Shown here in pieces: positions 1 to 64,000 of a DNA stretch of 64,000 nt. Under the pieces are notes generated by a model. It worked only from the letters and a program-made list of their open reading frames with translations, did not search any database and had not been told where the DNA came from. The position numbers were made by a program, and so were the translations under genes. The DNA comes from Sphingopyxis sp. CCNWLW2 (GTDB taxonomy: Bacteria > Pseudomonadota > Alphaproteobacteria > Sphingomonadales > Sphingomonadaceae), in assembly GCF_037095755.1 (NCBI RefSeq), contig NZ_JBAWKJ010000001.1, forward strand, positions 1,243,001-1,307,000, read 5' to 3'. Position 1 is the first letter of the stretch, and each line of letters starts with the position of its first letter.

Positions 1-1163
1 CAAGCCGATTGCGCGGCTTTTCGGCCGGGATGATCCTGTTGCCGGCGTTATGGGCGCTGCCCTTCCGCGGCACGACCTATGTCGTGAGCATCCTCTGCGA
101 CAGCTTTTCCTTGCCCTATATCGTGGCGACCGCGCTGGCTGGGCTGGTCTTCACGGCCTTTCTGGCCGCGCCCTGCCGCTGGACCGCGACATTGCCCCGG
201 CGGATTACGCCGGTGATCATCGCGGGCCTTCTGTTCGGGGCCGGTTTTGTCCTCACCGGGCCGTCCTGTCTTTCCGGTCCATTCGGCACGCTGGAACCGC
301 TCGTGCGGACCTATTGGTATGATCCGATCCTCGAAGGACGTCCGCTGTGGGTGCAGGAGCCCGCCAGGCTGCTCGCCTATATCGTCCCAAGCCTTGTCGG
401 ACTGCTGGCGACGATCGGGGCTTGCTGGAAGGCGCGCGGGCGTCCCGATGCCGAAAACTGGTTTCGCCTTGCATTCCTGATCCTGTGCAGCGCGATTCTG
501 GCAATGCTGGTCATCCGGGCGCTCAACGTTGCGCATGCCTTTATGGTGCCTGCGTTCGCGGCGCTCGCGACCGGACTATGGCGCTGGATTCATGCACAGT
601 CGAATATGGCGCGGCGTCTTTTCGGACATTTGCTGCTTTTGTTGTCGATCCCGACGGTCGATATCGCGCTCGGCTATCGCCTGTCATCGCTTGTCGCAGG
701 CCCCGCGGCCGTTCCGGAAGCAGGGCCGCAGAATGCGGCCTGCCTTCAGTCGAATCCGGCGCTCGCCGGGGAGCCGCCGGCGCTTCTCTTTACCTCGACG
801 CATATCGCCCCGGCGCTCTTGGTCAGCACACCGCACAGCGTTGTGGCGACCGGTCATCACCGCAATCACGCGGCGCTCAATCGGGTGATATCGGCGTTTC
901 TTGCACCGCCCGATGGCGCGCGCTCGTTGGTCCGGGCGGAAGGCGCGCGCTATGTCGTATTTTGCAGTGGCGAACTTGGGCCGCTGGCTGCCGCGAACCG
1001 GAACGGGCTCGCCGCGCACCTGATCCAGGGCAGGGCGGTCGATTGGCTGGAACCGCAACACCGGTTCTCGTCGGGTGGCTTGCAAGTGTATCGCGTCGTT
1101 TATCCAGCCGCGAAAAAGCGTGGTATCAGTGAAAAACCCATCCCGGCGTTAACCAGTTTTTAG
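1..1163 (+). CDS. GT-C-like multi-pass membrane protein, C-terminal part (5' end outside window)
   Basis: The reading frame is open from the first bases (codon phase starts at base 3) with no upstream stop, so the gene begins before the window. The visible part has about seven hydrophobic segments followed by a soluble C-terminal domain of about 150 residues. It is clearly paralogous to the complete 622-residue protein at 3208-5076: both contain a GPFGTLEP/GPFATLDP stretch, a conserved YWY, PLWV and IPSL, and an H-x-x-N/H-H-R-N motif in the soluble tail. By analogy with the complete copy it is probably a lipid-linked sugar transferase or O-oligosaccharyl-type membrane enzyme, but the catalytic N-terminal part is not in view. 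Function is inference. Confidence 0.75.
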   Translation, partial: SRLRGFSAGMILLPALWALPFRGTTYVVSILCDSFSLPYIVATALAGLVFTAFLAAPCRWTATLPRRITPVIIAGLLFGAGFVLTGPSCLSGPFGTLEPLVRTYWYDPILEGRPLWVQEPARLLAYIVPSLVGLLATIGACWKARGRPDAENWFRLAFLILCSAILAMLVIRALNVAHAFMVPAFAALATGLWRWIHAQSNMARRLFGHLLLLLSIPTVDIALGYRLSSLVAGPAAVPEAGPQNAACLQSNPALAGEPPALLFTSTHIAPALLVSTPHSVVATGHHRNHAALNRVISAFLAPPDGARSLVRAEGARYVVFCSGELGPLAAANRNGLAAHLIQGRAVDWLEPQHRFSSGGLQVYRVVYPAAKKRGISEKPIPALTSF

Positions 1164-1218
1164 CCATAATTACCCCAAGTCAGCAGGCAGCAATCTGATC
1201 CGTGTGGGGGAATATCAC

Positions 1219-2754
1219 GTGACCAACGCCCAAGTGTCGAAAAGCCGTCCGACGAGCGCCGACGTCGCCATCATTGGCGCCGGTCCCGCGGGGCTGACCG
1301 CCGCCTATCAGCTGACCCAGCAGGGGTATAGCGTCACGGTGATCGAAAAGGACCCCGTCTATGTCGGCGGGATCAGCCGCACGGTCGAACATGAGGGCTT
1401 TCGCTTCGACATCGGCGGGCACCGCTTCTTTTCAAAGAGCCGCGAAGTCGTCGACCTGTGGAACGAGATCTTGCCCGACGATTTCATCGAGCGCCCGCGG
1501 ATGAGCCGCATCTATTATGAGGGCAAATTCTATTCCTATCCGCTGCGCGCGTTCGAGGCGCTGTGGAACCTTGGCGTGGTGCGTTCGACGCTGTGCATGA
1601 TCAGCTATGCGCAGGCGAAGCTGCTGCCGAACAAGAATGTCCGCAGCTTCGAGGACTGGACGATCAACCAGTTCGGGCGGAAGCTTTATTCGATCTTTTT
1701 CAAAACCTATACCGAGAAGGTGTGGGGCATGCCGTGCGACGAAATGTCGGCCGACTGGGCGGCGCAGCGCATCAAGGGGCTTAGCCTCGGCGGCGCGGTG
1801 ATCGACGGGCTGAAGCGCAGCCTCGGGCTCAACAAGAAGCCCAATGATGGCATGGCGACCAAGACTTTGCTCGAAACCTTTCGTTATCCGCGGCTCGGCC
1901 CCGGCATGATGTGGGACGCGGCACGCGACAAGGTCGTCGCGGGCGGCAACCATGTGCTGATGGGCCACAGCTTCAAGCAGCTGACGCAGGATCAGAAGAC
2001 GGGCCGCTGGCGGATGACCGCGACGGGCCCCGACGGCGATGTCGTGATCGATGCCGCGCATGTCATCAGCTCGGCGCCGATGCGCGAGCTCGCGGCGCGT
2101 ATCCATCCGCTGCCAGCGTGCGCGCTCAGCGCCGCGCCGAACCTAAAATATCGCGACTTTCTGACCGTCGCGCTCAAGATTCGCTCCGAGGATCTGTTCC
2201 CCGACAACTGGATCTATATCCACGACAGCAAGGTGCAGGTCGGGCGGGTGCAGAATTTCCGCAGCTGGTCGCCCGAAATGGTGCCCGACCCCGAACTCGC
2301 GTGCGTCGGGCTCGAATATTTCTGTTTCGAAGGCGACGGGCTCTGGGCGGCGAGCGATGAAAAGCTGGTCGCGCTGGCGACGAAGGAAATGGAAATCCTG
2401 GGCCTTTGTGATCCCGAAGATGTTGTCGGCGGCGCCGTCGTGCGGCAGGAAAAGGCCTATCCAGTTTACGACGATGATTATGCCGCGCATGTCGAAACGA
2501 TGCGCAGCGAGCTTGAGGCGCGTTATCCGACGCTGCACATGGTCGGGCGTAACGGCATGCACCGTTATAACAACCAGGATCATGCGATGATGACCGCGAT
2601 GCTGACGGTGCGCAACATCGTCGCCGGCGAAAAACTCTATGATATCTGGGGCGTCAACGAAGACGCCGAATATCATGAGAGCGGCACCGAAGGCGAGCAG
2701 GCCGCGCTCGCGTCGGTCCGCGAGGTTCCCTCGCGTGTGGCAAAGGCCGCCTGA
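1219..2754 (+). CDS. FAD-dependent oxidoreductase of the amine oxidase / UDP-galactopyranose mutase-like group
   Basis: A 511-residue flavoprotein. An N-terminal dinucleotide-binding motif G-A-G-P-A-G lies at residues 20-25, followed by G-G-I-S-R and F-D-I-G-G-H-R-F-F, typical of the protoporphyrinogen oxidase/UDP-galactopyranose mutase superfamily. I chose the GTG at 1219 because a GGGGGAA ribosome-binding stretch precedes it; an in-frame GTG at 1204 would swallow that site. It is followed by a GtrA-like gene and a GT-C-like membrane protein, with a GT-C paralogue upstream. That context suggests it modifies a nucleotide- or lipid-linked sugar for envelope glycosylation. The exact substrate cannot be read from sequence; a plain amine oxidase is less likely in this neighbourhood. 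Confidence 0.8.
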   Translation: MTNAQVSKSRPTSADVAIIGAGPAGLTAAYQLTQQGYSVTVIEKDPVYVGGISRTVEHEGFRFDIGGHRFFSKSREVVDLWNEILPDDFIERPRMSRIYYEGKFYSYPLRAFEALWNLGVVRSTLCMISYAQAKLLPNKNVRSFEDWTINQFGRKLYSIFFKTYTEKVWGMPCDEMSADWAAQRIKGLSLGGAVIDGLKRSLGLNKKPNDGMATKTLLETFRYPRLGPGMMWDAARDKVVAGGNHVLMGHSFKQLTQDQKTGRWRMTATGPDGDVVIDAAHVISSAPMRELAARIHPLPACALSAAPNLKYRDFLTVALKIRSEDLFPDNWIYIHDSKVQVGRVQNFRSWSPEMVPDPELACVGLEYFCFEGDGLWAASDEKLVALATKEMEILGLCDPEDVVGGAVVRQEKAYPVYDDDYAAHVETMRSELEARYPTLHMVGRNGMHRYNNQDHAMMTAMLTVRNIVAGEKLYDIWGVNEDAEYHESGTEGEQAALASVREVPSRVAKAA

Positions 2755-2779
2755 GGGCTTGGCCGGGGGGATCGGCGTC

Positions 2780-3211
2780 ATGTTGCCCGTGACCAGATTG
2801 ATCGCATCGGTGCGGCGCGGCGAGATTCGCTGGCTGAACTATCTGCTCGCAAGCGTGCTCGCGCTGGGCAGCGACGCGGGGCTCTTCCTGCTGCTGCTCG
2901 ACGCCGGGCTGTCGCCCGTAACGGCGTCGGCGACCGGCTATTGCGCCGGGATTCTCGTGCACTGGCTGGTGTCGAGCCGGCTCGTCTTTGCCGACGGCGC
3001 CGCGGCGCGCGGCACGGGTGAGCGCCATCGCCAGAAACTGCTTTTCGTCGGGTCGGCGCTCGTCGGTCTTGCGGTCACGACCGCGATCGTCGGCGGGGGC
3101 AGCGCGCTCGGCCTCGATCCGCGCCTCGCAAAGCTCGCGGCGATCGTCGTCAGCTTCCAGACGACCTATTTGCTGCGCCGCCATATCGTGTTCCGGACGG
3201 CGGCGGCATGA
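2780..3211 (+). CDS. GtrA-like small membrane protein
   Basis: A 143-residue protein with four predicted transmembrane helices (about residues 18-36, 42-61, 79-99 and 107-126) and short charged loops, the architecture of the GtrA/DPMS family. Members translocate undecaprenyl- or decaprenyl-phosphate sugars across the inner membrane or assist a partner glycosyltransferase. I chose the ATG at 2780, just after the preceding stop at 2754; longer in-frame versions run into the FAD gene. Its stop overlaps the ATG of the next gene by 4 bp, so the two are translationally coupled. Together with the flanking GT-C-like proteins this supports a lipid-linked sugar pathway. Confidence 0.8.
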   Translation: MLPVTRLIASVRRGEIRWLNYLLASVLALGSDAGLFLLLLDAGLSPVTASATGYCAGILVHWLVSSRLVFADGAAARGTGERHRQKLLFVGSALVGLAVTTAIVGGGSALGLDPRLAKLAAIVVSFQTTYLLRRHIVFRTAAA

Positions 3212-5076
3212 GCGACGCGTCCGCGCTTCCCGCGGGCGCGGAGCCATCGGTTCGCGCACCCGAATCGGGCGGCATCGTGTTGAGCCCGTGGTTCACCCCG
3301 GCCCGCATCGCGCTGATTATCTGGGGGTTGATGAGCCTGGTCGCGATCATCGCGAAATGGCAGGCGATCGGCGCGCTCGATCTGTCGGACACCGACGACG
3401 CGATGCGCATGGCGCAGGTTCGCGACCTCCTCGCGGGGCAGGGCTGGTGGGACCTTTCGCAATATCGCGTCAATCCGGCGGGCGGCGGGGTGCTGATGCA
3501 CTGGTCGCGTATCGTCGATGCGCCGCTCGCGGCGGGCATCTTGCTGCTGAAACCGCTGTTCGGGCAGGCGATGGCCGAACGAATCGTGATGACCCTGTGG
3601 CCGCCGCTGCTCGGCGCGGCGCTCAGCGTCGCCTGCGCGCTCGGATACCGGAACCTCTCCGACCGGCGGATCGCCTATGTCGTGCCGCTCTTCCTGATCA
3701 TGTCGGGTTATATATTGGTGCAGTTCCGACCGCTTCGGGTCGATCATCACGGCTGGCAGATATTCCTCGCGATGTTGATCATGGCGCAGGCGCTGCGGCC
3801 GGCAAGCTGGCAGGCGGGCCTGCTCGGCGGCTTGTTCGCCGCGGCGCTGCTCGCGGTGTCGATCGAAGGATTGCCGATCGTCGCGCTGTTCGCCGGGCTT
3901 GCCGCGCTGCGCTGGGCGCTGCACGGACGCGCCGCGGATCGCGCGCGGCTTTGCGGTTATATGGGCGCACTCGCGGGCGGCGCGTTGCTGCTCCAGTTCG
4001 CGACGCGCGGTCCCGCGGGGCTGCTCGGCAGCTGGTGCGATTCGCTTTCGGCGCCCTATATGGCGGCGTTCGCGGCTGCCGCCGCGATAATTTTCGCGGC
4101 TGCCCGGGCCAACCCGGACCAGCGGGCGCGTTTCCTGCTGCTTGGTCTGGCGGGCGTGTCGGCGGCGGGCGCGTTGGTGTTGACCGAACCGCAATGCGCG
4201 AAGGGCCCCTTTGCTACGCTCGATCCGATCGTCGTGAAATATTGGTATCGGAATGTCCTCGAAGGCCAGCCCTTGTGGGTATCGAAGCCGTTCACTGCGA
4301 TCCACGTGCTTATACCGTCGCTGATCGGTCTCGCCGGGTCGTTGCTTGCGTGGCGGAGCTGCTCGTTGGCCGTCGACCGCAGGAACTGGGCGACGATCAT
4401 CGTCGCACTGATCGGGGCGGCCGCCTTGTCGGTGTTCGTCCTGCGCAGCGTTTCGACCGCGCATGTCTTTGCCTTGCCCGGCTGCGCCTGGCTCGGCCTG
4501 CGCGCCTGGGCGTGGGCGCGGACGATTCCTTCGATCTTGCCGCGCATCCTTGCGTCGGCTGCCGCCGCGCTGACGCTGCCGCTGCTCGGCAGCCTAGCGG
4601 TGGCCGCCGTGCTCGGCCTGGTGGTCCCGTCGCTGAACGCCGAAGAGGACAAGGCCGTCGAAGCGGTCGCCGCGGCCAACCCTTACCAGGAGGACTGCCT
4701 CGATCCTGCGGCGATCGCCGACCTGAACCGTCTGCCGGCGACGACGATCCTGACCCCGATCGATCTGGGCGCGCCGGTGATTTTCTGGACGCGCCACAGC
4801 CTGGTCGCGACGCCGCATCATCGCAACAAGGAGGCGATGGCGGACTCGATCCGCGTCTTCGCCGGCGACCCCGGGCACGCCGAGGCGCTCGTCCGCAAGC
4901 AGGCGGCGACGCTGATCATATTTTGCCGGACCGCCAACGACCTCTCCAAATATCGCCGCGCGCGGAAGGATGCGCTCGCGGCGCAGCTTTACGCCGGAAC
5001 GCCGCCGGCGTGGCTCGAAGCGGTGCCGATCGTGTCGCGCGCCGGGCTGTCGGTGTGGCGGGTGAAGCCCGACTAG
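3208..5076 (+). CDS. GT-C-like polytopic membrane glycosyltransferase/oligosaccharyltransferase-like protein
   Basis: A 622-residue protein with about a dozen hydrophobic helices and a C-terminal soluble domain. After the first helix (about 31-50) comes a D-T-D-D-A-M-R motif (residues 61-67), then M-H-W-S-R and later V-D-H-H-G-W-Q. Acidic motifs after the first helix are typical of GT-C enzymes such as STT3/PglB and ArnT, which take sugars from polyprenyl phosphates. The protein is a close paralogue of the truncated gene at the left edge. It overlaps the GtrA-like gene by 4 bp. Transfer of a lipid-linked sugar to an envelope acceptor is inferred from fold and context; acceptor and donor are unknown. 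Confidence 0.7.
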   Translation: MSDASALPAGAEPSVRAPESGGIVLSPWFTPARIALIIWGLMSLVAIIAKWQAIGALDLSDTDDAMRMAQVRDLLAGQGWWDLSQYRVNPAGGGVLMHWSRIVDAPLAAGILLLKPLFGQAMAERIVMTLWPPLLGAALSVACALGYRNLSDRRIAYVVPLFLIMSGYILVQFRPLRVDHHGWQIFLAMLIMAQALRPASWQAGLLGGLFAAALLAVSIEGLPIVALFAGLAALRWALHGRAADRARLCGYMGALAGGALLLQFATRGPAGLLGSWCDSLSAPYMAAFAAAAAIIFAAARANPDQRARFLLLGLAGVSAAGALVLTEPQCAKGPFATLDPIVVKYWYRNVLEGQPLWVSKPFTAIHVLIPSLIGLAGSLLAWRSCSLAVDRRNWATIIVALIGAAALSVFVLRSVSTAHVFALPGCAWLGLRAWAWARTIPSILPRILASAAAALTLPLLGSLAVAAVLGLVVPSLNAEEDKAVEAVAAANPYQEDCLDPAAIADLNRLPATTILTPIDLGAPVIFWTRHSLVATPHHRNKEAMADSIRVFAGDPGHAEALVRKQAATLIIFCRTANDLSKYRRARKDALAAQLYAGTPPAWLEAVPIVSRAGLSVWRVKPD

Positions 5077-5078
5077 GT

Positions 5079-5100
5079 CCTGACCCTTAAGGGCGTCAGG
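5079..5100. terminator. Inverted repeat between convergent genes, possible hairpin terminator
   Basis: The arms CCTGAC and GTCAGG enclose CCTTAAGG with one extra base on one side, giving a near-perfect hairpin at the junction of two convergent genes. It overlaps the last codons of the minus-strand msrB gene. There is no clear run of T on either side, so it may only stabilise 3' ends rather than terminate by itself. Confidence 0.35.
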
Positions 5101-5581
5101 CGGGGCGGAAGGTCAGCGCCGCGCCGTTCATGCAATAACGCTTGCCCGTCGGTTTCGGCCCGTCGTTGAAGACGTGGCCGAGATGCCCGCCGCAGCGTCT
5201 GCAATGCACTTCGGTGCGCGCATAGCCGAGTTCGCGATCGGTCGCGGTGCCGATGCCGCCCTTCAGCGGCGCCCAGAAGCTCGGCCAGCCGGTGCCGCTG
5301 TCGAACTTGTTCCTGCTCGAATAGAGCGGGAGCGCGCAGCCGGCGCAGTCGAAGATGCCGGTGCGCTTTTCCTTGTCGAGCGGGCTGGTAAAGGGGCGTT
5401 CGGTCGCCGCTTCGCGGAGCACGCGATATTGCAGCGGCGACAGGCGCTTTTTCCATTCGGCATCCGAAAGCTGCCAGCCGGGCTGCGCTTTCGGACGCGA
5501 CGATTTGGCGAAGAGCATCGGTGCGCCGATGATGGCGCCGCCGAGCGCGAGTCCGCCGAGAAGATGACGACGTTCGATCAT
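5096..5581 (-). CDS. msrB: Peptide-methionine (R)-S-oxide reductase MsrB with exported N-terminus
   Basis: A 161-residue protein that reduces methionine-R-sulfoxide in proteins. The MsrB fold is clear from G-T-G-W-P-S-F, two zinc-binding CxxC pairs (Cys79/Cys82 and Cys127/Cys130), and the catalytic Cys150 in R-Y-C-M-N-G near the end. The N-terminus (residues 1-25) carries R-R-H-L-L-G-G followed by a hydrophobic stretch, resembling a twin-arginine signal, so this copy is probably periplasmic and repairs envelope proteins. The ATG at 5581 gives the complete signal. It converges on the GT-C-like gene. Family assignment is firm; export is inferred. Confidence 0.92.
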   Translation of the reverse strand: MIERRHLLGGLALGGAIIGAPMLFAKSSRPKAQPGWQLSDAEWKKRLSPLQYRVLREAATERPFTSPLDKEKRTGIFDCAGCALPLYSSRNKFDSGTGWPSFWAPLKGGIGTATDRELGYARTEVHCRRCGGHLGHVFNDGPKPTGKRYCMNGAALTFRPA

Positions 5582-5624
5582 ATCCTCGATACGTGCGCCA
5601 CGGCCGAAGGGTTACAAGAGTGCG

Positions 5625-6860
5625 TCAATATTTCTCGATCTTGACGGGCAGCGTGCGGAAACCGTGGACGAAACAGGCGTGGACGCGCTCGGGGGTGCCC
5701 GTGACGGTCACGCGCATCCGCCGCGCCGCCATTTCCTCGAGCAGAATGCGCAGCTGCAGTTCGGCGAGGCGTGCGCCGACGCAGCGATGGACGCCATAAC
5801 CGAACGACAGGTGCCGGCGGGCATTTTCGCGCGCCAGATCGATGTCGTCGGCGTCGCTGAACACGCTCTCGTCGCGGTTCGCCGACAGATACCAAAGGAT
5901 CAGCTTGTCGCCCTTGGCGATCTTGTGCCCGAACAGCTCGGCATCGGCGAGCGCGGTGCGGCGCATATGCGCGAGCGGGGTCTGCCAGCGGATGATCTCG
6001 CTGACCGCATTCGGGATCAGCGCCGGATCGGCCTCGAGCTTCGCGCGCTGCTCGGGATATTGGTCGAGGCCATAGGCGAGCCCCGACATCGTGTTCCGCG
6101 TCGTGTCGTTGCCGCCGACGATCAGGAGAACGAGGTTCCCGATGAACTCATATTTGTCCATGTGGCTCATCGCTTCGCTGTGCAGCATCATCGAGAGCAG
6201 GTCGGGGGTCGGCGGCTGGTCGAGCTTTTCCATCCACAGTTTCTGAAAATAGACGAAGGCTTCCTCGAGCACCGCGCGGCGCTGTTCCTTGAGCTCGGGT
6301 TTCTGCGCGAGTTCGACGTCGCCCATCCAGTCCGACCATTCGCTCAATTTGCGGCGATCTTCCCACGGGAAATCGAACAGGATCGCGAGCATCTGCGTCG
6401 TCAGTTCCATCGACACACGGTCGACCCAGTCGAAGGTCTCGCCCCACGGCAGGCCATCGAGAACTTCGCCGGTGCGATTCCTTATGTCTTCGGAAAGGCG
6501 CGTCATTTCGGCGGGGGTGAAGGCGGGAGCGACGGTGCGGCGCTGGTCGGTGTGCTGCGGCCGGTCCATTGCGATGAACATCGGCAGGCGGAAATCCTCG
6601 TCCTCGTCGCGTTCGAGGATCGTGATCCCGCCATATTCCCACGACGAGCTGTAAATGTCGGGCAGCGCCTCGACATGCTGGATCGCCTGGTGGCTCGCGA
6701 TATTCCAATAGGGCCCGTGGACGCTGTCCTCGCACTTCACGATGCCGCCCAGTTTGCGGAGCTCGGCGAAGGGCTCCTGCCAGCGATCCTCCGAATAGAT
6801 GGCGGCGGGGCTCATGTCATAGGCATGCGTGACAGGCTGGGGCTTCGCTGCAGTCGCCAT
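5625..6860 (-). CDS. Cytochrome P450, CYP153-like alkane/terminal hydroxylase
   Basis: A 411-residue soluble bacterial P450. It has the I-helix G-G-N-D-T-T-R-N motif, E-I-I-R (ExxR) followed by W-Q-T-P-L-A-H-M-R-R, and the haem loop H-L-S-F-G-Y-G-V-H-R-C-V-G with Cys360 as thiolate ligand. The stretches F-D-W-V-D-R-V-S-M-E-L-T-T-Q-M-L and L-P-M-F-I-A-M-D are those of CYP153 enzymes, which hydroxylate alkanes or alkyl chains at the terminus. The ATG at 6860 is preceded by GAGGAGG at good spacing; an upstream in-frame start would skip it. No ferredoxin or ferredoxin reductase gene is adjacent, so redox partners must be encoded elsewhere. CYP108-type terpene oxidation is an alternative. Confidence 0.85.
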   Translation of the reverse strand: MATAAKPQPVTHAYDMSPAAIYSEDRWQEPFAELRKLGGIVKCEDSVHGPYWNIASHQAIQHVEALPDIYSSSWEYGGITILERDEDEDFRLPMFIAMDRPQHTDQRRTVAPAFTPAEMTRLSEDIRNRTGEVLDGLPWGETFDWVDRVSMELTTQMLAILFDFPWEDRRKLSEWSDWMGDVELAQKPELKEQRRAVLEEAFVYFQKLWMEKLDQPPTPDLLSMMLHSEAMSHMDKYEFIGNLVLLIVGGNDTTRNTMSGLAYGLDQYPEQRAKLEADPALIPNAVSEIIRWQTPLAHMRRTALADAELFGHKIAKGDKLILWYLSANRDESVFSDADDIDLARENARRHLSFGYGVHRCVGARLAELQLRILLEEMAARRMRVTVTGTPERVHACFVHGFRTLPVKIEKY

Positions 6861-6951
6861 CGGGGGGGCCTCCTCTCGTTGCAAGGGACTCGCCGCGACG
6901 CTTGCCGCCGTCGGCGAAATCAGTTGCAGAATGCCACTGCTAACAGCTTTG

Positions 6952-8235
6952 TCAATGACGCTCGGCTGCTGCTGCCGTAGCTATCGCGGCAGCCGCCGCA
7001 CCGCGGCGCCAGAATTTCCAGCCGCTGCCGCCGCTGAGCACGCCCGACCGGAACAGGCGCACCGACAGGAAGATGACGAGTGCGACCCAGATCGCCTGCC
7101 AGCCGAGCGCGAGCAAATGCACCGCCCTGGCATCGTCGGTTGCGGCGCGCGCCGCCATCGCGAGCGGCGAGGAGAAGGGGAAGATCTGCGCGAAATGCGC
7201 GAGGCCGCTGCCCGGCGCGCTCGCGGCGCCGGCCGACAGGCTGAACATGCCGACCTGAAAGATGGTGATCGGCAGGCTGAGCATCTGGATTTCACGCACC
7301 GATCCCGCCTGCGCGCCGACGCCGAGGAAGACCGCGCCGAGCAGGAGGAAGGACAGGATGAAATAGGCAAAGCCGATGCTGAGGAAGAAGGGCCAGCCCG
7401 TCGCGGGCATCGATGCCAGCGTGGCGGCCGCCTTGCCCGCCTTGCCCGCGGCGGCGATCGCGGCGGGATCGACCTGCGTCGCGGCGACCAGCCCGCCGCC
7501 CAGCGCGACGATCATCCAGAAGGCGATAAAGAGCACGGCGACGCCGAGCATGCCGAGCAGCTTGCCGAGAAAGACGCTTTCGAGCGGCACCGCGGCGGCG
7601 AGAATCTCGATGACCTTGTTGCCCTTTTCCTCGGCGAGCGAGCTTACCGTCTGGCCCGCCAGCAGCAAGGTCAGGAGGAAGATGATGAAGACCGCGCCGA
7701 AACCGAGCGACTGTTGCACCGCGATGCTGGTGCCGCCGCTCGACAGCGCTTCGAAATCGGGGGTGATGGATGGCATCGGCCCGGCGGCGCGCGCGCGCTG
7801 CACATCGCCCGCAAGCAGCGCGAGATAGCGGCCCGCGCTGCTCCCCTTTTCGCGCTCGACGATGCGCGGCGCGGTGAGGGGGCCGCTCATCACCGCATAG
7901 GTGTCGCTGCCCTTTTCGCGGGCGATCGCAACGGGATCTACGTTGGCGGGGCTGGCGATGCGGATATCGAGCGGTGCGGGTTCGCGGGTCATTCCAGTCC
8001 GGAGACGCTGATCGGAGGCCCGAAGTGCCTCGATATCTGCCGGATCGGCGACGACGACGATGCGGCCGGCGCCGCGCGCGCTGTCGGCAAGCTGCGATGC
8101 CCCGACGCCGCCGGCGAGCCCCATCGCGACCATGAACAAGGGGGCAAGCAGGAAGAGGAGGAAGGTCGGGGTCGCGACGATCGCGAGAAAGTCGCGCCGC
8201 GCAACGACGAACAGGCTGCGGATGAAGGGGGTCAT
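6952..8235 (-). CDS. ABC-2 type transporter permease (NatB/YhaP-like)
   Basis: A 427-residue permease. One helix lies near the N-terminus (about residues 15-42), then a periplasmic domain of about 150 residues, then five or six helices in the C-terminal half (starting near the [11 protein letters not shown] segment). This is the layout of ABC2_membrane_3/NatB-type exporters. The start ATG at 8235 overlaps the stop of the upstream ATPase gene by 4 bp, so both are translated as one unit. It ends with an alanine-rich tail. The substrate is unknown; the family includes Na+ and drug/lipid exporters. Confidence 0.85.
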
Positions 8236-9188
8236 GCGCTGGCCTCCTCTATGGCATCCTCGGTCGCGTCGGCGTCGAACCCCGCGTCGACCTGGCGGAC
8301 GATATGGACAAAGGCGTCGTGGAGTGCGGGGCGGCTGATCGACAGGCCGGTGACGCCATGACCGCTCGCGGTGATGCGCGCGAGCAACGGCTCGACATCG
8401 GCGTCCTGTATCGCGAAATGCCAGGCGTCGCCGCGGAGTTCGGCTCCGGCGGGAAGGTTTGCTGCGACGGCGGCGGGATCGCCCGCGGTTCGCGGCGTGT
8501 AGCGCACCTGCATCGGCAGCAGCGCGCGCGCCTCGTCGACCGTGCCCTCGAACCGGCGTGCCGATCGCGCGATGATCGCGATGCGGTCGCAGAGGCGTTC
8601 GGCGTGCGCCATGACATGCGTCGAGAAAAGAATCGTCGCGCCGCGGTCGCGCTCGCGCCGCACGAGCATTTCGAGCCGCTCCTGATTGACGGGATCGAGC
8701 CCCGAGAAGGGCTCGTCGAGGACGATCAGGTCGGGCGCGTGGACGATCGATCCGATCAGCTGGATCATCTGCGCCATGCCCTTCGACATCTTGCGGATCT
8801 TTTCGTCGATCACGCGTTCGAGCCCGAGTTCGGTCATGAATCCCGCGGCGCGGCGGCGCCCCTCGGACCAGTCGAGCCCGCGCAGCGCGCCCATGAAGGC
8901 GATCGCCTCGCGCGCCTTCATGCCCGGATACAGTCCGCGTTCTTCGGGAAGATAGCCGATGCGGTGGCGCACCGACTGCGGCCGCTGCCCGCCAAACAGG
9001 CGGCTTGTCCCTTCGTCGGGGTCGATGATGCCCAGCGTCATGCGCAGGCTGGTCGTCTTGCCCGCGCCATTGGGACCGAGCACGCCATAGATGCTGCCCG
9101 TCGGCACTTTGAGGCTGACATGGTCGACCGCTTTGTAATCGCCGAAATATTTGGTGAGGCCATTCGCCTCGACGCTGAAATCGCTCAA
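8232..9188 (-). CDS. ABC transporter ATP-binding protein (NatA-like)
   Basis: A 318-residue ATPase. Walker A is G-P-N-G-A-G-K-T at residues 38-45, the signature loop is the variant M-S-K-G-M-A-Q, and Walker B is L-I-V-L-D-E-P followed by F-S-G-L-D. The C-terminal ~90 residues form the extra domain seen in NatA/YhaQ-type exporter ATPases (DUF4162-like). It is coupled by a 4-bp overlap to the permease gene downstream and is divergent from queG, with a 66-bp gap that must hold both promoters. The two proteins should form one exporter; its cargo cannot be read from sequence. Confidence 0.9.
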
Positions 9189-9254
9189 ACCCGGGTCCCC
9201 AATCTTGGCTCACCAAACTATGGCACGGCGAGGCCGCTCGCGTATAGAGCGGCA

Positions 9255-10319
9255 ATGGTTGCCGAAGCCTTGCCTCTGGAAACGCCCCCCCTCGAAGAAC
9301 GGCTCGAAGCCGTCGCGCGCGCGCATGGTTTCGCGGCGTTCGGGATCGCGCATGCCGACGCGGCGCCTGAGACCGCGGCGCGGCTCGACCAATGGCTGGC
9401 CGAGGGGCGCCACGGCGACATGATCTGGATGGAAAGCCGCGCCGAACAGCGCGGATCGCCCAAGGGGCTGTGGCCCGAGGTCCGGTCGGTGATCGCGCTC
9501 GGCATGAGCTATGCCCCGGCGCTCGACCCGCTGGCGCTCGCCGATCATCCGGGTCGCGGGCGCATTTCGGTCTATGCGCAGGGCGGCGACTATCATGACG
9601 TCGTCAAGAAAGCGCTGAAGGCGGTCGTGCGCTGGCTCGTCGCCGAGGTGGAGGACGCCGAGGTCAAAGTGTTCGTCGACACCGCGCCGGTGATGGAAAA
9701 GCCGCTGTCGGCGGCGGCGGGGCTCGGCTGGCAGGGCAAGCACACCAACCTCGTCAGCCGCGATCATGGCAGCTGGCTGTTCCTTGGCGCGATCTACACG
9801 ACGTTGGAGCTGGCGCCCTCGAAGCCCGGGCGCGATAGCTGCGGCAGTTGTTCGGCGTGCCAGGACGTGTGCCCGACGCAGGCCTTTCCGGCGCCGTACC
9901 GGCTCGATGCGCGGCGGTGCATCTCGTATCTGACGATCGAGCATAATGGGCCGATTCCCCTCGCGCTGCGGCGCGGGATCGGCAACCGCATCTATGGCTG
10001 CGACGATTGTCTGGCGGCGTGTCCGTGGAACAAATTTGCCGAAACCGCGCACGCCCATCGCGCCTTCCTGCCGCGCGCCGAACTGGCGGCGCCTTCGCTT
10101 TCCGACCTGCTCGTGCTCGACGATGCCGATTTCCGTCAGGTCTTCGCGGGGTCGCCGATCAAGCGGATCGGGCGCGGGCGGATGGTGCGCAATGCCGCGA
10201 TCGCCGCGGGGAACAGCGGCGATGTGCGGTTTGTGCCCGTGCTCGAACGGCTGGCGAAGGATGAATCGCCGATGGTTGTCGACGCGGCTTTATGGGCGCT
10301 CGCCGAACTGGCGTCCTGA
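9255..10319 (+). CDS. queG: Epoxyqueuosine reductase
   Basis: A 354-residue cobalamin-dependent iron-sulfur enzyme that performs the last step of queuosine synthesis in tRNA (epoxyqueuosine to queuosine). The ferredoxin-like motif [12 protein letters not shown] and the second Cys cluster [12 protein letters not shown] are those of QueG and supply two [4Fe-4S] clusters. The C-terminal ~60 residues look like a HEAT-type repeat, as in the family. The ATG at 9255 fits the normal QueG length; the frame is open much further upstream but that is the antisense of the ATPase gene. It acts in the cytoplasm. No other que gene lies nearby. Confidence 0.95.
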
Positions 10320-10326
10320 CGTCATA

Positions 10327-10704
10327 TCAGCGTTGGAGCGACTGGGCGCAGCTGTTGACTTCGGCATTGCGACCATCGGGCGTGCGCGCGTCGACATGCG
10401 TCGCAACTGGATTCGCGCCCGCGCGCGGGGCGTAGAAATAGACATCGAGGATGCAGTTCGACCCGGCGAACTGCAGCTTGCGGCCGGCGCCTTCGGTGAT
10501 ATCGAGCTGCGGCTTGCCGAACATCCGGCCGATCGCGTCGGCGCTGTTGCCGATCAGCGCATTATTCTGCACGGGCTTAACGACCGTCGTCGGTTGCTGC
10601 GCGGCTGGAGGGGGAGTCGACGGGCGAGGAATCGCGGGGCCCGCGCACGCACCGAGCGTCAGGGCAAGGCCGGCGATGGCGGCCAGGCGGCGGTTTTCGA
10701 TCAT
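10327..10704 (-). CDS. Small putative lipoprotein
   Basis: A 125-residue protein with a typical lipoprotein signal: basic N-terminus, hydrophobic stretch and lipobox L-G-A-C-A with Cys19 as probable lipidation site. Residues 22-45 are proline-rich, a likely flexible linker, followed by a compact domain with two cysteines (N-C-I-L-D and N-S-C-A). The start ATG at 10704 overlaps the stop of the EI24-type gene by 4 bp, so the two are coupled. No specific function is recognisable; an envelope role is likely. Confidence 0.75.
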   Translation of the reverse strand: MIENRRLAAIAGLALTLGACAGPAIPRPSTPPPAAQQPTTVVKPVQNNALIGNSADAIGRMFGKPQLDITEGAGRKLQFAGSNCILDVYFYAPRAGANPVATHVDARTPDGRNAEVNSCAQSLQR

Positions 10705-11384
10705 CTTTTCTGGTCCCCATTGCGCAGATGCAGCATGTGCACGGCCATAGCCGCGCTCAATATCGGCGCCAACAGATTGGCGACAGGCACCACGAAGCTT
10801 GCGGCGGACAGCAGCCCGAGCGACCAACGCGCCGGCCGGTCGAGCCGTGGACGGTCCGGATGGCGCGCGAGTACCATCGCCTCGAGATCGCGGCCGAGCA
10901 GCAATGCGTTGACGAGCAGCGCGAAGATCGGGGTTCCGATCCCGGTGACGAGCAGCAGGATGTAGACCGGCAGCGCGAGCAGATTGCCGCCGATCAGCCG
11001 CACCAGCGAAGCGAGCGCGAGGCCGATATTCTGGCGCCAGCCGACATCGACGGCTTGGCTTGCGGCGGCGGGATAATGGCGGCCCTCGACATCGGCGACG
11101 ATGCCGTCGGCGAAGAGGCCGACGACGACGATCGCGACGGCGCGGAAGAGCAGCCAGCTTCCCGCAATGATGACCAAAACGATCAATATTCCGGCCATAT
11201 CGAGCTGCGCTTCGTCGAGCCATTTCCAGTGCGTCAGCGCCCAGCGCGCCGCGAAAAAGATCGCGGCGCCCGCGACGGCGAGCAGCAGGAGCGTGAGCGC
11301 GAGGCTTTGCGCCAGCACGCGCATCACGCGGGGCTGCGGCAAGTCCCTGAGCGCGAGCAGGAAGGCGTGAACGGCGCGGGCCAT
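10701..11384 (-). CDS. EI24/CysZ-like inner-membrane protein
   Basis: A 227-residue membrane protein with hydrophobic segments at about residues 25-46, 65-88, 125-155 and 185-205, matching the EI24-domain family, which includes the sulfate permease CysZ. I prefer the ATG at 11384; an upstream TTG at 11420 is possible but neither has a strong ribosome-binding site. Its last codons overlap the small lipoprotein gene. There are no sulfate-assimilation genes nearby, so a CysZ role is not supported by context. It is divergent from the kinase gene at 11495. Confidence 0.75.
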   Translation of the reverse strand: MARAVHAFLLALRDLPQPRVMRVLAQSLALTLLLLAVAGAAIFFAARWALTHWKWLDEAQLDMAGILIVLVIIAGSWLLFRAVAIVVVGLFADGIVADVEGRHYPAAASQAVDVGWRQNIGLALASLVRLIGGNLLALPVYILLLVTGIGTPIFALLVNALLLGRDLEAMVLARHPDRPRLDRPARWSLGLLSAASFVVPVANLLAPILSAAMAVHMLHLRNGDQKR

Positions 11385-11494
11385 GGGCGCAGGGATGGTG
11401 GGCGGGCGCGCGCGGGTCAAGCGTTATGCTTGCCTTGGCGGGCCCCGCCGCCTAAGGCGCGCGGCAGCTTTTTCCACGCATCACAGGATATTTC

Positions 11495-12493
11495 ATGGCC
11501 TCCACCGCCCGTTTCGACGTTGTCGCCATCGGCAATGCCATCGTCGACGTCATCGCCCGCGCCGACGATGCGCTGATCATCGCCGAAGGTCTGACCAAGG
11601 GGTCGATGCGGCTGATCGACGCCGAAGAGGCAGAACGCCTCTATGCCGCGATGGGGCCCGCGATCGAAATGTCGGGCGGTTCGGCGGCCAATACATTGGC
11701 CGGGATGGCCGCGCTCGGCCAGCGTTGCAGCTTTATCGGCCAGGTCGCCGACGACCAGCTCGGCCATGTTTTCACGCACGACCTGCGCGCGCTCGGCGTC
11801 GCTTATGAAACCCCGCCGCTCAGCGAAGGCGCGCCGACCGCGCGCTGCCTGATCCTCGTCACCCCCGACGGCCAGCGCACGATGAACACCTTCCTCGGTG
11901 CGAGCCATCTGCTCGAACAGTCGATGATCGACGAGGAATGGATCGCTGCATCGGAGATCCTCTATCTCGAAGGTTATTTGTGGGATCCCGAGCTGTCGCG
12001 CGCGGCGATGCGGCGCGCGATCGATGTGTCGCGCGCGGCGGGACGCAAGGTCGCCTTCACGCTGTCCGACGCGTTCATCATCGACCGCCACGGCGCCGAT
12101 TTCCGCAAGCTGATCGCCGAGGGGCTGTTCGACATCCTTTTCGCGAACGAGGTCGAGATTTGCGCGCTAGCCGAAACCGACGATTTCGAAGCCGCCGTTG
12201 CGAGCGTCGCGGCGCAGGTGCCGCTGCTCGTCGTCACGCGCGGCTCGCACGGCGCGATCGCGCTGACCGGCGGCACGCGCACCGAAGTCGGCGCCGAGCC
12301 GATCGATACGGTCGTCGATACCACCGGCGCGGGCGACCTGTTCGCCGCGGGTTTCCTCTCGGGTCAGGCGCAGGGCCGTCCGATTGCCGATTGCCTGACG
12401 ATGGGCGCCGTGTGCGCGCGCGAAATCATCGCGCAGGTCGGTCCGCGCGCGCAGACCGACCTCAAGGCGAAGATCGCCGAACGGCTGGGCTAG
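11495..12493 (+). CDS. PfkB-family sugar/nucleoside kinase (adenosine kinase-like)
   Basis: A 332-residue ribokinase-superfamily enzyme. It has the N-terminal substrate-binding stretch G-N-A-I-V-D, the G-G-S-A-A-N-T signature around residue 65, and the C-terminal D-T-T-G-A-G-D motif, whose last Asp is the catalytic base. Sphingomonad homologues are usually annotated as adenosine kinase. It would phosphorylate adenosine or a related nucleoside or sugar in the cytoplasm. It is followed after 56 bp by a small membrane protein in the same direction. Family is certain; substrate is inferred. Confidence 0.85.
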   Translation: MASTARFDVVAIGNAIVDVIARADDALIIAEGLTKGSMRLIDAEEAERLYAAMGPAIEMSGGSAANTLAGMAALGQRCSFIGQVADDQLGHVFTHDLRALGVAYETPPLSEGAPTARCLILVTPDGQRTMNTFLGASHLLEQSMIDEEWIAASEILYLEGYLWDPELSRAAMRRAIDVSRAAGRKVAFTLSDAFIIDRHGADFRKLIAEGLFDILFANEVEICALAETDDFEAAVASVAAQVPLLVVTRGSHGAIALTGGTRTEVGAEPIDTVVDTTGAGDLFAAGFLSGQAQGRPIADCLTMGAVCAREIIAQVGPRAQTDLKAKIAERLG

Positions 12494-12549
12494 GAACCTT
12501 CGTCGGCCGCGAAGCGTCCTATGCGCCAGACAGCATGGGAGAGACTCTT

Positions 12550-12807
12550 ATGGCCGACGAAATTCACGAGACGCGCGATCCCGACGGGACGACGCACACC
12601 ACCACGGTTATCGACCGCGAACCGCGCCGTCGCGGCGGGTTCGGGATGGGATTGATTTTCCTCGTCGCGATTCTGGTCGCGGCCTTTTTCGCCTTCCAGT
12701 TCCTCGCTAACGACAAGGCGCAGAGCGGCGCGGTCAGCGACGCGGCGCAAAAGGTCGGCGATGCCGCCGAGAATGTCGGCGACGCGGCGCAGAAAGCGGT
12801 CGATTAA
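12550..12807 (+). CDS. Small single-pass membrane protein
   Basis: An 85-residue protein: a charged N-terminus with R-R-R near residue 25, one transmembrane helix (about 31-52), then a C-terminal amphipathic tail of repeated D-A-A-Q/E-x-V-G units. This tail resembles LEA- or YtxH-like helices. The ATG at 12550 is preceded by GGGAGAG at 12537-12543. An earlier in-frame ATG at 12535 would place this site inside the gene. Function is unknown; the layout suggests a periplasmic helical tail anchored in the inner membrane. Confidence 0.75.
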   Translation: MADEIHETRDPDGTTHTTTVIDREPRRRGGFGMGLIFLVAILVAAFFAFQFLANDKAQSGAVSDAAQKVGDAAENVGDAAQKAVD

Positions 12808-12810
12808 GGA

Positions 12811-14343
12811 TCAGCCGGCGGGCGCCGCGGCGGGGTCGGGATGTTTCCTGAACAGTTCGCGGTCCGCCGGTCCGAAGCCGCGCGTCCAGATCAGCCAGCC
12901 GTAAACACCGAGGATGAAGGGCACGCCGATCAAGAGCTCGGCCCATTCGGGAAGCTGCGTCGCGCCATAGCCGAGGATGGTCGCGCCCGCGGTCGCCCAG
13001 ACGAGCGCCCAGCGCAGGCTGTTCACTGGCGCGCCGAGGATGCGCGCTAGCAGCCGCGCCTTCACCAGCGACGCGAATCCGAGCGCGAGCATCAGCGCGA
13101 GCGCAACGGCGCCGGCGTAGTAGATCGGCGGCAGCCCCATCGATTTGGCGATCAGGATCAGCGCGACGCTGAGCCCCGCCTGCAAGGCGAGCGTTGCGAT
13201 GCTGATCAGCAGGTTGCGGTGGCGCGCGACATAAACGAGCGCCGCCTCGCTGACGACCGCGGTCGCGGCGACGACCTCGGCGGCGAGCAGGAAGGCGAGC
13301 GCGGCGGTGCCGCTGACGAATTCGGGGCCGACGAGCCCCATCACCGCCTCGCCCGGAATGCCGAGCGCGAGCGCGACGCCGGCCTGCGCGGCAATGATCC
13401 AGAAACCGACCTGGCTGACCTGTGCCGCCACGGCAGCAAGCCGCTTTTCGGCGAGGTTGCGCGTGATGACGGGGCCAAGGATCGGCTCGAAGCTGGTCTT
13501 GAGCTTCTGCGGCAGCGAGGCGACCTGCTGCGCCATATAATAGATGCCGTAGATCGTCGGCGAGGTGAACTGGCCGAGAATGAACAGGTCGAGGCGCCGC
13601 GTGCCCCATTCGATCGCGTCGGCGGCGGCGAGCGGCGCGTTGCGCCGCGCAACTGCGATCAGGTGCGCGGGATGCGGTTGCCACCCGCGCGGCCCGCCAT
13701 AATGGCGCAGCATCGGGATCAGTGCGGTGAGGAAGGCGCCGAGCATCGCGGCGGCATAAGAGAGCATCAGCCCGTCGCGCTTCGAGACGAAGAAGAACCC
13801 CGCGGCGGCGATGCTGATCACCCACGGCTCGACCACCGCGCGCGCGCGAACGGTGGCGCCGACGTCGAATTTATACGCGCAGGCGGCGAGCGCGATATCG
13901 GTGCCTGCGATCGCGAAGACGAGCAAAGCCATCCAGCGATCGGCGCTGTCGATGCCGCCCGACGGGAACATCAGCTGCGGGAACAGCGCGAGCAGCAGCG
14001 AGCCGGCGGCCGACGCGATGAAGGCGACGAACATCCCGTCCCATACGACGGTGCGCTGGTCCGCCCCGGGGGCGCTGAGCTGTTCGGCGAGGCCGCGCTT
14101 GAGGCCCAATGTCGCGAGCTGCGCGACGAGCTCGATGACGAGCACGGCGAAGGCGAAACGCCCGACCGCCTCGGGCCCGTACCAGCGGCCCGCGACATAG
14201 AGGAAGGGCAGGCGCGCAACGAGGCGCAGGATGAAGCCGAAGAAATTGGTGCGTCCGCCCTTGGCGAGCGCGGCGGTGTCGGCATCGCCCGGGGGCGTGC
14301 CGGGGGGTGAAGAGGGCGCGGCTGCGCTGTCCGTCTGGCTCAA
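12811..14343 (-). CDS. Wzx-like polysaccharide/oligosaccharide flippase
   Basis: A 510-residue protein with about 14 hydrophobic helices beginning at residue 33, after a proline- and alanine-rich leader. This is the topology of the MATE/polysaccharide-synthase flippase superfamily, which moves undecaprenyl-linked oligosaccharides across the inner membrane. The start is a TTG at 14343; no ATG or GTG occurs before the first helix. It converges on the small membrane protein at 12550. No other O-antigen or capsule gene sits beside it; the glycosylation group at the left edge is about 8 kb away. Family is likely, substrate unknown. Confidence 0.8.
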   Translation of the reverse strand: MSQTDSAAAPSSPPGTPPGDADTAALAKGGRTNFFGFILRLVARLPFLYVAGRWYGPEAVGRFAFAVLVIELVAQLATLGLKRGLAEQLSAPGADQRTVVWDGMFVAFIASAAGSLLLALFPQLMFPSGGIDSADRWMALLVFAIAGTDIALAACAYKFDVGATVRARAVVEPWVISIAAAGFFFVSKRDGLMLSYAAAMLGAFLTALIPMLRHYGGPRGWQPHPAHLIAVARRNAPLAAADAIEWGTRRLDLFILGQFTSPTIYGIYYMAQQVASLPQKLKTSFEPILGPVITRNLAEKRLAAVAAQVSQVGFWIIAAQAGVALALGIPGEAVMGLVGPEFVSGTAALAFLLAAEVVAATAVVSEAALVYVARHRNLLISIATLALQAGLSVALILIAKSMGLPPIYYAGAVALALMLALGFASLVKARLLARILGAPVNSLRWALVWATAGATILGYGATQLPEWAELLIGVPFILGVYGWLIWTRGFGPADRELFRKHPDPAAAPAG

Positions 14344-14419
14344 GCCTTCCGCCCCTTCTGCTTTGCCCTGACCGTCAGTCTAGCGCGGCCGGGGATTGCA
14401 GGCAATTGTACGAAGATAT

Positions 14420-15412
14420 TCATCGCCCTTCGGGTCGCAGCGGGCGGCTGAGCAAGGCCTGAATGGCGTCGGTTACGCGCGTTTCGCCGGCAACGAGGCG
14501 CGCCACGGTGTCGGTGATCGGCATGTCGATGCCGTCGGCGCGCGCCGCGGCGGCGACCACGGGCGCGCTGAACGCGCCCTCGGCGACGGTGCGGCGGTCG
14601 GCCATCAGTATCTCGGCCGCCTCGCCGCGTCCGAGCCCTTGGCCGAGCGCGAAGTTGCGCGAGTTCGACGAGGTGCAGGTGAGGACGAGGTCGCCGAGGC
14701 CGGCGAGGCCGGCGAGCGTTTCGGCCTGCGCGCCGCGGGCCAGCCCGAAGCGTGTCATTTCGGCAAAACCGCGGCTGATGAGTGCGGCGCGCGCGTTGAG
14801 CCCGAGCCCGGCGCCGTCGACGATACCGCAGGCGATCGCGAGGATATTCTTGACCGCGCCGCCGATCTCGGCGCCGATGACGTCGGTCGACACATAGGGG
14901 CGAAAATGCGGTCGCGCGAGCGCCTGCGCGATATCGGCGGCGATGCCTGCATCGGTCGCGGCGAGGGTGATCGCGGTCGGCAGACCCGCGGCGACTTCGT
15001 GCGCGAAGGTCGGGCCGGAGAGCACGGCGTGCGGCCGCGACGGCGCGAGATCGCGCGCCATATCGATCGGAAAGGCGAAGCTGCCCGCCTCCATGCCCTT
15101 GCTGCAGAAGATCAGCGGCGCGTCGCCCGGCGGAAGTTCAGCGAGCACCGCGCGCAGGAAAGGCACGGGGACGACGACGAGCAGCGCGTCGAGATCGGCC
15201 ATGTCGGCAAGCGCACCGCTCGCGGTCAGCGAGGGCGAGAGCGCGGCGCCGGGAAGGAAAACCGGATTGCGGTGCTCGGCGTTGATCGCCGCGACGACCT
15301 CCTCCTCGCGTGCCCACAGACGGACGGGCGCGCCATCGGCGGCGAGAAGCTGCGCCAGCGCGGTGCCCCATGCGCCGCCGCCGATCACGCCGAACTTGGA
15401 ATATGACGTCAT
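14420..15412 (-). CDS. gpsA: Glycerol-3-phosphate dehydrogenase [NAD(P)+]
   Basis: A 330-residue cytoplasmic enzyme reducing dihydroxyacetone phosphate to sn-glycerol 3-phosphate for phospholipid synthesis. The N-terminal Rossmann motif G-G-G-A-W-G-T-A-L and the sequences S-G-P-T-F-A-H-E-V and [10 protein letters not shown] with its conserved lysine are diagnostic of GpsA. The C-terminal part has the family's [12 protein letters not shown]. The ATG at 15412 overlaps the tsaD stop by 4 bp, the tsaD-gpsA arrangement common in alphaproteobacteria. Confidence 0.96.
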
Positions 15413-16443
15413 GCTTTCACTCCGGCGCCGCGCACGGCTTCGGCCTCGGGATCGAGCGGCCAGCGGGGGCGCGCGGCGGTGTCGAGCGGATCGGTGAGGC
15501 CGACCGCGAAACGCTCGGCGCCCGCCCAGGCGATCATCGCGCCATTGTCGGTGCAGAGCCAAAGCGGCGGCGCGACGAAGGGCTTGTCGAAGCGCGCCGC
15601 GAGATCGGTCAGCGCGCCGCGAATCGCGCCATTGGCGGCGACCCCGCCCGCGACGACGAAAGCGGTCGCATCGGGGCAGGCGGCGAGCGCGATGCGGCTG
15701 CGGTCGACGAGGCAGTCGACGACCGCCTGCTGGAACGAGGCCGCGAGGTCGGGGATGCTGTGCGTGCCCGATGCGGCCGCCCGCGCGACGGCGCTCTTGA
15801 GCCCGGCAAAGGAGAAATGCGGTTCGGCGCTGCCGACAAGCGGGCGCGGCAGCGGCACCGCATGCGGATTGCCGTCCTTCGCGATGCGCTCGACCGCGGG
15901 GCCGCCGGGATAGCCGAGCCCGAGCAGCTTCGCGGTCTTGTCGAAGGCTTCGCCCGAGGCGTCGTCGATCGTCGTCGCGAGGCGGCGGTAATCGCCGACG
16001 CCCTTCACCAGCAGCAGCTGGCAATGGCCGCCCGAGACGAGCAGCAGCAGATAAGGAAAGGCGAGGCCGGATTCGACGAGGCGCGGGCTGAGTGCGTGGC
16101 CTTCGAGATGGTTCACCGCGATCAGCGGCTTGCCCGCGGCGTGCGCGAGCGCCTTGCCGGTGACGAGCCCGACCATCACGCCGCCGATCAGCCCCGGCCC
16201 GGCGGTCGCGGCGATCGCATCGACATCGGCGAGCGACACACCCGCGTCGGCCAGCACGCCTTCGACAATCGGCGCGAGCCGGTCGACATGCGCGCGCGCC
16301 GCGATCTCGGGAACGACGCCGCCATAGGGGCTATGCTCGGCCTCTTGCCCCGCGACGCGATGCGCCAAAATGCGCCGCTCGCTGTCGACGAGCGCTGCCG
16401 CGGTTTCGTCGCAGCTCGATTCAAGGCCGAGGATCAGGGTCAT
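15409..16443 (-). CDS. tsaD: tRNA N6-adenosine threonylcarbamoyltransferase TsaD
   Basis: A 344-residue protein of the ASKHA fold that transfers threonylcarbamoyl to A37 of ANN-decoding tRNAs, working with TsaB and TsaE. Diagnostic motifs are G-L-E-S-S-C-D-E-T at the N-terminus, metal-binding histidines in N-H-L-E-G-H, S-G-G-H-C-Q and the C-terminal C-T-D-N-G-A-M-I-A. The ATG at 16443 gives the normal family length. It is divergent from hemC, with only 63 bp between the two starts for both promoters, and coupled to gpsA downstream. Confidence 0.96.
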
Positions 16444-16506
16444 ATTGTTGCGCGTTCCTTTACCCGCCCCTTTATCGGCAGGGCAAGCCGCGCTAGCAGC
16501 GGGACG

Positions 16507-17454
16507 ATGAATAGACTTCCGACCCCCGAAAACCCGCTGCGTATCGGCACGCGCGCGTCGCCGCTTGCGATGGCCCAAGCCCATATGGCGGCTGCGGCGC
16601 TGATTGCCAGCCATGGCATCGATATGGCGGCGCTCGAAATCGTGCCGATGACCGCGACTGGCGACAAGATCCAGGACCGCGCGCTCGCCGAAGTGGGCGG
16701 CAAGGCGCTGTGGACGCGCGAGCTCGATGCGGCGCTCGATGCCGGGACGATCGATATCGCGGTCCATTCGCTGAAGGACGTCGAAACGATCCGCGACGCG
16801 CGCTTTTTCCTCGGCGCGATGCTCGAGCGTGCCGACCCGCGCGACCGGCTGGTGGTGCGTCAGGGACTGGAGGCGGCGACGATCGCCGACCTGCCACGGG
16901 GCGCGCGGCTTGGGACGAGCAGTCCACGGCGCGCCGCGCAGGTTAAGCGGATCCGCCCCGACCTCGAAACGGTGCTGCTGCGCGGCAATGTCGCGACGCG
17001 GCTCGCGAAGATTGCGGCGGGCGATGCCGACGCGACCTTGCTCGCGGCGGCGGGGCTCGAGCGGCTGGGAATGCACGATATCGGCACGGTGCAGGAAACG
17101 AGCCTGCTGCTTCCCGCGGCGTCGCAGGGCGCGATCGGGATTGAATGCCGCGACGACGACGCGGCGACGCGCGCGCTGATCGCCGCGATCGATCACGCGC
17201 CGACGCATCTTGCCGTGGCGGCCGAGCGCGCGTTTCTGGCGGCGCTCGGCGGTGACTGCCGCTCGCCCGTCGCGGCGCATGCGCACTGGCAGGATGACGG
17301 CGCGCTGCGCCTCGATGCCGAGATTTTCTCCGAAGATGGCGCCGATCATGCGGCGGGATATGTCATCGTCACCGATGATGCGGCCGCGCCGGCCTTGGCA
17401 CACCGGTTGCTCGATGAAGCACCCGACAGCGTCCGGCGGCTGTTCGCGGCATGA
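16507..17454 (+). CDS. hemC: Porphobilinogen deaminase (hydroxymethylbilane synthase)
   Basis: A 315-residue cytoplasmic enzyme condensing four porphobilinogens to hydroxymethylbilane in haem synthesis. Visible motifs are I-G-T-R-A-S-P-L-A at the N-terminus, the active-site loop H-S-L-K-D-V and L-G-T-S-S-P-R-R, and G-G-D-C-R-S-P, whose Cys binds the dipyrromethane cofactor. The ATG at 16507 gives standard length. Its stop overlaps the hemD start by 4 bp. Haem supply is relevant because the window encodes many c-type haem proteins. Confidence 0.97.
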
Positions 17455-18140
17455 CCGACGGCCTGCCGCTGATCGTGACGCGGCCCGAGCCGGGCAACGC
17501 AGCGACGGTGGAGCGGGCGAGGGCGATAGGGTTCGATGCCCGTGCGATGCCGCTTTTTGCCGCGCACGCGATCGATTGGCGCCCGCCGGCTCGCGGCGAT
17601 TTCGACGCGCTGCTGCTGACCAGCGCCTTTGCCGCAAGGCTGGCGGGGCGGCGGCTGTCCGAGCTGGCGGCGCTGCCTGTCTATGCCGTCGGTGCAGCGA
17701 CCGCGCGCGCGGCCGAGGCCGCGGGGCTGACGGTGGCGATGACCGGATCAGCGGGTGCACAGCGGCTTCTTGACGATATGACGTCAGAAAATATCCGCAA
17801 TATTCTGTGGCTTTGCGGCCGCGACCGGTCGGAATTCGACGCACGGGGGGCGGCGATTACGGCGCTGCCCAGCTATGCCGTCGATCCCGTCCCGGTGCCG
17901 GCCGAATGGGATGCGCTCATCGCCGCCCCGGCGGTGCTGCTCGCGCATTCGGCGCGCGCCGCCGAGCGAATTTCGCAGCTCGTCGGCGATGCGCGCGCGC
18001 ACCTGTCGCTCGTCGCGATCAGCCCGGCGGCGGCGGCTTCGGCGGGCGACGGCTGGCGCGATCTGGCCATCGCGGAACAGCCCGACGATGTCGCAATATT
18101 GGCACAAGCGCGTGCTTTGTGGCACAAGGGTGCAAAATAG
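17451..18140 (+). CDS. hemD: Uroporphyrinogen-III synthase
   Basis: A 229-residue protein with the two-domain alpha/beta layout of HemD: an N-terminal L-I-V-T-R-P-E-P motif, a mid-protein P-V-Y-A-V-G-x-x-T-A stretch and the C-terminal domain beginning near A-P-A-V-L-L-A-H-S. HemD sequences diverge strongly, so position matters: it directly follows and overlaps hemC, which supports the call. It cyclises hydroxymethylbilane to uroporphyrinogen III. The next gene, a mitofilin/HemX-like membrane protein, follows after 19 bp. Confidence 0.93.
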
Positions 18141-18159
18141 GGTCGTTCGAAAGAAAAAC

Positions 18160-19056
18160 ATGGCAATCGACAGCATCGACACGTCCTCGTCGGCGGACGA
18201 GGCAGTACCCGAAAGGGGACTATCGTTTCGCGCTATCGCCATCGGTGCCTTCCTGCTGCTTCTGATCGGTATCGCCGGCGGTGGGTGGGCTGTGAATCGC
18301 TGGCTGACGGGCAGCAATTTACCACCGACGGCGAAAATGGTCGCGGCGCCCGCCGGGGCGGGCAATTCGCTTGCCGAAAAAAACGCGGCGAATGCGCCGC
18401 CGCTGATGGTCGCGCCGGTCGACGGCGCCAACGCGCTCGCGGCGCGCGTCGCCGAACTCGAACAGCGTCTGTCGCGGATCACGCTGCAGGCCGAATCGGC
18501 GTCGGGCAATGCATCGCGCGCCGAGGGGTTGCTCGTCGCCTTTGCGGTGCGCCGTGCGCTCGATCGCGGGCTGTCACTGGGCTATCTCGACGCGCAGCTG
18601 CGGCTGCGTTTCGGCGACGACCAGCCGAATGCCGTCAAGACGATCATCGATACGTCGCGCGATCCGGTGACGCTCGAACAGCTGCGCGCCGAACTCGATG
18701 CGATGGGGCCGCAGCTTGTCGGGCGCGGCGGCGACGGAAGCGGCAGCCTGTGGACCGGGCTTCGCCGCGAGCTGGGTGAATTGTTCGTGGTGCGCGCCGC
18801 CGGAACCCAGTCGCCGCGCGCCTCCGAACGGCTCGATCGCGCCCGGCGTTATCTCGCGGCCGGGCAGGCGGACCTTGCGATCGCCGAGGTCGAGGCGATG
18901 CCCGGGGCGGAGGTCGCGAGCGAATGGGTGATCGATGCGCGGCGCTACCACGAGGCACGGCGCGCGCTTGACCTGATCGAGACGGCGGCGATATTGGAGC
19001 CGCGCGACAGCCCCGCTGCCGCGATCGCCCGCAACGCGGCCGATCCGACCCCATAG
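18160..19056 (+). CDS. Mitofilin/HemX-like single-pass inner-membrane protein
   Basis: A 298-residue protein: an N-terminal cytoplasmic tail of about 24 residues, one transmembrane helix (about 25-45), a low-complexity Ala/Pro stretch, then a periplasmic helical domain that starts with a short coiled-coil region (about residues 88-115). Alphaproteobacteria commonly carry such a mitofilin-related (COG4223-like) protein right after hemD, and the order hemC-hemD-this gene supports that identity. Its role in haem synthesis or envelope organisation is not settled. The ATG at 18160 directly precedes the hydrophilic tail. Confidence 0.75.
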
Positions 19057-19106
19057 CGCGCAATCCTCCAAAGGGCTGCCCGCCGTTTAGAGAGAAAGCC
19101 CGTTCC

Positions 19107-20309
19107 ATGGCCCTCGCCGATCCGCAGCGCATCGAAGCGCTCGACCCGCTCGATCCCCTCCAGCTCGACGCCGAGCTCAGCGAAGAGGAGCGGATGGTTC
19201 GCGATACCGCGCGGTCCTATGCGACCGATGCGCTGTTGCCGCGCGTCACCTCGGCGTTTCTCGACGAGCGCTTCGACCGCGAGATCATGTCCGAAATGGG
19301 CGCGCTCGGCCTGCTCGGCGCGACGATCGATCCCGAATATGGCGGCGCGGGGCTGAACTATGTCAGCTACGGGTTGATCGCGCGCGAAGTCGAACGCATC
19401 GATTCGGGCTATCGCTCGGCCTGTTCGGTGCAAAGCTCGCTCGTGATCCACCCGATCAACGCCTATGGCAGCGAGGAGCAGAAGCGCAAATATCTGCCCG
19501 GGCTGACCTCGGGCGAACTCGTCGGCTGCTTCGGCCTTACCGAGCCCGATGCCGGCAGCGACCCTGGCGGGATGCGCACCCGCGCCGAAAAGATCGAGGG
19601 CGGCTATCGCCTGAAGGGCGCGAAAATGTGGATCACCAACTCGCCGATCGCCGACGTCTTCGTCGTGTGGGCGAAGTCGGAGGCGCACGACGGCGCGATT
19701 CGCGGTTTCGTGCTCGAAAAGGGGATGAAGGGCCTGTCGGCGCCGAAGATCGAGGGCAAGGTGAGCCTGCGCGCCTCGGTCACCGGCGAAATCGTCATGG
19801 ATTCGGTCGAAGTCGGCGAGGATGCGCTGTTGCCGCATGTCTCGGGGCTCAAGGGCCCGTTCGGCTGCCTCAACCGCGCGCGTTACGGCATCGGCTGGGG
19901 CGCGATGGGCGCGGCCGAATTCTGCTATGAGGCGGCGCGCAATTATACCGGCGAACGCAAGCAGTTCGGGCGGCCGCTCGCGGCGAACCAGATCGTGCAG
20001 CTGAAACTGGCGAACATGCTCACCGAGATCGCGCTGGGGCTCCAGACCGCGTTGCGCGTCGGCCGGTTGATCGACGAAGGCCGCCTGATTCCCGACGCGA
20101 TCAGCCTGCTCAAGCGCAACAATTGCGGCAAGGCGCTCGATATCGCGCGCGTCGCGCGCGATATGCACGGCGGCAACGGCATCTCGGCCGACTATCATGT
20201 GATCCGCCACGCGGTGAACCTCGAGACGGTGAACACCTATGAGGGCACGCACGACGTCCATGCGCTGATCCTCGGCCGCGCGATCACCGGCATTTCGGCC
20301 TTTGCCTGA
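19107..20309 (+). CDS. gcdH: Glutaryl-CoA dehydrogenase
   Basis: A 400-residue acyl-CoA dehydrogenase that oxidises and decarboxylates glutaryl-CoA to crotonyl-CoA in lysine and tryptophan breakdown. The signature [11 protein letters not shown] and W-I-T-N-S flavin/substrate motifs are present. The stretch Y-E-G-T-H-D-V-H with catalytic Glu379 and the S-V-Q-S-S-L-V-x-H-P-I segment separate GCDH from other family members. The next gene, a family III CoA-transferase overlapping it by 8 bp, would supply glutaryl-CoA from glutarate. An electron-transfer flavoprotein is expected as acceptor but is not in the window. Confidence 0.93.
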
Positions 20310-21429
20310 CCCAAAACCGCTGGCGGGCATCCGCGTCGTCGAACTGGCGCGGGTGCTCGCGGGGCCGTGGTGCGGGCAGTTGCTTGCCGACCTCGGCGCC
20401 GAGGTGGTGAAGGTCGAGCGGCCGGGCGCGGGCGACGACACGCGCGAATGGGGGCCGCCCTTTGTCACCGGTACGGATGGCGAAAATCTCGGCGCCGTCT
20501 ATTATCACAGCTGTAACCGGGGCAAGATGGGCGTCGCGATCGATATAGCGACCGCCGAGGGGCAGGCTGAGGTGCGCGCGCTGATCGCCGACGCCGATGT
20601 CGTCATCGAAAATTACAAGGTCGGCGGGCTCGCCAAATATGGCCTCGATCCGGCGAGCTTGTGTGCCGACTTTCCGCGCCTGATCGTCTGTTCGATCACT
20701 GGCTTCGGGCAGACCGGGCCCTATGCGCACCGCGCGGGATATGATTTCATCATCCAGGCGATGGGCGGCGCGATGTCGCTGACCGGCGAGCCCGACGGCG
20801 CGCCGCAAAAGGCGGGCATCGCCTATGCCGACATCTTTACCGGCATGTATTCGACCGTCGCGATCCTTGCGGCGTTGCGGCGGCGTGACGCCACGGCGCG
20901 CGGCGCGCACATCGACATGGCGCTGCTCGACTGCCAGGTCGGGGTGCTCGCGAATCAGGCGGCCAATTATCTCGCGAGCGGGACGCCGCCCAAGCGGATG
21001 GGCAATGGCCACGCCAATGTCGTGCCCTATCAGGCGTTCGCGACCGCCGACGGGCAGTTGGTGATCGCGGTCGGCAATGACGGCCAGTTTCAGCGGCTCT
21101 GCACGATTTTAGGTGAACCCGACTGGGCCGGCGAGGCTCGGTTCGCGACCAACGCGGCGCGGCTCGCGAACCGCGGCGAACTGATCCCGCTGCTCGCGGC
21201 CAAAATTGCCGGCTGGGAGGCGCAGCCGCTATCGCTGGCGTTGGAGGCCGAGGGTGTGCCCGCGGGCCCTATCAACGATATCGCGGGGGTGTTTGGCGAT
21301 CCGCAGGTGATCGCGCGCGAAATGCGTTTCCGGCCCGATGGCGCGTCGGTCGACGGGCTGGCGTGCCCGATCGTCATCGACGGCGAACGGATGGTCGCCG
21401 CGACCGGCGCGCCGCCGCTCGCCCCATAG
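20302..21429 (+). CDS. Family III CoA-transferase (CaiB/BaiF), probably glutarate-linked
   Basis: A 375-residue enzyme with the CaiB/BaiF N-terminal motif [14 protein letters not shown] and the active-site region Y-A-D-I-F-T-G, whose Asp forms the acyl anhydride with the CoA substrate. The only well-placed start is a TTG at 20302 inside the last codons of gcdH, so translation is coupled. The pairing with glutaryl-CoA dehydrogenase suggests CoA transfer from succinyl-CoA (or a similar donor) to glutarate, as in the SUGCT-type enzymes; this substrate is inferred from context. Confidence 0.85.
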
Positions 21430-21431
21430 AA

Positions 21432-21470
21432 AAAGGGGCGCCGCACCCGACGCCCCTTTCCCCCTTTTTT
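21432..21470. terminator. Intrinsic terminator between convergent genes
   Basis: A perfect 9-bp stem (AAAGGGGCG at 21432-21440 pairing with CGCCCCTTT at 21451-21459) with a 10-base loop is followed by CCCCC and a run of six T. It lies 3 bp after the CoA-transferase stop and 13 bp before the end of the TonB receptor gene. On the reverse strand the same region starts with an A-rich side, so it may act in both directions. Confidence 0.8.
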
Positions 21471-21482
21471 CCATATATCGGC

Positions 21483-23933
21483 TCAGAATTTGACCGTGCC
21501 GGTGACGAATACCTGACGCGGATTGCCGTAGAAGGCGGTAACCACGCCTTCTTGCCCCAGCGACGGGGCAATGCCGGGGACGCCGAAAGCGGGGTTGGGA
21601 GACCCATTGGCGAGGCGCGGGGCGGCCGAGAGTATCGGTTGTCCGGTGACCGGGTTCACGTTCAGGAACTGATATCCCGAAGTCTTGTACTGCTTGTCGA
21701 GAATGTTCTTGGCATGCAGGCCGATCGAGAAGCGCTCATCCTCGGCCGTCCAAACCAGGTTGGCATCCCAAAGCGCATAACCTTTTTGATCGAGGAAGGG
21801 GCTGGGCGTTTCGAACTGGGTCGTCTTGCTGCGATACGAAACCGTGGTCGACGCGTTGAGCAACCCCGACATGGCAGGAAACGCTGCCCCGAGCGTGCCC
21901 GATGCGGTCCATTCCGGCGTGTTCTGGATGCGGCGGTATTTAGCGATATCGGTGGGCACGCCGACGATGGCCGAATTGGGGGTGCCGTCGGCTTCGAAGA
22001 AGGAAAGGATCGTGTTGAACGACCGATATTTCGCGTCGATGTAGCCGAGTGTGCCGGCGAGTGTGATCGCCGAGCCGTCGCCGGCGAAATCGCGCGCCAG
22101 CGTGGCGGAGCTTTCGACTTCAACCCCCTGCAGGCGTGCTTTCGAGGCGTTGGTGGTGATCCCGGCGAAGGTTTCGAACACGCCATCGCCATTATTGTCG
22201 ACGCCGACCGAACCCGGGATTTGCACATCCTTGTAATCGGCTCGGAAGGCGGTGATGGCAAGGCGCAGGCGGCGATCGAACAACGAACCCTTGTACCCTA
22301 CCTCATAGCTATCCACCGTCTCGGGATCGAAAGTCAGGAAATTGAAAATCTCCTGATAGCTGCGCACGCCGTCGCGGTCGGTATCAAGTGCGCCGGTGGA
22401 GTTGCCGCGCGGGTCGAAACCGCCGCCCTTGAAGCCACTCGAATAGGACGCGTAGATCAGATGATCGTCGGTCGGCTTGAACGAAATCGAGGCGCGCGGG
22501 GTGAATTTGGTGAACTTGCGCGATCCCTTGAAATCGGAATCGGTGACCAGCGCGATGGGCGCATTGCCACCGAGTTGGGGGTCGGGCCCGAGAATGCGGC
22601 GTTGCTTCAAGATGCGCGCATCGCGAACGTCCGACGTGTAGCGACCGCCCAGCGAGATCGAAAGCTGGTCGGTTATGTCGTAGGTAAAATCACCGAACAC
22701 AGACCATGTGTCGGTCTTCACCGTGCCTGCGGTGTAGGATGAAAACTGCGGGAAGCCGAGCAGGTTGCCCGTGGTGTAGAGCAGCACGTCGAAATTGGTG
22801 ATGGCCGACGCGTCGAGATAGTAGAAACCGACCAGGCCGTTCAGCCGGTCGCTTTCGTAAAGTAGCTGGAATTCCTGGCTGATCTGCTCATTCTTGTAGA
22901 TGCCGGGAACGTCGACGTCCACGGCCGGCAGCGCGTCGAAATCGATGGGGCCGAAACTGGTGTCCTTGCGCCAGGCGCTGATGCTGCGCACCGTGATCGT
23001 GTCCGACAATTCGGCCGAAACATTCATCGCGAGGCCATAAGCCTCGATATCCTGCTTGGGCGTGACGAGGCCGCCGCGGGTATCATAGACATCGTCGAGT
23101 ACGGGGGTGCCGGTCCGGAGGCTGCGGATCAGGCGATGGCCACCGCGCGGCTGCGACTTGTCCTTGGTATAGTCGCCCGAAATGCGGATCAGGATCGGTT
23201 CGCCATAGCCGCCGAATTCGACGGTGCCGCGGCCCGCCCAGATATCCTTGTTATAATTGTCGAGGCCCGTGGTCAGATTCTTGCCAAATCCGCCGCGCGA
23301 CAGCCGCGCAAGCGATCCGCCAACGCGGAGCAGGTCCCCGATGGGCGCGCTGGCGGTGATCACGCCTTCGGCCTGGTCATAGGTGCCATAAGTCGCGCGC
23401 AGCTTCAGCGAAAAGTCCTGCGGCAGCGTCTTGGTGACATATTTGACCGCCCCGCCAATGGTGTTGCGGCCATAAAGCGTGCCTTGCGGACCGCGTAGAA
23501 TCTCGATCCGTTCGACATCATAGATATCGAGGACGGCGGCCTGCGGGCGGTTCAGATACACATCGTCAAGATAGATGCCGACACCCGCCTCGAACCCGCC
23601 GACCGGATCCTGTTGGCCAACGCCGCGGATGAAGGCGGTCAGCGTCGAGTTGGTCGCGCGCGAATTTTCCAAAGTGACATTGGGGGTCGTGTCGGAAATG
23701 GCGGTGATGTCGGACGCGCCCGACTGTTCGAGCGCTGCCCCCGAATAGGCGGTAACCGCAATCGGCACATCGAGCAGCGATTCTTCGCGGCGGCGTGCCG
23801 TCACGATGATCTCGTTATCGCCGGCGTCGGTCGCGCCCGCTTCCTGCGCGAATGCGGCGGGGGCGAAGGCGACCATGGAAAGCGCGCTGGTGGCAAGGAT
23901 GGCACGACGTAGCGGGCGGGCGAAAGGACGCAT
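21483..23933 (-). CDS. TonB-dependent outer-membrane receptor
   Basis: An 816-residue outer-membrane receptor. It starts with a cleavable signal peptide (residues 1-30, ending A-F-A-Q), then a TonB-box-like N-E-I-I-V-T-A-R-R, a plug domain with R-I-E-I-L-R-G-P-Q-G-T-L-Y-G-R-N and a long beta-barrel ending in Phe (V-T-G-T-V-K-F). The ATG at 23933 has GGGAGAG upstream; longer versions run through the operator region. It is divergent from a TetR gene with a perfect inverted repeat between them, so that TetR probably controls it. The ligand is unknown; sphingomonads use such receptors for carbohydrates, aromatics and siderophores. Confidence 0.92.
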   Translation of the reverse strand: MRPFARPLRRAILATSALSMVAFAPAAFAQEAGATDAGDNEIIVTARRREESLLDVPIAVTAYSGAALEQSGASDITAISDTTPNVTLENSRATNSTLTAFIRGVGQQDPVGGFEAGVGIYLDDVYLNRPQAAVLDIYDVERIEILRGPQGTLYGRNTIGGAVKYVTKTLPQDFSLKLRATYGTYDQAEGVITASAPIGDLLRVGGSLARLSRGGFGKNLTTGLDNYNKDIWAGRGTVEFGGYGEPILIRISGDYTKDKSQPRGGHRLIRSLRTGTPVLDDVYDTRGGLVTPKQDIEAYGLAMNVSAELSDTITVRSISAWRKDTSFGPIDFDALPAVDVDVPGIYKNEQISQEFQLLYESDRLNGLVGFYYLDASAITNFDVLLYTTGNLLGFPQFSSYTAGTVKTDTWSVFGDFTYDITDQLSISLGGRYTSDVRDARILKQRRILGPDPQLGGNAPIALVTDSDFKGSRKFTKFTPRASISFKPTDDHLIYASYSSGFKGGGFDPRGNSTGALDTDRDGVRSYQEIFNFLTFDPETVDSYEVGYKGSLFDRRLRLAITAFRADYKDVQIPGSVGVDNNGDGVFETFAGITTNASKARLQGVEVESSATLARDFAGDGSAITLAGTLGYIDAKYRSFNTILSFFEADGTPNSAIVGVPTDIAKYRRIQNTPEWTASGTLGAAFPAMSGLLNASTTVSYRSKTTQFETPSPFLDQKGYALWDANLVWTAEDERFSIGLHAKNILDKQYKTSGYQFLNVNPVTGQPILSAAPRLANGSPNPAFGVPGIAPSLGQEGVVTAFYGNPRQVFVTGTVKF

Positions 23934-24031
23934 ATGACTCTCCCATGTGGCGGGTGACCCCTCGCCACCCTGTTTGCTTTTCTTGGGCTGGTGCTTGCCA
24001 AGCCGCGTCGCATCCAATAGTGAAACATGAA

Positions 24032-24047
24032 CCAAGTTTCAACTTGG
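24032..24047. promoter_or_regulatory. Perfect inverted repeat, candidate TetR operator
   Basis: CCAAGTT-TC-AACTTGG is a perfect 7-bp inverted repeat with a 2-bp centre. It sits in the 204-bp space between the divergent TonB-receptor and TetR genes, 98 bp upstream of the receptor start and 90 bp upstream of the regulator start. That is the usual place and form for a TetR-family operator controlling both genes. Confidence 0.6.
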
Positions 24048-24137
24048 AATATGGCTCCGTCGCTTTTTGCTTGCCAGTGGTGCGGAAATGCCACGATGCA
24101 GGGGAAGCCGGACGGAGGGGGAGACGGAAAGGCAGTC

Positions 24138-24788
24138 ATGGATCAGCCGCACACCGAGACGGGGCAGGCCGACACCGAGCGGAGCGCGGGTGACGCGCGC
24201 GACAAGACGCCGCGTACCGAGCGCGGGCGGCGGACGCTGCGCAAACTGCTCGATGCGGCGGCGATCGAATTCGGCGAGCGCGGATTTCACGAAGCGTCGA
24301 TCAGCGCGATCACGCGCCGCGCCGGAACCGCGCTCGGCAGCTTCTACACCTATTTCGATTCGAAAGAGGAAATCTTCCAGGCGCTCGTCCGCTATATGAG
24401 CGAACGGTTACGCGACCATGTCACGCCGATCGTCCAGGCGGCGCCCGACGAGATCAGCGCCGAGCGCATCGGGCTCGAATCCTATCTGGGCTTCGTGCGC
24501 GCGAACAAGGAGATTTATCGCATCATCGATGAGGCCGAGTTTGTCGATTATGCGAGCTATCGCCGCCATTATGAAACCACCGTCGCGCGCGTGCGCCAGC
24601 GGCTGGAGAATGGCGCGGCGCGCGGTGAAATCCGCGATGACGTCAGCGAGATCCACGCGTGGGCGATCGGCGGGATGAACGTGTTTCTGGGGATGCGCTA
24701 CGGATTGTGGGATACCGAGAGCGACATTTCGGAGATCGCGCGGATCGCCAACGACCTGCTCGCGAATGGGTTGAAGAAGCGCGACTGA
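24138..24788 (+). CDS. TetR/AcrR-family transcriptional regulator
   Basis: A 216-residue regulator. The N-terminal helix-turn-helix spans about residues 33-77, with A-A-I-E-F-G-E-R-G-F-H-E-A-S-I-S and the recognition-helix region A-G-T-A-L-G-S-F-Y-T-Y-F, standard for TetR proteins. The C-terminal ligand domain starts near residue 85. Its start (ATG 24138) was chosen because earlier in-frame codons cover the inverted repeat at 24032. It probably represses the divergent TonB receptor and itself. The inducing ligand is unknown. Confidence 0.9.
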   Translation: MDQPHTETGQADTERSAGDARDKTPRTERGRRTLRKLLDAAAIEFGERGFHEASISAITRRAGTALGSFYTYFDSKEEIFQALVRYMSERLRDHVTPIVQAAPDEISAERIGLESYLGFVRANKEIYRIIDEAEFVDYASYRRHYETTVARVRQRLENGAARGEIRDDVSEIHAWAIGGMNVFLGMRYGLWDTESDISEIARIANDLLANGLKKRD

Positions 24789-24789
24789 T

Positions 24790-25374
24790 TCAGCGCGAAA
24801 TCAAGAAGATCGCATGTTCGGCGCGCCAGCTTGCGGCGGCGTCGCTTGCCGGCCTGTCGCCCGACAGGTGCCAGACGCGCTCGACCTTGATGCCCTTCGC
24901 GCGGACGAGGTCGCGAAAATCGCGGACCGTGACATGGTGGATGTTCGGCGTCTCGTACCAGGCGACGGGCAAGAGCCGCGTCACCGGCATCCGTCCGTTC
25001 CACAGCAAGGCGAGCCGGACGCGCCAATGCGCAAAATTGGGGAAGCTGACGAAGGCGCGCGGCGCGATGCGCAGCAATTCGTCGACGACGCGGTCGGGGC
25101 GCTCGGTCGTCTGGAGCGTTTGCGACAGGATCGCATAGTCGAAGGCGTCGTCGGGATAATCGGCCAGGTCGCGGTTGGCGTCGCCCTGCACGACCGACTG
25201 GCCGCGCGCGATTGCCGCGGTGACATTGTCGGGATCGATCTCCAGCCCGCGCGCATCGACCCCCTTGCCCTGGAGCGCGGCCATCAATTCGCCGTCGCCG
25301 CAGCCGACGTCGAGCACGCGCGACGCCCGGGGAACGGCATCGGCGATGATCGCCAGATCGGGGCGCAGCTTCAT
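24790..25374 (-). CDS. metW: Methionine biosynthesis protein MetW
   Basis: A 194-residue methyltransferase-like protein with V-L-D-V-G-C-G-D-G-E as SAM-binding motif I, G-L-E-I-D-P-D and the MetW signature I-L-S-Q-T-L-Q-T. It accompanies MetX in homoserine acylation for methionine synthesis in many proteobacteria. Here it is the third gene of a metX-GNAT-metW operon in which each start overlaps the previous stop by 4 bp. Its end lies one base from the convergent TetR gene. Confidence 0.93.
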   Translation of the reverse strand: MKLRPDLAIIADAVPRASRVLDVGCGDGELMAALQGKGVDARGLEIDPDNVTAAIARGQSVVQGDANRDLADYPDDAFDYAILSQTLQTTERPDRVVDELLRIAPRAFVSFPNFAHWRVRLALLWNGRMPVTRLLPVAWYETPNIHHVTVRDFRDLVRAKGIKVERVWHLSGDRPASDAAASWRAEHAIFLISR

Positions 25375-25808
25375 TGTCCGGTCTGCCTGTAGACGTCGGG
25401 GAAATGCCGCTGCATGAACGGCGTGCCGTCATCGACCGGGGTCCAGCCGAGCGCGGCATACAGCCCATGCGCGTCGCTGGTCGCGAGCATCCACCGCCGC
25501 AGTCCCTGCAGGTCGGGATGATCGTGGAGCGCGGTCACCATGCGCGCGGCGAGACCGTGTCCGCGATGCGCCTCGAGCACATAGACGTCGGCCAGATAGG
25601 CGAAGGTCGCGCGATCGGTGACGACGCGGGCAAAGCCGACCTGCTCGCCGCCCGGTGCGAAGATGCCGACGCACAGCGACCCGGAAATCGCGCGTTCGAC
25701 CACGGCGAGCGCGATATTTTCGGCCCAATAGCTCTGCGCCAAAAAGGCGTGGATCGCGCCGACCTGCATGTCGGACGGGTCGAAGGACAGGCGATAGGTT
25801 TCACTCAT
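25371..25808 (-). CDS. GNAT-family N-acetyltransferase between metX and metW
   Basis: A 145-residue GNAT enzyme. The acetyl-CoA-binding motif A is visible as [15 protein letters not shown] (Q/RxxGxG/A type), and the C-terminal L-Y-A-A-L-G-W is motif B. The ATG at 25808 overlaps the metX stop by 4 bp, and its own stop overlaps the metW start, so all three are made together. GNATs of this subtype acetylate small molecules or proteins. A role linked to methionine synthesis is suggested only by operon position. Confidence 0.88.
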
Positions 25809-26929
25809 GCCAGACCTGCCCGCAGGGACCCTGCGACGAGGCGATCGAGCGCCGGGACGTCGAGGAGGAAGCTGTCGTGGCCGAAGGGCGCCGACAATTC
25901 GACGAAGCTTGCCGCGGCGCCGACGCTTTGCAGCGCCTGCACGACGCGCCGCGATTCGGAGGTCGGATAGAGCCAGTCGGTGTCGAAGCTGACGAGCGTG
26001 AAGCGCACGTCCTTTGCGTTCGCGAACGCGCCCGCAAGCCGCCCGTCGTGCGGGTCGGCGAGGTCGAAATAATCCATCGCGCGCGTGATATAGAGATAGG
26101 CGTTGGCGTCGAAGCGGTCGGTGAAGGCCAGCCCCTGATGCCTGAGATAGGATTCGACCTGGAAATCGGCGTCGAAGCCGAAGCTCTTGATGTCGCGCGC
26201 CTGCAGGCGGCGGCCGAACTTCTCGGTCAGTCCCTCTTCGGACAGATAGGTGATATGCGCCGCCATGCGCGCGACGGCGAGGCCCTTGGTGGGTGCGCGC
26301 GCGCTGCCGTAATATTGGCCGTCCTGCCAATCGGGGTCGGCCATGATCGCCTGCCGCCCGACCTCGTGGAACGCGATATTCTGCGCTGAATGGCGCGCCG
26401 CGCTCGCGATGACGAGCGCCGAGGCGAGGCGGTCGGGGTAGGTCGCGGCCCAGGCGAGCGTCTGCATCCCCCCCATCGACCCGCCGACGACGGCATGAAG
26501 TCGCGAAATGCCGAGATGGTCGAGCAGCATCGCCTGCGCACGCACCATGTCGGTGATCGTGATGACGGGGAAGGCCATACCGAGCGGCGCGCCGGTCGCC
26601 GCATCGGGCGAGGCGGGGCCGCTCGTCCCCATGCAGCTGCCGAGCACATTGGCGCAGATGACGTGGAAACGGTCGGTGTCGATCGGCTTGCCCGGCCCGA
26701 CCATGCGCGCCCACCAGCCGGGCTTGCCCGTCGCCGGATGGTCGCTCGCGACATATTGATCGCCGGTGAGCGCATGGCAGATCAGCACCGCGTTCGACTT
26801 GTCGGCGTTCAATGCGCCATAGCTTTGATAGGCGATCGTCACCGAGCTCAGCATCTGGCCGCTGTCGAGCGGCAGCGGCGCGGCGATCGTCACGCTGTGA
26901 TGCCGGATATCGTGGAGCAGGCTCGCCAT
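25805..26929 (-). CDS. metX: Homoserine O-acyltransferase MetX
   Basis: A 374-residue alpha/beta-hydrolase-fold enzyme that acylates homoserine, the first committed step of methionine synthesis. The nucleophile elbow G-G-S-M-G-G places Ser151 as catalytic nucleophile; C-H-A-L-T-G-D and N-V-L-G-S-C-M-G-T are MetX motifs, and the C-terminal H-D-S-F-L-L-D holds the catalytic His. Whether acetyl- or succinyl-CoA is used cannot be told by eye. It leads the metX-GNAT-metW operon; I saw no SAM-riboswitch-like sequence in the 78 bp before it. Confidence 0.95.
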
Positions 26930-27007
26930 GATGCGGCGGGGCTAAGCGGGCGCGCGCACCCTGTCAACGTACTGGACTCGCGCAGCATAGCCGTTAAACG
27001 GCGCGGC

Positions 27008-28123
27008 ATGACCGACGCGACCCAAAGCCTTCAGCCCAAGCCGTGGATCAGCGGCATTGCCCCCTATGTTCCTGGCAAATCCGCGGGTGCCGACGGGCGC
27101 CCGCTGATCAAGCTTTCGGCGAACGAGAATCCGCTGGGCACCGGCGAAAAGGCGCGTGCGGCGTTCGCCGCGGCGCAGGCGGCGCCCGATGCGCTGTCGC
27201 GCTATCCCGATCCCGGTTCGGTGGAGCTGCGCGAAACGATCGCGGCGAAGTTCGGGCTCGATCCGGCACGGATCATCTGCGGCAACGGATCGGACGAATT
27301 GCTCCACCTCGCGGCGGGCACCTATGCCGGCGTCGGCGACGAGATTCTGTACGTGCGCTACGGCTTCGCGGTCTATGAAATCGCTGCGCGCCGCGTGGGC
27401 GCGGTGCCGGTCGAGGCCGACGACAAGGATTATGCGACCGACGTCGATGCGCTGCTCGCCGCGGTGACCGACAAGACGCGCGTCGTCTATCTCGCCAATC
27501 CGAACAATCCGACGGGCACGCTCGCGACGCGCGAAGAGGTCGCGCGCCTCTATGCCGGGCTGCCGAAGAATGTGCTGTTCGTGATCGACCAGGCCTATTC
27601 GGAATATCTGTCCGCCGCCGAGGATGATGGCGGGCTCGAACTCGCAAAGACGCAGCCGAATGTGTTCGTGACGCGCACCTTTTCGAAGATCCACGGGCTC
27701 GCCGCCGAACGCATCGGCTGGGGCTATGCCGCGGCCGAAGTGATTTCGGCGCTGCACCGCATACGCCTGCCGTTCAACGTCACGCGCGCGGGGCAGGCGG
27801 CGGCGGTCGCGGCGCTCGGCGACGAGGAATTCGTCGCGCACAGCCGCGAGCATAATGCCGAATGGCGCGCCTGGCTGGCGGGCGAACTCGAAAGCCTCGG
27901 CAATCATGGCGTGCGCGTCGTGCCGTCGGCGTGCAATTTCCTGCTCGTGCTGTTCGAGGGCGATGTGAGCGCCGAGACCGTCTATAACCGGCTGATGGAG
28001 GCGGGTTATATCGTCCGCTGGCTGCCGGGGCAGGGACTGCCGAATGCGCTGCGCATGACGATCGGCACCGAGGACGAGACGCGCGGGCTCGCGGCGGCGA
28101 TCCGCGCCGCGCTGAACGGCTGA
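27008..28123 (+). CDS. hisC: Histidinol-phosphate/aromatic aminotransferase
   Basis: A 371-residue class I/II PLP aminotransferase. Visible features are [10 protein letters not shown] near the N-terminus, N-P-N-N-P-T-G-T (PLP ring stacking), and the PLP lysine in T-F-S-K-I-H-G-L. These fit HisC, which converts imidazole-acetol phosphate to histidinol phosphate. Because the next gene encodes prephenate dehydrogenase and overlaps by one base, the enzyme may also transaminate aromatic keto acids in tyrosine/phenylalanine synthesis; HisC proteins in this position are known to be dual-function in some bacteria. Confidence 0.9.
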
Positions 28124-29025
28124 TGGCGATTGATCGCGTCGCGATTGTCGGGCTTGGCCTGATCGGTTCCTCGATCGCGCGCGCGATCGGGGAGCGGTTG
28201 CCGCATGTGACGGTCACCGGCCATGACGCCAGCGCCGACGTGCGCGGGGTCGCGCGCTCGCTCGGGCTTTGTGACACGATTGCCGACGACCCGGTCGTCG
28301 CGGTGGCCGACGCCGACCTTGTGATTTTGGCGGTGCCCGTCGGCCGGATGGCCGACGCGGCCGTTGCTATCGCACAGGGGCTGAAGGCCGACGCGATTAT
28401 TTCGGACGTCGGTTCGTCGAAGGCGGGCGTTGCCGAAGCGCTGGCGAAGGCGCTGCCCGATCATGCCGTCATCCCGGCGCATCCGGTCGCGGGGACCGAG
28501 AATAGTGGCCCGGCGGCGGGTTTTTCGTCCTTGTTCGAAGGTCGCTGGTGCATCGTCACGCCGGACGCGAGTGCGTCCGAACACGCCGTGACGGCGGTGA
28601 CGTCCTTCTGGCAGGCGCTCGGCGCAAAGGTCGAGACGATGGACGCCGCGCATCACGACATGGTGCTCGCGGTAACCAGCCATTTGCCGCACCTCATCGC
28701 CTATACGATCGTCGGAACCGCGAGCGAACTCGAAGAGGTCACCGAGAGCGAGGTGATCAAATATTCGGCGGGCGGTTTCCGCGACTTCACGCGCATCGCG
28801 GCGAGCGATCCGGTGATGTGGCGCGACGTTTTCTTGGCGAATAAGGATGCCGTGCTCGCGACCTTGCAGCGTTTCAACGAGGATCTGACCGTGCTCCAGC
28901 AGGCGATCCGCCGCGGCGACGCCGACAAGCTCGAGGACTGGTTTACGCGCACGCGCGCGATCCGGCGCTCGATCATCGAACAGGGGCAGGATGATGCGGC
29001 GCCCGACTTCGGGCGCAAGCATTAA
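28123..29025 (+). CDS. tyrA: Prephenate/arogenate dehydrogenase
   Basis: A 300-residue NAD(P)-dependent TyrA-type enzyme for tyrosine synthesis. The Rossmann motif G-L-G-L-I-G-S-S opens the protein; S-D-V-G-S-S-K and H-P-V-A-G-T-E-N-S-G (with the catalytic His) are diagnostic. The C-terminal helical dimerisation domain contains S-H-L-P-H-L-I-A and F-R-D-F-T-R-I-A. It is translationally coupled to the upstream hisC-like gene and ends in a 4-bp overlap with the convergent plsC gene. Confidence 0.93.
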   Translation: MAIDRVAIVGLGLIGSSIARAIGERLPHVTVTGHDASADVRGVARSLGLCDTIADDPVVAVADADLVILAVPVGRMADAAVAIAQGLKADAIISDVGSSKAGVAEALAKALPDHAVIPAHPVAGTENSGPAAGFSSLFEGRWCIVTPDASASEHAVTAVTSFWQALGAKVETMDAAHHDMVLAVTSHLPHLIAYTIVGTASELEEVTESEVIKYSAGGFRDFTRIAASDPVMWRDVFLANKDAVLATLQRFNEDLTVLQQAIRRGDADKLEDWFTRTRAIRRSIIEQGQDDAAPDFGRKH

Positions 29026-29753
29026 GCGGCGGTTTCGCCCGTAAGCAACGCTTCGGGCGGGTTCAACGCGTTGATCGCGACACGCACGCGGGCCTCGGCG
29101 TCTTCGCGCGGCAGCCCCGCGGGGATCGTTTCGCCGACCTTGTAAGTGATCGTCCCCGGCCATTTGACCCAGCGGCGCGGCGGAAAGGCGAGGCCGCTGT
29201 TCACCGCCACCGGGATGACCGGAATATTGAGCAGGCGGTACATGCCGGCAAAACCGGGGCGTAGCGGCGGCGCTTCGCCGTGCGGGACGCGTGTTCCCTC
29301 GGCGAACAGCACGAGCGGGCGGCCTGCGGCGAGGGCCGCCTTTGCCGCACCGAGCATCGCTCGCATCGCCTTGCCGCCGCCGTCGCGGTCGACCGGGATC
29401 AAGCCGTAAAAACGCGCCGCCTGGCCCCAGACGGGGATCGAGAACAGCTCTTCCTTCGCGAATACCGCGGGATGCTTGAACAGCATCGGCTGTTCGACCG
29501 TTTCGAACGCCGATTCATGCTTGAAGACGTAGAGGACCGGGATGTCGGGCATCTCGCCCTCGACGACGATCGTCTGCCCGAGCAGGAAACGGCAGAAGAT
29601 CCGGTGCGCCTGCGCCCAGATGCGGACGAAGAAAATCGTCCCGCGATGCGAGATCGGCAGCGCGATCACCCCGCCGATCGACGAGATGCTGCTCATCACG
29701 AAAAAGGCGATCCAGAACAGGATCGAGCGGCACAGGGCGATCATATATCTCAC
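29022..29753 (-). CDS. plsC: 1-acyl-sn-glycerol-3-phosphate acyltransferase
   Basis: A 243-residue membrane-associated acyltransferase making phosphatidic acid. The catalytic motif appears as H-E-S-A-F-E, i.e. H-x4-E instead of the textbook H-x4-D, a variant common in alphaproteobacterial copies. The substrate-binding F-A-E-G-T-R motif is intact. Two hydrophobic stretches occur in the first 60 residues. The start may be GTG 29753, which overlaps the upstream ydcF-like stop, or ATG 29744. It is the last gene of the ftsE-ftsX-ydcF-like unit. Confidence 0.9.
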   Translation of the reverse strand: MRYMIALCRSILFWIAFFVMSSISSIGGVIALPISHRGTIFFVRIWAQAHRIFCRFLLGQTIVVEGEMPDIPVLYVFKHESAFETVEQPMLFKHPAVFAKEELFSIPVWGQAARFYGLIPVDRDGGGKAMRAMLGAAKAALAAGRPLVLFAEGTRVPHGEAPPLRPGFAGMYRLLNIPVIPVAVNSGLAFPPRRWVKWPGTITYKVGETIPAGLPREDAEARVRVAINALNPPEALLTGETAA

Positions 29754-30280
29754 AGGCCGAGCAGCCCGCCCGCCAGTCCGGCCAGATATTTGTGATATTC
29801 GCGAAAGAGCGTCGCGAAATTGGGCTGGCTGCGCACCGCGTCGGGCAGGATCGTCACCTTGTCGCCGACCGCACGGCCGATTTCATATTCGGCGCGGCGC
29901 ATATGCCAATCGGTGGTGATCAGCCGGATGCTCTTATATTTGCGGCGTTCTACCCAGGTCGCGACCTCGGTCGCGTTCGAGCGCGTATCCTCGGCCTCGA
30001 ACCCCAGCGCGATGCAGCAGTCGAACAGCGAAACGGGGCGTTTATACGCGGCGGCGAGTTCGCGCGGCTTCACTTCGCGCGCGACGCCGCTGATGAGGAG
30101 GCGCTTGGCGTCGCCCGCCTCGAGCCGTTCGAGCGCGCGGTCGATGCGTCCGGGGCCGCCGGTGAGAACGACGATCGCGTCGGTCTTTCGCGCGTCGGCG
30201 GGCAGCGGCAGCAGCAGCGCGAACCATGCGAAGCCGAGCACCCAGGCCAGGAACAACAGGGAAATCAGGCGCTTGATCAT
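29750..30280 (-). CDS. YdcF-family (DUF218) membrane-anchored protein
   Basis: A 176-residue protein with one N-terminal helix (about residues 5-26) and a DUF218 domain. Family hallmarks are A-I-V-V-L-T-G-G near residue 37, the S-G-V segment, and the R-S-N-A-T-E-T/V-like helix R-S-N-A-T-E-V-A. Relatives include ElyC and SanA, linked to envelope and lipid-carrier metabolism. Its ATG overlaps the ftsX stop, and its stop overlaps the plsC start, suggesting an envelope function. Biochemical role unknown. Confidence 0.85.
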   Translation of the reverse strand: MIKRLISLLFLAWVLGFAWFALLLPLPADARKTDAIVVLTGGPGRIDRALERLEAGDAKRLLISGVAREVKPRELAAAYKRPVSLFDCCIALGFEAEDTRSNATEVATWVERRKYKSIRLITTDWHMRRAEYEIGRAVGDKVTILPDAVRSQPNFATLFREYHKYLAGLAGGLLGL

Positions 30281-31182
30281 AGAATCTTCTTGAGCGCCGC
30301 GAGCAAGGTCTGGCGCGCGGTGAGGGCTGCGAGCGCGATAGCCAATAGCGGCAGCGCCAGCAAGAGCGCCCAGCCTGCGGGGCCGAGCGACGCGGTCGCC
30401 GCAAGTCCCGCTGTGACCCCCGACCATTGCAAGCCGATCAGGAGCAGGATCGCGGCGGCGACGACGGTGCCCAGCGCGATGCCGTAAGCGGTGTCGATCG
30501 CGATGCGGCGCTGGAACAGCCGCGTGATCTGGCGGTCGGTGGCGCCGATCATGTGAAGCATCTCGATCGTCGTATAATGGGTGCCCAGCGCGGCGCGCGC
30601 GGTCATAATCACCACCGCGGCGCTGGCGAGCGTCATCAGCACCACCATGCCGCCGGCGATCCACGCGAGCGAGCGGATCAGCCGCGCGACCGGCCCCAGC
30701 CATTCGGCGTGCGGGATGATCCGCGCGCCGGGCGCCTCGCGCGCGACCAATGCCTGCAACTGGCGCATAGGGCCAGTGCGGTCCTCGCCGACAAAGTCGA
30801 TGTCGACGAGCGCGGGCAAGGGAAGCGATTTCAGCACCGGGTCGTCGCCCTCGGCGGCGCCGAACCATTGCCCCAGCGTCGCCTGCAGCTCTTCGGGTTC
30901 GACCGAGCGCGCCGAGAGGACGAAGGGCTGCGCGGCGGCCGCCCGGCGGAGCGCCGCGGCCTGCTCGGCGCGCGTCACCGGGTTCGCGGTGACGATCTGG
31001 ACGGTCACGCGCCCGGCGATTGCCGCGCCAATCGCATTCGCCGAACGCGCAAGCCCGACCCCGGCGGCGGCGGCGAGCAAGGTCAGCATCATCAGGATCG
31101 CGATCACCCACGGCGTCGGACCCGACAGCCGGCGGTCGGGAAGCAGGCGGCGATGCTGGACGGGAACGCGCGGGATGATCAT
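30277..31182 (-). CDS. ftsX: FtsX-like cell-division ABC permease
   Basis: A 301-residue permease with one N-terminal helix (about 25-46), a periplasmic domain of about 130 residues, and three C-terminal helices, the FtsX topology. FtsEX couples ATP hydrolysis to activation of peptidoglycan hydrolases at the septum. The sequence M-L-H-M-I-G-A-T-D-R-Q-I lies before the second C-terminal helix as in family members. The ATG at 31182 overlaps the ftsE stop by 4 bp. Sequence divergence from enterobacterial FtsX is large, so order with ftsE is important support. Confidence 0.9.
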   Translation of the reverse strand: MIIPRVPVQHRRLLPDRRLSGPTPWVIAILMMLTLLAAAAGVGLARSANAIGAAIAGRVTVQIVTANPVTRAEQAAALRRAAAAQPFVLSARSVEPEELQATLGQWFGAAEGDDPVLKSLPLPALVDIDFVGEDRTGPMRQLQALVAREAPGARIIPHAEWLGPVARLIRSLAWIAGGMVVLMTLASAAVVIMTARAALGTHYTTIEMLHMIGATDRQITRLFQRRIAIDTAYGIALGTVVAAAILLLIGLQWSGVTAGLAATASLGPAGWALLLALPLLAIALAALTARQTLLAALKKIL

Positions 31183-31910
31183 GCCCGGTTCGCCGGTGGG
31201 TAACGTAGCGCGCCGGTGGGGTCGGAAAGCCGCCCCTTTTCGAGCCGCATCATCTGCGCATTTTCGATGCGGCTGATCAGGTGGATGTCGTGCGTCGCGA
31301 CGACGACGGTGGTGCCGAGGCGGTTCAATGCCTCAAACAATCCCAGCAGACGCATCGCCATTTCGGGATCGACGTTACCCGTCGGCTCGTCGGCGACGAG
31401 CAATTGCGGCCGCGCGATGACGGCGCGCGCGATCGCGACGCGCTGCTGCTCGCCGCCCGACAGCGTCGCGGGGCGGGCATCGGCGCGATCGCCGATCCCG
31501 ATCCAGCTCAGCATCTCGCCCACCGGGCCCGACAGATCCTCTTCGCTGACCCCCGCGATCCGCAGCGGCAGCGCGATATTGTCGCGCGCCGACAGATGCG
31601 GGATCAGCCGGAAATCCTGGAATACGACGCCGATCCGGCGGCGAAAGCCCGGAAGGCGGTGGCGCGGCATCGCGACCAGATCCTCGCCGAACAGGCGGAC
31701 GATCCCGCGGCTCGGCCGCTGCGCGAGATAGAGCATCTTGAGCAGCGAGGTCTTGCCCGCGCCCGATGCGCCGGTGAGGAAATAGAAGCTGCCGGGCTGG
31801 AGGTTGAAGCTGATGTCGCTCAAAACCTCGGCATCGGGGCCATAGCGGAGCCCGACGCCGTCGAATTCGACCATCGCGCCGCCGGGCCGCGCCGGAGAGG
31901 CATCCGTCAT
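31179..31910 (-). CDS. ftsE: Cell-division ATP-binding protein FtsE
   Basis: A 243-residue ABC ATPase. Walker A is G-A-S-G-A-G-K-T, the signature is L-S-G-G-E-Q-Q-R-V-A-I-A-R-A and Walker B is L-L-V-A-D-E-P-T-G-N-V-D, the FtsE-specific form. It acts at the cytoplasmic face with FtsX, whose gene follows with a 4-bp overlap. The gene is divergent from a zinc-ribbon protein gene, leaving 159 bp for both promoters. This arrangement is common in sphingomonads. Confidence 0.95.
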   Translation of the reverse strand: MTDASPARPGGAMVEFDGVGLRYGPDAEVLSDISFNLQPGSFYFLTGASGAGKTSLLKMLYLAQRPSRGIVRLFGEDLVAMPRHRLPGFRRRIGVVFQDFRLIPHLSARDNIALPLRIAGVSEEDLSGPVGEMLSWIGIGDRADARPATLSGGEQQRVAIARAVIARPQLLVADEPTGNVDPEMAMRLLGLFEALNRLGTTVVVATHDIHLISRIENAQMMRLEKGRLSDPTGALRYPPANRA

Positions 31911-32069
31911 GGCGTCGCCCGCGCGCGACGGCGCGCCAGCGTCAGGTCAAAGAACAGGGGCGCTGGTCCGCTCATCAGCCAGCATCTCGCACGGCTATCC
32001 ACAGAGGACAAGACGGGAGTGGGCACGCGGCGCTTGCAACGCGCGAATCGGCGTGTTTAGAGGGAACCC

Positions 32070-32849
32070 ATGATCCTTGCCTGCCCGTCCTGTCACACGC
32101 GCTATGTCGTTCCCGATACCGCGATCGGACCCACGGGCCGCACCGTGCGCTGCGCCAATTGCCGCCATAGCTGGTTCCAGGAACCCGCCGCGACACCGGT
32201 AGAGGCGGTCGTGGCGTCCGCTCCGAGCGCGCCGGAACCCGCCGCGACGCCTGCACCGGCGCCCGCTCCCGAAGCGGCGCCGCGACCGGTCGCGACCTAT
32301 TCCGATTTTCCCGAACCCGATCCCGCGCCCGTGCGGGCTCCGCCGAGCTTTACGGCCGAGCCGACCCAACGCGCCACGCCTGTGATCGACGATGCGCCCT
32401 TGCCGTTCCGCCGGCCGCGGCGGAACCCCGCGAAGCGCTGGACGATCATCGCCGCGAGCGCGGCGGCGCTGATGATCACGGCGACCGCGGGGCTCATGTA
32501 TTTCGGCCTGCCGGGCTGGGCGCAGGGTCTCGGCTTGCCGGGCGGGGTCGACGAGCCCGACCTGGTGATCGAACTGCCGCCGAACCAGGATCATCGCGAG
32601 CTCGCCGACGGGACGATCTATTTCGCCGCATCGGGGGTGATCATCAATCCGACCGACCGCGAACAGCGCGTACCGCCGATCCTCGCCGAACTGCGCGACG
32701 CGCAGGGAACGATCGTCTATAGCTGGACGATCAAGCCGCCGGTGCGAATGCTGCCGCCCAATGAAAAGGTCAATTTCAGCGAAGCGAAGCTCGACATTCC
32801 GCGGCGCGCGACGCAGTTGACCGTCAGTTGGGCGCTACCAAAGAGTTGA
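32070..32849 (+). CDS. Zinc-ribbon (MJ0042-type) membrane protein with C-terminal DUF3426-like domain
   Basis: A 259-residue protein. The N-terminal zinc ribbon has two Cys pairs, C-P-S-C and C-A-N-C, within the first 32 residues. A long Pro/Ala-rich linker follows, then one transmembrane helix (about 131-151) and a C-terminal periplasmic beta-type domain with I-I-N-P-T-D and the ending V-S-W-A-L-P-K-S. This layout is typical of alphaproteobacterial zinc-ribbon proteins adjacent to ftsE. A link to cell division is suggested by position only. Confidence 0.8.
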
Positions 32850-32880
32850 AATCCCAACGGTTTATCGTGACGTCACGGCG

Positions 32881-33942
32881 TCACAGGCTGAGCGCGGCGG
32901 CGAGCGAGAGCAGGAAACTCGTCACCGTCGCGACGATGATCGGCGCGAAGCTGCGCCACCCCTGATCGAGCAACAGGTGGAGCCGTGCCTTCATCGCGGT
33001 GGCGACGATGGCGAGCAGCAACAACGCTTGCGCGCCCGTCGCGGCGGCGTCCTGCGCTTGCTTGGGAATGGCGATCAGCGAATTGAGCGCCGCTACGCCA
33101 AGGAAACCCAGAATGAACCAGGGGAGGCGCAGCGGGATGCGCCCTGCGTGGTCACCCTCGCCGCTGCGGCCGAGCCAGAGCGCGACGAGCATCAGCATCG
33201 GCGCGAGCAGCGCGACGCGCGCCAGCTTGACGATCGTCGCGACCTCGCCCGCTTGAGCTGAGAAGGAAAAGCCGCCGCCGATCGCCTGCGCGACGTCATG
33301 GATCGACGCGCCGATCAGGAATCCCGCCTGCGCATCGGTCAGGCCGAGCTCGGCGGCGAGCACGGGATAGAGCGTCATCGCGAGCGCGCTCGCGACGGTG
33401 ATCCCGACGAGCGTCAGCGTGAAGCGCGCCTGATCGACGCGTTTGTCGCCGATCAGCGAATAAAGCGCGAGCGCCGCCGATGCGCCGCAGATCGCGGTCG
33501 CGCCGCCCGCGAGCAGCGCGGCGTGGCGATCCTGCGCGAACAGCCGCGCGCTCGCCACGGTGATGACGATGACGGCGAGCATGATCAGGACGAGCAAGGT
33601 GAAGGGCAGCGGCCCGAGCTCGGCGAGCTGTTCGGCGGTGATGCGCGCGCCGACGAGCACGATCCCGATACGCAGTGCGGTCTGCGACATCAGGTCGAGT
33701 CCGGCGTGGGTGCGCTTGTCCTGCGACAGGAAGGAGAGGGCGAGCCCGATGAGCAGCCCCATCAGCACGATCGGCGCGGCATAATGGTCGGCGAGCCACG
33801 CCGCGGCGAGCGCGGCGATGGCGGTGACGAGGATACCAGGCAGATAATCGCGCCAGCGCCGCCGCGCCGGCGGATGCGCCTCGAGCTGCATTTCGCCATA
33901 AAGATCGGCGGCCATCGGCCAACTTTGTTCGGATGGCGTCAC
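32881..33942 (-). CDS. YeiH-family (UPF0324) putative sulfate-exporter-type membrane protein
   Basis: A 353-residue protein with about ten hydrophobic helices after a 30-residue cytoplasmic leader. The stretches G-G-A-T-A-I-C-G-A-S-A-A and I-G-A-S-I-H-D-V-A-Q-A match the conserved reentrant segments of the YeiH/UPF0324 family, members of which have been linked to sulfonate or sulfate efflux. The start is taken as GTG 33942, behind a GGGGA site; an in-frame ATG lies at 33915. It converges on the zinc-ribbon gene, with a palindrome CGTGACGTCACG at 32866-32877 between them. Confidence 0.85.
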   Translation of the reverse strand: MTPSEQSWPMAADLYGEMQLEAHPPARRRWRDYLPGILVTAIAALAAAWLADHYAAPIVLMGLLIGLALSFLSQDKRTHAGLDLMSQTALRIGIVLVGARITAEQLAELGPLPFTLLVLIMLAVIVITVASARLFAQDRHAALLAGGATAICGASAALALYSLIGDKRVDQARFTLTLVGITVASALAMTLYPVLAAELGLTDAQAGFLIGASIHDVAQAIGGGFSFSAQAGEVATIVKLARVALLAPMLMLVALWLGRSGEGDHAGRIPLRLPWFILGFLGVAALNSLIAIPKQAQDAAATGAQALLLLAIVATAMKARLHLLLDQGWRSFAPIIVATVTSFLLSLAAALSL

Positions 33943-34045
33943 GCTATGTCCCCGATGCTCATGGCGCCGCTTCGCACATCGCCGCGCGTCGGTCGATAGG
34001 CCATTGCTGGCACGGCGCGGGCTTGCTAGAGGCCGCGCTCTATCA

Positions 34046-34122
<77 letters not shown>

Positions 34123-34604
34123 TTTCTTATTATATTTCAGTTGCTTGGCTGGATTCCGGATGTGGGTCTGGGAGCCAGTATTTTGCCAGGTAAGCACCTC
34201 GTTCGTGAAGCAATGCTATTACGCGCTGAATTTGGCGCGCGGCGGCCCGAATCGAAGGAAGCGCTGGTCCATGATTTCAATGCTTTAGAAACACTCTGAA
34301 AATCTTCGAAGATCGACCCCTGCCTTCGATGGAAATGCATCCAAATACGCCGACGGCCGCCCAACATGCTCGCCGATTATCCAGAGTTGCTCATGGCCGG
34401 GCATGGCAACTTTGCGCCCGCTCCAGGCTATTCGAACTTGAACGTGCTGACCCAAAAGCCGTCATTCGACATGTAGGCGGGAAACTCTTGGCGATATCGG
34501 TTTCCGTCCATGCCTTTCGTCACCGGAAGTCGATACCGAAGAGCCACGATGCCTGCGATCATTCCCTTGCAAAGCGGACGAGGTTTCGGATTGCGGTTCA
34601 CGAG
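34123..34604. other. 482-bp intergenic stretch without convincing gene
   Basis: Between the tRNA and the end of the pilus operon the composition turns AT-rich, mainly in the first 200 bases (for example TTATTATATTT just after the CCA). Short open frames occur on both strands (34329-34625 plus, 34137-34367 minus), but they lack ribosome-binding sites and recognisable domains, and the plus one runs into the opposite pilus gene. It is best read as the left end of the inserted block, possibly with remnants of lost genes. Confidence 0.5.
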
Positions 34605-35600
34605 TCAAAAGGCGACGTCGACTAGGATGGTATCGGTATAAAGCCCGGGTGGCGGGGTGGCCTGGCCGGCCAGGATAGCAGCGCGATAGCCGAATTCCTG
34701 CGTGGTCACCGAATCATAGATGCCCGGATTGGTGTCGGCCGTTCCACTCCCACGCCGGGCGCTGCCGACCGATCCCCACCGGTCGGGCGAGGTGGTGGTC
34801 TTGTAGATTTCATAGCGCAGATAGTCGCTGCCGCTGCGCATGCGCCGCACGCCATTGTCGGGATTATTGCCGTCGCCGAGGCCGACGGTGTAGGCCGCTC
34901 CCGCGCTGCAGCGGATCAATATGGTGCGCGTGATCGGGTTGAAGCTGCCGGCGAGCGGCGCCGTGCCGAAGCTCGCATTGGGCGCGGTGATGATGCAGTC
35001 ATTCTCCACCGTCAGCTGGACATTGACCCGGACCGCGACGCCGCTTCCCCATGTGGTCGGCGGACCCAGAATCGGGCGGACGAAGCCGGGGCTGCTCGAA
35101 TGGGCGAGGCATACGGCGACGCCCAGCGAGCAGACCGAATAATACCAGCGCAAATCGAGAAAGCCGGAATAGTCGCCCGCGCGCAAGCCGGGAGTGGCGG
35201 CGGTACGGAAATAGATGGGGACGCTGTTGTTCGTGCCGGCGAAGAGGCTGACGAGGCTGGTCGAGGACAGGTCCTGGAAGTTCCCGACCGTCAGCGGTGG
35301 GCCATTGGCGGTCAGCGCGGCGGTGTAGGCGATCGTTTGTCCGGTGGGGCCGGTGAGCTGGAAGGTCGATGCATCGACGCGCAGGCCGACATAATGGGTG
35401 GCGAGCGCGGCGAGGACGATGTTGCATTGGAGGCCGGCCGAACCGCTCCCCTGCTGCGGCGTCGTGGCAACGGCATATGAGCTCGCGTTCCCCAGGCTGG
35501 TGCTCGTGGTGGAGGTCGTGCAAGCCGAGGCCTCGCTGGGTATCATCGTCGCGACCGTCAGTGCGGACAGTGCGCGGACGGCGCGCATCAGCGTCGACAT
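34605..35600 (-). CDS. Spore-coat-protein-U-domain pilus tip subunit (CsuE-like)
   Basis: A 331-residue secreted protein with a signal peptide (ending A-S-A) and two consecutive spore coat U domains: the first about residues 27-190, the second about 195-331, beginning with V-E-N-D-C-I-I and ending Y-T-D-T-I-L-V-D-V-A-F. Two-domain SCPU proteins at the end of archaic chaperone-usher operons are tip adhesins, like Acinetobacter CsuE. The start overlaps the 3' end of the usher gene by 13 bp. It is the last gene of the operon, consistent with a tip role. Confidence 0.85.
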   Translation of the reverse strand: MSTLMRAVRALSALTVATMIPSEASACTTSTTSTSLGNASSYAVATTPQQGSGSAGLQCNIVLAALATHYVGLRVDASTFQLTGPTGQTIAYTAALTANGPPLTVGNFQDLSSTSLVSLFAGTNNSVPIYFRTAATPGLRAGDYSGFLDLRWYYSVCSLGVAVCLAHSSSPGFVRPILGPPTTWGSGVAVRVNVQLTVENDCIITAPNASFGTAPLAGSFNPITRTILIRCSAGAAYTVGLGDGNNPDNGVRRMRSGSDYLRYEIYKTTTSPDRWGSVGSARRGSGTADTNPGIYDSVTTQEFGYRAAILAGQATPPPGLYTDTILVDVAF

Positions 35601-37939
35601 GTCAGTTCCCCCAGTTCGATAATGTCGTCGGCCTTCGGGTCGGCGGCGAAGCTCACGTGGCAGGTGCCGCCATCGGGCAGCTCGATCTGCACCCGATTGT
35701 CGGCCGCCGCCCGTTCGACAAAGAGTATTCCGTCCCAGCCGACATAAGTGGACAGTGTGCCGTTGATGGTTGCCGCCGCCCCGGCGGGCAGCGGCTCGCC
35801 GGAGACGGTCCTGATCGTCGCGCGGGCCGCGGTCACACGCTCGACCGGGAATTTGATGATATGGCCGCTGCCCGCCGCGACGGCGACGCGCTGGCTGACC
35901 ACCGGTGCCCTGACGTTGGCAGGGAGCGACAGCGTATCAATATCGTAGCGCCCGGGATAATAGGCGCTCGCGGTGGGGACGAGCAATTGACCGTTCGCGT
36001 TGGTGGTGCCGATCAGCTGGTTTTCATAGCGCACCGGAATCCCCGGTTCGCCATTGGTGCTGACGACCGCAAAGGCGTCGGAAACGCGATTGGCGGCGAA
36101 GACGGCGTCGTCCATGAACACGAGCGAGCCGCTGATGCCGAGCCATCCGGTGACCTTGTCGCGCCCATAGGCGCCCGCGCGCAGCTGAACCGGCTGCAAT
36201 CGCCAGGTCATGTCGCCGCGCCAATAGGGGCTGGCGCCGTCTTCGCTCACCGCGCTCGCATTCCATCCGAAACCGCCCTCGACCGGCGCCGCGCGCGAAT
36301 AATCGGCGCGCAGCCCGGTGCGTCCGTTCTGATCCTGTACGATGCCGGCGCCGAGTATGCCGCCGCCCAGCGGGACGCTCAGGGTCAGCGCGCCCGACCA
36401 GCTCCGTTCGACAAATTCGCGCGATAGCGAGGCGTGGAGACGGCTTTCGCCCCAGAGGGGAAGAGCCCAGGCGATGTTCGCGAGCCGCGCATCGCGGGCC
36501 AAGGCCCGCCGAAAATCGAAATAGCCGATTCCGAGCGTGCCCGCGGGTCCGAGCGACAGGCTGGCCGTCGCCGCCGTCAGCCGTTCCCAGCCGCCGCGAC
36601 CCTCGCGGTCGAGCAGGCCGAGATCGGTATAGTCGCCGTCGCGCCGGCGGTGCCGTAGCCCGATCGAAAAGCCGCGGGTCTGATAGTCATAACCGATGGT
36701 TGCCTCGCCGCCATTGGACCCGTCGCGAAAGCTGCGGCTGTAGGATGCGCTGACGGTGCCGAAATTGCCGAGCTTGACGACCGCGCCGCCGCCCGCAAGC
36801 TGCATGTCGTCGGCGACCTCCGCGCGCACTTCGAGCGTCAGGCCGTCGGTCACGCCATGGCGCGCCGAAGCGCTGGCGGCGAGACCGCCATAGTCGAAAT
36901 TCTTCATGCCATAGTTGCGGCGAAAGGCGCCGAAGGCGGCGGCATAGTCGGTGAGCCCCGGGCGCAGCAGCGCGCTGCTGATATAGAAGGGCATCGTAGT
37001 CGAGACACTGCGTCCGTGCATGTCGGTGACGATCAGATTGGCCTCGCCATAGCCGTTGATCGGCGGCAGCGTATCGAGCGCGAAGGGGCCGGGGTTCACA
37101 TCGGCGCCGGCGACCCGCTGGCCATGGACAACGAGGTCGACGGTCGAGGGCAGCGCGGCGCTGCCGGCGAATTCGGGAAGCGGATAGGTGACGACGTCGG
37201 GGCGCACCGAAAAGTCGCGCGAGATCTGGAGCCCGCCCAAACGGATCGCGGGCGCCCACGGCAGGCTGCGCGTGATGATGTCGCCCGCCTCGATTGTCGT
37301 CATGCTCCGCTCGTCGGACCAGCGCCAATAGGTGTCGAAACGAACATAGTTTTTTGCGCTGCCCGACCGCAGCGCGCCCGTCGTCGAGATGATGCCTGCG
37401 GGGCCGAATATGCGGGCTTCGTGCCACACCGACGCCTGGACTGGCGCCATGTCGCCGCCGCTGACATAGGCGTCATAGTTGAGCAGCGCACCGAGATCAT
37501 ATTGCGCCCGCTCGAAACGGCGCTTTTCGCGGCCGACACGCTGGGCGGACAGATATTCGGGCGATACGGTCAGGTGCAATTGCTGGCGCGGCGCGTCATA
37601 ATCGGCACGAAGACCTTCGAGGCTGTCGAGGAACAGCGTCTCGCTCGTTGTTTGAAGCAAAATCCCGGCGCGGCGCATGTCCGCGGTGCGAAGCTGGAAC
37701 CGCGAACCCTGTTTCACGGCTGGCGCCACGATACCGCTGCGCATGCCGTTGACGAACAGCTCGAGTTCGAGCCGCTGCTCCGCGGCGGCGTCGATGTGCT
37801 GTGGCGGGGGCGGCAGGTCGCCATAACCGTCACGCCCTGTTTCTGCACCGGCCGCGTGAGAGAAACCCGGCACCAGCAGCGCGCCTGCGAATATCATCGC
37901 CCATCGGGAATGCGCCGGCAGATGGAGCGAGCCGGCCAT
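35588..37939 (-). CDS. Outer-membrane fimbrial usher (CsuD-like)
   Basis: A 783-residue usher that secretes and assembles pilus subunits. After the signal peptide (about 1-30) comes an N-terminal periplasmic domain with E-L-F-V-N-G, then a long barrel region containing the usher hallmark P-L-P-E-F-A-G-S-A-A-L-P-S-T-V-D-L and G-Y-G-E-A-N-L-I-V-T-D. C-terminal domains follow, with Y-Y-P-G-R-Y-D-I-D-T-L and two late Cys. The operon order and partner subunits mark the archaic (sigma/Csu) branch rather than the classical FimD type. It is followed by the tip gene with a short overlap. Confidence 0.92.
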   Translation of the reverse strand: MAGSLHLPAHSRWAMIFAGALLVPGFSHAAGAETGRDGYGDLPPPPQHIDAAAEQRLELELFVNGMRSGIVAPAVKQGSRFQLRTADMRRAGILLQTTSETLFLDSLEGLRADYDAPRQQLHLTVSPEYLSAQRVGREKRRFERAQYDLGALLNYDAYVSGGDMAPVQASVWHEARIFGPAGIISTTGALRSGSAKNYVRFDTYWRWSDERSMTTIEAGDIITRSLPWAPAIRLGGLQISRDFSVRPDVVTYPLPEFAGSAALPSTVDLVVHGQRVAGADVNPGPFALDTLPPINGYGEANLIVTDMHGRSVSTTMPFYISSALLRPGLTDYAAAFGAFRRNYGMKNFDYGGLAASASARHGVTDGLTLEVRAEVADDMQLAGGGAVVKLGNFGTVSASYSRSFRDGSNGGEATIGYDYQTRGFSIGLRHRRRDGDYTDLGLLDREGRGGWERLTAATASLSLGPAGTLGIGYFDFRRALARDARLANIAWALPLWGESRLHASLSREFVERSWSGALTLSVPLGGGILGAGIVQDQNGRTGLRADYSRAAPVEGGFGWNASAVSEDGASPYWRGDMTWRLQPVQLRAGAYGRDKVTGWLGISGSLVFMDDAVFAANRVSDAFAVVSTNGEPGIPVRYENQLIGTTNANGQLLVPTASAYYPGRYDIDTLSLPANVRAPVVSQRVAVAAGSGHIIKFPVERVTAARATIRTVSGEPLPAGAAATINGTLSTYVGWDGILFVERAAADNRVQIELPDGGTCHVSFAADPKADDIIELGELTCRR

Positions 37940-37945
37940 GAAGCA

Positions 37946-38689
37946 CTATTCGTGCCGGCGCTCGATACGAACGCCGGCCTTTCCATTGACCGTCGCGACC
38001 AGGTCGCCGGTGCCGCCGACATTTCCCGGCAGCGGCCAGCGCATCGACGCGCCCGGGAGGACATATCCGAGCAAACCCCCGGCGACGGGCGACTTTTGTG
38101 GACCGGTGACAAAACCGACGTCGGTCAGCTGTGCATGGCCGGTCCCGCCGTTCTGGATTTCGAGGAAGCGGCCCCCGGCATCCGCACCGGCGCGCCAGGA
38201 GATTTGCGGCGCCGGTGCGGGCGGCTTGACCTTGCCGTCGCCGCGTGGGGGATAAGAAAAAAGCGGCAGCGAATAGCGCATGCGAAAGCTCACCGAAGCG
38301 CCCGGAGCGGCCGATTCCCGCGCGACCGGGATTTCGTCGACGACCACCCGATAGGGTTTTTCCGCGACCGCGGCGGGCGATGCGGTGCGCGTCAAACGGA
38401 TCAGCTGCCGCTGTCCCGGTTCGATGCTGACGATCGGCGGCGTGCCGATGACGTCGCTCTGCTCGGCGTAGAGGTTGCGGCCGTCCTGCTGATCCCAGGC
38501 GTAGACGCGGACTTGCAGCGTGATCGGCGCCTTGCCCGGATTTTCGAGCCAGAGCGCCGCGGCGCGCGCATCGCCCTCGATGACCGGATTGACCGGCCAG
38601 ATCAGCAGCGAGCCGGGCTGCTGTGCCCCGGCGGAAGCGGCGGCGGCGAGCAGCGCCGGTGCGACCATGAAGAGAAGGCCCTGATTCAT
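37946..38689 (-). CDS. Periplasmic pilus chaperone (PapD/CsuC-like)
   Basis: A 247-residue protein with a signal peptide ending A-G-A and an immunoglobulin-like PapD fold. It includes L-L-I-W-P-V-N-P in the first strand, an R-Q-L-I-R-L-T-R segment (G1-like strand interface) and R-M-R-Y-S-L-P-L-F. It would bind and donate strands to the SCPU-domain subunits before delivery to the usher, whose gene follows 6 bp later. Csu-type chaperones have a longer F1-G1 region than classical ones, consistent with this protein. Confidence 0.9.
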   Translation of the reverse strand: MNQGLLFMVAPALLAAAASAGAQQPGSLLIWPVNPVIEGDARAAALWLENPGKAPITLQVRVYAWDQQDGRNLYAEQSDVIGTPPIVSIEPGQRQLIRLTRTASPAAVAEKPYRVVVDEIPVARESAAPGASVSFRMRYSLPLFSYPPRGDGKVKPPAPAPQISWRAGADAGGRFLEIQNGGTGHAQLTDVGFVTGPQKSPVAGGLLGYVLPGASMRWPLPGNVGGTGDLVATVNGKAGVRIERRHE

Positions 38690-38714
38690 CGGCGTGTCTC
38701 CAAAAGGCGGGTGG

Positions 38715-39272
38715 TCACCATGTCAGCGTGACCGTGAGCGTGTCGGTATAGGTGCCCGGGACCAGCCCGCCGAGCAGGGTAAGCGACGCGAAGAGCGGCA
38801 GGATCACATCCTCGCTATTGGTCCCAGTTACCGCGATCGTGGCCGAGCCGCCGATCGCGATCGGCTGGTTGCAGGCGGCGTCACGGCACAGGGCATAGGC
38901 GATCCGCGCCGCCGTATCGCTGCCGCGCTGCAAGTGGCGCGCGCCGGTGGCGGCGTGGCTGCCGCCATCGACACCCATCATCAGATTGACGCCGGGGGTG
39001 CAGCGCAGGCGAATCCCTTGCGCCGTCGTCGTCGTCGCCGTGTGCGTGGCGGTCGAAAAGGTCGAATCGACCCCGAAATCGAGTGTTCCGATCGTGCCGG
39101 CATGCCCGCTGCTGCCGAGCCCGTCGACGAGGCAGCCTGGCGCGATCTCGGCCGAAACCTCGAACTCCGCCGTCGTTTCGGCCCGCGATGCCGGAATGTT
39201 ACTCACGCACGCGAGAAGGGCGGCCAGCGAGGTCAGGGTGATCCGCGGTCTCGGTCGGAGCGTGCGGGTCAT
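38715..39272 (-). CDS. Spore-coat-protein-U-domain pilus subunit (minor)
   Basis: A 185-residue secreted protein with a long basic signal peptide (about 1-31) and a single SCPU domain. The start of the domain has the conserved A-P-G-C-L-V-D-G and the end is Y-T-D-T-L-T-V-T-L-T-W. Four further cysteines may form disulfides typical of the family. It lies between the probable major subunit and the chaperone gene, the position of csuA/csuB in Acinetobacter. It is likely an adaptor or minor pilin. Confidence 0.85.
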   Translation of the reverse strand: MTRTLRPRPRITLTSLAALLACVSNIPASRAETTAEFEVSAEIAPGCLVDGLGSSGHAGTIGTLDFGVDSTFSTATHTATTTTAQGIRLRCTPGVNLMMGVDGGSHAATGARHLQRGSDTAARIAYALCRDAACNQPIAIGGSATIAVTGTNSEDVILPLFASLTLLGGLVPGTYTDTLTVTLTW

Positions 39273-39299
39273 GGGCCTGAGTCCCTCTGGGCCGATCCC

Positions 39300-39845
39300 C
39301 TAAAGCTCGAGCACCACCGTGATGATGTCCGAATAGACGCCAGGGGTAAGCCCCGCTTCGCCAAAGGCGCGGGCGTAGACATTCACGGTTTGCTGGGCGC
39401 CGCCCCCGGCGAGGCTGACGTCGCCGCCGACCGGAATGACGGTGTTGCGGCCGGCGTCCGAATAGAGATTGTAGGTGACGAACCGCCCGGCGTCGGTCTG
39501 GTGCTCCATCGCGTGGAGCCCCGCACCGGCGCCCTCGCCATCATTCAGTCCGGCATTGAATGACAGCACGGGCGTGATGCCGTTGCTGCACTGGACCGTG
39601 AAGGCGGCGCCGCCGCTCAATATTAGCGCGTCGGCCTGCGAGAAAAGCGTGTTCTCCGTGCCGAAATCGAGCGTACCGAAATCGGCACCTGACGTCCCGT
39701 CATCGAAGTTTTGCCCGTTAACTATACAGCCTGCTTCGAGCGTAATCGTTGCATCGACCGTTCCGGTTATATCTGCATGCGCCGGAGATACAGTAAAAGC
39801 CATGACAGCTAGGGCTGTTAGTGAGAATTTAGTTTTCGCGGTCAT
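39300..39845 (-). CDS. Spore-coat-protein-U-domain major pilin (CsuA/B-like)
   Basis: A 181-residue protein with a clear signal peptide (ending A-H-A) and one SCPU domain starting at L-E-A-G-C-I-V-N-G and ending Y-S-D-I-I-T-V-V-L-E-L, the donor-strand form of archaic pilins. As the first gene of the operon, with a strong ribosome-binding site (TGAGGAG) and an AT-rich upstream region, it is the best candidate for the shaft-forming major subunit. The base composition just upstream differs sharply from the gene body. Confidence 0.87.
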   Translation of the reverse strand: MTAKTKFSLTALAVMAFTVSPAHADITGTVDATITLEAGCIVNGQNFDDGTSGADFGTLDFGTENTLFSQADALILSGGAAFTVQCSNGITPVLSFNAGLNDGEGAGAGLHAMEHQTDAGRFVTYNLYSDAGRNTVIPVGGDVSLAGGGAQQTVNVYARAFGEAGLTPGVYSDIITVVLEL

Positions 39846-40202
39846 AATGAAAACTCCTCAAAAGGACTAGATCCTTTCAATTCGTCTTCCCCACAAGACT
39901 CGTCCATGTATAGAGAAAAGAGGTTAATAAACTTTCATCTCAAATTTAGACAAAGATCTTGGAAGTATATAATTGATCTAAAAGAAATTTCTATATAATT
40001 GTTATATATCAAAGGCTTGAGAAAGTTTCTTTGTGATTCAGTGTCTTGAATTTGGATCATCAGGCGCATCGTCCGATGATGGGCGCGACGAAATCGATAC
40101 AATGTCCGCTTCGACAGCGATCAATTCAAAATTTGCCAGTCCGCAAACGGCCACACGTCCCGCCGCGGACTCGGCTGCTTGATCCTTTCTGCGCGGTGTC
40201 GC
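39846..40202 (-). promoter_or_regulatory. AT-rich upstream region of the pilus operon
   Basis: This 357-bp non-coding stretch lies between the pilus operon (reading left) and a TetR gene that ends at 40203. About 39870-40045 is strikingly AT-rich against the GC-rich surroundings. It must contain the operon promoter and includes a perfect inverted repeat at 39992-40008. I see no gene in it. Such AT-rich promoter regions are typical targets of silencers of foreign DNA; which one would act here is not visible. Confidence 0.6.
39992..40008. repeat. Perfect inverted repeat TATATAA-TTG-TTATATA
   Basis: A 7-bp perfect inverted repeat with a 3-bp centre, about 150 bp upstream of the major pilin start. 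It could be a regulator operator in the pilus promoter region; its fully AT arms also make it an easy melting point. Confidence 0.5.
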
Positions 40203-40880
40203 TCAGGTGGCTGAAGCTCCGGAAACGATCTTTATCTCTCCCGGGCGCAACGTTCGCGCGAGATGGACGAACGAGCGGCGCGCGATTGTCTCGAGCATCG
40301 GCATCTGCGCGTTCCACGGCTTTTCGAACCCTGCGAACATCGTCAGCCCTTCCATCGACCCCGAGATGAACAGCGCCAGTATCTGGCGCTCGTCGTCGGG
40401 CAGGGCGGGGTTGATCTCGGCGATCAGTTCGTTGAGCGAAACGCGTGCGCGCTCGTAAAGCTCGTTCATCCGGTCATGGACAAAGGGGTCGTGGTTCGCC
40501 ATCGCCCATAGTTCGGGGAAGAAGCGCGTCGTCTTCTTGGTCGTGATGTCCTCGAGGATCAGCGTCACGAGATTTTCGAGGCGCGCCTCGGCGGTGGCGC
40601 CGGGCGCGTGGATGATCTCGTCGAACGATTCCTCATAGCTCGAGATCACCGCGTTGAGCAGCTCGCGGATCAATTCCTCCTTCGAGCGGAAATAATAGTT
40701 GAGGTTGCCGACATTCATTCCCGATTCGGCGGCGATGCGGCGGAGCGTCAGCGCGGCCGATCCCTGATTCACGAGCAGCGCCAGCGCGGCGCGGAGAATA
40801 TGCTCGAAGCCATCCTGGCCGCGGGCATAGCCCCCGGTCCGCGGTGTGATTTTCAGGTCGGGAACAATGAAATTCGTCAA
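40203..40880 (-). CDS. TetR/AcrR-family regulator, divergent from the amine dehydrogenase operon
   Basis: A 225-residue regulator. The DNA-binding region is at about residues 25-75, with L-T-L-R-R-I-A-A-E-S-G-M-N-V-G-N-L-N-Y-Y-F as the helix-turn-helix. A longer C-terminal ligand domain of about 140 residues follows. The start is TTG 40880, behind GGAGG; no ATG occurs before the helix-turn-helix. It is divergent from the amine dehydrogenase genes and separated from them by 149 bp that contain an imperfect inverted repeat, so control of that operon by an amine or its product is likely. Confidence 0.88.
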   Translation of the reverse strand: MTNFIVPDLKITPRTGGYARGQDGFEHILRAALALLVNQGSAALTLRRIAAESGMNVGNLNYYFRSKEELIRELLNAVISSYEESFDEIIHAPGATAEARLENLVTLILEDITTKKTTRFFPELWAMANHDPFVHDRMNELYERARVSLNELIAEINPALPDDERQILALFISGSMEGLTMFAGFEKPWNAQMPMLETIARRSFVHLARTLRPGEIKIVSGASAT

Positions 40881-40934
40881 GATTCAGCAGCCTCCGGCGC
40901 TTTCGTAACCGCCTTCCGTCCTTTGGACAAGTGA

Positions 40935-40962
40935 CCTAATTTTGACGCTTGACTAAATTTGG
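40935..40962. promoter_or_regulatory. Imperfect inverted repeat, candidate operator/promoter of the amine operon
   Basis: CCTAATTT and AAATTTGG form an inverted repeat with 7 of 8 matching positions and a 12-bp spacer that includes a TTGACG (-35-like) element. It lies 55 bp after the TetR start and 68 bp before the chosen start of the dehydrogenase large-subunit gene, the usual place for a TetR operator overlapping a promoter. Confidence 0.45.
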
Positions 40963-41029
40963 ACATATGAACAATATCAGTCCGAATCGGCCGTCAGAGC
41001 CATTGTCATCAGGAAGAGGGAGTGCCGGG

Positions 41030-42196
41030 ATGCTGCGCATCGCGAAGGGAGCGGCTTTTGCCGTATTGATGATCTCTGCCAGTGTTTCGGGCGCTGCCAA
41101 TTATCCGCAGCCGTTGCCCGAAGAGCCGGTTCCAACCGTCACCGAGCTGCCCGAACGTTATCCCGCGAGCTGGGTCTTTGTGCACGACCTGCATTTCAAC
41201 AGCCTGCCCGACGGGCGCGCCGCGATCGTCGACGTCGGGGCCGAAAACAGCAATATGCGCGGCCAGATTCCCGTCGCGCAGTTCGGCAATATCCTGCCGT
41301 CGACGTCGCGCGGCGAAATCTATGTCGGCGAAACCTTCTATTCGCGGCTGACACGCGGCGAACGCACCGACGTCATCACCATCTGGGACACCAAGACGCT
41401 CGCACCGAAGGACGAGATTGTCCTGCCCGGCGGCAAGCGCGGGTTGTTCGTGACGCTGCGCAACAGCCTGCAACTCACCAATGACGAAAAATGGGCGCTC
41501 GTCTTCAACTTCACGCCGGGGTCGTCCGTGACTGTGGTCGACCTCGATGGGCGCAAGATATTGTCGGACGTCGACCTGCCGGGATGCTCGCTCGTCTACC
41601 CCACCGGGCCGCGCGGCTTCACCTCGCTCTGTGCCGACGGCACGATGACGAGCATCGCGCTCGACGTGGCGGGGAAGGCCGGCCCCGCCGTCACCAGCGC
41701 GGCATTCAACGATATCGATGACGACCCGCTATTTATGACCCCGGCGATGATCGGGCGGACCGGCTGGTTCGTCAGCTTCAGGGGCAATCTGCGGGCGATC
41801 GACTTTTCGGGCGCGGCGGCAAAGGATCTTGGCGGCTTTTCGATCCCGAAACAGGCGGGCGGCGAACCCGAGTGGCGCCCCGGCGGCTGGCAGGTCATCT
41901 CGGCGGACCGCGCCGGCCTGCTTTATGTGCTGATGAACCCGAAGGGGGGCGAAGGGTCGCACAAGGATGGCGGGACCGAGGCGTGGGTGGTCGACCCGAA
42001 GGCCAAGACGCTCGTTCGCCGCATCGCGCTCAAGAATCACAGCGTTTCGATCGAGGCGACGCAGCAGGAAAAGCCGCTGCTCGTCGCGGCGCGCCCCGAC
42101 GGGTCGCTCGACATCTATGACGCAGCGAGCGGCGCCTTCGTGCGGACCGTCGCGAGCGTCGCGCACGATCCGATGACGATGACGGCGGCGCGCTGA
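41030..42196 (+). CDS. aauB: Aromatic amine dehydrogenase large (alpha) subunit, beta-propeller
   Basis: A 388-residue periplasmic protein with signal peptide (ending S-G-A-A) and a seven-bladed propeller as in methylamine/aromatic amine dehydrogenase large subunits. Characteristic segments are R-L-T-R-G-E-R-T-D-V-I-T-I-W-D, D-D-P-L-F-M-T-P-A, F-V-S-F-R-G-N-L and W-R-P-G-G-W-Q-V-I. It forms a heterotetramer with the small TTQ subunit and positions it for electron transfer. I prefer ATG 41030 (AGGAAGAGGGAG upstream); ATG 40967 is an alternative. It leads the operon aauB-aauE-aauD-aauA. Identity with aromatic rather than methylamine enzyme is based on the small subunit and lack of amicyanin/mauG. 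Confidence 0.82.
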   Translation: MLRIAKGAAFAVLMISASVSGAANYPQPLPEEPVPTVTELPERYPASWVFVHDLHFNSLPDGRAAIVDVGAENSNMRGQIPVAQFGNILPSTSRGEIYVGETFYSRLTRGERTDVITIWDTKTLAPKDEIVLPGGKRGLFVTLRNSLQLTNDEKWALVFNFTPGSSVTVVDLDGRKILSDVDLPGCSLVYPTGPRGFTSLCADGTMTSIALDVAGKAGPAVTSAAFNDIDDDPLFMTPAMIGRTGWFVSFRGNLRAIDFSGAAAKDLGGFSIPKQAGGEPEWRPGGWQVISADRAGLLYVLMNPKGGEGSHKDGGTEAWVVDPKAKTLVRRIALKNHSVSIEATQQEKPLLVAARPDGSLDIYDAASGAFVRTVASVAHDPMTMTAAR

Positions 42197-42714
42197 TGTC
42201 GGCCGTCTTTTCGGTTCTCGCGCTGTTCCTCGCGACCGTGCTCGCGGTGGCGGCGGCGCACAAGCTGGCCGAGCGGGCGCGGCTGACGCGGGCGACCGCC
42301 GGGTTGCTGCGACTTGCCCCGGCGCTTGCGATGCCTGTGACGATGGCGGCCGCGGCGGTCGAGTTCGCCGCGGCGCTGGCGCTGCTTCTTCCCGCGTCGC
42401 GGCCGGCGGGTGCGCTGCTCGCCGCCTTGCTGTGGGCCGGATATGGCGCCGCGCTGCTCGCGGCGCGGCGGCGCGGCGAGGGCGGTATCGATTGCGGCTG
42501 CGACTTCGGTGCGCGGCGGAGCGGTATCGGCCGCTTCACGATCGGCCGCGCTTTCGCGCTCGCCGCCGCCGCGCTCGCACTTTTCGTCTCTCCCGCAGGG
42601 GGCGGCGGCATCGACATCCAGTCGGTTTTCGCCGCCCTCGCCTTTGTCGCGCTGCTCTTCGCGGCCGGCGAAATCGCCCATCTTCCCGCCAACAGCCGGA
42701 GTGCCGCCCGATGA
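42196..42714 (+). CDS. aauE: MauE/AauE-like amine dehydrogenase maturation membrane protein
   Basis: A 172-residue membrane protein with four helices and the family motif G-G-I-D-C-G-C-D-F-G, whose Cys pair probably takes part in disulfide transfer. MauE-type proteins with MauD are needed for correct folding and disulfide formation of the TTQ small subunit in the periplasm. The ATG shares one base with the stop of the large-subunit gene, and the stop overlaps aauD by 4 bp. It is DoxX-like in topology. Confidence 0.85.
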   Translation: MSAVFSVLALFLATVLAVAAAHKLAERARLTRATAGLLRLAPALAMPVTMAAAAVEFAAALALLLPASRPAGALLAALLWAGYGAALLAARRRGEGGIDCGCDFGARRSGIGRFTIGRAFALAAAALALFVSPAGGGGIDIQSVFAALAFVALLFAAGEIAHLPANSRSAAR

Positions 42715-43301
42715 CCGGATTTTTCCTTGCCTCGCAAATCCTGCTGTGGATCGCGGTCGCGGTACTCGGCGTTCTCGTCGCGGCGCTCGCGCGGCAGGTT
42801 GGGGTACTCCACGAACGCATCGCGCCCGCGGGTGCGCTGACGCTGCACCAGAAGGTGAATGTCGGCGACAAGGCGCCCGAAATGACACTGCGGACGCTCG
42901 AAGGAAAGGACGTTGCGATCGGCGGCAAGCGCGAGCGGCGCGGCCAGCTCATCTTCTTTCTCTCGCCCGATTGCCCGGTGTGCAAGACGCTGTTGCCCGT
43001 CGTCCGCTCGGCGAGGGGCGCCGAGCGCGGCTGGCTCGACGTCGTGCTCGCGAGCGACGGCGAGCCCGCCGCGCATCGCCGGCTGGTGATGGCCGAGGGG
43101 CTGGCCGGGTTCGACTATGTCCTGTCGGAAGAGCTCGGCCGGTCACTCGGCGTGTCGAAGCTCCCCTATGCAGTGCTGATCGACGAGGCGGGCAACATCG
43201 CCTCGCTCGGCCTCGTCAACAATCGCGAGCATCTCGAAAGCCTGTTCGAGGCCAAGGAACGCCGCGTCGCATCCATTCAGGAATATCTCGCGCGCGGATG
43301 A
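42711..43301 (+). CDS. aauD: MauD/AauD-like thioredoxin-fold maturation protein
   Basis: A 196-residue protein with one N-terminal membrane anchor (about residues 5-27) and a periplasmic thioredoxin domain with the redox motif C-P-V-C (Cys88-Cys91) after F-F-L-S-P-D. It would introduce or rearrange the many disulfides of the small subunit together with AauE. The C-terminus is followed by a 20-bp direct repeat that duplicates the codons for its last residues. Order B-E-D-A is the same as in mau and aau operons. Confidence 0.88.
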   Translation: MTGFFLASQILLWIAVAVLGVLVAALARQVGVLHERIAPAGALTLHQKVNVGDKAPEMTLRTLEGKDVAIGGKRERRGQLIFFLSPDCPVCKTLLPVVRSARGAERGWLDVVLASDGEPAAHRRLVMAEGLAGFDYVLSEELGRSLGVSKLPYAVLIDEAGNIASLGLVNNREHLESLFEAKERRVASIQEYLARG

Positions 43302-43332
43302 GCGCGCGGGGCCAGGAATATCTCGCGCGCGG
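43278..43332 (+). repeat. 20-bp direct repeat duplicating the aauD 3' end
   Basis: CAGGAATATCTCGCGCGCGG occurs at 43278-43297 and again at 43313-43332, 15 bp apart. The second copy again encodes Q-E-Y-L-A-R-G followed by a stop, so it is a small tandem duplication (35-bp period) of the gene end lying before the small-subunit gene. Confidence 0.85.
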
Positions 43333-43367
43333 CTGAGACCGCACGGCGCGACAGGAAGGGGACGGAA

Positions 43368-43928
43368 ATGTCGGGATTGGACAAATTTTCGGAAAAGATG
43401 ACGCGGCGGGTCGCGCGCGCGACGTCGCGGCGCAGTCTGCTGACGCTGATCGGCGGCGCGCTAACCGGCGCGGCGGTGATCCCGGTGCTGCCGGTGTCGC
43501 GCGCGCAGGCCCAGGGGCATGGCCATGGCGGCGGCGGCGATCCGGTCGCGCCGCAAACCACAGGCAATCCACAGGATCCGGGCGACCAGACGCAATGCGA
43601 TTACTGGCGCTATTGCGCGATCGACGGGTTCCTGTGCAGCTGCTGCGGCGGCACGGCGTCGAGCTGTCCGCCGGGCACCGAAATGTCGCCCATCACCTGG
43701 ATCGGCACCTGCCAGAACCCCGCCGACAATCGCGCCTATATCATCAGCTACAACGACTGTTGCGGCAAATCCTCGTGCGGGCGCTGCCTGTGCAACCGTA
43801 ACGAGCGCGACCGGCCGATGGTACGCCCACAGGCGAACAACGACATCAACTGGTGTCTCGGCACGTCGAGCGCGATCTACAACTGCTCGACCGCCGTCAT
43901 CCTCGGCGTCGCGCTGGAGCCGCAATGA
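43368..43928 (+). CDS. aauA: Aromatic amine dehydrogenase small (beta) subunit with TTQ cofactor
   Basis: A 186-residue periplasmic catalytic subunit with a twin-arginine-type signal (R-R-S-L-L-T-L-I near residues 21-28). Trp111 (in I-T-W-I-G-T-C) and Trp162 (in I-N-W-C-L-G) are 51 residues apart, the exact spacing of the two Trp that form tryptophan tryptophylquinone in known enzymes; Asp130 lies 19 residues after the first, where the catalytic Asp sits. There are 14 Cys in the mature part; the extra C-S-C-C and S-S-C-G-R-C cysteines resemble aromatic amine dehydrogenase rather than the 12-Cys methylamine enzyme. Stop overlaps the next cytochrome gene. Confidence 0.9.
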   Translation: MSGLDKFSEKMTRRVARATSRRSLLTLIGGALTGAAVIPVLPVSRAQAQGHGHGGGGDPVAPQTTGNPQDPGDQTQCDYWRYCAIDGFLCSCCGGTASSCPPGTEMSPITWIGTCQNPADNRAYIISYNDCCGKSSCGRCLCNRNERDRPMVRPQANNDINWCLGTSSAIYNCSTAVILGVALEPQ

Positions 43929-44371
43929 TGCGGCGGTTTGCCTTCACCCTGATGCTCGCGGGACTGGCCGCAACCGGCCCCGCGCTGGCGGCCGACGATG
44001 GCGCGACGATCTACAAGCGTTGCGCGGCGTGCCACCTTGGCAATGGCGCGGGGGTTCCGGGCGCATTCCCGCCGCTGAAGACCGATGTGCGTTCGCTTGG
44101 TGCGACCGCTGCGGGACGCCGCTATCTCGCGCTGGTCGTGATCCGCGGCGTGTCGGGACCGATCACCGTCGAAGGGAAGGCCTATCGCGGGACGATGCCC
44201 GCGCAGGCCGGCCTCAACGATGCGCAGGTGGCGGCGGTGCTCAACCATGTCGTTCGCGGCGGATCGGCCAAACCCTTCACGCCGCGCGAGATCGCGGGAT
44301 ATCGTGCCGGCAGCGCGGGCCTCAACTCTGCCGCGGTCGGTCGGCTGCAGCCGAAGGTCGGCGGCAAATGA
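43925..44371 (+). CDS. Monohaem c-type cytochrome in the amine dehydrogenase operon
   Basis: A 148-residue periplasmic protein with a signal peptide ending A-L-A-A and one haem site C-A-A-C-H. A candidate distal ligand is the Met of R-G-T-M-P-A-Q. The start overlaps the small-subunit stop by 4 bp, so it is made together with the dehydrogenase and is a likely electron acceptor or carrier from the TTQ enzyme to the respiratory chain. No blue copper protein gene is present to play that role. Confidence 0.87.
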   Translation: MMRRFAFTLMLAGLAATGPALAADDGATIYKRCAACHLGNGAGVPGAFPPLKTDVRSLGATAAGRRYLALVVIRGVSGPITVEGKAYRGTMPAQAGLNDAQVAAVLNHVVRGGSAKPFTPREIAGYRAGSAGLNSAAVGRLQPKVGGK

Positions 44372-44832
44372 AATGGCTGGCCGTTCCCGCGCTGATCGTG
44401 GCGACCGGGGCGGCCGTGGCAACCCCGGCGTGGAGCGGGCCCGAGACGATCCCGGGCGTGACCAATCCGGCGCGCGCGCGGCAGAACTGGATCCTCTCGT
44501 GCCAGGGATGCCACCGGGCCGATGCGACGGGGACGCCGCAAACGACGCCGACGATGGCCGGCTTCGTCGCGAAGTTCCTGCACCTGCCCGGCGGGCGCGA
44601 ATATCTGGTGCGCGTGCCGGGCGTCGCAACCGCGGCGCTGTCCGATGCCGACCTCGCCGAAGTGGTGAACTGGTCGCTCGTGCGGTTCGATGCCGCGAAC
44701 GTCCCGGCGGATTTCAAACCTTATACGCCTGCCGAAGTGGGGCAGCTGCGGCGGAAACCGCTGCGAGCGGAAGCAATGGCGGTGCGCGCGGGCATGGTCG
44801 CGCGCATGTCCGAGGAAAAACAACAGAAATAG
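44368..44832 (+). CDS. Second monohaem c-type cytochrome in the amine dehydrogenase operon
   Basis: A 154-residue protein with a signal peptide (about 1-25), one haem-binding C-Q-G-C-H and possible axial Met residues in T-P-T-M-A-G-F. It overlaps the first cytochrome gene by 4 bp. The two differ in length and sequence, so they are not a recent duplication; they may form a dihaem relay. Alternatively one of them could assist TTQ formation, since no mauG-type dihaem enzyme is encoded nearby. That role is speculation. Confidence 0.82.
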   Translation: MKWLAVPALIVATGAAVATPAWSGPETIPGVTNPARARQNWILSCQGCHRADATGTPQTTPTMAGFVAKFLHLPGGREYLVRVPGVATAALSDADLAEVVNWSLVRFDAANVPADFKPYTPAEVGQLRRKPLRAEAMAVRAGMVARMSEEKQQK

Positions 44833-44851
44833 AGAACAGGGGAGGATTTCG

Positions 44852-47083
44852 ATGACCAAGGGAACCACGCGAAGCGCTGCTCGTCCGATGCTTGCGCTCC
44901 TGCTGGCGGGTGTATCGGCGCCCGCGCTCGCGCAGGAAGCAGCCGCTCCAACCGCCACCGATGCCGCGGCCGCCGAAACGGTCGATGGCACCGACATTGT
45001 CGTCACCGCGCAGAAACGATCCGAACGCTTGCAGGACGTCCCGATCGCGGTCAGCGCCATCGGCGGGGATTCGCTAGAGCGGCAGCGCGTGACGCAGGCC
45101 GACGAACTTGCGGGCAAGATCGTCAACCTCCAGCTCACCTCGACGGTCGGCGACAATACGCCGATCTTCGCGCTGCGCGGCGTGTCGATGTCCGACTACA
45201 GCCTCAACCAGGCGAGTCCGGTCGCGATCTATTATGACGAGGTCTACAAGGGCAATTTCGCCTTCCTCGGCGTTGCGATGTACGACCTTGAGCGCGTCGA
45301 GGTGCTGCGCGGGCCGCAGGGAACGCTCTATGGCAAGAACACCACGGGCGGCGCGGTCAACCTGATCAGCCGGACGCCGGTGCTCGGCGATACCGAGGGC
45401 TATCTGAACCTCGGCTATGGCAATTACGATCGCTACGAAGCCAATGGCGCCCTGAGCGTGCCGCTCGGCGAGACGGTGGCGGCGCGCGTCGCCTTCACCT
45501 TTGCGCGCGCCGATGGCTGGTTCAAGAACCAGCTTCCCGGCGAGCCCGATCTTGCGAGCGTGCGCGAATATGGCGTGCGTGGATCGCTGCTATTCGAGCC
45601 GAGCGACGGTGCGCGGTTCGTGTTGCGTGCGTCGACCAGTTACCAGAATCCGCGCAATTATGGCATTTATGCCCAGCCCGAAGCGGTGAACCGGCCGGGA
45701 CTCGGGCGGCGCGAGATCGAGGCGAACGTCACCGACCGCCGCCGCGCGCGCACCTGGTCGGTCTCGCTGAGCGGCACGGTCGACCTCTCCGACACGCTCG
45801 CGATCACCAGCGTCACCTCGTGGGACAAGGGGCGGCTGGCTTTCTATGAGGACACCGACGGCAACGCGACCGAGCTGCTCGAAATCCCCTATACCGACCG
45901 CGCGACGCAATTCGCGCAGGATCTGCGCCTGACCAGCGATTTCGGGGGACCGTTCAACTTCATTCTCGGCGCCTATTTCAACCGCGAGAAAGTCTATAAC
46001 GAGACGACGTTCGAGATCGGCAAGGATATAGATTCCGACGGGCTGCCGGGGGTCACCGACGCCGATTGCGCGATCGGCTTCCCCTTGGGCTGCCTGTTCC
46101 GCAACAGCTTCGACCAGGTCAAGAAGAGCTATGCCGTCTATTCGGACATGAGTTTCGAGCTTACGGACCAGCTCACCTTGCGTGGCGGCATCCGCTTCAC
46201 GCACGACAAGGGCACGCAGAGCAATTTCGAGGCCAACGCCTTCGGTCCCAACGGGGTGCTGGTGATGAACCTGATCCCGCCGTCGCGGCTCGCCTACAGC
46301 ACCGAAAATCTGTCGGGCAAGATCGGCGCCGATTTCAAGATCAACCCCGATGTGATGGTCTATGGCAATTACAGCCGCGGTTACCGCGCGCCGAGCTTCA
46401 ACGCGCAGGCCTTTTTCGATCCGTCCGAACTGTCGGTCGCGAAAGCTGAAAAGATCGACGCATTCGAGCTAGGCCTCAAGAGCCAGTTCGCCGACCGCCG
46501 CGTCACGCTCAACATGGCGGCGTTCCACTATACCTACAGCAACCAGCAGTTCATCAATATCGATCCCGCGACCGCGGCGCAGACTTTGCTCAATATCCCG
46601 CGCTCGCGGATTCTGGGAGGCGAGGCCGAGCTGACCGTCCGCGCGACCGACATGGTGACGCTGCGCGGCGGCCTTGGCCTGCTCGATACGAAGATCAAGC
46701 GCGGCACCGTCAGCGGCGCCGATGTCAGCGGCAATCGGCTGTCGAACGCGCCCAAGCTGACCTTCACGGGCGGCTTTGACGTCACCGCGATGGACAACAG
46801 CAGCGGCAAGCTGAGCCTGCACGGCGACATCAACTATTCGTCGAGCCAATATTTCGAGGTGCTCAACATCGCCCGACTGCGGCAGGATAGCTACGTCCTC
46901 CTCGCCGGGCATATCGACTGGGAATCGGCCGACGGGCGCTGGACGGCATCGGTGTGGGGCAAGAACCTTACCAATAAATTCTACTTCACCTCGCGCGTCG
47001 ACCTGCTCGCGGGCTTCGGTTTCGACTATAACCATGTCGGGACTCCGCGAACCTATGGCGTGACCGTGGGCGTCAAATTCTGA
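44852..47083 (+). CDS. TonB-dependent receptor in the amine catabolic operon
   Basis: A 743-residue outer-membrane receptor: signal peptide ending A-L-A-Q, TonB-box-like D-I-V-V-T-A-Q-K-R, plug with V-L-R-G-P-Q-G-T-L-Y-G-K-N and a barrel that ends V-T-V-G-V-K-F. The ATG at 44852 follows GGGGAGGA, 19 bp after the second cytochrome gene, so it is co-transcribed with the amine dehydrogenase. This suggests active uptake of the amine or a larger amine-bearing compound, a combination not typical of the known mau/aau operons. Ligand is inferred from context. Confidence 0.9.
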   Translation: MTKGTTRSAARPMLALLLAGVSAPALAQEAAAPTATDAAAAETVDGTDIVVTAQKRSERLQDVPIAVSAIGGDSLERQRVTQADELAGKIVNLQLTSTVGDNTPIFALRGVSMSDYSLNQASPVAIYYDEVYKGNFAFLGVAMYDLERVEVLRGPQGTLYGKNTTGGAVNLISRTPVLGDTEGYLNLGYGNYDRYEANGALSVPLGETVAARVAFTFARADGWFKNQLPGEPDLASVREYGVRGSLLFEPSDGARFVLRASTSYQNPRNYGIYAQPEAVNRPGLGRREIEANVTDRRRARTWSVSLSGTVDLSDTLAITSVTSWDKGRLAFYEDTDGNATELLEIPYTDRATQFAQDLRLTSDFGGPFNFILGAYFNREKVYNETTFEIGKDIDSDGLPGVTDADCAIGFPLGCLFRNSFDQVKKSYAVYSDMSFELTDQLTLRGGIRFTHDKGTQSNFEANAFGPNGVLVMNLIPPSRLAYSTENLSGKIGADFKINPDVMVYGNYSRGYRAPSFNAQAFFDPSELSVAKAEKIDAFELGLKSQFADRRVTLNMAAFHYTYSNQQFINIDPATAAQTLLNIPRSRILGGEAELTVRATDMVTLRGGLGLLDTKIKRGTVSGADVSGNRLSNAPKLTFTGGFDVTAMDNSSGKLSLHGDINYSSSQYFEVLNIARLRQDSYVLLAGHIDWESADGRWTASVWGKNLTNKFYFTSRVDLLAGFGFDYNHVGTPRTYGVTVGVKF

Positions 47084-47097
47084 CCGGGAGAGAAGCG

Positions 47098-48507
47098 ATG
47101 TCCGACTATAAGATGCTGATCGGCGGACGGCTGGTCGACGGCGACCACGCGATGGACGTCATCAACCCCGCGACCGAGGAGATATTCGCCACCGTAGCGC
47201 GGGCGTCGGAGCGGCAGGCTGACGAAGCGATCGAGGCCGCTGCGGCGGCTTTCCCCGGATGGGCCGAAACCCCGATGGCCGAGCGGCAAGCGAAGGTCAG
47301 CCAGCTGGCCGATGCGATCGTCGCGAATGCCGACCGGTTCGCGCGCGCGCTGACGCAGGAACAGGGCAAGCCGCTCGCCGAGGCGCAGGGTGAGATCGCG
47401 TGGGCCGAAGGTTATCTTCGCCACTATGCGACGCTCGAGATCGCCGAGCGGACGATCCAGGACGATGCGAGCGGGCTGATTCAGGTGCGCCGGAAGCCGC
47501 TCGGCGTTGTCGCGGGCATCATCGCGTGGAACTTCCCGCTGCTCGTCGCCTGCTGGAAGATCGGCCCCGCGGTGATCGCGGGCAACAGTATCGTGCTCAA
47601 GCCTGCGCCGACGACGCCGGTGACGGCGCTGATGCTCGGCGAACTCTGCCACGACATCTTCCCAGCCGGGGTGGTAAACATCATCACCGACGCCAATGAC
47701 CTTGGCGGTTATCTCACCGCCGACCCGCGCATCGCCAAGGTCGGCTTCACCGGATCGACCGCAACGGGCAAGAAGATCATGGCGAGCGCCGCCGACGGGC
47801 TCAAGCGGCTGACGCTCGAACTCGGCGGCAACGACCCTGGGATCGTGCTCGACGATGTCGATGTGCGCGCCACCGCGCAGGGGATTTTCAACGCCGCTTT
47901 CCTCAATTGCGGACAGGTGTGCCTCGCGATCAAGCGCGCCTATGTCCACGACAGCATCTATGATGCGATGTGCGACGAACTGGCGCGGCTCGCCGAGGCG
48001 GCGGTGGTCGACGACGGGCTGGCGCAGGGCGCGCAGATCGGGCCGATTCAGAACAAGGCACAATATGAAAAGGTGAAGGCCTTCCTCGACAGCGCGCGCA
48101 AGGACGGCACGATCGTCGCGGGCGGCGAGATCATCGACCGCGCGGGCTATTTCCTGCGCCCGACGATCGTCCGCGACGTCACTGACGGCCATGAAATCGT
48201 CGACGAGGAACAGTTCGGCCCGATCCTGCCGGTGATCCGCTTTTCGGACGTCGACGATGTCGTCGCGCGCGCCAATGCGTCGCCCTATGGCCTCGGCGCG
48301 TCGGTGTGGTCGCGCGATATCGATCGCGCGCTGGCGGTCGCGAACCGGATCGAGAGTGGATCGGTGTGGGTGAACCAGCATGTCGCGATCGGCCCGCATA
48401 TTCCGATGGCGGGCGTCAAGTCCTCGGGGCTCGGCGTCGAGCAGTCGGAGGAGGGGCTTGCCGAATATACGCAATTGTCGGTGATCAACGTGGCGCGCGG
48501 CGGATGA
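47098..48507 (+). CDS. NAD(P)-dependent aldehyde dehydrogenase
   Basis: A 469-residue enzyme with the general-base Glu241 (L-E-L-G-G-N-D) and catalytic Cys275 (G-Q-V-C), plus W-N-F-P-L and F-T-G-S-T-A-T-G for cofactor binding. It follows the receptor gene by 14 bp with GGGAGAGAAG as ribosome site. It would oxidise the aldehyde released by the amine dehydrogenase to the acid. Its own stop overlaps the next acyl-CoA synthetase gene. Substrate range is not readable; the family is the general ALDH superfamily. Confidence 0.92.
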   Translation: MSDYKMLIGGRLVDGDHAMDVINPATEEIFATVARASERQADEAIEAAAAAFPGWAETPMAERQAKVSQLADAIVANADRFARALTQEQGKPLAEAQGEIAWAEGYLRHYATLEIAERTIQDDASGLIQVRRKPLGVVAGIIAWNFPLLVACWKIGPAVIAGNSIVLKPAPTTPVTALMLGELCHDIFPAGVVNIITDANDLGGYLTADPRIAKVGFTGSTATGKKIMASAADGLKRLTLELGGNDPGIVLDDVDVRATAQGIFNAAFLNCGQVCLAIKRAYVHDSIYDAMCDELARLAEAAVVDDGLAQGAQIGPIQNKAQYEKVKAFLDSARKDGTIVAGGEIIDRAGYFLRPTIVRDVTDGHEIVDEEQFGPILPVIRFSDVDDVVARANASPYGLGASVWSRDIDRALAVANRIESGSVWVNQHVAIGPHIPMAGVKSSGLGVEQSEEGLAEYTQLSVINVARGG

Positions 48508-50096
48508 GCGAGGCTTTCGACTGGAATCCGCCGGCGCACTATAATTTCGCGCGCGACGCGATTGACCGGCTGGCGCGTGAAAGGCCGCATGATCGCGCGA
48601 TGCTGTGGACCGATGCGGCGGGGACGGTCGTCGACCGCAGCTTCGCCGAGCTGTCGGAACATAGCGCGCGCGCTGCCGCGGTGTTGAAGGCGGCGGGGGT
48701 CGGGCGCGGCGACACGGTGCTGATCCTGATGTCGCGCGAGATCGAATGGTGGGAACTGATGCTCGCGTGCTTGCGGCTTGGCGCGATCGCCTCGCCGGGG
48801 ACGGTGCAGCTCACGCCGAAGGACATCGCCTATCGCTGCGAGGCGGCCGACGCGCGCTGCATCGTCGCCGGCGTCGACGTCGCGCCGCGCGTCGACGAAA
48901 CACCGGTCGATGCCGCGATCCCGCTCATTCATGTCGGCGGCGCCCGTCCGGGCTGGATCGATTATACGCAAGCCAAGTCGGCCATCGAGCCGCTGCCGGA
49001 CATTGCCGATACCGCGTTCGACGACCCCGCGCTCTGCTATTTCACCAGCGGCACGACGGGCCAGCCGAAGATGACGATCCACGGCGCGGGCTATCCGCTC
49101 GCGCACGAGATTACCGGGCGCTTCTGGCTCGACCTTGGTCCCGGCGACCTGCACTGGAACATGTCGGACACCGGCTGGGCGAAGGCGGCGTGGAGCAGCC
49201 TGTTCGCGCCGTGGCTGATGGGCGCCGCGATCTTCGTCAACCATGCGCCGGGGTTCGACCCTGCCGCTGCGATGGACCTGCTCGAACGCCACCCGGTGAC
49301 GACATTGTGCGCCCCTCCGACCGCCTATCGCATGTTCGTGCGTGCCGATTTGGGCGGCCGGAGCTTCCCCCGGCTTCGCCACTGCGTCAGCGCGGGCGAG
49401 CCGCTCAATCCCGAGGTGATCGACCTGTGGAAGAAAGCGACCGGGCTCGATATCCACGATGGTTACGGGCAGACCGAAACGGTGCTGCTCTGCTGCAATC
49501 GCGCGGGTGCGGCGCGGCAGGGCGCGATGGGGCGGCCGACGCCCGGCATCGATCTCGCGGTGATCGGGCACGACGGCGCGATATTGCCGCCGGACGAGGA
49601 GGGCGACATTGCGCTGCGGGTCGGCGAAGAACGTCCGCCCGGCCTGTTTCTCGGCTATCGCGGCGACCCTGACCGCACCGCGAGCGTGTTCCGCGATGGC
49701 TGGTATCTGACCGGCGATCGCGCGACGGTCGATGCCGACGGCTTTTTCTGGTTCGTCGGGCGCGCTGACGATGTCATCCTCTCGTCGGGTTATCGTATCG
49801 GGCCGTTCGAGGTCGAAAGTGTGCTGTTCGAGCATGAGGCGGTCGCGGAGAGCGCCGTGGTCGCCAGCCCCGATCCGACGCGCGGCGAAGTCGTGAAAGC
49901 CTTCATCGTCCTGGCGGCGGGGCACAGTCCGTCGGACGCGCTCGCCAAGGCGTTGCAGGACCATGTGAAGGCGGCGACCGCGCCCTATAAATATCCGCGC
50001 CGCATCGAGTTTGTGAGCAGCCTGCCCAAGACGGTCAGCGGTAAGATCCGGCGTAAGGAATTACGCGACAATGAGTTCAAGAAGGCGGATGCATGA
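48504..50096 (+). CDS. AMP-dependent acyl-CoA synthetase (medium-chain/ACSM-like)
   Basis: A 530-residue ligase activating a carboxylic acid to its CoA ester through an acyl adenylate. Motifs are [10 protein letters not shown] (P-loop), the Y-G-Q-T-E-T adenylate motif, Y-L-T-G-D-R-A and the catalytic lysine in [10 protein letters not shown]. The fold order and H-W-N-M-S-D-T-G-W place it with acetyl/medium-chain acyl-CoA synthetases. It is coupled by 4-bp overlaps to the ALDH before and the second synthetase after, so it likely activates the acid formed from the amine. Confidence 0.92.
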
Positions 50097-51742
50097 TCGA
50101 CAGTTTCGTTCGCGGTGACACGAGCGGTTCGCTGATCGAGATGACGATCGGCGACTGTTTCGACCGCACCGCCGCGCGCCATCCCGATGGCGAGGCGCTG
50201 GTCGTCCGGCATCAGGATGTGCGCTGGACCTGGCGCGAGCTCAGGGCGCGGGTCGATGCGGTGGCGGCGGGGCTGATCGCGCGCGGGCTGAAACCCGGTG
50301 ACCGGGTGGGCATCTGGGCGCCCAATTGCGCCGAATGGGTGATCGTCCAGTTCGCGACCGCAAAGGCGGGGCTGATCCTCGTCAACATCAACCCGGCGTA
50401 TCGCATCGCCGAGGTCGAATATGCGCTACGCAAGGTCGGCTGCGCGGCGCTGATCCTCGCGGCCTCGCACAAGAGCAGCGACTATGTCGCGATGATCGGT
50501 GAACTCGCGCCCGAGCTTGCGGCATCGGCGCCCGGCATGCTCAAGACGGCGCGGCTTCCGGACCTGCGCCTCGTCGTCGTGCTCGGCGAGGCAGAACATG
50601 GGGGCTGCCTGCCGTTCGCGGCGCTCGCGAGCGCGGACACCGCCGTGCTTTCGGACATCCGGCTCGATCCCGGCATGGCGGTCAACATCCAGTTCACCAG
50701 CGGCACCACTGGCTTTCCGAAGGGCGCGACGCTGTCGCACCGCAGCATCCTCAACAATGGCGCCTTCGTCGGCGCGCGTATCGGTCTCTCGATCGCCGAC
50801 CGGCTGTGCATCCCGGTGCCGCTCTATCATTGCTTCGGCATGGTGATGGGCAATCTGGCGTGCATGGTTCACGGTGCGACGATGGTCTATCCGGCCGAGG
50901 CCTTCGACCCGCAGGCAGTGCTGGAAGCGGTCGAGGCCGAGCGTTGCACCGCGCTCTATGGCGTGCCGACGATGTTCATCGCGGCGCTCCAGCACCCCGA
51001 ATTCGACCGCTTCGACCTGTCGTCGTTGCGCACCGGGATCATGGCGGGGTCGCCGTGCCCAATGGCGGTGATGCGCGAAGTGATCGAGCGGATGCACATG
51101 GCGGAGGTCACGATCGCCTATGGCATGACCGAGACCAGCCCGGTCAGCTTCCAGAGCGATACCGACGATCCGCTCGACCTCCGCGTGTCGACGGTCGGGC
51201 GCGTTCAGCCGCACCTCGAGGTCAAGCTGATCGACCTTGCGGGCGAGGTCGTGCCGGGTGGGCAGACGGGCGAGCTTTGCACGCGCGGCTATTCGGTGAT
51301 GCTGGGTTATTGGGACGACGCCGAGCGCACCGCCGATGCGATCGACGACGACGGGTGGATGCATACCGGTGACCTCGCGGTGATCGACGCGGCGGGCTAT
51401 TGCCGGATCGTGGGGCGGATCAAGGATATGGTGATCCGCGGCGGTGAGAATATCTACCCGCGCGAGATCGAGGAATTTCTGATGGGCCACCCCGACATCG
51501 CCGACGTGCAGGGCGTCGGTATTCCCGACGAGAAATATGGCGAGGAATTATGCGTCTGGATCATTCCGCGCGCCGGGGTCGAGCTCAGCGAGGGCGACGT
51601 GCGCGCGCACTGCCGGGGCCGTATCGCCCACTATAAGATTCCGCGCCACATCCTGTTTGTCGACGCCTTTCCGATGACGGTGACCGGAAAGGTACAGAAG
51701 TTCGCGATGCGCGAGCGCACGCTGGAATTGCTGAATGGCTGA
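50093..51742 (+). CDS. AMP-dependent acyl-CoA synthetase (ACSF2/FadD-like)
   Basis: A 549-residue adenylate-forming ligase with [26 protein letters not shown] and the lysine in M-T-V-T-G-K-V-Q-K. The [13 protein letters not shown] motif is typical of FadD/ACSF2-like enzymes. It is clearly different from the synthetase just before it, so the operon carries two acyl-CoA synthetases of different subfamilies; they may serve different chain lengths or ring types. It is the last gene of the operon. Confidence 0.9.
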
Positions 51743-51860
51743 CGGATCGCATCCGGTTTGAGGGGTGCCTGCTTCGCGCCTTGTCAGCCGTTCGGGCCAT
51801 TGAAGACTGGGACCTCAAAGCGAAGGCTGGACAACATATGCCCTCAAGACATGGGGAGCA

Positions 51861-53279
51861 TCAGGCGGCTTGCAGATTTGCCTCCTTGGCCGCATTTGCC
51901 GGATCGATCGTGACGCCGGGACCGGCCGTACCGAACCTGCGCTCCACGCGAATGCCCATCGATTGCAGGAAGGCGGTGGACAACTCGCCGCCAGCGCAAA
52001 TGATGACATCGTCGTTCGGCAGGTCGAGCAGTTCGGCGTGATGCCGGAGCGCGATGGCGCCATGTCGCACCTCCTCCATGGACGATTGCAGATAGAGCGT
52101 GACACGGCCCGCTGCCACGGCGGCGGCGATCGCGTCGCGATTCTGCCTTCGCGTCCGGCTAAAAGCCTCCCGCCGATAGGAAAGGGCGACCTCGGTGCCT
52201 GGCTGCTCGGCCAGCGCGACAGCGGCCTCGATCGCGCTGTCGCCCCCGCCGACGACCAGCACGCGCCGGCCAGCATATTGCGCCGGGTCGGTCAGGCGAT
52301 AGACGACCTTGCTCCGCTCCTCGCCCGGCACGCCCAGCTTGCGCGGGGTTCCGCGCCGGCCGATCGCCAGCAGCACCCGCCGGGCGCGATACACGCCGTG
52401 CGCTGTTCTGACCGTAAAGCCCCGGTTGCCGGGCGTGACATCCACCACTCTTTCGTTGCAACGGATATGCAGCCCGGTCCGCTCGATGACATCCTGCCAT
52501 ATCCCCAGCAACGCTTCCTTGCGGATTTCGCGGAAGCGGAGTTCCCCGAAGAGCGGCAGTTTTACCGGTGCGGTCATAATCAGCTTGTTGCGCGGGAAAT
52601 GCGCTACGGTTCCGCCCAGACTATCTTGCTCGACCGTTTCGAAACGCAGGCCGAGTTCCATCGCCCGCAGGCTGGCGGCAATACCCGCCGGGCCCGCGCC
52701 GACGATCATCAGGTCGAGCATGTCGTCCGCATCATCGGCTTCGTTCGCGGCGGCGATCGCGTCGACAGCCTCGGTCCCCTGCTTCACGGCGTTGCGGATC
52801 AGCCCCATGCCGCCGATCTCGCCGGCGAGATAGATACCGGGGACATTGGTTTCGAAATCGGGGCTGACGAACGGGATGTCGATGCCGCGCGTGGCCGTGC
52901 CGAAGACCAGCGACAGTGCGTCGGCCGGGCATGCCTGCTGACAGGCGCCGTGCCCGATGCAGCGGGTCGGGTCGATGAGCGTGGCTTTCCCTTCCAAGAG
53001 GCCGAGCACGTCGCCTTCGGGGCACGCCAGCACACATGCCGAGCAGCCGATGCATTTGGCGGTGTCGATGACGGGGTGGAGCGAATTGGGCTCGGTCAGC
53101 CCGGCGTCGCGCGCATCTTCCAATATGGTGTGACTTTTGCGCTCGATGGCGCGGTGCCGCGCCCAATAGCTCAGCCAGATGGGCAATGCCGGGAGCGCGT
53201 AGGCGAGCGCCGCCGTGTCAAACGGCAGTCTTGGTAACGCCGCGAGGGCGTCGGCGAAAACCGCCGGGTCAAAGGGCAT
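51861..53279 (-). CDS. Membrane-anchored ferredoxin / thioredoxin-reductase-like flavoprotein
   Basis: A 472-residue fusion. Residues about 20-42 form a hydrophobic anchor, then two ferredoxin-type clusters (about 73-130): C-I-G-C-S-A-C-V-L-A-C-P and C-I-G-H-G-A-C-Q-Q-A-C-P, where the second Cys is His. From about 190 a FAD/NAD(P) module follows with I-V-G-A-G-P-A-G and V-V-G-G-G-D-S-A-I, like thioredoxin reductase but without its CxxC. It could pass electrons between NAD(P)H and a membrane carrier. It is divergent from the cytochrome b gene of the multihaem operon; working with that system is inferred from proximity. Confidence 0.82.
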   Translation of the reverse strand: MPFDPAVFADALAALPRLPFDTAALAYALPALPIWLSYWARHRAIERKSHTILEDARDAGLTEPNSLHPVIDTAKCIGCSACVLACPEGDVLGLLEGKATLIDPTRCIGHGACQQACPADALSLVFGTATRGIDIPFVSPDFETNVPGIYLAGEIGGMGLIRNAVKQGTEAVDAIAAANEADDADDMLDLMIVGAGPAGIAASLRAMELGLRFETVEQDSLGGTVAHFPRNKLIMTAPVKLPLFGELRFREIRKEALLGIWQDVIERTGLHIRCNERVVDVTPGNRGFTVRTAHGVYRARRVLLAIGRRGTPRKLGVPGEERSKVVYRLTDPAQYAGRRVLVVGGGDSAIEAAVALAEQPGTEVALSYRREAFSRTRRQNRDAIAAAVAAGRVTLYLQSSMEEVRHGAIALRHHAELLDLPNDDVIICAGGELSTAFLQSMGIRVERRFGTAGPGVTIDPANAAKEANLQAA

Positions 53280-53600
53280 TGCGACTCCATCATATGTCTG
53301 CGGATTTTTCCGCTATTTCCCCCTCTGGATGCCCTCCGCGGCCCTAAGAGCCGTCATTGCCACAAGAGGAAAGACCCCCTGCGCTCGGCGGTGCGGCATT
53401 CGCGTCGATGGGAGGTTCAAGCCGCGTCTCTGTTCGGCGCTCGGGGCGGCGAGCGATATGGATTTTACCGCGCTCAGTTCTCTCGAAATCAATGTTCAAA
53501 ATCTGGAAGGAGTAGGCCAAATTATATAGATAGACTAATAATTTGTCATGCCGAAGAGGGAGGTCTAGCCTAGTAAACATGCCCTAGAGGGTGGACCAAA
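53280..53600. promoter_or_regulatory. 321-bp divergent promoter region of the redox module
   Basis: This stretch separates the flavoprotein gene (reading left) and the cytochrome b gene (reading right) and must contain both promoters. A short hairpin GCGGA-TTTT-TCCGC lies at 53300-53313. The right half (about 53480-53580) is AT-rich, with ATTATATAGATAG. GAGGGTGG precedes the cytochrome b start. Short open frames here look spurious; I see no gene. Confidence 0.5.
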
Positions 53601-54494
53601 ATGGAGTCGGAACAGCTCACTCTCGCAGCCAGAGAGGCGTCGGCACCCCAAGGGAAAGCAATTGTTTCTTTTGAAACAGTTTTTTCCTTCCTTATTTTAT
53701 TGTTCATACCCGCCGCCATCTTGTGGGGTTGGTGGCATCGCGCGGAATTGCCGACGCCCGAGGATGGCCTTGGTTATGCGCTCGGGATCATCGGCGTGAC
53801 GATGATGGCCATCCTTATGATCTATCCGCTCCGCAAAAGGCTGACCGGAGCAACATGGATGGGATCGGTCGGCACCTGGTTTCGCATCCACATGCTGCTT
53901 GGCCTGCTCGGGCCGCTGGTCATTCTTTACCACGCGCGCTTTACATGGGCGGCGACGAACAGCGGTGTCGCGCTGCTTGCCTTGCTGGTGGTCGTCGCAA
54001 GCGGGCTTTTCGGGCGCTTTCTATATGTCCATATCCATCGCGGATATTCGCAGCGAAAGCTGGAAGTTCGCGATTTTCTCGACGAACTTGGCGAATCGCG
54101 GCTCCTGCTCAACGCCGATGGCGACGCCGGTCACCTTATCGTCGGCTATCTTCGCGAGCTTGAGCGGCACGCCCTGGAAAAGCGGTCCAACCTGCTTCAT
54201 GGCGCGTTCGCGGTGTTTTCCATCACGGTCCGCACATGGCTGTTCGCCTGGCGCCTTCGAGGTGTCGTGCGCACCGAACTGGCCCGGGAAGCTTCGCTTC
54301 CGGGCCGGCGGGCGACGACCGACAGCCAGGCGTTGATCGATCACCTGACGCGCTATCTGCAATCGATCCGTGACGTCGGCGGGTTCGCCTTCTACGACCG
54401 CCTGTTCCGGGCCTGGCATTATCTGCACGTACCGCTGTTCCTGTTCCTCGCGATGACCGTGGCGCTGCACGTCCTCGCCGTCCATATGTACTGA
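53601..54494 (+). CDS. Di-haem b-type membrane cytochrome with two H-x13-H pairs
   Basis: A 297-residue integral membrane protein with about six helices (about 26-44, 59-77, 92-113, 119-142, 203-220 and 275-296) and a soluble loop from 147 to 200. His97 and His111 (helix 3) and His276 and His290 (last helix) each form an H-x13-H pair, the spacing used in ferric-reductase/NOX-type cytochromes to ligate two stacked b haems between two helices. No flavin or nucleotide domain is attached. It shares one base with the start of the 21-haem cytochrome gene, so it probably passes quinol or flavoprotein electrons to it. Confidence 0.75.
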   Translation: MESEQLTLAAREASAPQGKAIVSFETVFSFLILLFIPAAILWGWWHRAELPTPEDGLGYALGIIGVTMMAILMIYPLRKRLTGATWMGSVGTWFRIHMLLGLLGPLVILYHARFTWAATNSGVALLALLVVVASGLFGRFLYVHIHRGYSQRKLEVRDFLDELGESRLLLNADGDAGHLIVGYLRELERHALEKRSNLLHGAFAVFSITVRTWLFAWRLRGVVRTELAREASLPGRRATTDSQALIDHLTRYLQSIRDVGGFAFYDRLFRAWHYLHVPLFLFLAMTVALHVLAVHMY

Positions 54495-56101
54495 TGTCGC
54501 GGACCTCGGTCCTTGTCGGCGCGCTCGTGCTGCTGGCGATGATCGGGGGACTGCTCGCGTTGCGCCCGACGCTGGAGCGGCTGGTCAGTCCCGGCCCGCT
54601 GCGCCCCGCGCATGCGAAGATCGAGGCGCGCTGCGGCGCCTGCCATTATTCCTTCACCCCGTCGGCCGAGAATGGCAAGTGCAAGGCTTGCCATGCGGGC
54701 GTCGCCAACGATGTTCGCCTGCGCACCGGCTTTCACGGTCGCACGCCATCGGCCGCGAAACAGCAATGCCGTGCCTGCCATCTCGAGCATCAGGGCGCCG
54801 TCCAGTTCGCCGCGAACCTTAAGGGCACCGGCTTCGACCATGGCAAGACCGATTTTCCCATCCACGGCAAGCATCGCGGTGTCGCCTGCGCGAACTGCCA
54901 CAAGTCCGGAATGAAGTTTCGTGCCGCGCCCGCCGCCTGCGTTGCCTGCCATGTCAAAGACGACGTTCATCAAACCCGTTTCGGCAAGAATTGCGCCAGC
55001 TGCCACAGCGAAAGCGGCTGGAAGATCATCCATAAGTTCGATCACGCGGCGACCGGTTTTCAATTGGTCGGCGCGCATCAGACGACCGCTTGCGCCGATT
55101 GCCATGTCGCCAATCGCTTCGCCGGAACGCCGAAACAATGCGTCGCCTGCCATCTGGCGGACGATGTCCACGAGGGGCGCAACGGCACCGACTGTGCCAG
55201 CTGCCACACCCCGCTGAGCTGGAAAGGCGCCCTGTTCGACCATGGACGGACGCGTTTTCCGCTCGTCGGCCAGCATCGCACGGTCCCCTGCACCGCCTGC
55301 CACGGCGCCCGGAACGAGCGGCTGCGTCCGCCGATGCAGTGCGCCGCCTGTCACCGCAAAGACGATGTCCATAAGGGCGTCAACGGCAGCAACTGCGCGA
55401 CCTGCCACTCGCCAGCGAGCTGGAAAGGCGCGTTTTTCGATCACAACAAGGCGACGCGTTTTCCGCTGCTCGGGGCGCACAAGCGGGTGCGCTGCGCCAC
55501 CTGCCACGTCAAACCCGTGCACAGCTTCAAACCATCGCGCGAATGCGCCGGGTGCCATGTCCGCCAGGATCCCCATCAGGGCAAGCTGGGACGAAATTGC
55601 GCGGCGTGCCACTCGCAGGACCGCTGGCGGCCGGCGCCGGGCTTTCATCATGCTGCGACGCGCTTTCCGCTGACCGGCGCCCACAGCCGCGTCGCGTGCG
55701 CCGATTGTCACCGGAATATGCAATATCGCGCCGCAGGTGTCACATGCGCCAGTTGCCACGCCGACATCGCGCACAAGGGCCGGTTCGGCACGCCAGCGAG
55801 GTGCGAGACATGCCACACGACCGCGCGCTGGACCGGCGCGCGGTTTAACCATGATCGCACGGGTTTTTCGCTGACCGGCCGCCATGCCCGGCTCGCCTGC
55901 AACAGCTGCCACACCAGGCCGGCGGCGACCGCGCGGCTGCCGGTGGGCTGTTACGGCTGCCACAAGGCCGACGATCATCACGAAGGCCGTTTCGGCACGA
56001 AATGCGAAACCTGCCATGTCGGGGGCGACAGCTTCAAGACGGTGCGCGTCCCCGCGAACGCGCGCCGCCATCCGGATTTCGACGGGAGGCACCTGCGATG
56101 A
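54494..56101 (+). CDS. 21-haem c-type cytochrome
   Basis: A 535-residue protein with an N-terminal hydrophobic helix (about 5-23), probably an uncleaved anchor or signal, and 21 CxxCH haem-binding motifs. Three lie at residues 47-96. The remaining 18 fall in six tandem modules of about 67 residues starting near residues 114, 182, 248, 315, 384 and 451. Each module opens with an F-D-H...T-x-F-x-L-x-G-x-H stretch and carries three haems; extra His residues can serve as sixth ligands. It should be a periplasmic electron wire. The start shares a base with the cytochrome b stop; the end overlaps the pentahaem gene by 4 bp. Confidence 0.9.
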   Translation: MSRTSVLVGALVLLAMIGGLLALRPTLERLVSPGPLRPAHAKIEARCGACHYSFTPSAENGKCKACHAGVANDVRLRTGFHGRTPSAAKQQCRACHLEHQGAVQFAANLKGTGFDHGKTDFPIHGKHRGVACANCHKSGMKFRAAPAACVACHVKDDVHQTRFGKNCASCHSESGWKIIHKFDHAATGFQLVGAHQTTACADCHVANRFAGTPKQCVACHLADDVHEGRNGTDCASCHTPLSWKGALFDHGRTRFPLVGQHRTVPCTACHGARNERLRPPMQCAACHRKDDVHKGVNGSNCATCHSPASWKGAFFDHNKATRFPLLGAHKRVRCATCHVKPVHSFKPSRECAGCHVRQDPHQGKLGRNCAACHSQDRWRPAPGFHHAATRFPLTGAHSRVACADCHRNMQYRAAGVTCASCHADIAHKGRFGTPARCETCHTTARWTGARFNHDRTGFSLTGRHARLACNSCHTRPAATARLPVGCYGCHKADDHHEGRFGTKCETCHVGGDSFKTVRVPANARRHPDFDGRHLR

Positions 56102-56565
56102 TCAAAGCCTGGATCGCCCTGCTGGGCTGTTTCCTTGTCGGCGCGCTGGCCGCCGCGGCGACGTCCGATCCGCCGCCGATCAAGGTCATCGACCGCTATG
56201 ACCATATCTCGACGGGGTTCGTGCTCGACGGGCGGCATGCCGAAATCGGCTGCGACACCTGCCACGCCAAGGCGGTGTTCCGCGGCACGCCGCGCATCTG
56301 CGCCGCCTGTCACAACAACGTCCGCGCCGAGGGCAAGACATTTCGCCACATCCCCACGACCGATGCGTGCGAAAGCTGCCATACCACCAAGGACTGGCTG
56401 ACCGCGCGGTTCGACCACAGCGGCGTCGTGACCAATTGCGTCAGTTGCCACAATAATTTCCAGGCGCCCGGCAAGACCGCCAACCACCCGCCGACCAGCA
56501 ATCAATGCCAGGATTGCCACCGGGCGATCCATTGGAACCAGCTGTTGCCGGGAGCGGCGCCATGA
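56098..56565 (+). CDS. Pentahaem c-type cytochrome
   Basis: A 155-residue periplasmic protein with a signal peptide (about 1-24) and five CxxCH motifs (C-D-T-C-H, C-A-A-C-H, C-E-S-C-H, C-V-S-C-H, C-Q-D-C-H). Its first part, Y-D-H-I-S-T-G-F-V-L-D-G-R-H, is homologous to the repeat unit of the 21-haem protein, so it looks like a split-off module. It overlaps the genes on both sides by 4 bp. It may bridge the long cytochrome to the barrel protein or dock inside that barrel. Confidence 0.88.
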   Translation: MIKAWIALLGCFLVGALAAAATSDPPPIKVIDRYDHISTGFVLDGRHAEIGCDTCHAKAVFRGTPRICAACHNNVRAEGKTFRHIPTTDACESCHTTKDWLTARFDHSGVVTNCVSCHNNFQAPGKTANHPPTSNQCQDCHRAIHWNQLLPGAAP

Positions 56566-58718
56566 GCGCGCATGCCGCCTTTGAAGCCTTGCTCAAGATC
56601 GCGCTCGCGCTGTTACTGCTGTTTTGGGCGAGCCATGCCGGGGCAGAGCGCGGCAGCGACAAGGTGTTGGCCGACGCAAGCGCGGCGGGCACCATCGACT
56701 GCCCGACCGTGACGATCCATTTCACGGGCCCGATCCGTTACAGCGGCGCGGCCCCGACCGACCAGGGAATGGACGTGCGGTTGCGGGTCGAGATGGTGCA
56801 GCGCGGCGCGCGTCCCGATCGCGATTTCCTGCCCGTGCCCGATGGCACGCCGCTGGTCCGTTCGATCGTCTATGAAGCCGACGCCGTCGGCGGGCCGGTG
56901 CTGACGATCGGTTTTCGCACGCTCACCCGCTTCGAAATCGCCCTGGGGCATGACTCGCAAAGCCTTGTGCTGTCGCTGCGCAACATCGCCCTTCAAGGCG
57001 GCTGCCCGGTCGAACCGGCTGCGGACGGCGCTGTTGCGCCGCTGGACGACGACGAATTGCGCCGTCTCCAGATGGTGGCCGAAGAGGCGGTGGCGGCGGG
57101 TCAATATGAAGCGGCCGGCGCCGCGCTCGACCGCATCCTTGGCCAAGGCGACACCGATTATGCACCGCGCGCGCTGGAACTCAGCGGCATGATCCACGAA
57201 CGTCGCGGCGAACGCGGGCCGGCGCGGCTGCGCTATGAGGAATATCTGCGGCGTTTTACGGGCTCGCCGGGCGCCGATCGGGTCGGGCAGCGGCTGGCGG
57301 CGCTGGGCCGGGACGGCGGGGGCGAGCCCGCACGGCCGAGCGTGGACGGGCGCGAATGGCGCACCACCTTCTCGGGCGGTCTTTCGCAATTTTATTCGCG
57401 CGATACCAGCCGCAATGTTTTCGTCGATGCGCGCCGGCCCGATCCGATCGAGGAGATCGACCGGCGCGTCAACATCGACCAGTTGCTGACCGCGATCGAC
57501 ATCAACATGGCGGCGACCAACGGCGAGACCCGGTTCAGCGCGCGCGCCGCCGGCAGCTATACGCTCGATTGGCGGCCGGTCACGCTTGTCGGCTCCTCGC
57601 GCAGTTCGGGCGACGACACCCAGCGCATCGCCGCGCTGTACGTCGATGTCCAGCATTATCGCCTTGGCCTTTCGGCGCGGATCGGGCGGCAGTCGCTGTT
57701 CGGTTCGGGCGTGTTCGGCCGGTTCGACGGCATCCGTGCGGGATGGGAGATCGATCCGTCGTGGACGCTCCACGCGCAGGCGGGGCGCCCGGTCTTTTCG
57801 ACCCGCACCGACCGGATCGAGCGGGACCGACGTTTCTACGGTTTCACGCTGGGCTATGCGCCGCGCGACAAGCCGTTCGAGCTCAATGCTTATTGGTTCG
57901 ATCAAAAAAGCGGCGGGCTGACCGACCGACAGGCGGTCGGCGTTGAGGCGCGCTATAGCACGCCGGGGGTCGCTTTGTGGGGGCTGGTCGACTTCGACGT
58001 CGGCTTTGGCAAGCTCAGCCATGCCTTCCTGAACGCCACCGTGCCGCTGCGGGGCGGCGGCAGTCTGGGCGTGCAGTTCGACCAGCAATATTATCCCCAA
58101 CTCTCGCTCAGCAACAGCGTGATCGGCCAGTCGGTGCACCGCCTCGGCGAGCTCAAGCAGCTGTTCACGCGCCAGATGCTGGAACAATGGGCGCGCGATC
58201 GATCGGCACGAACGCGCAGCCTGTCGGTGGTTTATACCCAGCCGCTGACACCCAAATGGCAGGCCAATCTCGACCTCATCCTGTCGCGTACCGGCAGCAT
58301 CCCGGCATCGGGCGGGGTCGATGCGGTCGCGGTCAGCGGCACCGAAATTTATCTGGGCGCGCAGATGACGGGCAACGGCATCGTCAGGAAAGGCGACACG
58401 CTCATCTTTGGGCTGCGCCATGCGCGGACGGCCCGTTTCAACATCATTTCGTTCGATTCGGCGGCGCGCTTCCCCGTGGGGCGGGTCAGCGTCGAGCCGC
58501 GATTCCGCTTCGCGCGGCGCACCGATCGCTTTGGCCCGGGCCACCAAAATGCCTATCGCCCCAGCCTGCGCGTCACTTACGCCGCGTCGACGAAGGTGGC
58601 GCTGGACGCCGAAATCGGCTTCACCTTCCTCGACCAGCGATGGTCCGACGCGGCGTTCGTCGGCAAAAGCGAAGAGCGCGCGACGATCTTGAACCTTGGC
58701 TATCGTGTTTCGTTCTAG
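56562..58718 (+). CDS. Large outer-membrane beta-barrel protein with periplasmic TPR-like domain
   Basis: A 718-residue protein: signal peptide (about 1-28, ending A-G-A), a beta-type domain (about 35-155), a TPR-like helical stretch (about 165-250), and from about 270 on alternating amphipathic strands ending in R-V-S-F, a barrel C-terminus. It has no haem motif. Its translation is coupled by a 4-bp overlap to the pentahaem gene, as in MtrAB/PioAB-type porin-cytochrome operons where a barrel sheathes the cytochrome. The sequence does not visibly match MtrB. A conduit role is inference; it could be a receptor or a secretion/export barrel. Confidence 0.75.
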   Translation: MSAHAAFEALLKIALALLLLFWASHAGAERGSDKVLADASAAGTIDCPTVTIHFTGPIRYSGAAPTDQGMDVRLRVEMVQRGARPDRDFLPVPDGTPLVRSIVYEADAVGGPVLTIGFRTLTRFEIALGHDSQSLVLSLRNIALQGGCPVEPAADGAVAPLDDDELRRLQMVAEEAVAAGQYEAAGAALDRILGQGDTDYAPRALELSGMIHERRGERGPARLRYEEYLRRFTGSPGADRVGQRLAALGRDGGGEPARPSVDGREWRTTFSGGLSQFYSRDTSRNVFVDARRPDPIEEIDRRVNIDQLLTAIDINMAATNGETRFSARAAGSYTLDWRPVTLVGSSRSSGDDTQRIAALYVDVQHYRLGLSARIGRQSLFGSGVFGRFDGIRAGWEIDPSWTLHAQAGRPVFSTRTDRIERDRRFYGFTLGYAPRDKPFELNAYWFDQKSGGLTDRQAVGVEARYSTPGVALWGLVDFDVGFGKLSHAFLNATVPLRGGGSLGVQFDQQYYPQLSLSNSVIGQSVHRLGELKQLFTRQMLEQWARDRSARTRSLSVVYTQPLTPKWQANLDLILSRTGSIPASGGVDAVAVSGTEIYLGAQMTGNGIVRKGDTLIFGLRHARTARFNIISFDSAARFPVGRVSVEPRFRFARRTDRFGPGHQNAYRPSLRVTYAASTKVALDAEIGFTFLDQRWSDAAFVGKSEERATILNLGYRVSF

Positions 58719-58862
58719 CGTCGACGGACGATTATGCGCGATGGCAGGCGATCATAGGCCGGCCGGCGTCCGCTTCTCACGAACTGCCCAGAAACCGACA
58801 GTCCGCTACCGGTCAATGAAGGTGATCCGCGAACGCCGATTCACGCCAATCTGTGACGCAGC

Positions 58863-58997
58863 CTAGCAGTTGCCTTTAACTCCATCGGCACAGTCTGCAG
58901 CGGATTCAACGTCTTTTCCAGCACCTTCAACTGTGTTGCAAGCAGACAGGATCAACAGCGATCCGCTAATTGCGAAAATTGTCAGAAGCTTTTTCAT
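58863..58997 (-). CDS. Entericidin-like small lipoprotein
   Basis: A 44-residue peptide: M-K-K start, hydrophobic stretch and lipobox L-S-A-C with the lipidated Cys near residue 19. The short tail V-E-G-A-G-K-D-V-E-S-A-A-D is the entericidin A/B signature. The ATG at 58997 has GGAGAGAGAGA upstream; a longer frame is less likely. Entericidins are small outer-membrane lipoproteins of a proposed toxin-antidote pair, but in alphaproteobacteria single copies are common and probably act in envelope stress. Confidence 0.85.
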   Translation of the reverse strand: MKKLLTIFAISGSLLILSACNTVEGAGKDVESAADCADGVKGNC

Positions 58998-59136
58998 TCT
59001 CTCTCTCCGACCGCGAGGGCGAACCACCCTCCATTTGAGTTTCCATATTTTGACAACAGCTGTTCGCAACGATCGTTCCGTTGCATCGGCGTCACGCTGG
59101 CCGAAGCGTTCAAAATGATCGCCAGGCTGGGGGAGA

Positions 59137-59301
59137 ATGAAAAGATCGGATGATATATCTGCGCTTGTCCGACGTGAATATCCGGATGCCGAAACCCGGC
59201 ACTTCGTCGCTTTCGCGAAAGCGGTGCGTAAGCCACAGGGCTTATTCTTGGCGGGATCCGGGTTGGCATTGGCGGAGTTGATTTTTATCTTTTCGGAGTA
59301 A
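59137..59301 (+). CDS. Small open reading frame of unknown function (54 residues)
   Basis: From an ATG at 59137 to TAA at 59301, encoding a protein with a charged N-terminal half and a more hydrophobic C-terminal end (G-L-F-L-A-G-S-G-L-A-L-A-E-L). A GGGGGAG stretch lies close before the ATG (spacing short). It lies in a 477-bp space without other genes and just before the tRNA fragment. It may be real or a remnant of a lost gene; I cannot assign a family. Confidence 0.25.
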   Translation: MKRSDDISALVRREYPDAETRHFVAFAKAVRKPQGLFLAGSGLALAELIFIFSE

Positions 59302-59325
59302 TATTAGTGGTTTAGGTAAGAAAGG

Positions 59326-59354
59326 CAGGCTCTGGCATTGAATGGCATAGCCTG
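59326..59354. repeat. 29-bp imperfect inverted repeat beside the tRNA fragment
   Basis: The arms CAGGCTCTGGCATT and AATGGCATAGCCTG pair at 12 of 14 positions around a single central G. It ends 9 bp before the tRNA-Arg-like 3' half. It could be a recombination-site arm, an operator or a hairpin; no T-run follows, so a simple terminator is not evident. Confidence 0.55.
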
Positions 59355-59362
59355 TTAGTACC

Positions 59363-59409
59363 CCCTCCGAAGGCGGAGGCCGGGGGTTCGAATCCCTTTG
59401 GATGCGCCA
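59363..59409 (+). pseudogene. Partial tRNA-Arg 3' half (attachment-site-like remnant)
   Basis: This 47-bp segment matches bases 34076-34122 of the intact tRNA-Arg(CCG) at 43 positions, including the anticodon CTCCGAA, T loop TTCGAAT and the CCA end. The 5' half (acceptor strand and D arm) is absent; the upstream sequence is the inverted repeat described above. This is the pattern left when an element integrates into a tRNA 3' end. The four changes (two in the acceptor strand) suggest age or origin from another tRNA-Arg allele. Confidence 0.75.
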
Positions 59410-59474
59410 GATAGCTTCCTGCGGCCGTTGAGGCCGGGGATTTCGCGAGAGGCTCTCGGGGGGATTGGCGCCGG

Positions 59475-60671
59475 ATGTACGACCTGCTGGCCGGCCTGTC
59501 GGTGATCGAAGCTTCGTCCTTTGTCGCCTCTCCGACCGCCGGGCTTTATTGCGCGCAAATGGGCGCCGAGGTGATCCGCGTCGATCAGATCGGCGGCGGC
59601 CCCGATTTTCGCCGCTGGCCGGTGACCGACGCCAATGATTCGCTCTATTGGGAAAATCTGAACCGCGCGAAAAAGTCGGTCGCGCTCGATCTGGCGCGGC
59701 CCGAGGGGCGTGAATTGCTCCAGGCGCTGGTGCGCGCGACGGGGCAGTTCGTCACCAATTTTCCGGTCGGGGGCTTCCTGTCGCACGATGCGCTGGCCGA
59801 AGGGCGGCCCGACCTCATCACCATCCGCGTGATGGGCTGGGCCGACGGGTCGCCCGCGCTCGACTATACGGTGAACAACAGCGTCGGTTATCCGATGCTG
59901 ACCGGCGCGGGCCCCGAACCGGTCAATCATGTGCTGCCGGCGTGGGATCTGCTGACGGGCGCCTATGCCGCCTTTGCGCTGCTCGCGGCGATCCAGCGGC
60001 GCAGCGTGACCGGCGAGGGCGGCGAGGTGCGCCTGCCGCTGTCCGACGTCGCGATCGGGACCGTCGCCAATCTCGGCGGGGTCGCCGAAATGCTCTATTC
60101 GGGTGCGAACCGCCCGCGCCTCGGCAACGCCGTTTACGGCCTGTTCGGGCGCGATTTTGTCACGGCGGACGGCCAGCGAACGATGATTGTCGTGGTCACG
60201 CCGCGCCAATGGGCCAATCTGGTCGCCGCCCTAGGGCTCAATGAGGCGATCGCGGCAATTGAAGTCGCGCGCGGCGTGTCGTTCGCGACCGACGACGGGT
60301 TGCGTTTCACGCATCGCGATGCGCTCTATCCGCTGTTCGAGGCGGCTATCGCAAGCCGCGATCATGCCGATCTCGCCGCCGCCTTCGACGCGGGCGGCAT
60401 CGTTCATTCGCCTTACCGCACGATGCACGACGCGGTGCAGGACCCGGCGCTGGTCGGCGACAATCCGATCTTCGGGCACGCCGACAATCCTAGCGGATTC
60501 GCCTATCCCGCGGCGGGCGCCTTTGCGACATTGCCGCAGCAGGAACGCCAGCCGCCGCGTGCCGCGCCGCGCAACGGGCAGCATAGCGAGGAAATCCTGA
60601 GCGAGCGCCTGTCGCTTTCCTCGGGCGAGCTTGCCCGGCTGATCGATGCCGGTATCGTCGGTATCGCCTGA
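59475..60671 (+). CDS. Family III CoA-transferase / acyl-CoA isomerase-like
   Basis: A 398-residue CaiB/BaiF enzyme with L-S-V-I-E-A-S-S-F-V-A-S-P at the N-terminus, G-A-E-V-I-R-V-D and the active-site region A-W-D-L-L-T-G-A-Y with the catalytic Asp. The sequence resembles the 2-methylfumaryl-CoA isomerase (mesaconyl-CoA) branch more than formyl-CoA transferases, which would fit the methylsuccinyl-CoA dehydrogenase-like gene two positions downstream; this subfamily call is tentative. It begins 65 bp after the tRNA remnant and leads the operon with the thiolase gene. Confidence 0.82.
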   Translation: MYDLLAGLSVIEASSFVASPTAGLYCAQMGAEVIRVDQIGGGPDFRRWPVTDANDSLYWENLNRAKKSVALDLARPEGRELLQALVRATGQFVTNFPVGGFLSHDALAEGRPDLITIRVMGWADGSPALDYTVNNSVGYPMLTGAGPEPVNHVLPAWDLLTGAYAAFALLAAIQRRSVTGEGGEVRLPLSDVAIGTVANLGGVAEMLYSGANRPRLGNAVYGLFGRDFVTADGQRTMIVVVTPRQWANLVAALGLNEAIAAIEVARGVSFATDDGLRFTHRDALYPLFEAAIASRDHADLAAAFDAGGIVHSPYRTMHDAVQDPALVGDNPIFGHADNPSGFAYPAAGAFATLPQQERQPPRAAPRNGQHSEEILSERLSLSSGELARLIDAGIVGIA

Positions 60672-60689
60672 CCATGGAGAAATGAAGAC

Positions 60690-61904
60690 ATGACCCTGCG
60701 CCGCGCCGCCATCGTCGCCCCGATCCGCACCGCCGTCGGCAAGTTCGGGGGCAGCTTGTCCTCGATGACCGCGGGCGAATTGGGGGCGGTCATCCTGAAG
60801 GCGTTGGTCGAACGGACGAAGATCGATCCTGCGCGCGTCGACGACGTCGTTTTCAGCCAAGGTTACGGCAATGGCGAGGCGCCGAGCATCGGCCACTGGT
60901 CGTGGCTCGCCGCGGGGCTGCCGCTCGAAGTGCCGGGGTACCAGCTCGATCGCCGCTGCGGGTCGGGGCTGCAGGCGGTGATCAATGCCGCGATGATGGT
61001 CCAGACGGGGATGTCCGATGTCGTCGTCGCGGGCGGGGTCGAATCGATGTCGAACGTCGAACATTACAGCACCGACATCCGCAAGGGCGTGCGCGCGGGC
61101 AATTTGACTTTGCACGACCGGCTGACGCGCGGGCGGCTGATGTCGCAGCCGGTCGAGCGCTTCGGCGTCATTTCGGGCATGATCGAGACCGCCGAAAATC
61201 TGGCGAAGGATTATGATGTCGGCCGCGAGGCGTGCGACGCCTACGCCGTCCGCAGCCACCAGCGCGCCGCCGCGGCCTGGGCGAACGGGCTGTTCGACGA
61301 TGAGCTGGTGCCGGTGTCGGTGCCGCAAAAGAAGGGCGATCCAATCGTCTTTGCGCACGACGAAGGCTACCGCGCCGACGCGACGCTGGAAACGCTCGGC
61401 AAGTTGCGCCCGCTCGAAGGCGGCGTCGTCACCGCGGGCAATGCGAGCCAGCAGAATGACGCCGCGGCGGCATGCCTTGTCGTCGCTGAGGACAAGCTCG
61501 AAGAACTCGAGCTTGAGCCGATTGCCTGGTATCACAGCTCGGCCGCCGCGGGCTGCGATCCGAGCCGGATGGGCATCGGGCCGGTGCCCGCGGTCGAGCG
61601 GCTGTTCGCACGCAGCGGGCTTGGCTGGGACGATATCGACCTTGTCGAACTCAACGAAGCCTTCGCTCCGCAGGTGCTTGCGGTGCTCAAGGGCTGGGGC
61701 TGGTCGGACGACGACAGCCGGAACGAGATCCTCAACGTCAACGGCTCGGGCATCTCGCTCGGCCACCCGATCGGCGCGACGGGTGGGCGCATCCTCGCGA
61801 ACCTGACGCGCGAACTGGTGCGCCGCGACGGCCGTTACGGGCTCGAGACGATGTGCATCGGCGGCGGGCAGGGCATCGCCGCGATCTTCGAGCGCGCCGC
61901 CTGA
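60690..61904 (+). CDS. Acetyl-CoA acetyltransferase (thiolase)
   Basis: A 404-residue thiolase. Catalytic Cys90 sits in R-R-C-G-S-G-L-Q; the His of N-E-A-F-A-P-Q and G-H-P-I-G-A-T-G and the second Cys in C-I-G-G-G-Q-G complete the active site. It can join two acetyl-CoA or cleave acetoacetyl/3-ketoacyl-CoA. In the context of the ethylmalonyl-CoA-like enzyme after it, a role in acetyl-CoA assimilation is plausible; degradation of a dicarboxylic acyl-CoA is an alternative. Confidence 0.92.
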   Translation: MTLRRAAIVAPIRTAVGKFGGSLSSMTAGELGAVILKALVERTKIDPARVDDVVFSQGYGNGEAPSIGHWSWLAAGLPLEVPGYQLDRRCGSGLQAVINAAMMVQTGMSDVVVAGGVESMSNVEHYSTDIRKGVRAGNLTLHDRLTRGRLMSQPVERFGVISGMIETAENLAKDYDVGREACDAYAVRSHQRAAAAWANGLFDDELVPVSVPQKKGDPIVFAHDEGYRADATLETLGKLRPLEGGVVTAGNASQQNDAAAACLVVAEDKLEELELEPIAWYHSSAAAGCDPSRMGIGPVPAVERLFARSGLGWDDIDLVELNEAFAPQVLAVLKGWGWSDDDSRNEILNVNGSGISLGHPIGATGGRILANLTRELVRRDGRYGLETMCIGGGQGIAAIFERAA

Positions 61905-61906
61905 GC

Positions 61907-63499
61907 ATGGCCGATTTGCGCGAGGTGCTGACGGCGGCGCAGGCCTATCGCGCCGCGGCCGAGGCGGGGCTTGCCGAACGGCTGGCGCAGGCGCCGATCG
62001 ATCGCGAGCAGCGTGCAGCGCATGGCTTTGCGTGGGTCGCGACGACGGTGGCGGCGCTCGAAGCGGTCCTGAGCTGGTGCGAGTCCGGCCGGGACTCGAA
62101 CCTGCTCGATGCCAAAATCGCCACGCTCGCCTTTGCCGAGGGGATCGGCCAGCTCGTCGGCGGGTTGCCGATGGGGCAGAATGAGATTTTCCGCCCGGCC
62201 GACCTCGGGCTGGGTGCCGAAGCGCGCGCGCTCGCCGATGCCTGTGCTGACCTGCTCGACGCCGACCATGCCGCGGTGCGCGCCGACGTCGCGATGGCGC
62301 TCGCCGACGGCCATTGGCCCAGCGAGACGTTGCACGACGCCGATCTCGATTCGATCCGCGACCAGTTCCGCCGCTTTACCGATGCCGAGATCGTTCCGCA
62401 CGCGCACGGCTGGCATCTCGCGAACGCGCTGATCCCCGACGACACCGTGCAGGCGATGGCCGACCTCGGCACCTTTGGCGTATGCATACCCGAGGAGTTT
62501 GGCGGGCTCGGGCTTTCGAAGCTCGTGATGTGCATCGTCACCGAGGAATTGTCGCGCGGCTGGATCGGCGCGGGGTCGCTCGGCACGCGGTCGGAGATCG
62601 CGGGCGAGCTGATCGCGACGGGCGGCACCGACGCGCAAAAGGCCGAATGGCTGCCGCGGATCGCGAGCGGTGCGATATTGCCGACCGCGGTGTTCACCGA
62701 ACCCGATGTCGGATCGGACCTCGGCTCGCTCCAGACGCGCGCGCGCCGCGACGGCGATGGGTGGGTGATCGACGGTGCGAAGACCTGGATCACCCATGCC
62801 GCGCGCTCGGACCTGATGACGCTGCTCGCGCGCACCGTGCCCGACGCGAAGGGCTATGCCGGGCTGTCGATGCTGCTCGTCCCCAAGCCGCGCGGGAGCG
62901 AGGCCGAACCTTTCCCCGCCGCCGGGATGAGCGGGAGCGAGATCGAGGTTCTCGGCTATCGCGGGATGCGCGAATATGCGCTGCAGTTCGACGCGATGAC
63001 GGCGCCCGCCGATGCGCTGCTCGGCGGCGAGGAGGGGCAGGGGTTCAAGCAGCTCATGCGCACCTTCGAAGGCGCGCGTATCCAGACCGCCGCGCGCGCG
63101 GTCGGGGTCGCGCGGCGCGCGCTCGAGCTCGGGCTGGGCTATGCGCTGAACCGCAAGCAGTTCGGCAAGGCGATCGTCAACTTCCCGCGCGTCGCCGACA
63201 AGCTCGCGATGAGCCTTGTCGATTTCGTCGCCGCGCGGGAATTGAGCTATGCCGCGGCGCGCGCGAAGGACAGCGGCAAGCGCTGCGATATCGAGGCGGG
63301 CATGGCGAAGCTGCTCGCCGCGCGCGCCGCCTGGTCGAACGCCGACGCAAGCCTGCAGATCCACGGCGGCAACGGCTATGCGCTCGAATATGAGATCAGC
63401 CGCGTGCTCTGCGACGCGCGCATCCTCAATATCTTCGAGGGCGCGGCCGAGATTCAGGCGCAGGTGATCGCGCGCGGGCTGGTCGGCGGGCGCAACTAG
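61907..63499 (+). CDS. mcd: (2S)-methylsuccinyl-CoA dehydrogenase-like acyl-CoA dehydrogenase
   Basis: A 530-residue acyl-CoA dehydrogenase, about 140 residues longer at the N-terminus than usual. The extension contains A-A-H-G-F-A-W-V-A-T and G-G-L-P-M-G-Q-N-E-I-F, which mark the methylsuccinyl-CoA dehydrogenases of the ethylmalonyl-CoA pathway. The core has F-T-E-P-D-V-G-S-D, W-I-T-H-A and the C-terminal Q-I-H-G-G-N-G-Y. It would oxidise methylsuccinyl-CoA to mesaconyl-CoA. The ATG at 61907 follows the thiolase stop by 2 bp. Other pathway genes (ccr, ecm, mcl) are not in the window. Confidence 0.8.
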   Translation: MADLREVLTAAQAYRAAAEAGLAERLAQAPIDREQRAAHGFAWVATTVAALEAVLSWCESGRDSNLLDAKIATLAFAEGIGQLVGGLPMGQNEIFRPADLGLGAEARALADACADLLDADHAAVRADVAMALADGHWPSETLHDADLDSIRDQFRRFTDAEIVPHAHGWHLANALIPDDTVQAMADLGTFGVCIPEEFGGLGLSKLVMCIVTEELSRGWIGAGSLGTRSEIAGELIATGGTDAQKAEWLPRIASGAILPTAVFTEPDVGSDLGSLQTRARRDGDGWVIDGAKTWITHAARSDLMTLLARTVPDAKGYAGLSMLLVPKPRGSEAEPFPAAGMSGSEIEVLGYRGMREYALQFDAMTAPADALLGGEEGQGFKQLMRTFEGARIQTAARAVGVARRALELGLGYALNRKQFGKAIVNFPRVADKLAMSLVDFVAARELSYAAARAKDSGKRCDIEAGMAKLLAARAAWSNADASLQIHGGNGYALEYEISRVLCDARILNIFEGAAEIQAQVIARGLVGGRN

Positions 63500-64000
63500 A
63501 GCCAGAGCAGGGGCTGGCGGACGGGGAAATTGCGCACGACCTCGCCGATCACCGGATCGGGGTTTAGGCGCTGCCAGAGATCCAGCCAGTCGCTGCGTTT
63601 CTGCGCGAGGCCGCCGAAGAGCAGGCTGGGCTGGCGCACCGGGAAGCCGTTCCAATATTCGACGTCGGGCGGCAGCGGCCATTTCGTCTTGTCCGCGATG
63701 AACGGCGCCATCCACGCGATCGCGCCGCCGATCGAGCGGCCGTCGGGCGTTTTCCAGCCGATCAGGTTGCTGCCGCCAAGCAGCCACGCCGAGGAGGCGA
63801 GGACATCGAGATTGAAGAGTGCATAGGCATAGGGCTTGGTGCGCGCGAGTTCGAGCGGCTGGCGGCCGTCGGGTTCGATCTGCGCCGGGATGATCACGGT
63901 TTGGAGCCGGCCCCGCGCATCCCTGAGCACGTCGTCACGACCGAGCAATGCGGCGAAAGACGCCGCCTGCAGCAGCCAGCAGCTACCGTGGTTGTTCTTC
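63496..64000 (-). CDS. Alginate lyase-like protein, C-terminal part (5' end outside window)
   Basis: The frame is open to the right edge, so about 168 C-terminal residues are visible. Near the edge the catalytic-type motif N-N-H-G-S-C-W appears, followed by A-L-F-N-L-D-V-L-A-S-S-A-W-L-L, T-P-D-G-R-S-I and W-P-L-P-P-D-V-E-Y-W-N; this is the pattern of the alginate-lyase (PL5-type) superfamily with an alpha/alpha fold. It would cleave a uronate-containing polysaccharide in the periplasm or outside. Its stop overlaps the stop of the convergent mcd-like gene. Substrate is unknown; no other polysaccharide-degradation gene is in view. Confidence 0.75.
   Translation of the reverse strand, partial: KNNHGSCWLLQAASFAALLGRDDVLRDARGRLQTVIIPAQIEPDGRQPLELARTKPYAYALFNLDVLASSAWLLGGSNLIGWKTPDGRSIGGAIAWMAPFIADKTKWPLPPDVEYWNGFPVRQPSLLFGGLAQKRSDWLDLWQRLNPDPVIGEVVRNFPVRQPLLWL

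What the first reader, a model, noticed from the sequence alone, without database searches (positions are those of the whole stretch)
53601..58718. 21-haem plus pentahaem cytochrome c operon with a beta-barrel: candidate new trans-envelope electron conduit
Four overlapping genes encode a di-haem membrane cytochrome b, a 21-CxxCH cytochrome, a pentahaem cytochrome and a 718-residue outer-membrane barrel. All junctions overlap by 1-4 bp, so the products are probably made in fixed ratio. The logic (membrane electron input, periplasmic haem wire, barrel) parallels MtrCAB/PioAB conduits, but the cytochrome is twice as large, built of a different repeat, and the barrel has an N-terminal TPR-like domain and no visible MtrB match. 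This would be unusual in the Sphingomonadales. What is seen is haem count, order and topology; electron export or Fe(II)/solid-phase electron uptake is inference.
Basis: partly seen in the sequence, partly recalled or inferred. Interest (0 to 1): 0.93.

Follow-up and report, generated by a model that had tools for sequence, protein, structure and literature searches.

The report
Trimmed-down PCC3 electron conduit plus flavoprotein
A Sphingopyxis-type bacterium carries a compact version of a known but untested gene set thought to wire electrons across the cell envelope, together with a flavin and iron-sulphur enzyme that seems to go with such sets and hints at what feeds the wire.

Summary
In detail: four overlapping genes encode an inner-membrane protein (IMP) with two WX3HX13H motifs, a 21-CxxCH cytochrome, a 5-CxxCH cytochrome and an outer-membrane barrel. 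It is not a new kind: composition, order and motifs match PCC3, proposed in 2017 (PMC5566968), function untested. Three things seem new. (1) The pentahaem protein is only the N-terminal head of the PCC3 extracellular cytochrome: in 24 of 24 longer homologues the best-matching five-haem stretch is the first; repeats and cap are missing. Orthologues occur in 27 of 27 genomes holding the IMP plus a 21- to 27-haem gene, but in 1 of 40 without the IMP, and are linked in 24 of the 27. This favours NAD(P)H over quinol at the inner end, and electron export. (3) In Sphingopyxis the five genes form a 7.6-kb islet beside tRNA-Arg, between tRNA-derived repeats; the five PCC3-free relatives examined have an empty site. 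Conduit function, direction and substrate are inferred.

The parts
53601..54494 (+). Inner-membrane protein (IMP), 297 aa, no Cys; W93-x3-H97-x13-H111 and W272-x3-H276-x13-H290, SGxxG at 134-138; putative two b-type haems
   Evidence: the motif set is that of PCC3 IMPs
54494..56101 (+). Periplasmic multihaem cytochrome, 535 aa, 21 CxxCH, hydrophobic N-terminal segment (residues 5-23); a 3-haem start plus six trihaem repeats
56098..56565 (+). Pentahaem cytochrome, 155 aa with a hydrophobic, signal-peptide-like N-terminus; corresponds to the N-terminal head of the PCC3 extracellular cytochrome
56562..58718 (+). Outer-membrane barrel, 718 aa: N-terminal beta domain, TPR-like helices, about 22 strands, C-terminal Phe
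51861..53279 (-). FLAV: 472-aa flavoprotein with two ferredoxin-type Fe-S motifs (CxxCxxCxxxCP and CxxHxxCxxxCP) and a thioredoxin-reductase/YpdA-like FAD/NAD(P) domain; proposed fifth component
53521..53549 (-). Promoter-like site for FLAV (ATGACA-17-TATAAT, 11 of 12), identical in the four genomes aligned
34046..34122 (+). tRNA-Arg(ccg), left edge of the integration site
59363..59409 (+). Imperfect copy (43 of 47) of the tRNA-Arg 3' end, right edge
51782..59362 (.). Five-gene islet (FLAV plus four-gene operon): left edge from comparison with G906 and G895, right edge from the PCC3-free relatives

Best explanation
A PCC3-type porin-cytochrome conduit in a pared-down form, with a five-gene functional unit. 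An Fe-S flavoprotein (FLAV), probably held at the inner membrane, takes electrons from NAD(P)H in the cytoplasm and passes them through its Fe-S centres to the IMP. The IMP carries them across the inner membrane on two stacked b haems, each held by one His from each of two helices. A 21-haem cytochrome, perhaps anchored at the inner membrane by its N-terminal segment, carries them over the periplasm. A pentahaem head inside or under the barrel takes them through the outer membrane to a diffusible or surface acceptor. The long extracellular antenna of other PCC3 systems is missing here, so the outer end should be short, as in PioAB/MtoAB compared with MtrCAB. Shown: gene content, order, motifs, agreement with PCC3, N-terminal-head identity, co-occurrence of FLAV, purifying selection, islet. 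Inferred: haem loading, complex formation, location of the pentahaem, NAD(P)H as donor, outward direction, acceptor.
For: PCC3 definition met in order, IMP motifs, periplasmic haem number and aa per haem (535/21 = 25.5). The same order IMP / periplasmic MHC / second MHC / barrel is printed for Slit_1446-1449. Here IMP, periplasmic MHC and second MHC follow each other in 27 of 36 fetched neighbourhoods; 20 of the 27 show the barrel next, in the other 7 the contig ends in or soon after the second MHC. FLAV orthologue in 27 of 27 such genomes (four of them the window's genome and its three near-identical relatives) and in 1 of 40 genomes without IMP; linked in 24 of 27. FLAV keeps its FAD and NAD(P) glycine motifs and seven Fe-S ligand residues (six Cys, one His) in every row that covers them (22-23 of 23). 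Head identity 24 of 24. Haem-maturation gene ccmF present. The five genes together form the shared islet.
Against: No PCC3 has a proven function in the papers seen. In Sideroxydans ES-1 both PCC3 clusters go down on Fe(II), which speaks against Fe(II) oxidation but does not show export. Three Sphingomonadaceae genomes have FLAV, IMP and a 15-haem cytochrome with no barrel or second cytochrome recognised in the fetched 20 kb, so the inner half may serve something in the periplasm. FLAV's second Fe-S motif has an invariant His instead of one Cys, and one Cys of the first is Ser in 4 of 22 rows, so cluster type and potential are uncertain. The IMP fold could not be tied to any cytochrome b or ferric reductase. 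FLAV is absent from one genome with a PCC3-like IMP (G659, lone IMP in a partly masked draft) and present in one without (G953). Location of the pentahaem protein is unknown.
Confidence: 0.58

Rival explanations
1. Inward PCC3: electrons from Fe(II), Mn(II) or a solid donor enter through pentahaem and 21-haem proteins and reach quinone or NAD(P)+ at the IMP/FLAV (the published model ends at the quinone pool).
For: Published hypothesis; PCC3 occurs in known Fe(II) and Mn(II) oxidisers including an Erythrobacter. Multihaem wires are reversible (recalled). FLAV's Fe-S centres need not be of low potential.
Against: A NAD(P)H-type flavoprotein partner puts the inner end uphill from Fe(II) (general chemistry, not tested here). 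Down-regulation on Fe(II) in ES-1. No energy-coupling partner was recognised in the islet.
Confidence: 0.27
2. Periplasmic role: the shortened system does not conduct outside the cell; the 26 c-type haems act as an electron store or feed a periplasmic reductase, and the barrel is a scaffold or pore.
For: Loss of repeats and cap; FLAV-IMP-15-haem loci without a recognised barrel.
Against: Barrel kept, intact and under purifying selection, its gene overlapping that of the retained pentahaem head; all five genes stay together in the islet.
Confidence: 0.13
3. A decaying copy: the extracellular cytochrome has been truncated and the locus is on its way out.
For: The second cytochrome has 5 haems, against 11-70 in the complete longer genes of the set.
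Against: dN/dS 0.086-0.154 for the pentahaem and 0.07-0.24 for all five genes; open frames in four genomes. The five-haem form is also in Stakelama marina and in metagenome proteins.
Confidence: 0.02

Closest known systems
PCC3 porin-cytochrome complex (He et al. 2017, PMC5566968; e.g. Slit_1446-1449 of Sideroxydans lithotrophicus ES-1)
   Same: IMP of about 300 aa with two WX3HX13H and SGXXG; periplasmic MHC of 21 haems (published median 21); second MHC; large barrel; same gene order
   Different: Second MHC has 5 haems instead of the 10-85 named in the papers, without repeats or cap; a FLAV gene is linked (not named as a PCC3 part in the passages read)
MtrCAB / MtoAB / PioAB
   Same: Works alike in principle: periplasmic multihaem protein plus barrel; like PioAB/MtoAB it has no large outer cytochrome
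   Different: Barrel not MtrB_PioB; 21- and 5-haem proteins not of the decahaem MtrA/DmsE family; own inner-membrane protein and flavoprotein
PCC4 (He et al. 2017)
   Same: IMP motif plan; no large extracellular MHC; an Fe-S protein in one subgroup
   Different: PCC4 IMPs are a different sequence family by the paper; PCC4 has a porin and three periplasmic MHCs; its Fe-S protein is given as pfam13247, not the flavoprotein seen here
Ferric reductase / NADPH oxidase (FRD) transmembrane flavocytochromes
   Same: Two HX13H pairs on separate helices (comparison made in PMC5566968) and, here, an NAD(P)H-type flavoprotein partner
   Different: Separate FLAV of thioredoxin-reductase/YpdA type with Fe-S motifs; no FRD Pfam match; fold not established

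Membership tests
PCC3 | Outer-membrane beta-barrel gene in the cluster | tested here: met
   AF2 model pLDDT 82, about 22 strands, C-terminal Phe; relatives in the same place of PCC3-like clusters
PCC3 | Periplasmic MHC with about 21-27 haems, 22-39 aa per haem | tested here: met
   21 CxxCH in 535 aa, 25.5 aa per haem; the same spacing pattern in 27 relatives with 21, 24 or 27. Location itself not tested
PCC3 | About 300-aa IMP, two WX3HX13H motifs and SGXXG | tested here: met
   297 aa; W93/H97/H111, W272/H276/H290, G135 and G138 invariant in 41 rows, S134 in at least 90%
PCC3 | Extracellular MHC with a large number of haems | tested here: inconclusive
   A relative is present but has 5 haems: only the N-terminal head. 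Location not testable. This is the variant feature.
PCC3 | Gene order IMP, periplasmic MHC, extracellular MHC, porin | tested here: met
   Same order as printed for Slit_1446-1449 and as in 20 of 27 neighbourhoods, the other 7 being cut by contig ends
PCC3 | Direct alignment to the named Sideroxydans ES-1 proteins | not tested
   No named ES-1 record was fetched; membership rests on motifs, order and mostly unnamed relatives
MtrCAB / PioAB | MtrB_PioB barrel (PF11854) | tested here: not met
   No match in the barrel (E up to 1); own-genome best hit 19 bits, under the 23-bit cut-off and outside the window
MtrCAB / PioAB | DmsE/MtrA-type decahaem cytochrome | tested here: not met
   Pentahaem scores 25.9 bits against a cut-off of 192.2 for TIGR03508; the 21-haem protein has no listed match to it
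PCC4 | Three periplasmic MHCs plus porin | tested here: not met
   Two MHC genes only
Ferric reductase / NOX | Ferric_reduct domain or FRD fold in the IMP | tested here: inconclusive
   No Pfam match at E up to 1; mediocre model (pLDDT 74), no Foldseek match at E 0.001 or better

The most novel reading that the evidence does not exclude
PCC3 systems in general are not quinone-linked iron oxidases but five-part NAD(P)H-driven reductases: a flavin/Fe-S enzyme plus a two-haem membrane protein form a split, ferric-reductase-like engine whose electrons run over a 21-27-haem periplasmic wire and out through a barrel. The Sphingopyxis clade shows the minimal outer end, a five-haem head without antenna, and moves the set as a tRNA-linked islet.
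Probability: 0.38. Interest if true: 0.78.

Novelty: new variant of a known kind. Interest (0 to 1): 0.56.

Why it matters
PCC3 is found in many proteobacteria, holds some of the haem-richest proteins reported (up to 85 haem sites), and its function is untested in the papers seen here. A constant flavoprotein partner gives a direct test of electron source and direction. The head-only variant is a natural deletion that may show which part of the outer cytochrome is indispensable. Named relatives (Sphingopyxis sp. LC81, Sphingopyxis sp. H053, S. fribergensis) let the question be asked outside the iron oxidisers, and the islet offers comparisons of related species with and without the set.

Tried and rejected

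Trees: a first IMP tree (31 rows) did not put the Stakelama five-haem locus with the Sphingopyxis ones (unstarred fork, 85/89). A second (15 of those loci, the window and 13 further proteins) puts all five rows that I labelled five-haem in one starred clade of ten. Two of those labels (P0030, P0031) rest only on equal contig lengths with five-haem proteins P0131 and P0126, and five of the ten rows are unlabelled. The one-clade test rejected the five rows as a clade, but I had counted the unlabelled rows inside it as outsiders, so the test was badly set and is not used.

Rows dropped: of 39 places hit by the IMP searches (own genome included) 36 neighbourhoods were fetched besides the own one; G652 (draft, stop inside) and G796 were not. 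ORF starts in relatives are mechanical (first start after a stop), so some listed lengths are too long. Other five-haem proteins without context (P0169, P0174, P0177-P0182 and a few more) may be a second short form or fragments. Figures and supplements of the PCC3 papers were not visible, so a flavoprotein drawn there could have been missed. I also corrected FLAV's Fe-S motifs and for that lowered the export odds a little (0.60 to 0.58; novel case 0.40 to 0.38; inward rival 0.25 to 0.27).
Full report
WHAT IS THERE. Four genes on the + strand, 53601-58718, overlap by 1, 4 and 4 bp and encode a 297-aa membrane protein (IMP), a 535-aa protein with 21 CxxCH, a 155-aa protein with 5 CxxCH and a 718-aa outer-membrane protein. 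Only five other CxxCH occur in all six frames of the window, so the haem count is not chance. Against three close relatives all four genes, and the divergent gene discussed below, show dN/dS of 0.07-0.24. The genome has a ccmF gene over the family cut-off, so c-type haem attachment is possible.

THE KNOWN KIND. He et al. 2017 (PMC5566968; [quoted passage not shown] The window's IMP has these: W93/H97/H111, W272/H276/H290, S134-G135-x-x-G138, invariant in 41 aligned rows apart from S134, which is at 90% or more. Its cytochrome has 21 haems at 25.5 aa per haem. The order IMP, periplasmic MHC, extracellular MHC, porin is the one printed for Slit_1446-1449 (passage of PMC12016527). PCC3 was reported in an Erythrobacter. 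Four later papers, of which I saw passages (PMC10734462, PMC12016527, PMC8788666, PMC12442390), treat it as a prediction without a tested function; in ES-1 both PCC3 clusters are down on Fe(II). PMC13386937 and PMC8258643 were seen in search listings only. A search for PCC3 with multiheme and Sphingopyxis found no paper.

DISTRIBUTION. IMP homologues at E 1e-8: 7 of 398 genomes drawn from the phylum, 21 of 396 from the order, 4 of 80 of the genus, 9 of 150 of one other family. The barrel at E 1e-10: 2 of 199 of the family. Named loci in genome contigs are Sphingopyxis sp. LC81, Sphingopyxis sp. H053 and Sphingomonadaceae bacterium 3R27C6; protein hits also name Sphingopyxis fribergensis and Stakelama marina. 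I fetched 36 neighbourhoods. In 27 the IMP is followed by a 21-, 24- or 27-haem cytochrome (14, 12 and 1 loci) and then by a second cytochrome related to the window's pentahaem protein; a barrel relative follows in 20, and in the other 7 the contig ends in or soon after the second cytochrome. The remaining nine are three loci with a 15-haem cytochrome and no recognised barrel (G814, G802, G850), a lone IMP in a partly masked draft (G659), and five loci with more distant IMPs and other cytochromes (G562, G180, G072, G686 and a second locus of G941).

ANATOMY OF THE CYTOCHROMES. The periplasmic protein has a near-fixed spacing 16-29-40 (16, 26-29 and 39-43 in the set), then repeats of about 17-18-33, so its size moves in steps of three haems: 15, 21, 24, 27. 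The second cytochrome of other loci runs from 11 to 70 haems where the gene is complete, mostly with 23-residue or longer haem spacings; 15 of these 18 complete longer genes end in a cap with a CX3-4CH motif. The window's pentahaem protein ends 14 residues after the fifth haem, with no cap. Scoring every five-haem stretch of the 24 longer homologues against it, the first stretch was best in 24 of 24, including the 70-haem protein with 66 stretches (six of the 24 are cut by contig ends, one locus gives two rows, and the scored stretch includes 18 residues before the first haem). So it corresponds to the conserved N-terminal head without repeats and cap. On an IMP tree the five rows that I could label five-haem fall in one starred clade of ten (98/97) that holds no row labelled longer; two labels rest on equal contig lengths, five rows are unlabelled, and another tree had not grouped Stakelama there. 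My reading is that the head is the part that docks to the barrel and the periplasmic wire, and that the outer antenna is dispensable; this is inference.

THE FIFTH GENE. Divergent from the operon, 51861-53279 (minus) encodes FLAV: two ferredoxin-type motifs followed by a FAD/NAD(P) domain of the thioredoxin reductase/YpdA/ferredoxin-NADP reductase type. In the 22 aligned rows that cover them (of 23) C76, C82, C86, C107, H110, C113, C117, the NAD(P) glycines and R369/R375 are invariant; C79 is Cys in 18 and Ser in 4. So the second motif carries His in place of one Cys throughout, and whether the centres are [4Fe-4S] or [3Fe-4S] is open. That such arginines point to NADPH is recalled knowledge. 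Several orthologues start with a clear membrane segment followed by positive residues; in the window's copy this is weaker. I searched FLAV in 76 genomes: 36 with an IMP hit and 40 without (IMP searched in these). Orthologues (289 bits or more) were in 27 of 27 genomes with IMP plus a 21- to 27-haem cytochrome (four of them the window's genome and its close kin), 3 of 3 with the 15-haem form, 0 of 5 with distant IMPs (G562, G180, G072, G686, G796), 0 of 1 with the lone IMP (G659), and 1 of 40 without IMP (G953, 290 contigs; no IMP even with a profile, and no PCC3 gene on that 10-kb contig). Weaker hits (108-133 bits, to long proteins) occur in controls too. FLAV is linked in 24 of the 27: in 20 within the fetched stretch or window, in G1069, G1020 and G1040 about 13-18 kb from the IMP, and in G239 by inference, as it sits directly behind a barrel and cytochrome fragment at a contig end while the IMP side ends another contig. 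In G552, G993 and G1056 the cluster runs to a contig end and FLAV is on another contig. The passages of the PCC3 papers I read name no such partner, and 'flavoprotein' is absent from the three main texts searched for it. A promoter-like site for FLAV (ATGACA-17-TATAAT) is identical in four genomes.

MECHANISM. Read by eye, positive residues place the long IMP loop between helices 4 and 5 in the cytoplasm, so H97/H276 would lie near the cytoplasmic face and H111/H290 near the periplasm: a two-haem step across the membrane (inference from sequence; the model, pLDDT 74, gave no usable fold match). With FLAV as cytoplasmic partner the inner end looks like an NAD(P)H-driven flavocytochrome rather than a quinol enzyme, which favours electron export. 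The published model runs inward to quinone; I give inward flow 0.27. The three loci with FLAV, IMP and a 15-haem cytochrome suggest these three as the core.

THE ISLET. Looking for the empty site, I found that 59475-60671, just right of the operon, has a close homologue in 76 of 80 genomes of the genus. In five PCC3-free relatives (G894, G920, G891, G816, G877; chosen from the nearest hits, the others not examined) the window's stretch up to 34122 and that from 59363 onward are contiguous; 34122 is the end of a tRNA-Arg gene, and 59363-59409 is a 43-of-47 copy of its 3' end. The interval 34123-59362 is therefore best read as inserted DNA. In the PCC3-bearing G895 the window's 34254-51781 is missing, so the inserted part is FLAV plus the four genes between the whole tRNA and a 28-base remnant; in G906 the same stretch starts at 51782 and lies between a 47-base and a 45-base tRNA copy; G889 shares 51811-59144, with a 47-base copy on its left and other DNA on its right within the fetched stretch. 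The five genes thus travel together. No integrase was recognised by eye among the ORFs in this interval; no dedicated search was made.

VERDICT. Real and well conserved; a new variant of a known but untested kind. Most valuable beyond the finding: FLAV as a probable general PCC3 part and the head-only pentahaem.

Noticed in passing
window 34046-34122 and 59363-59409: tRNA-Arg integration site; 25 kb (34123-59362) is absent between the flanks in the five PCC3-free relatives examined, and besides the PCC3 islet holds other cargo, including ORFs that look like a fimbrial usher/chaperone set (by eye only) and acyl-CoA ligases.
   Followed up: partly
L073, L074, L075 (genomes G814, G802, G850, one genus of the same family): FLAV divergent from a shorter IMP and a 15-haem cytochrome, with no barrel or second cytochrome recognised in the fetched 20 kb: a possible inner-half-only version.
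   Followed up: partly
window 51861-53279, FLAV residues 107-117: CxxHxxCxxxCP in place of a normal four-cysteine ferredoxin motif, with the His invariant in 22 of 22 rows.
   Followed up: partly
L053, L076, L077, L078: A distant system: an 836-920-aa ORF with a FLAV-like stretch upstream of a remote IMP and a 10-haem cytochrome.
   Followed up: no
L048 4823-6998, L059 14036-15573 and L060-L063: DsbE/CcmG-like and TPR genes (CcmH/I-like by eye) near PCC3 clusters, perhaps dedicated cytochrome maturation.
   Followed up: partly
L057-L063 and L082, between FLAV and IMP: A conserved 614-635-aa repeat protein (ankyrin-like by profile for the one copy scanned) in one group of PCC3 loci.
   Followed up: no
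P0169, P0174, P0177-P0182: Other five-haem homologues of 149-154 aa (P0181 170 aa) with different C-termini, possibly a second independent short form.
   Followed up: no
window 53280-53600: The intergenic region between FLAV and IMP is 95% identical on average over four genomes, with long invariant blocks: a conserved leader upstream of FLAV.
   Followed up: no
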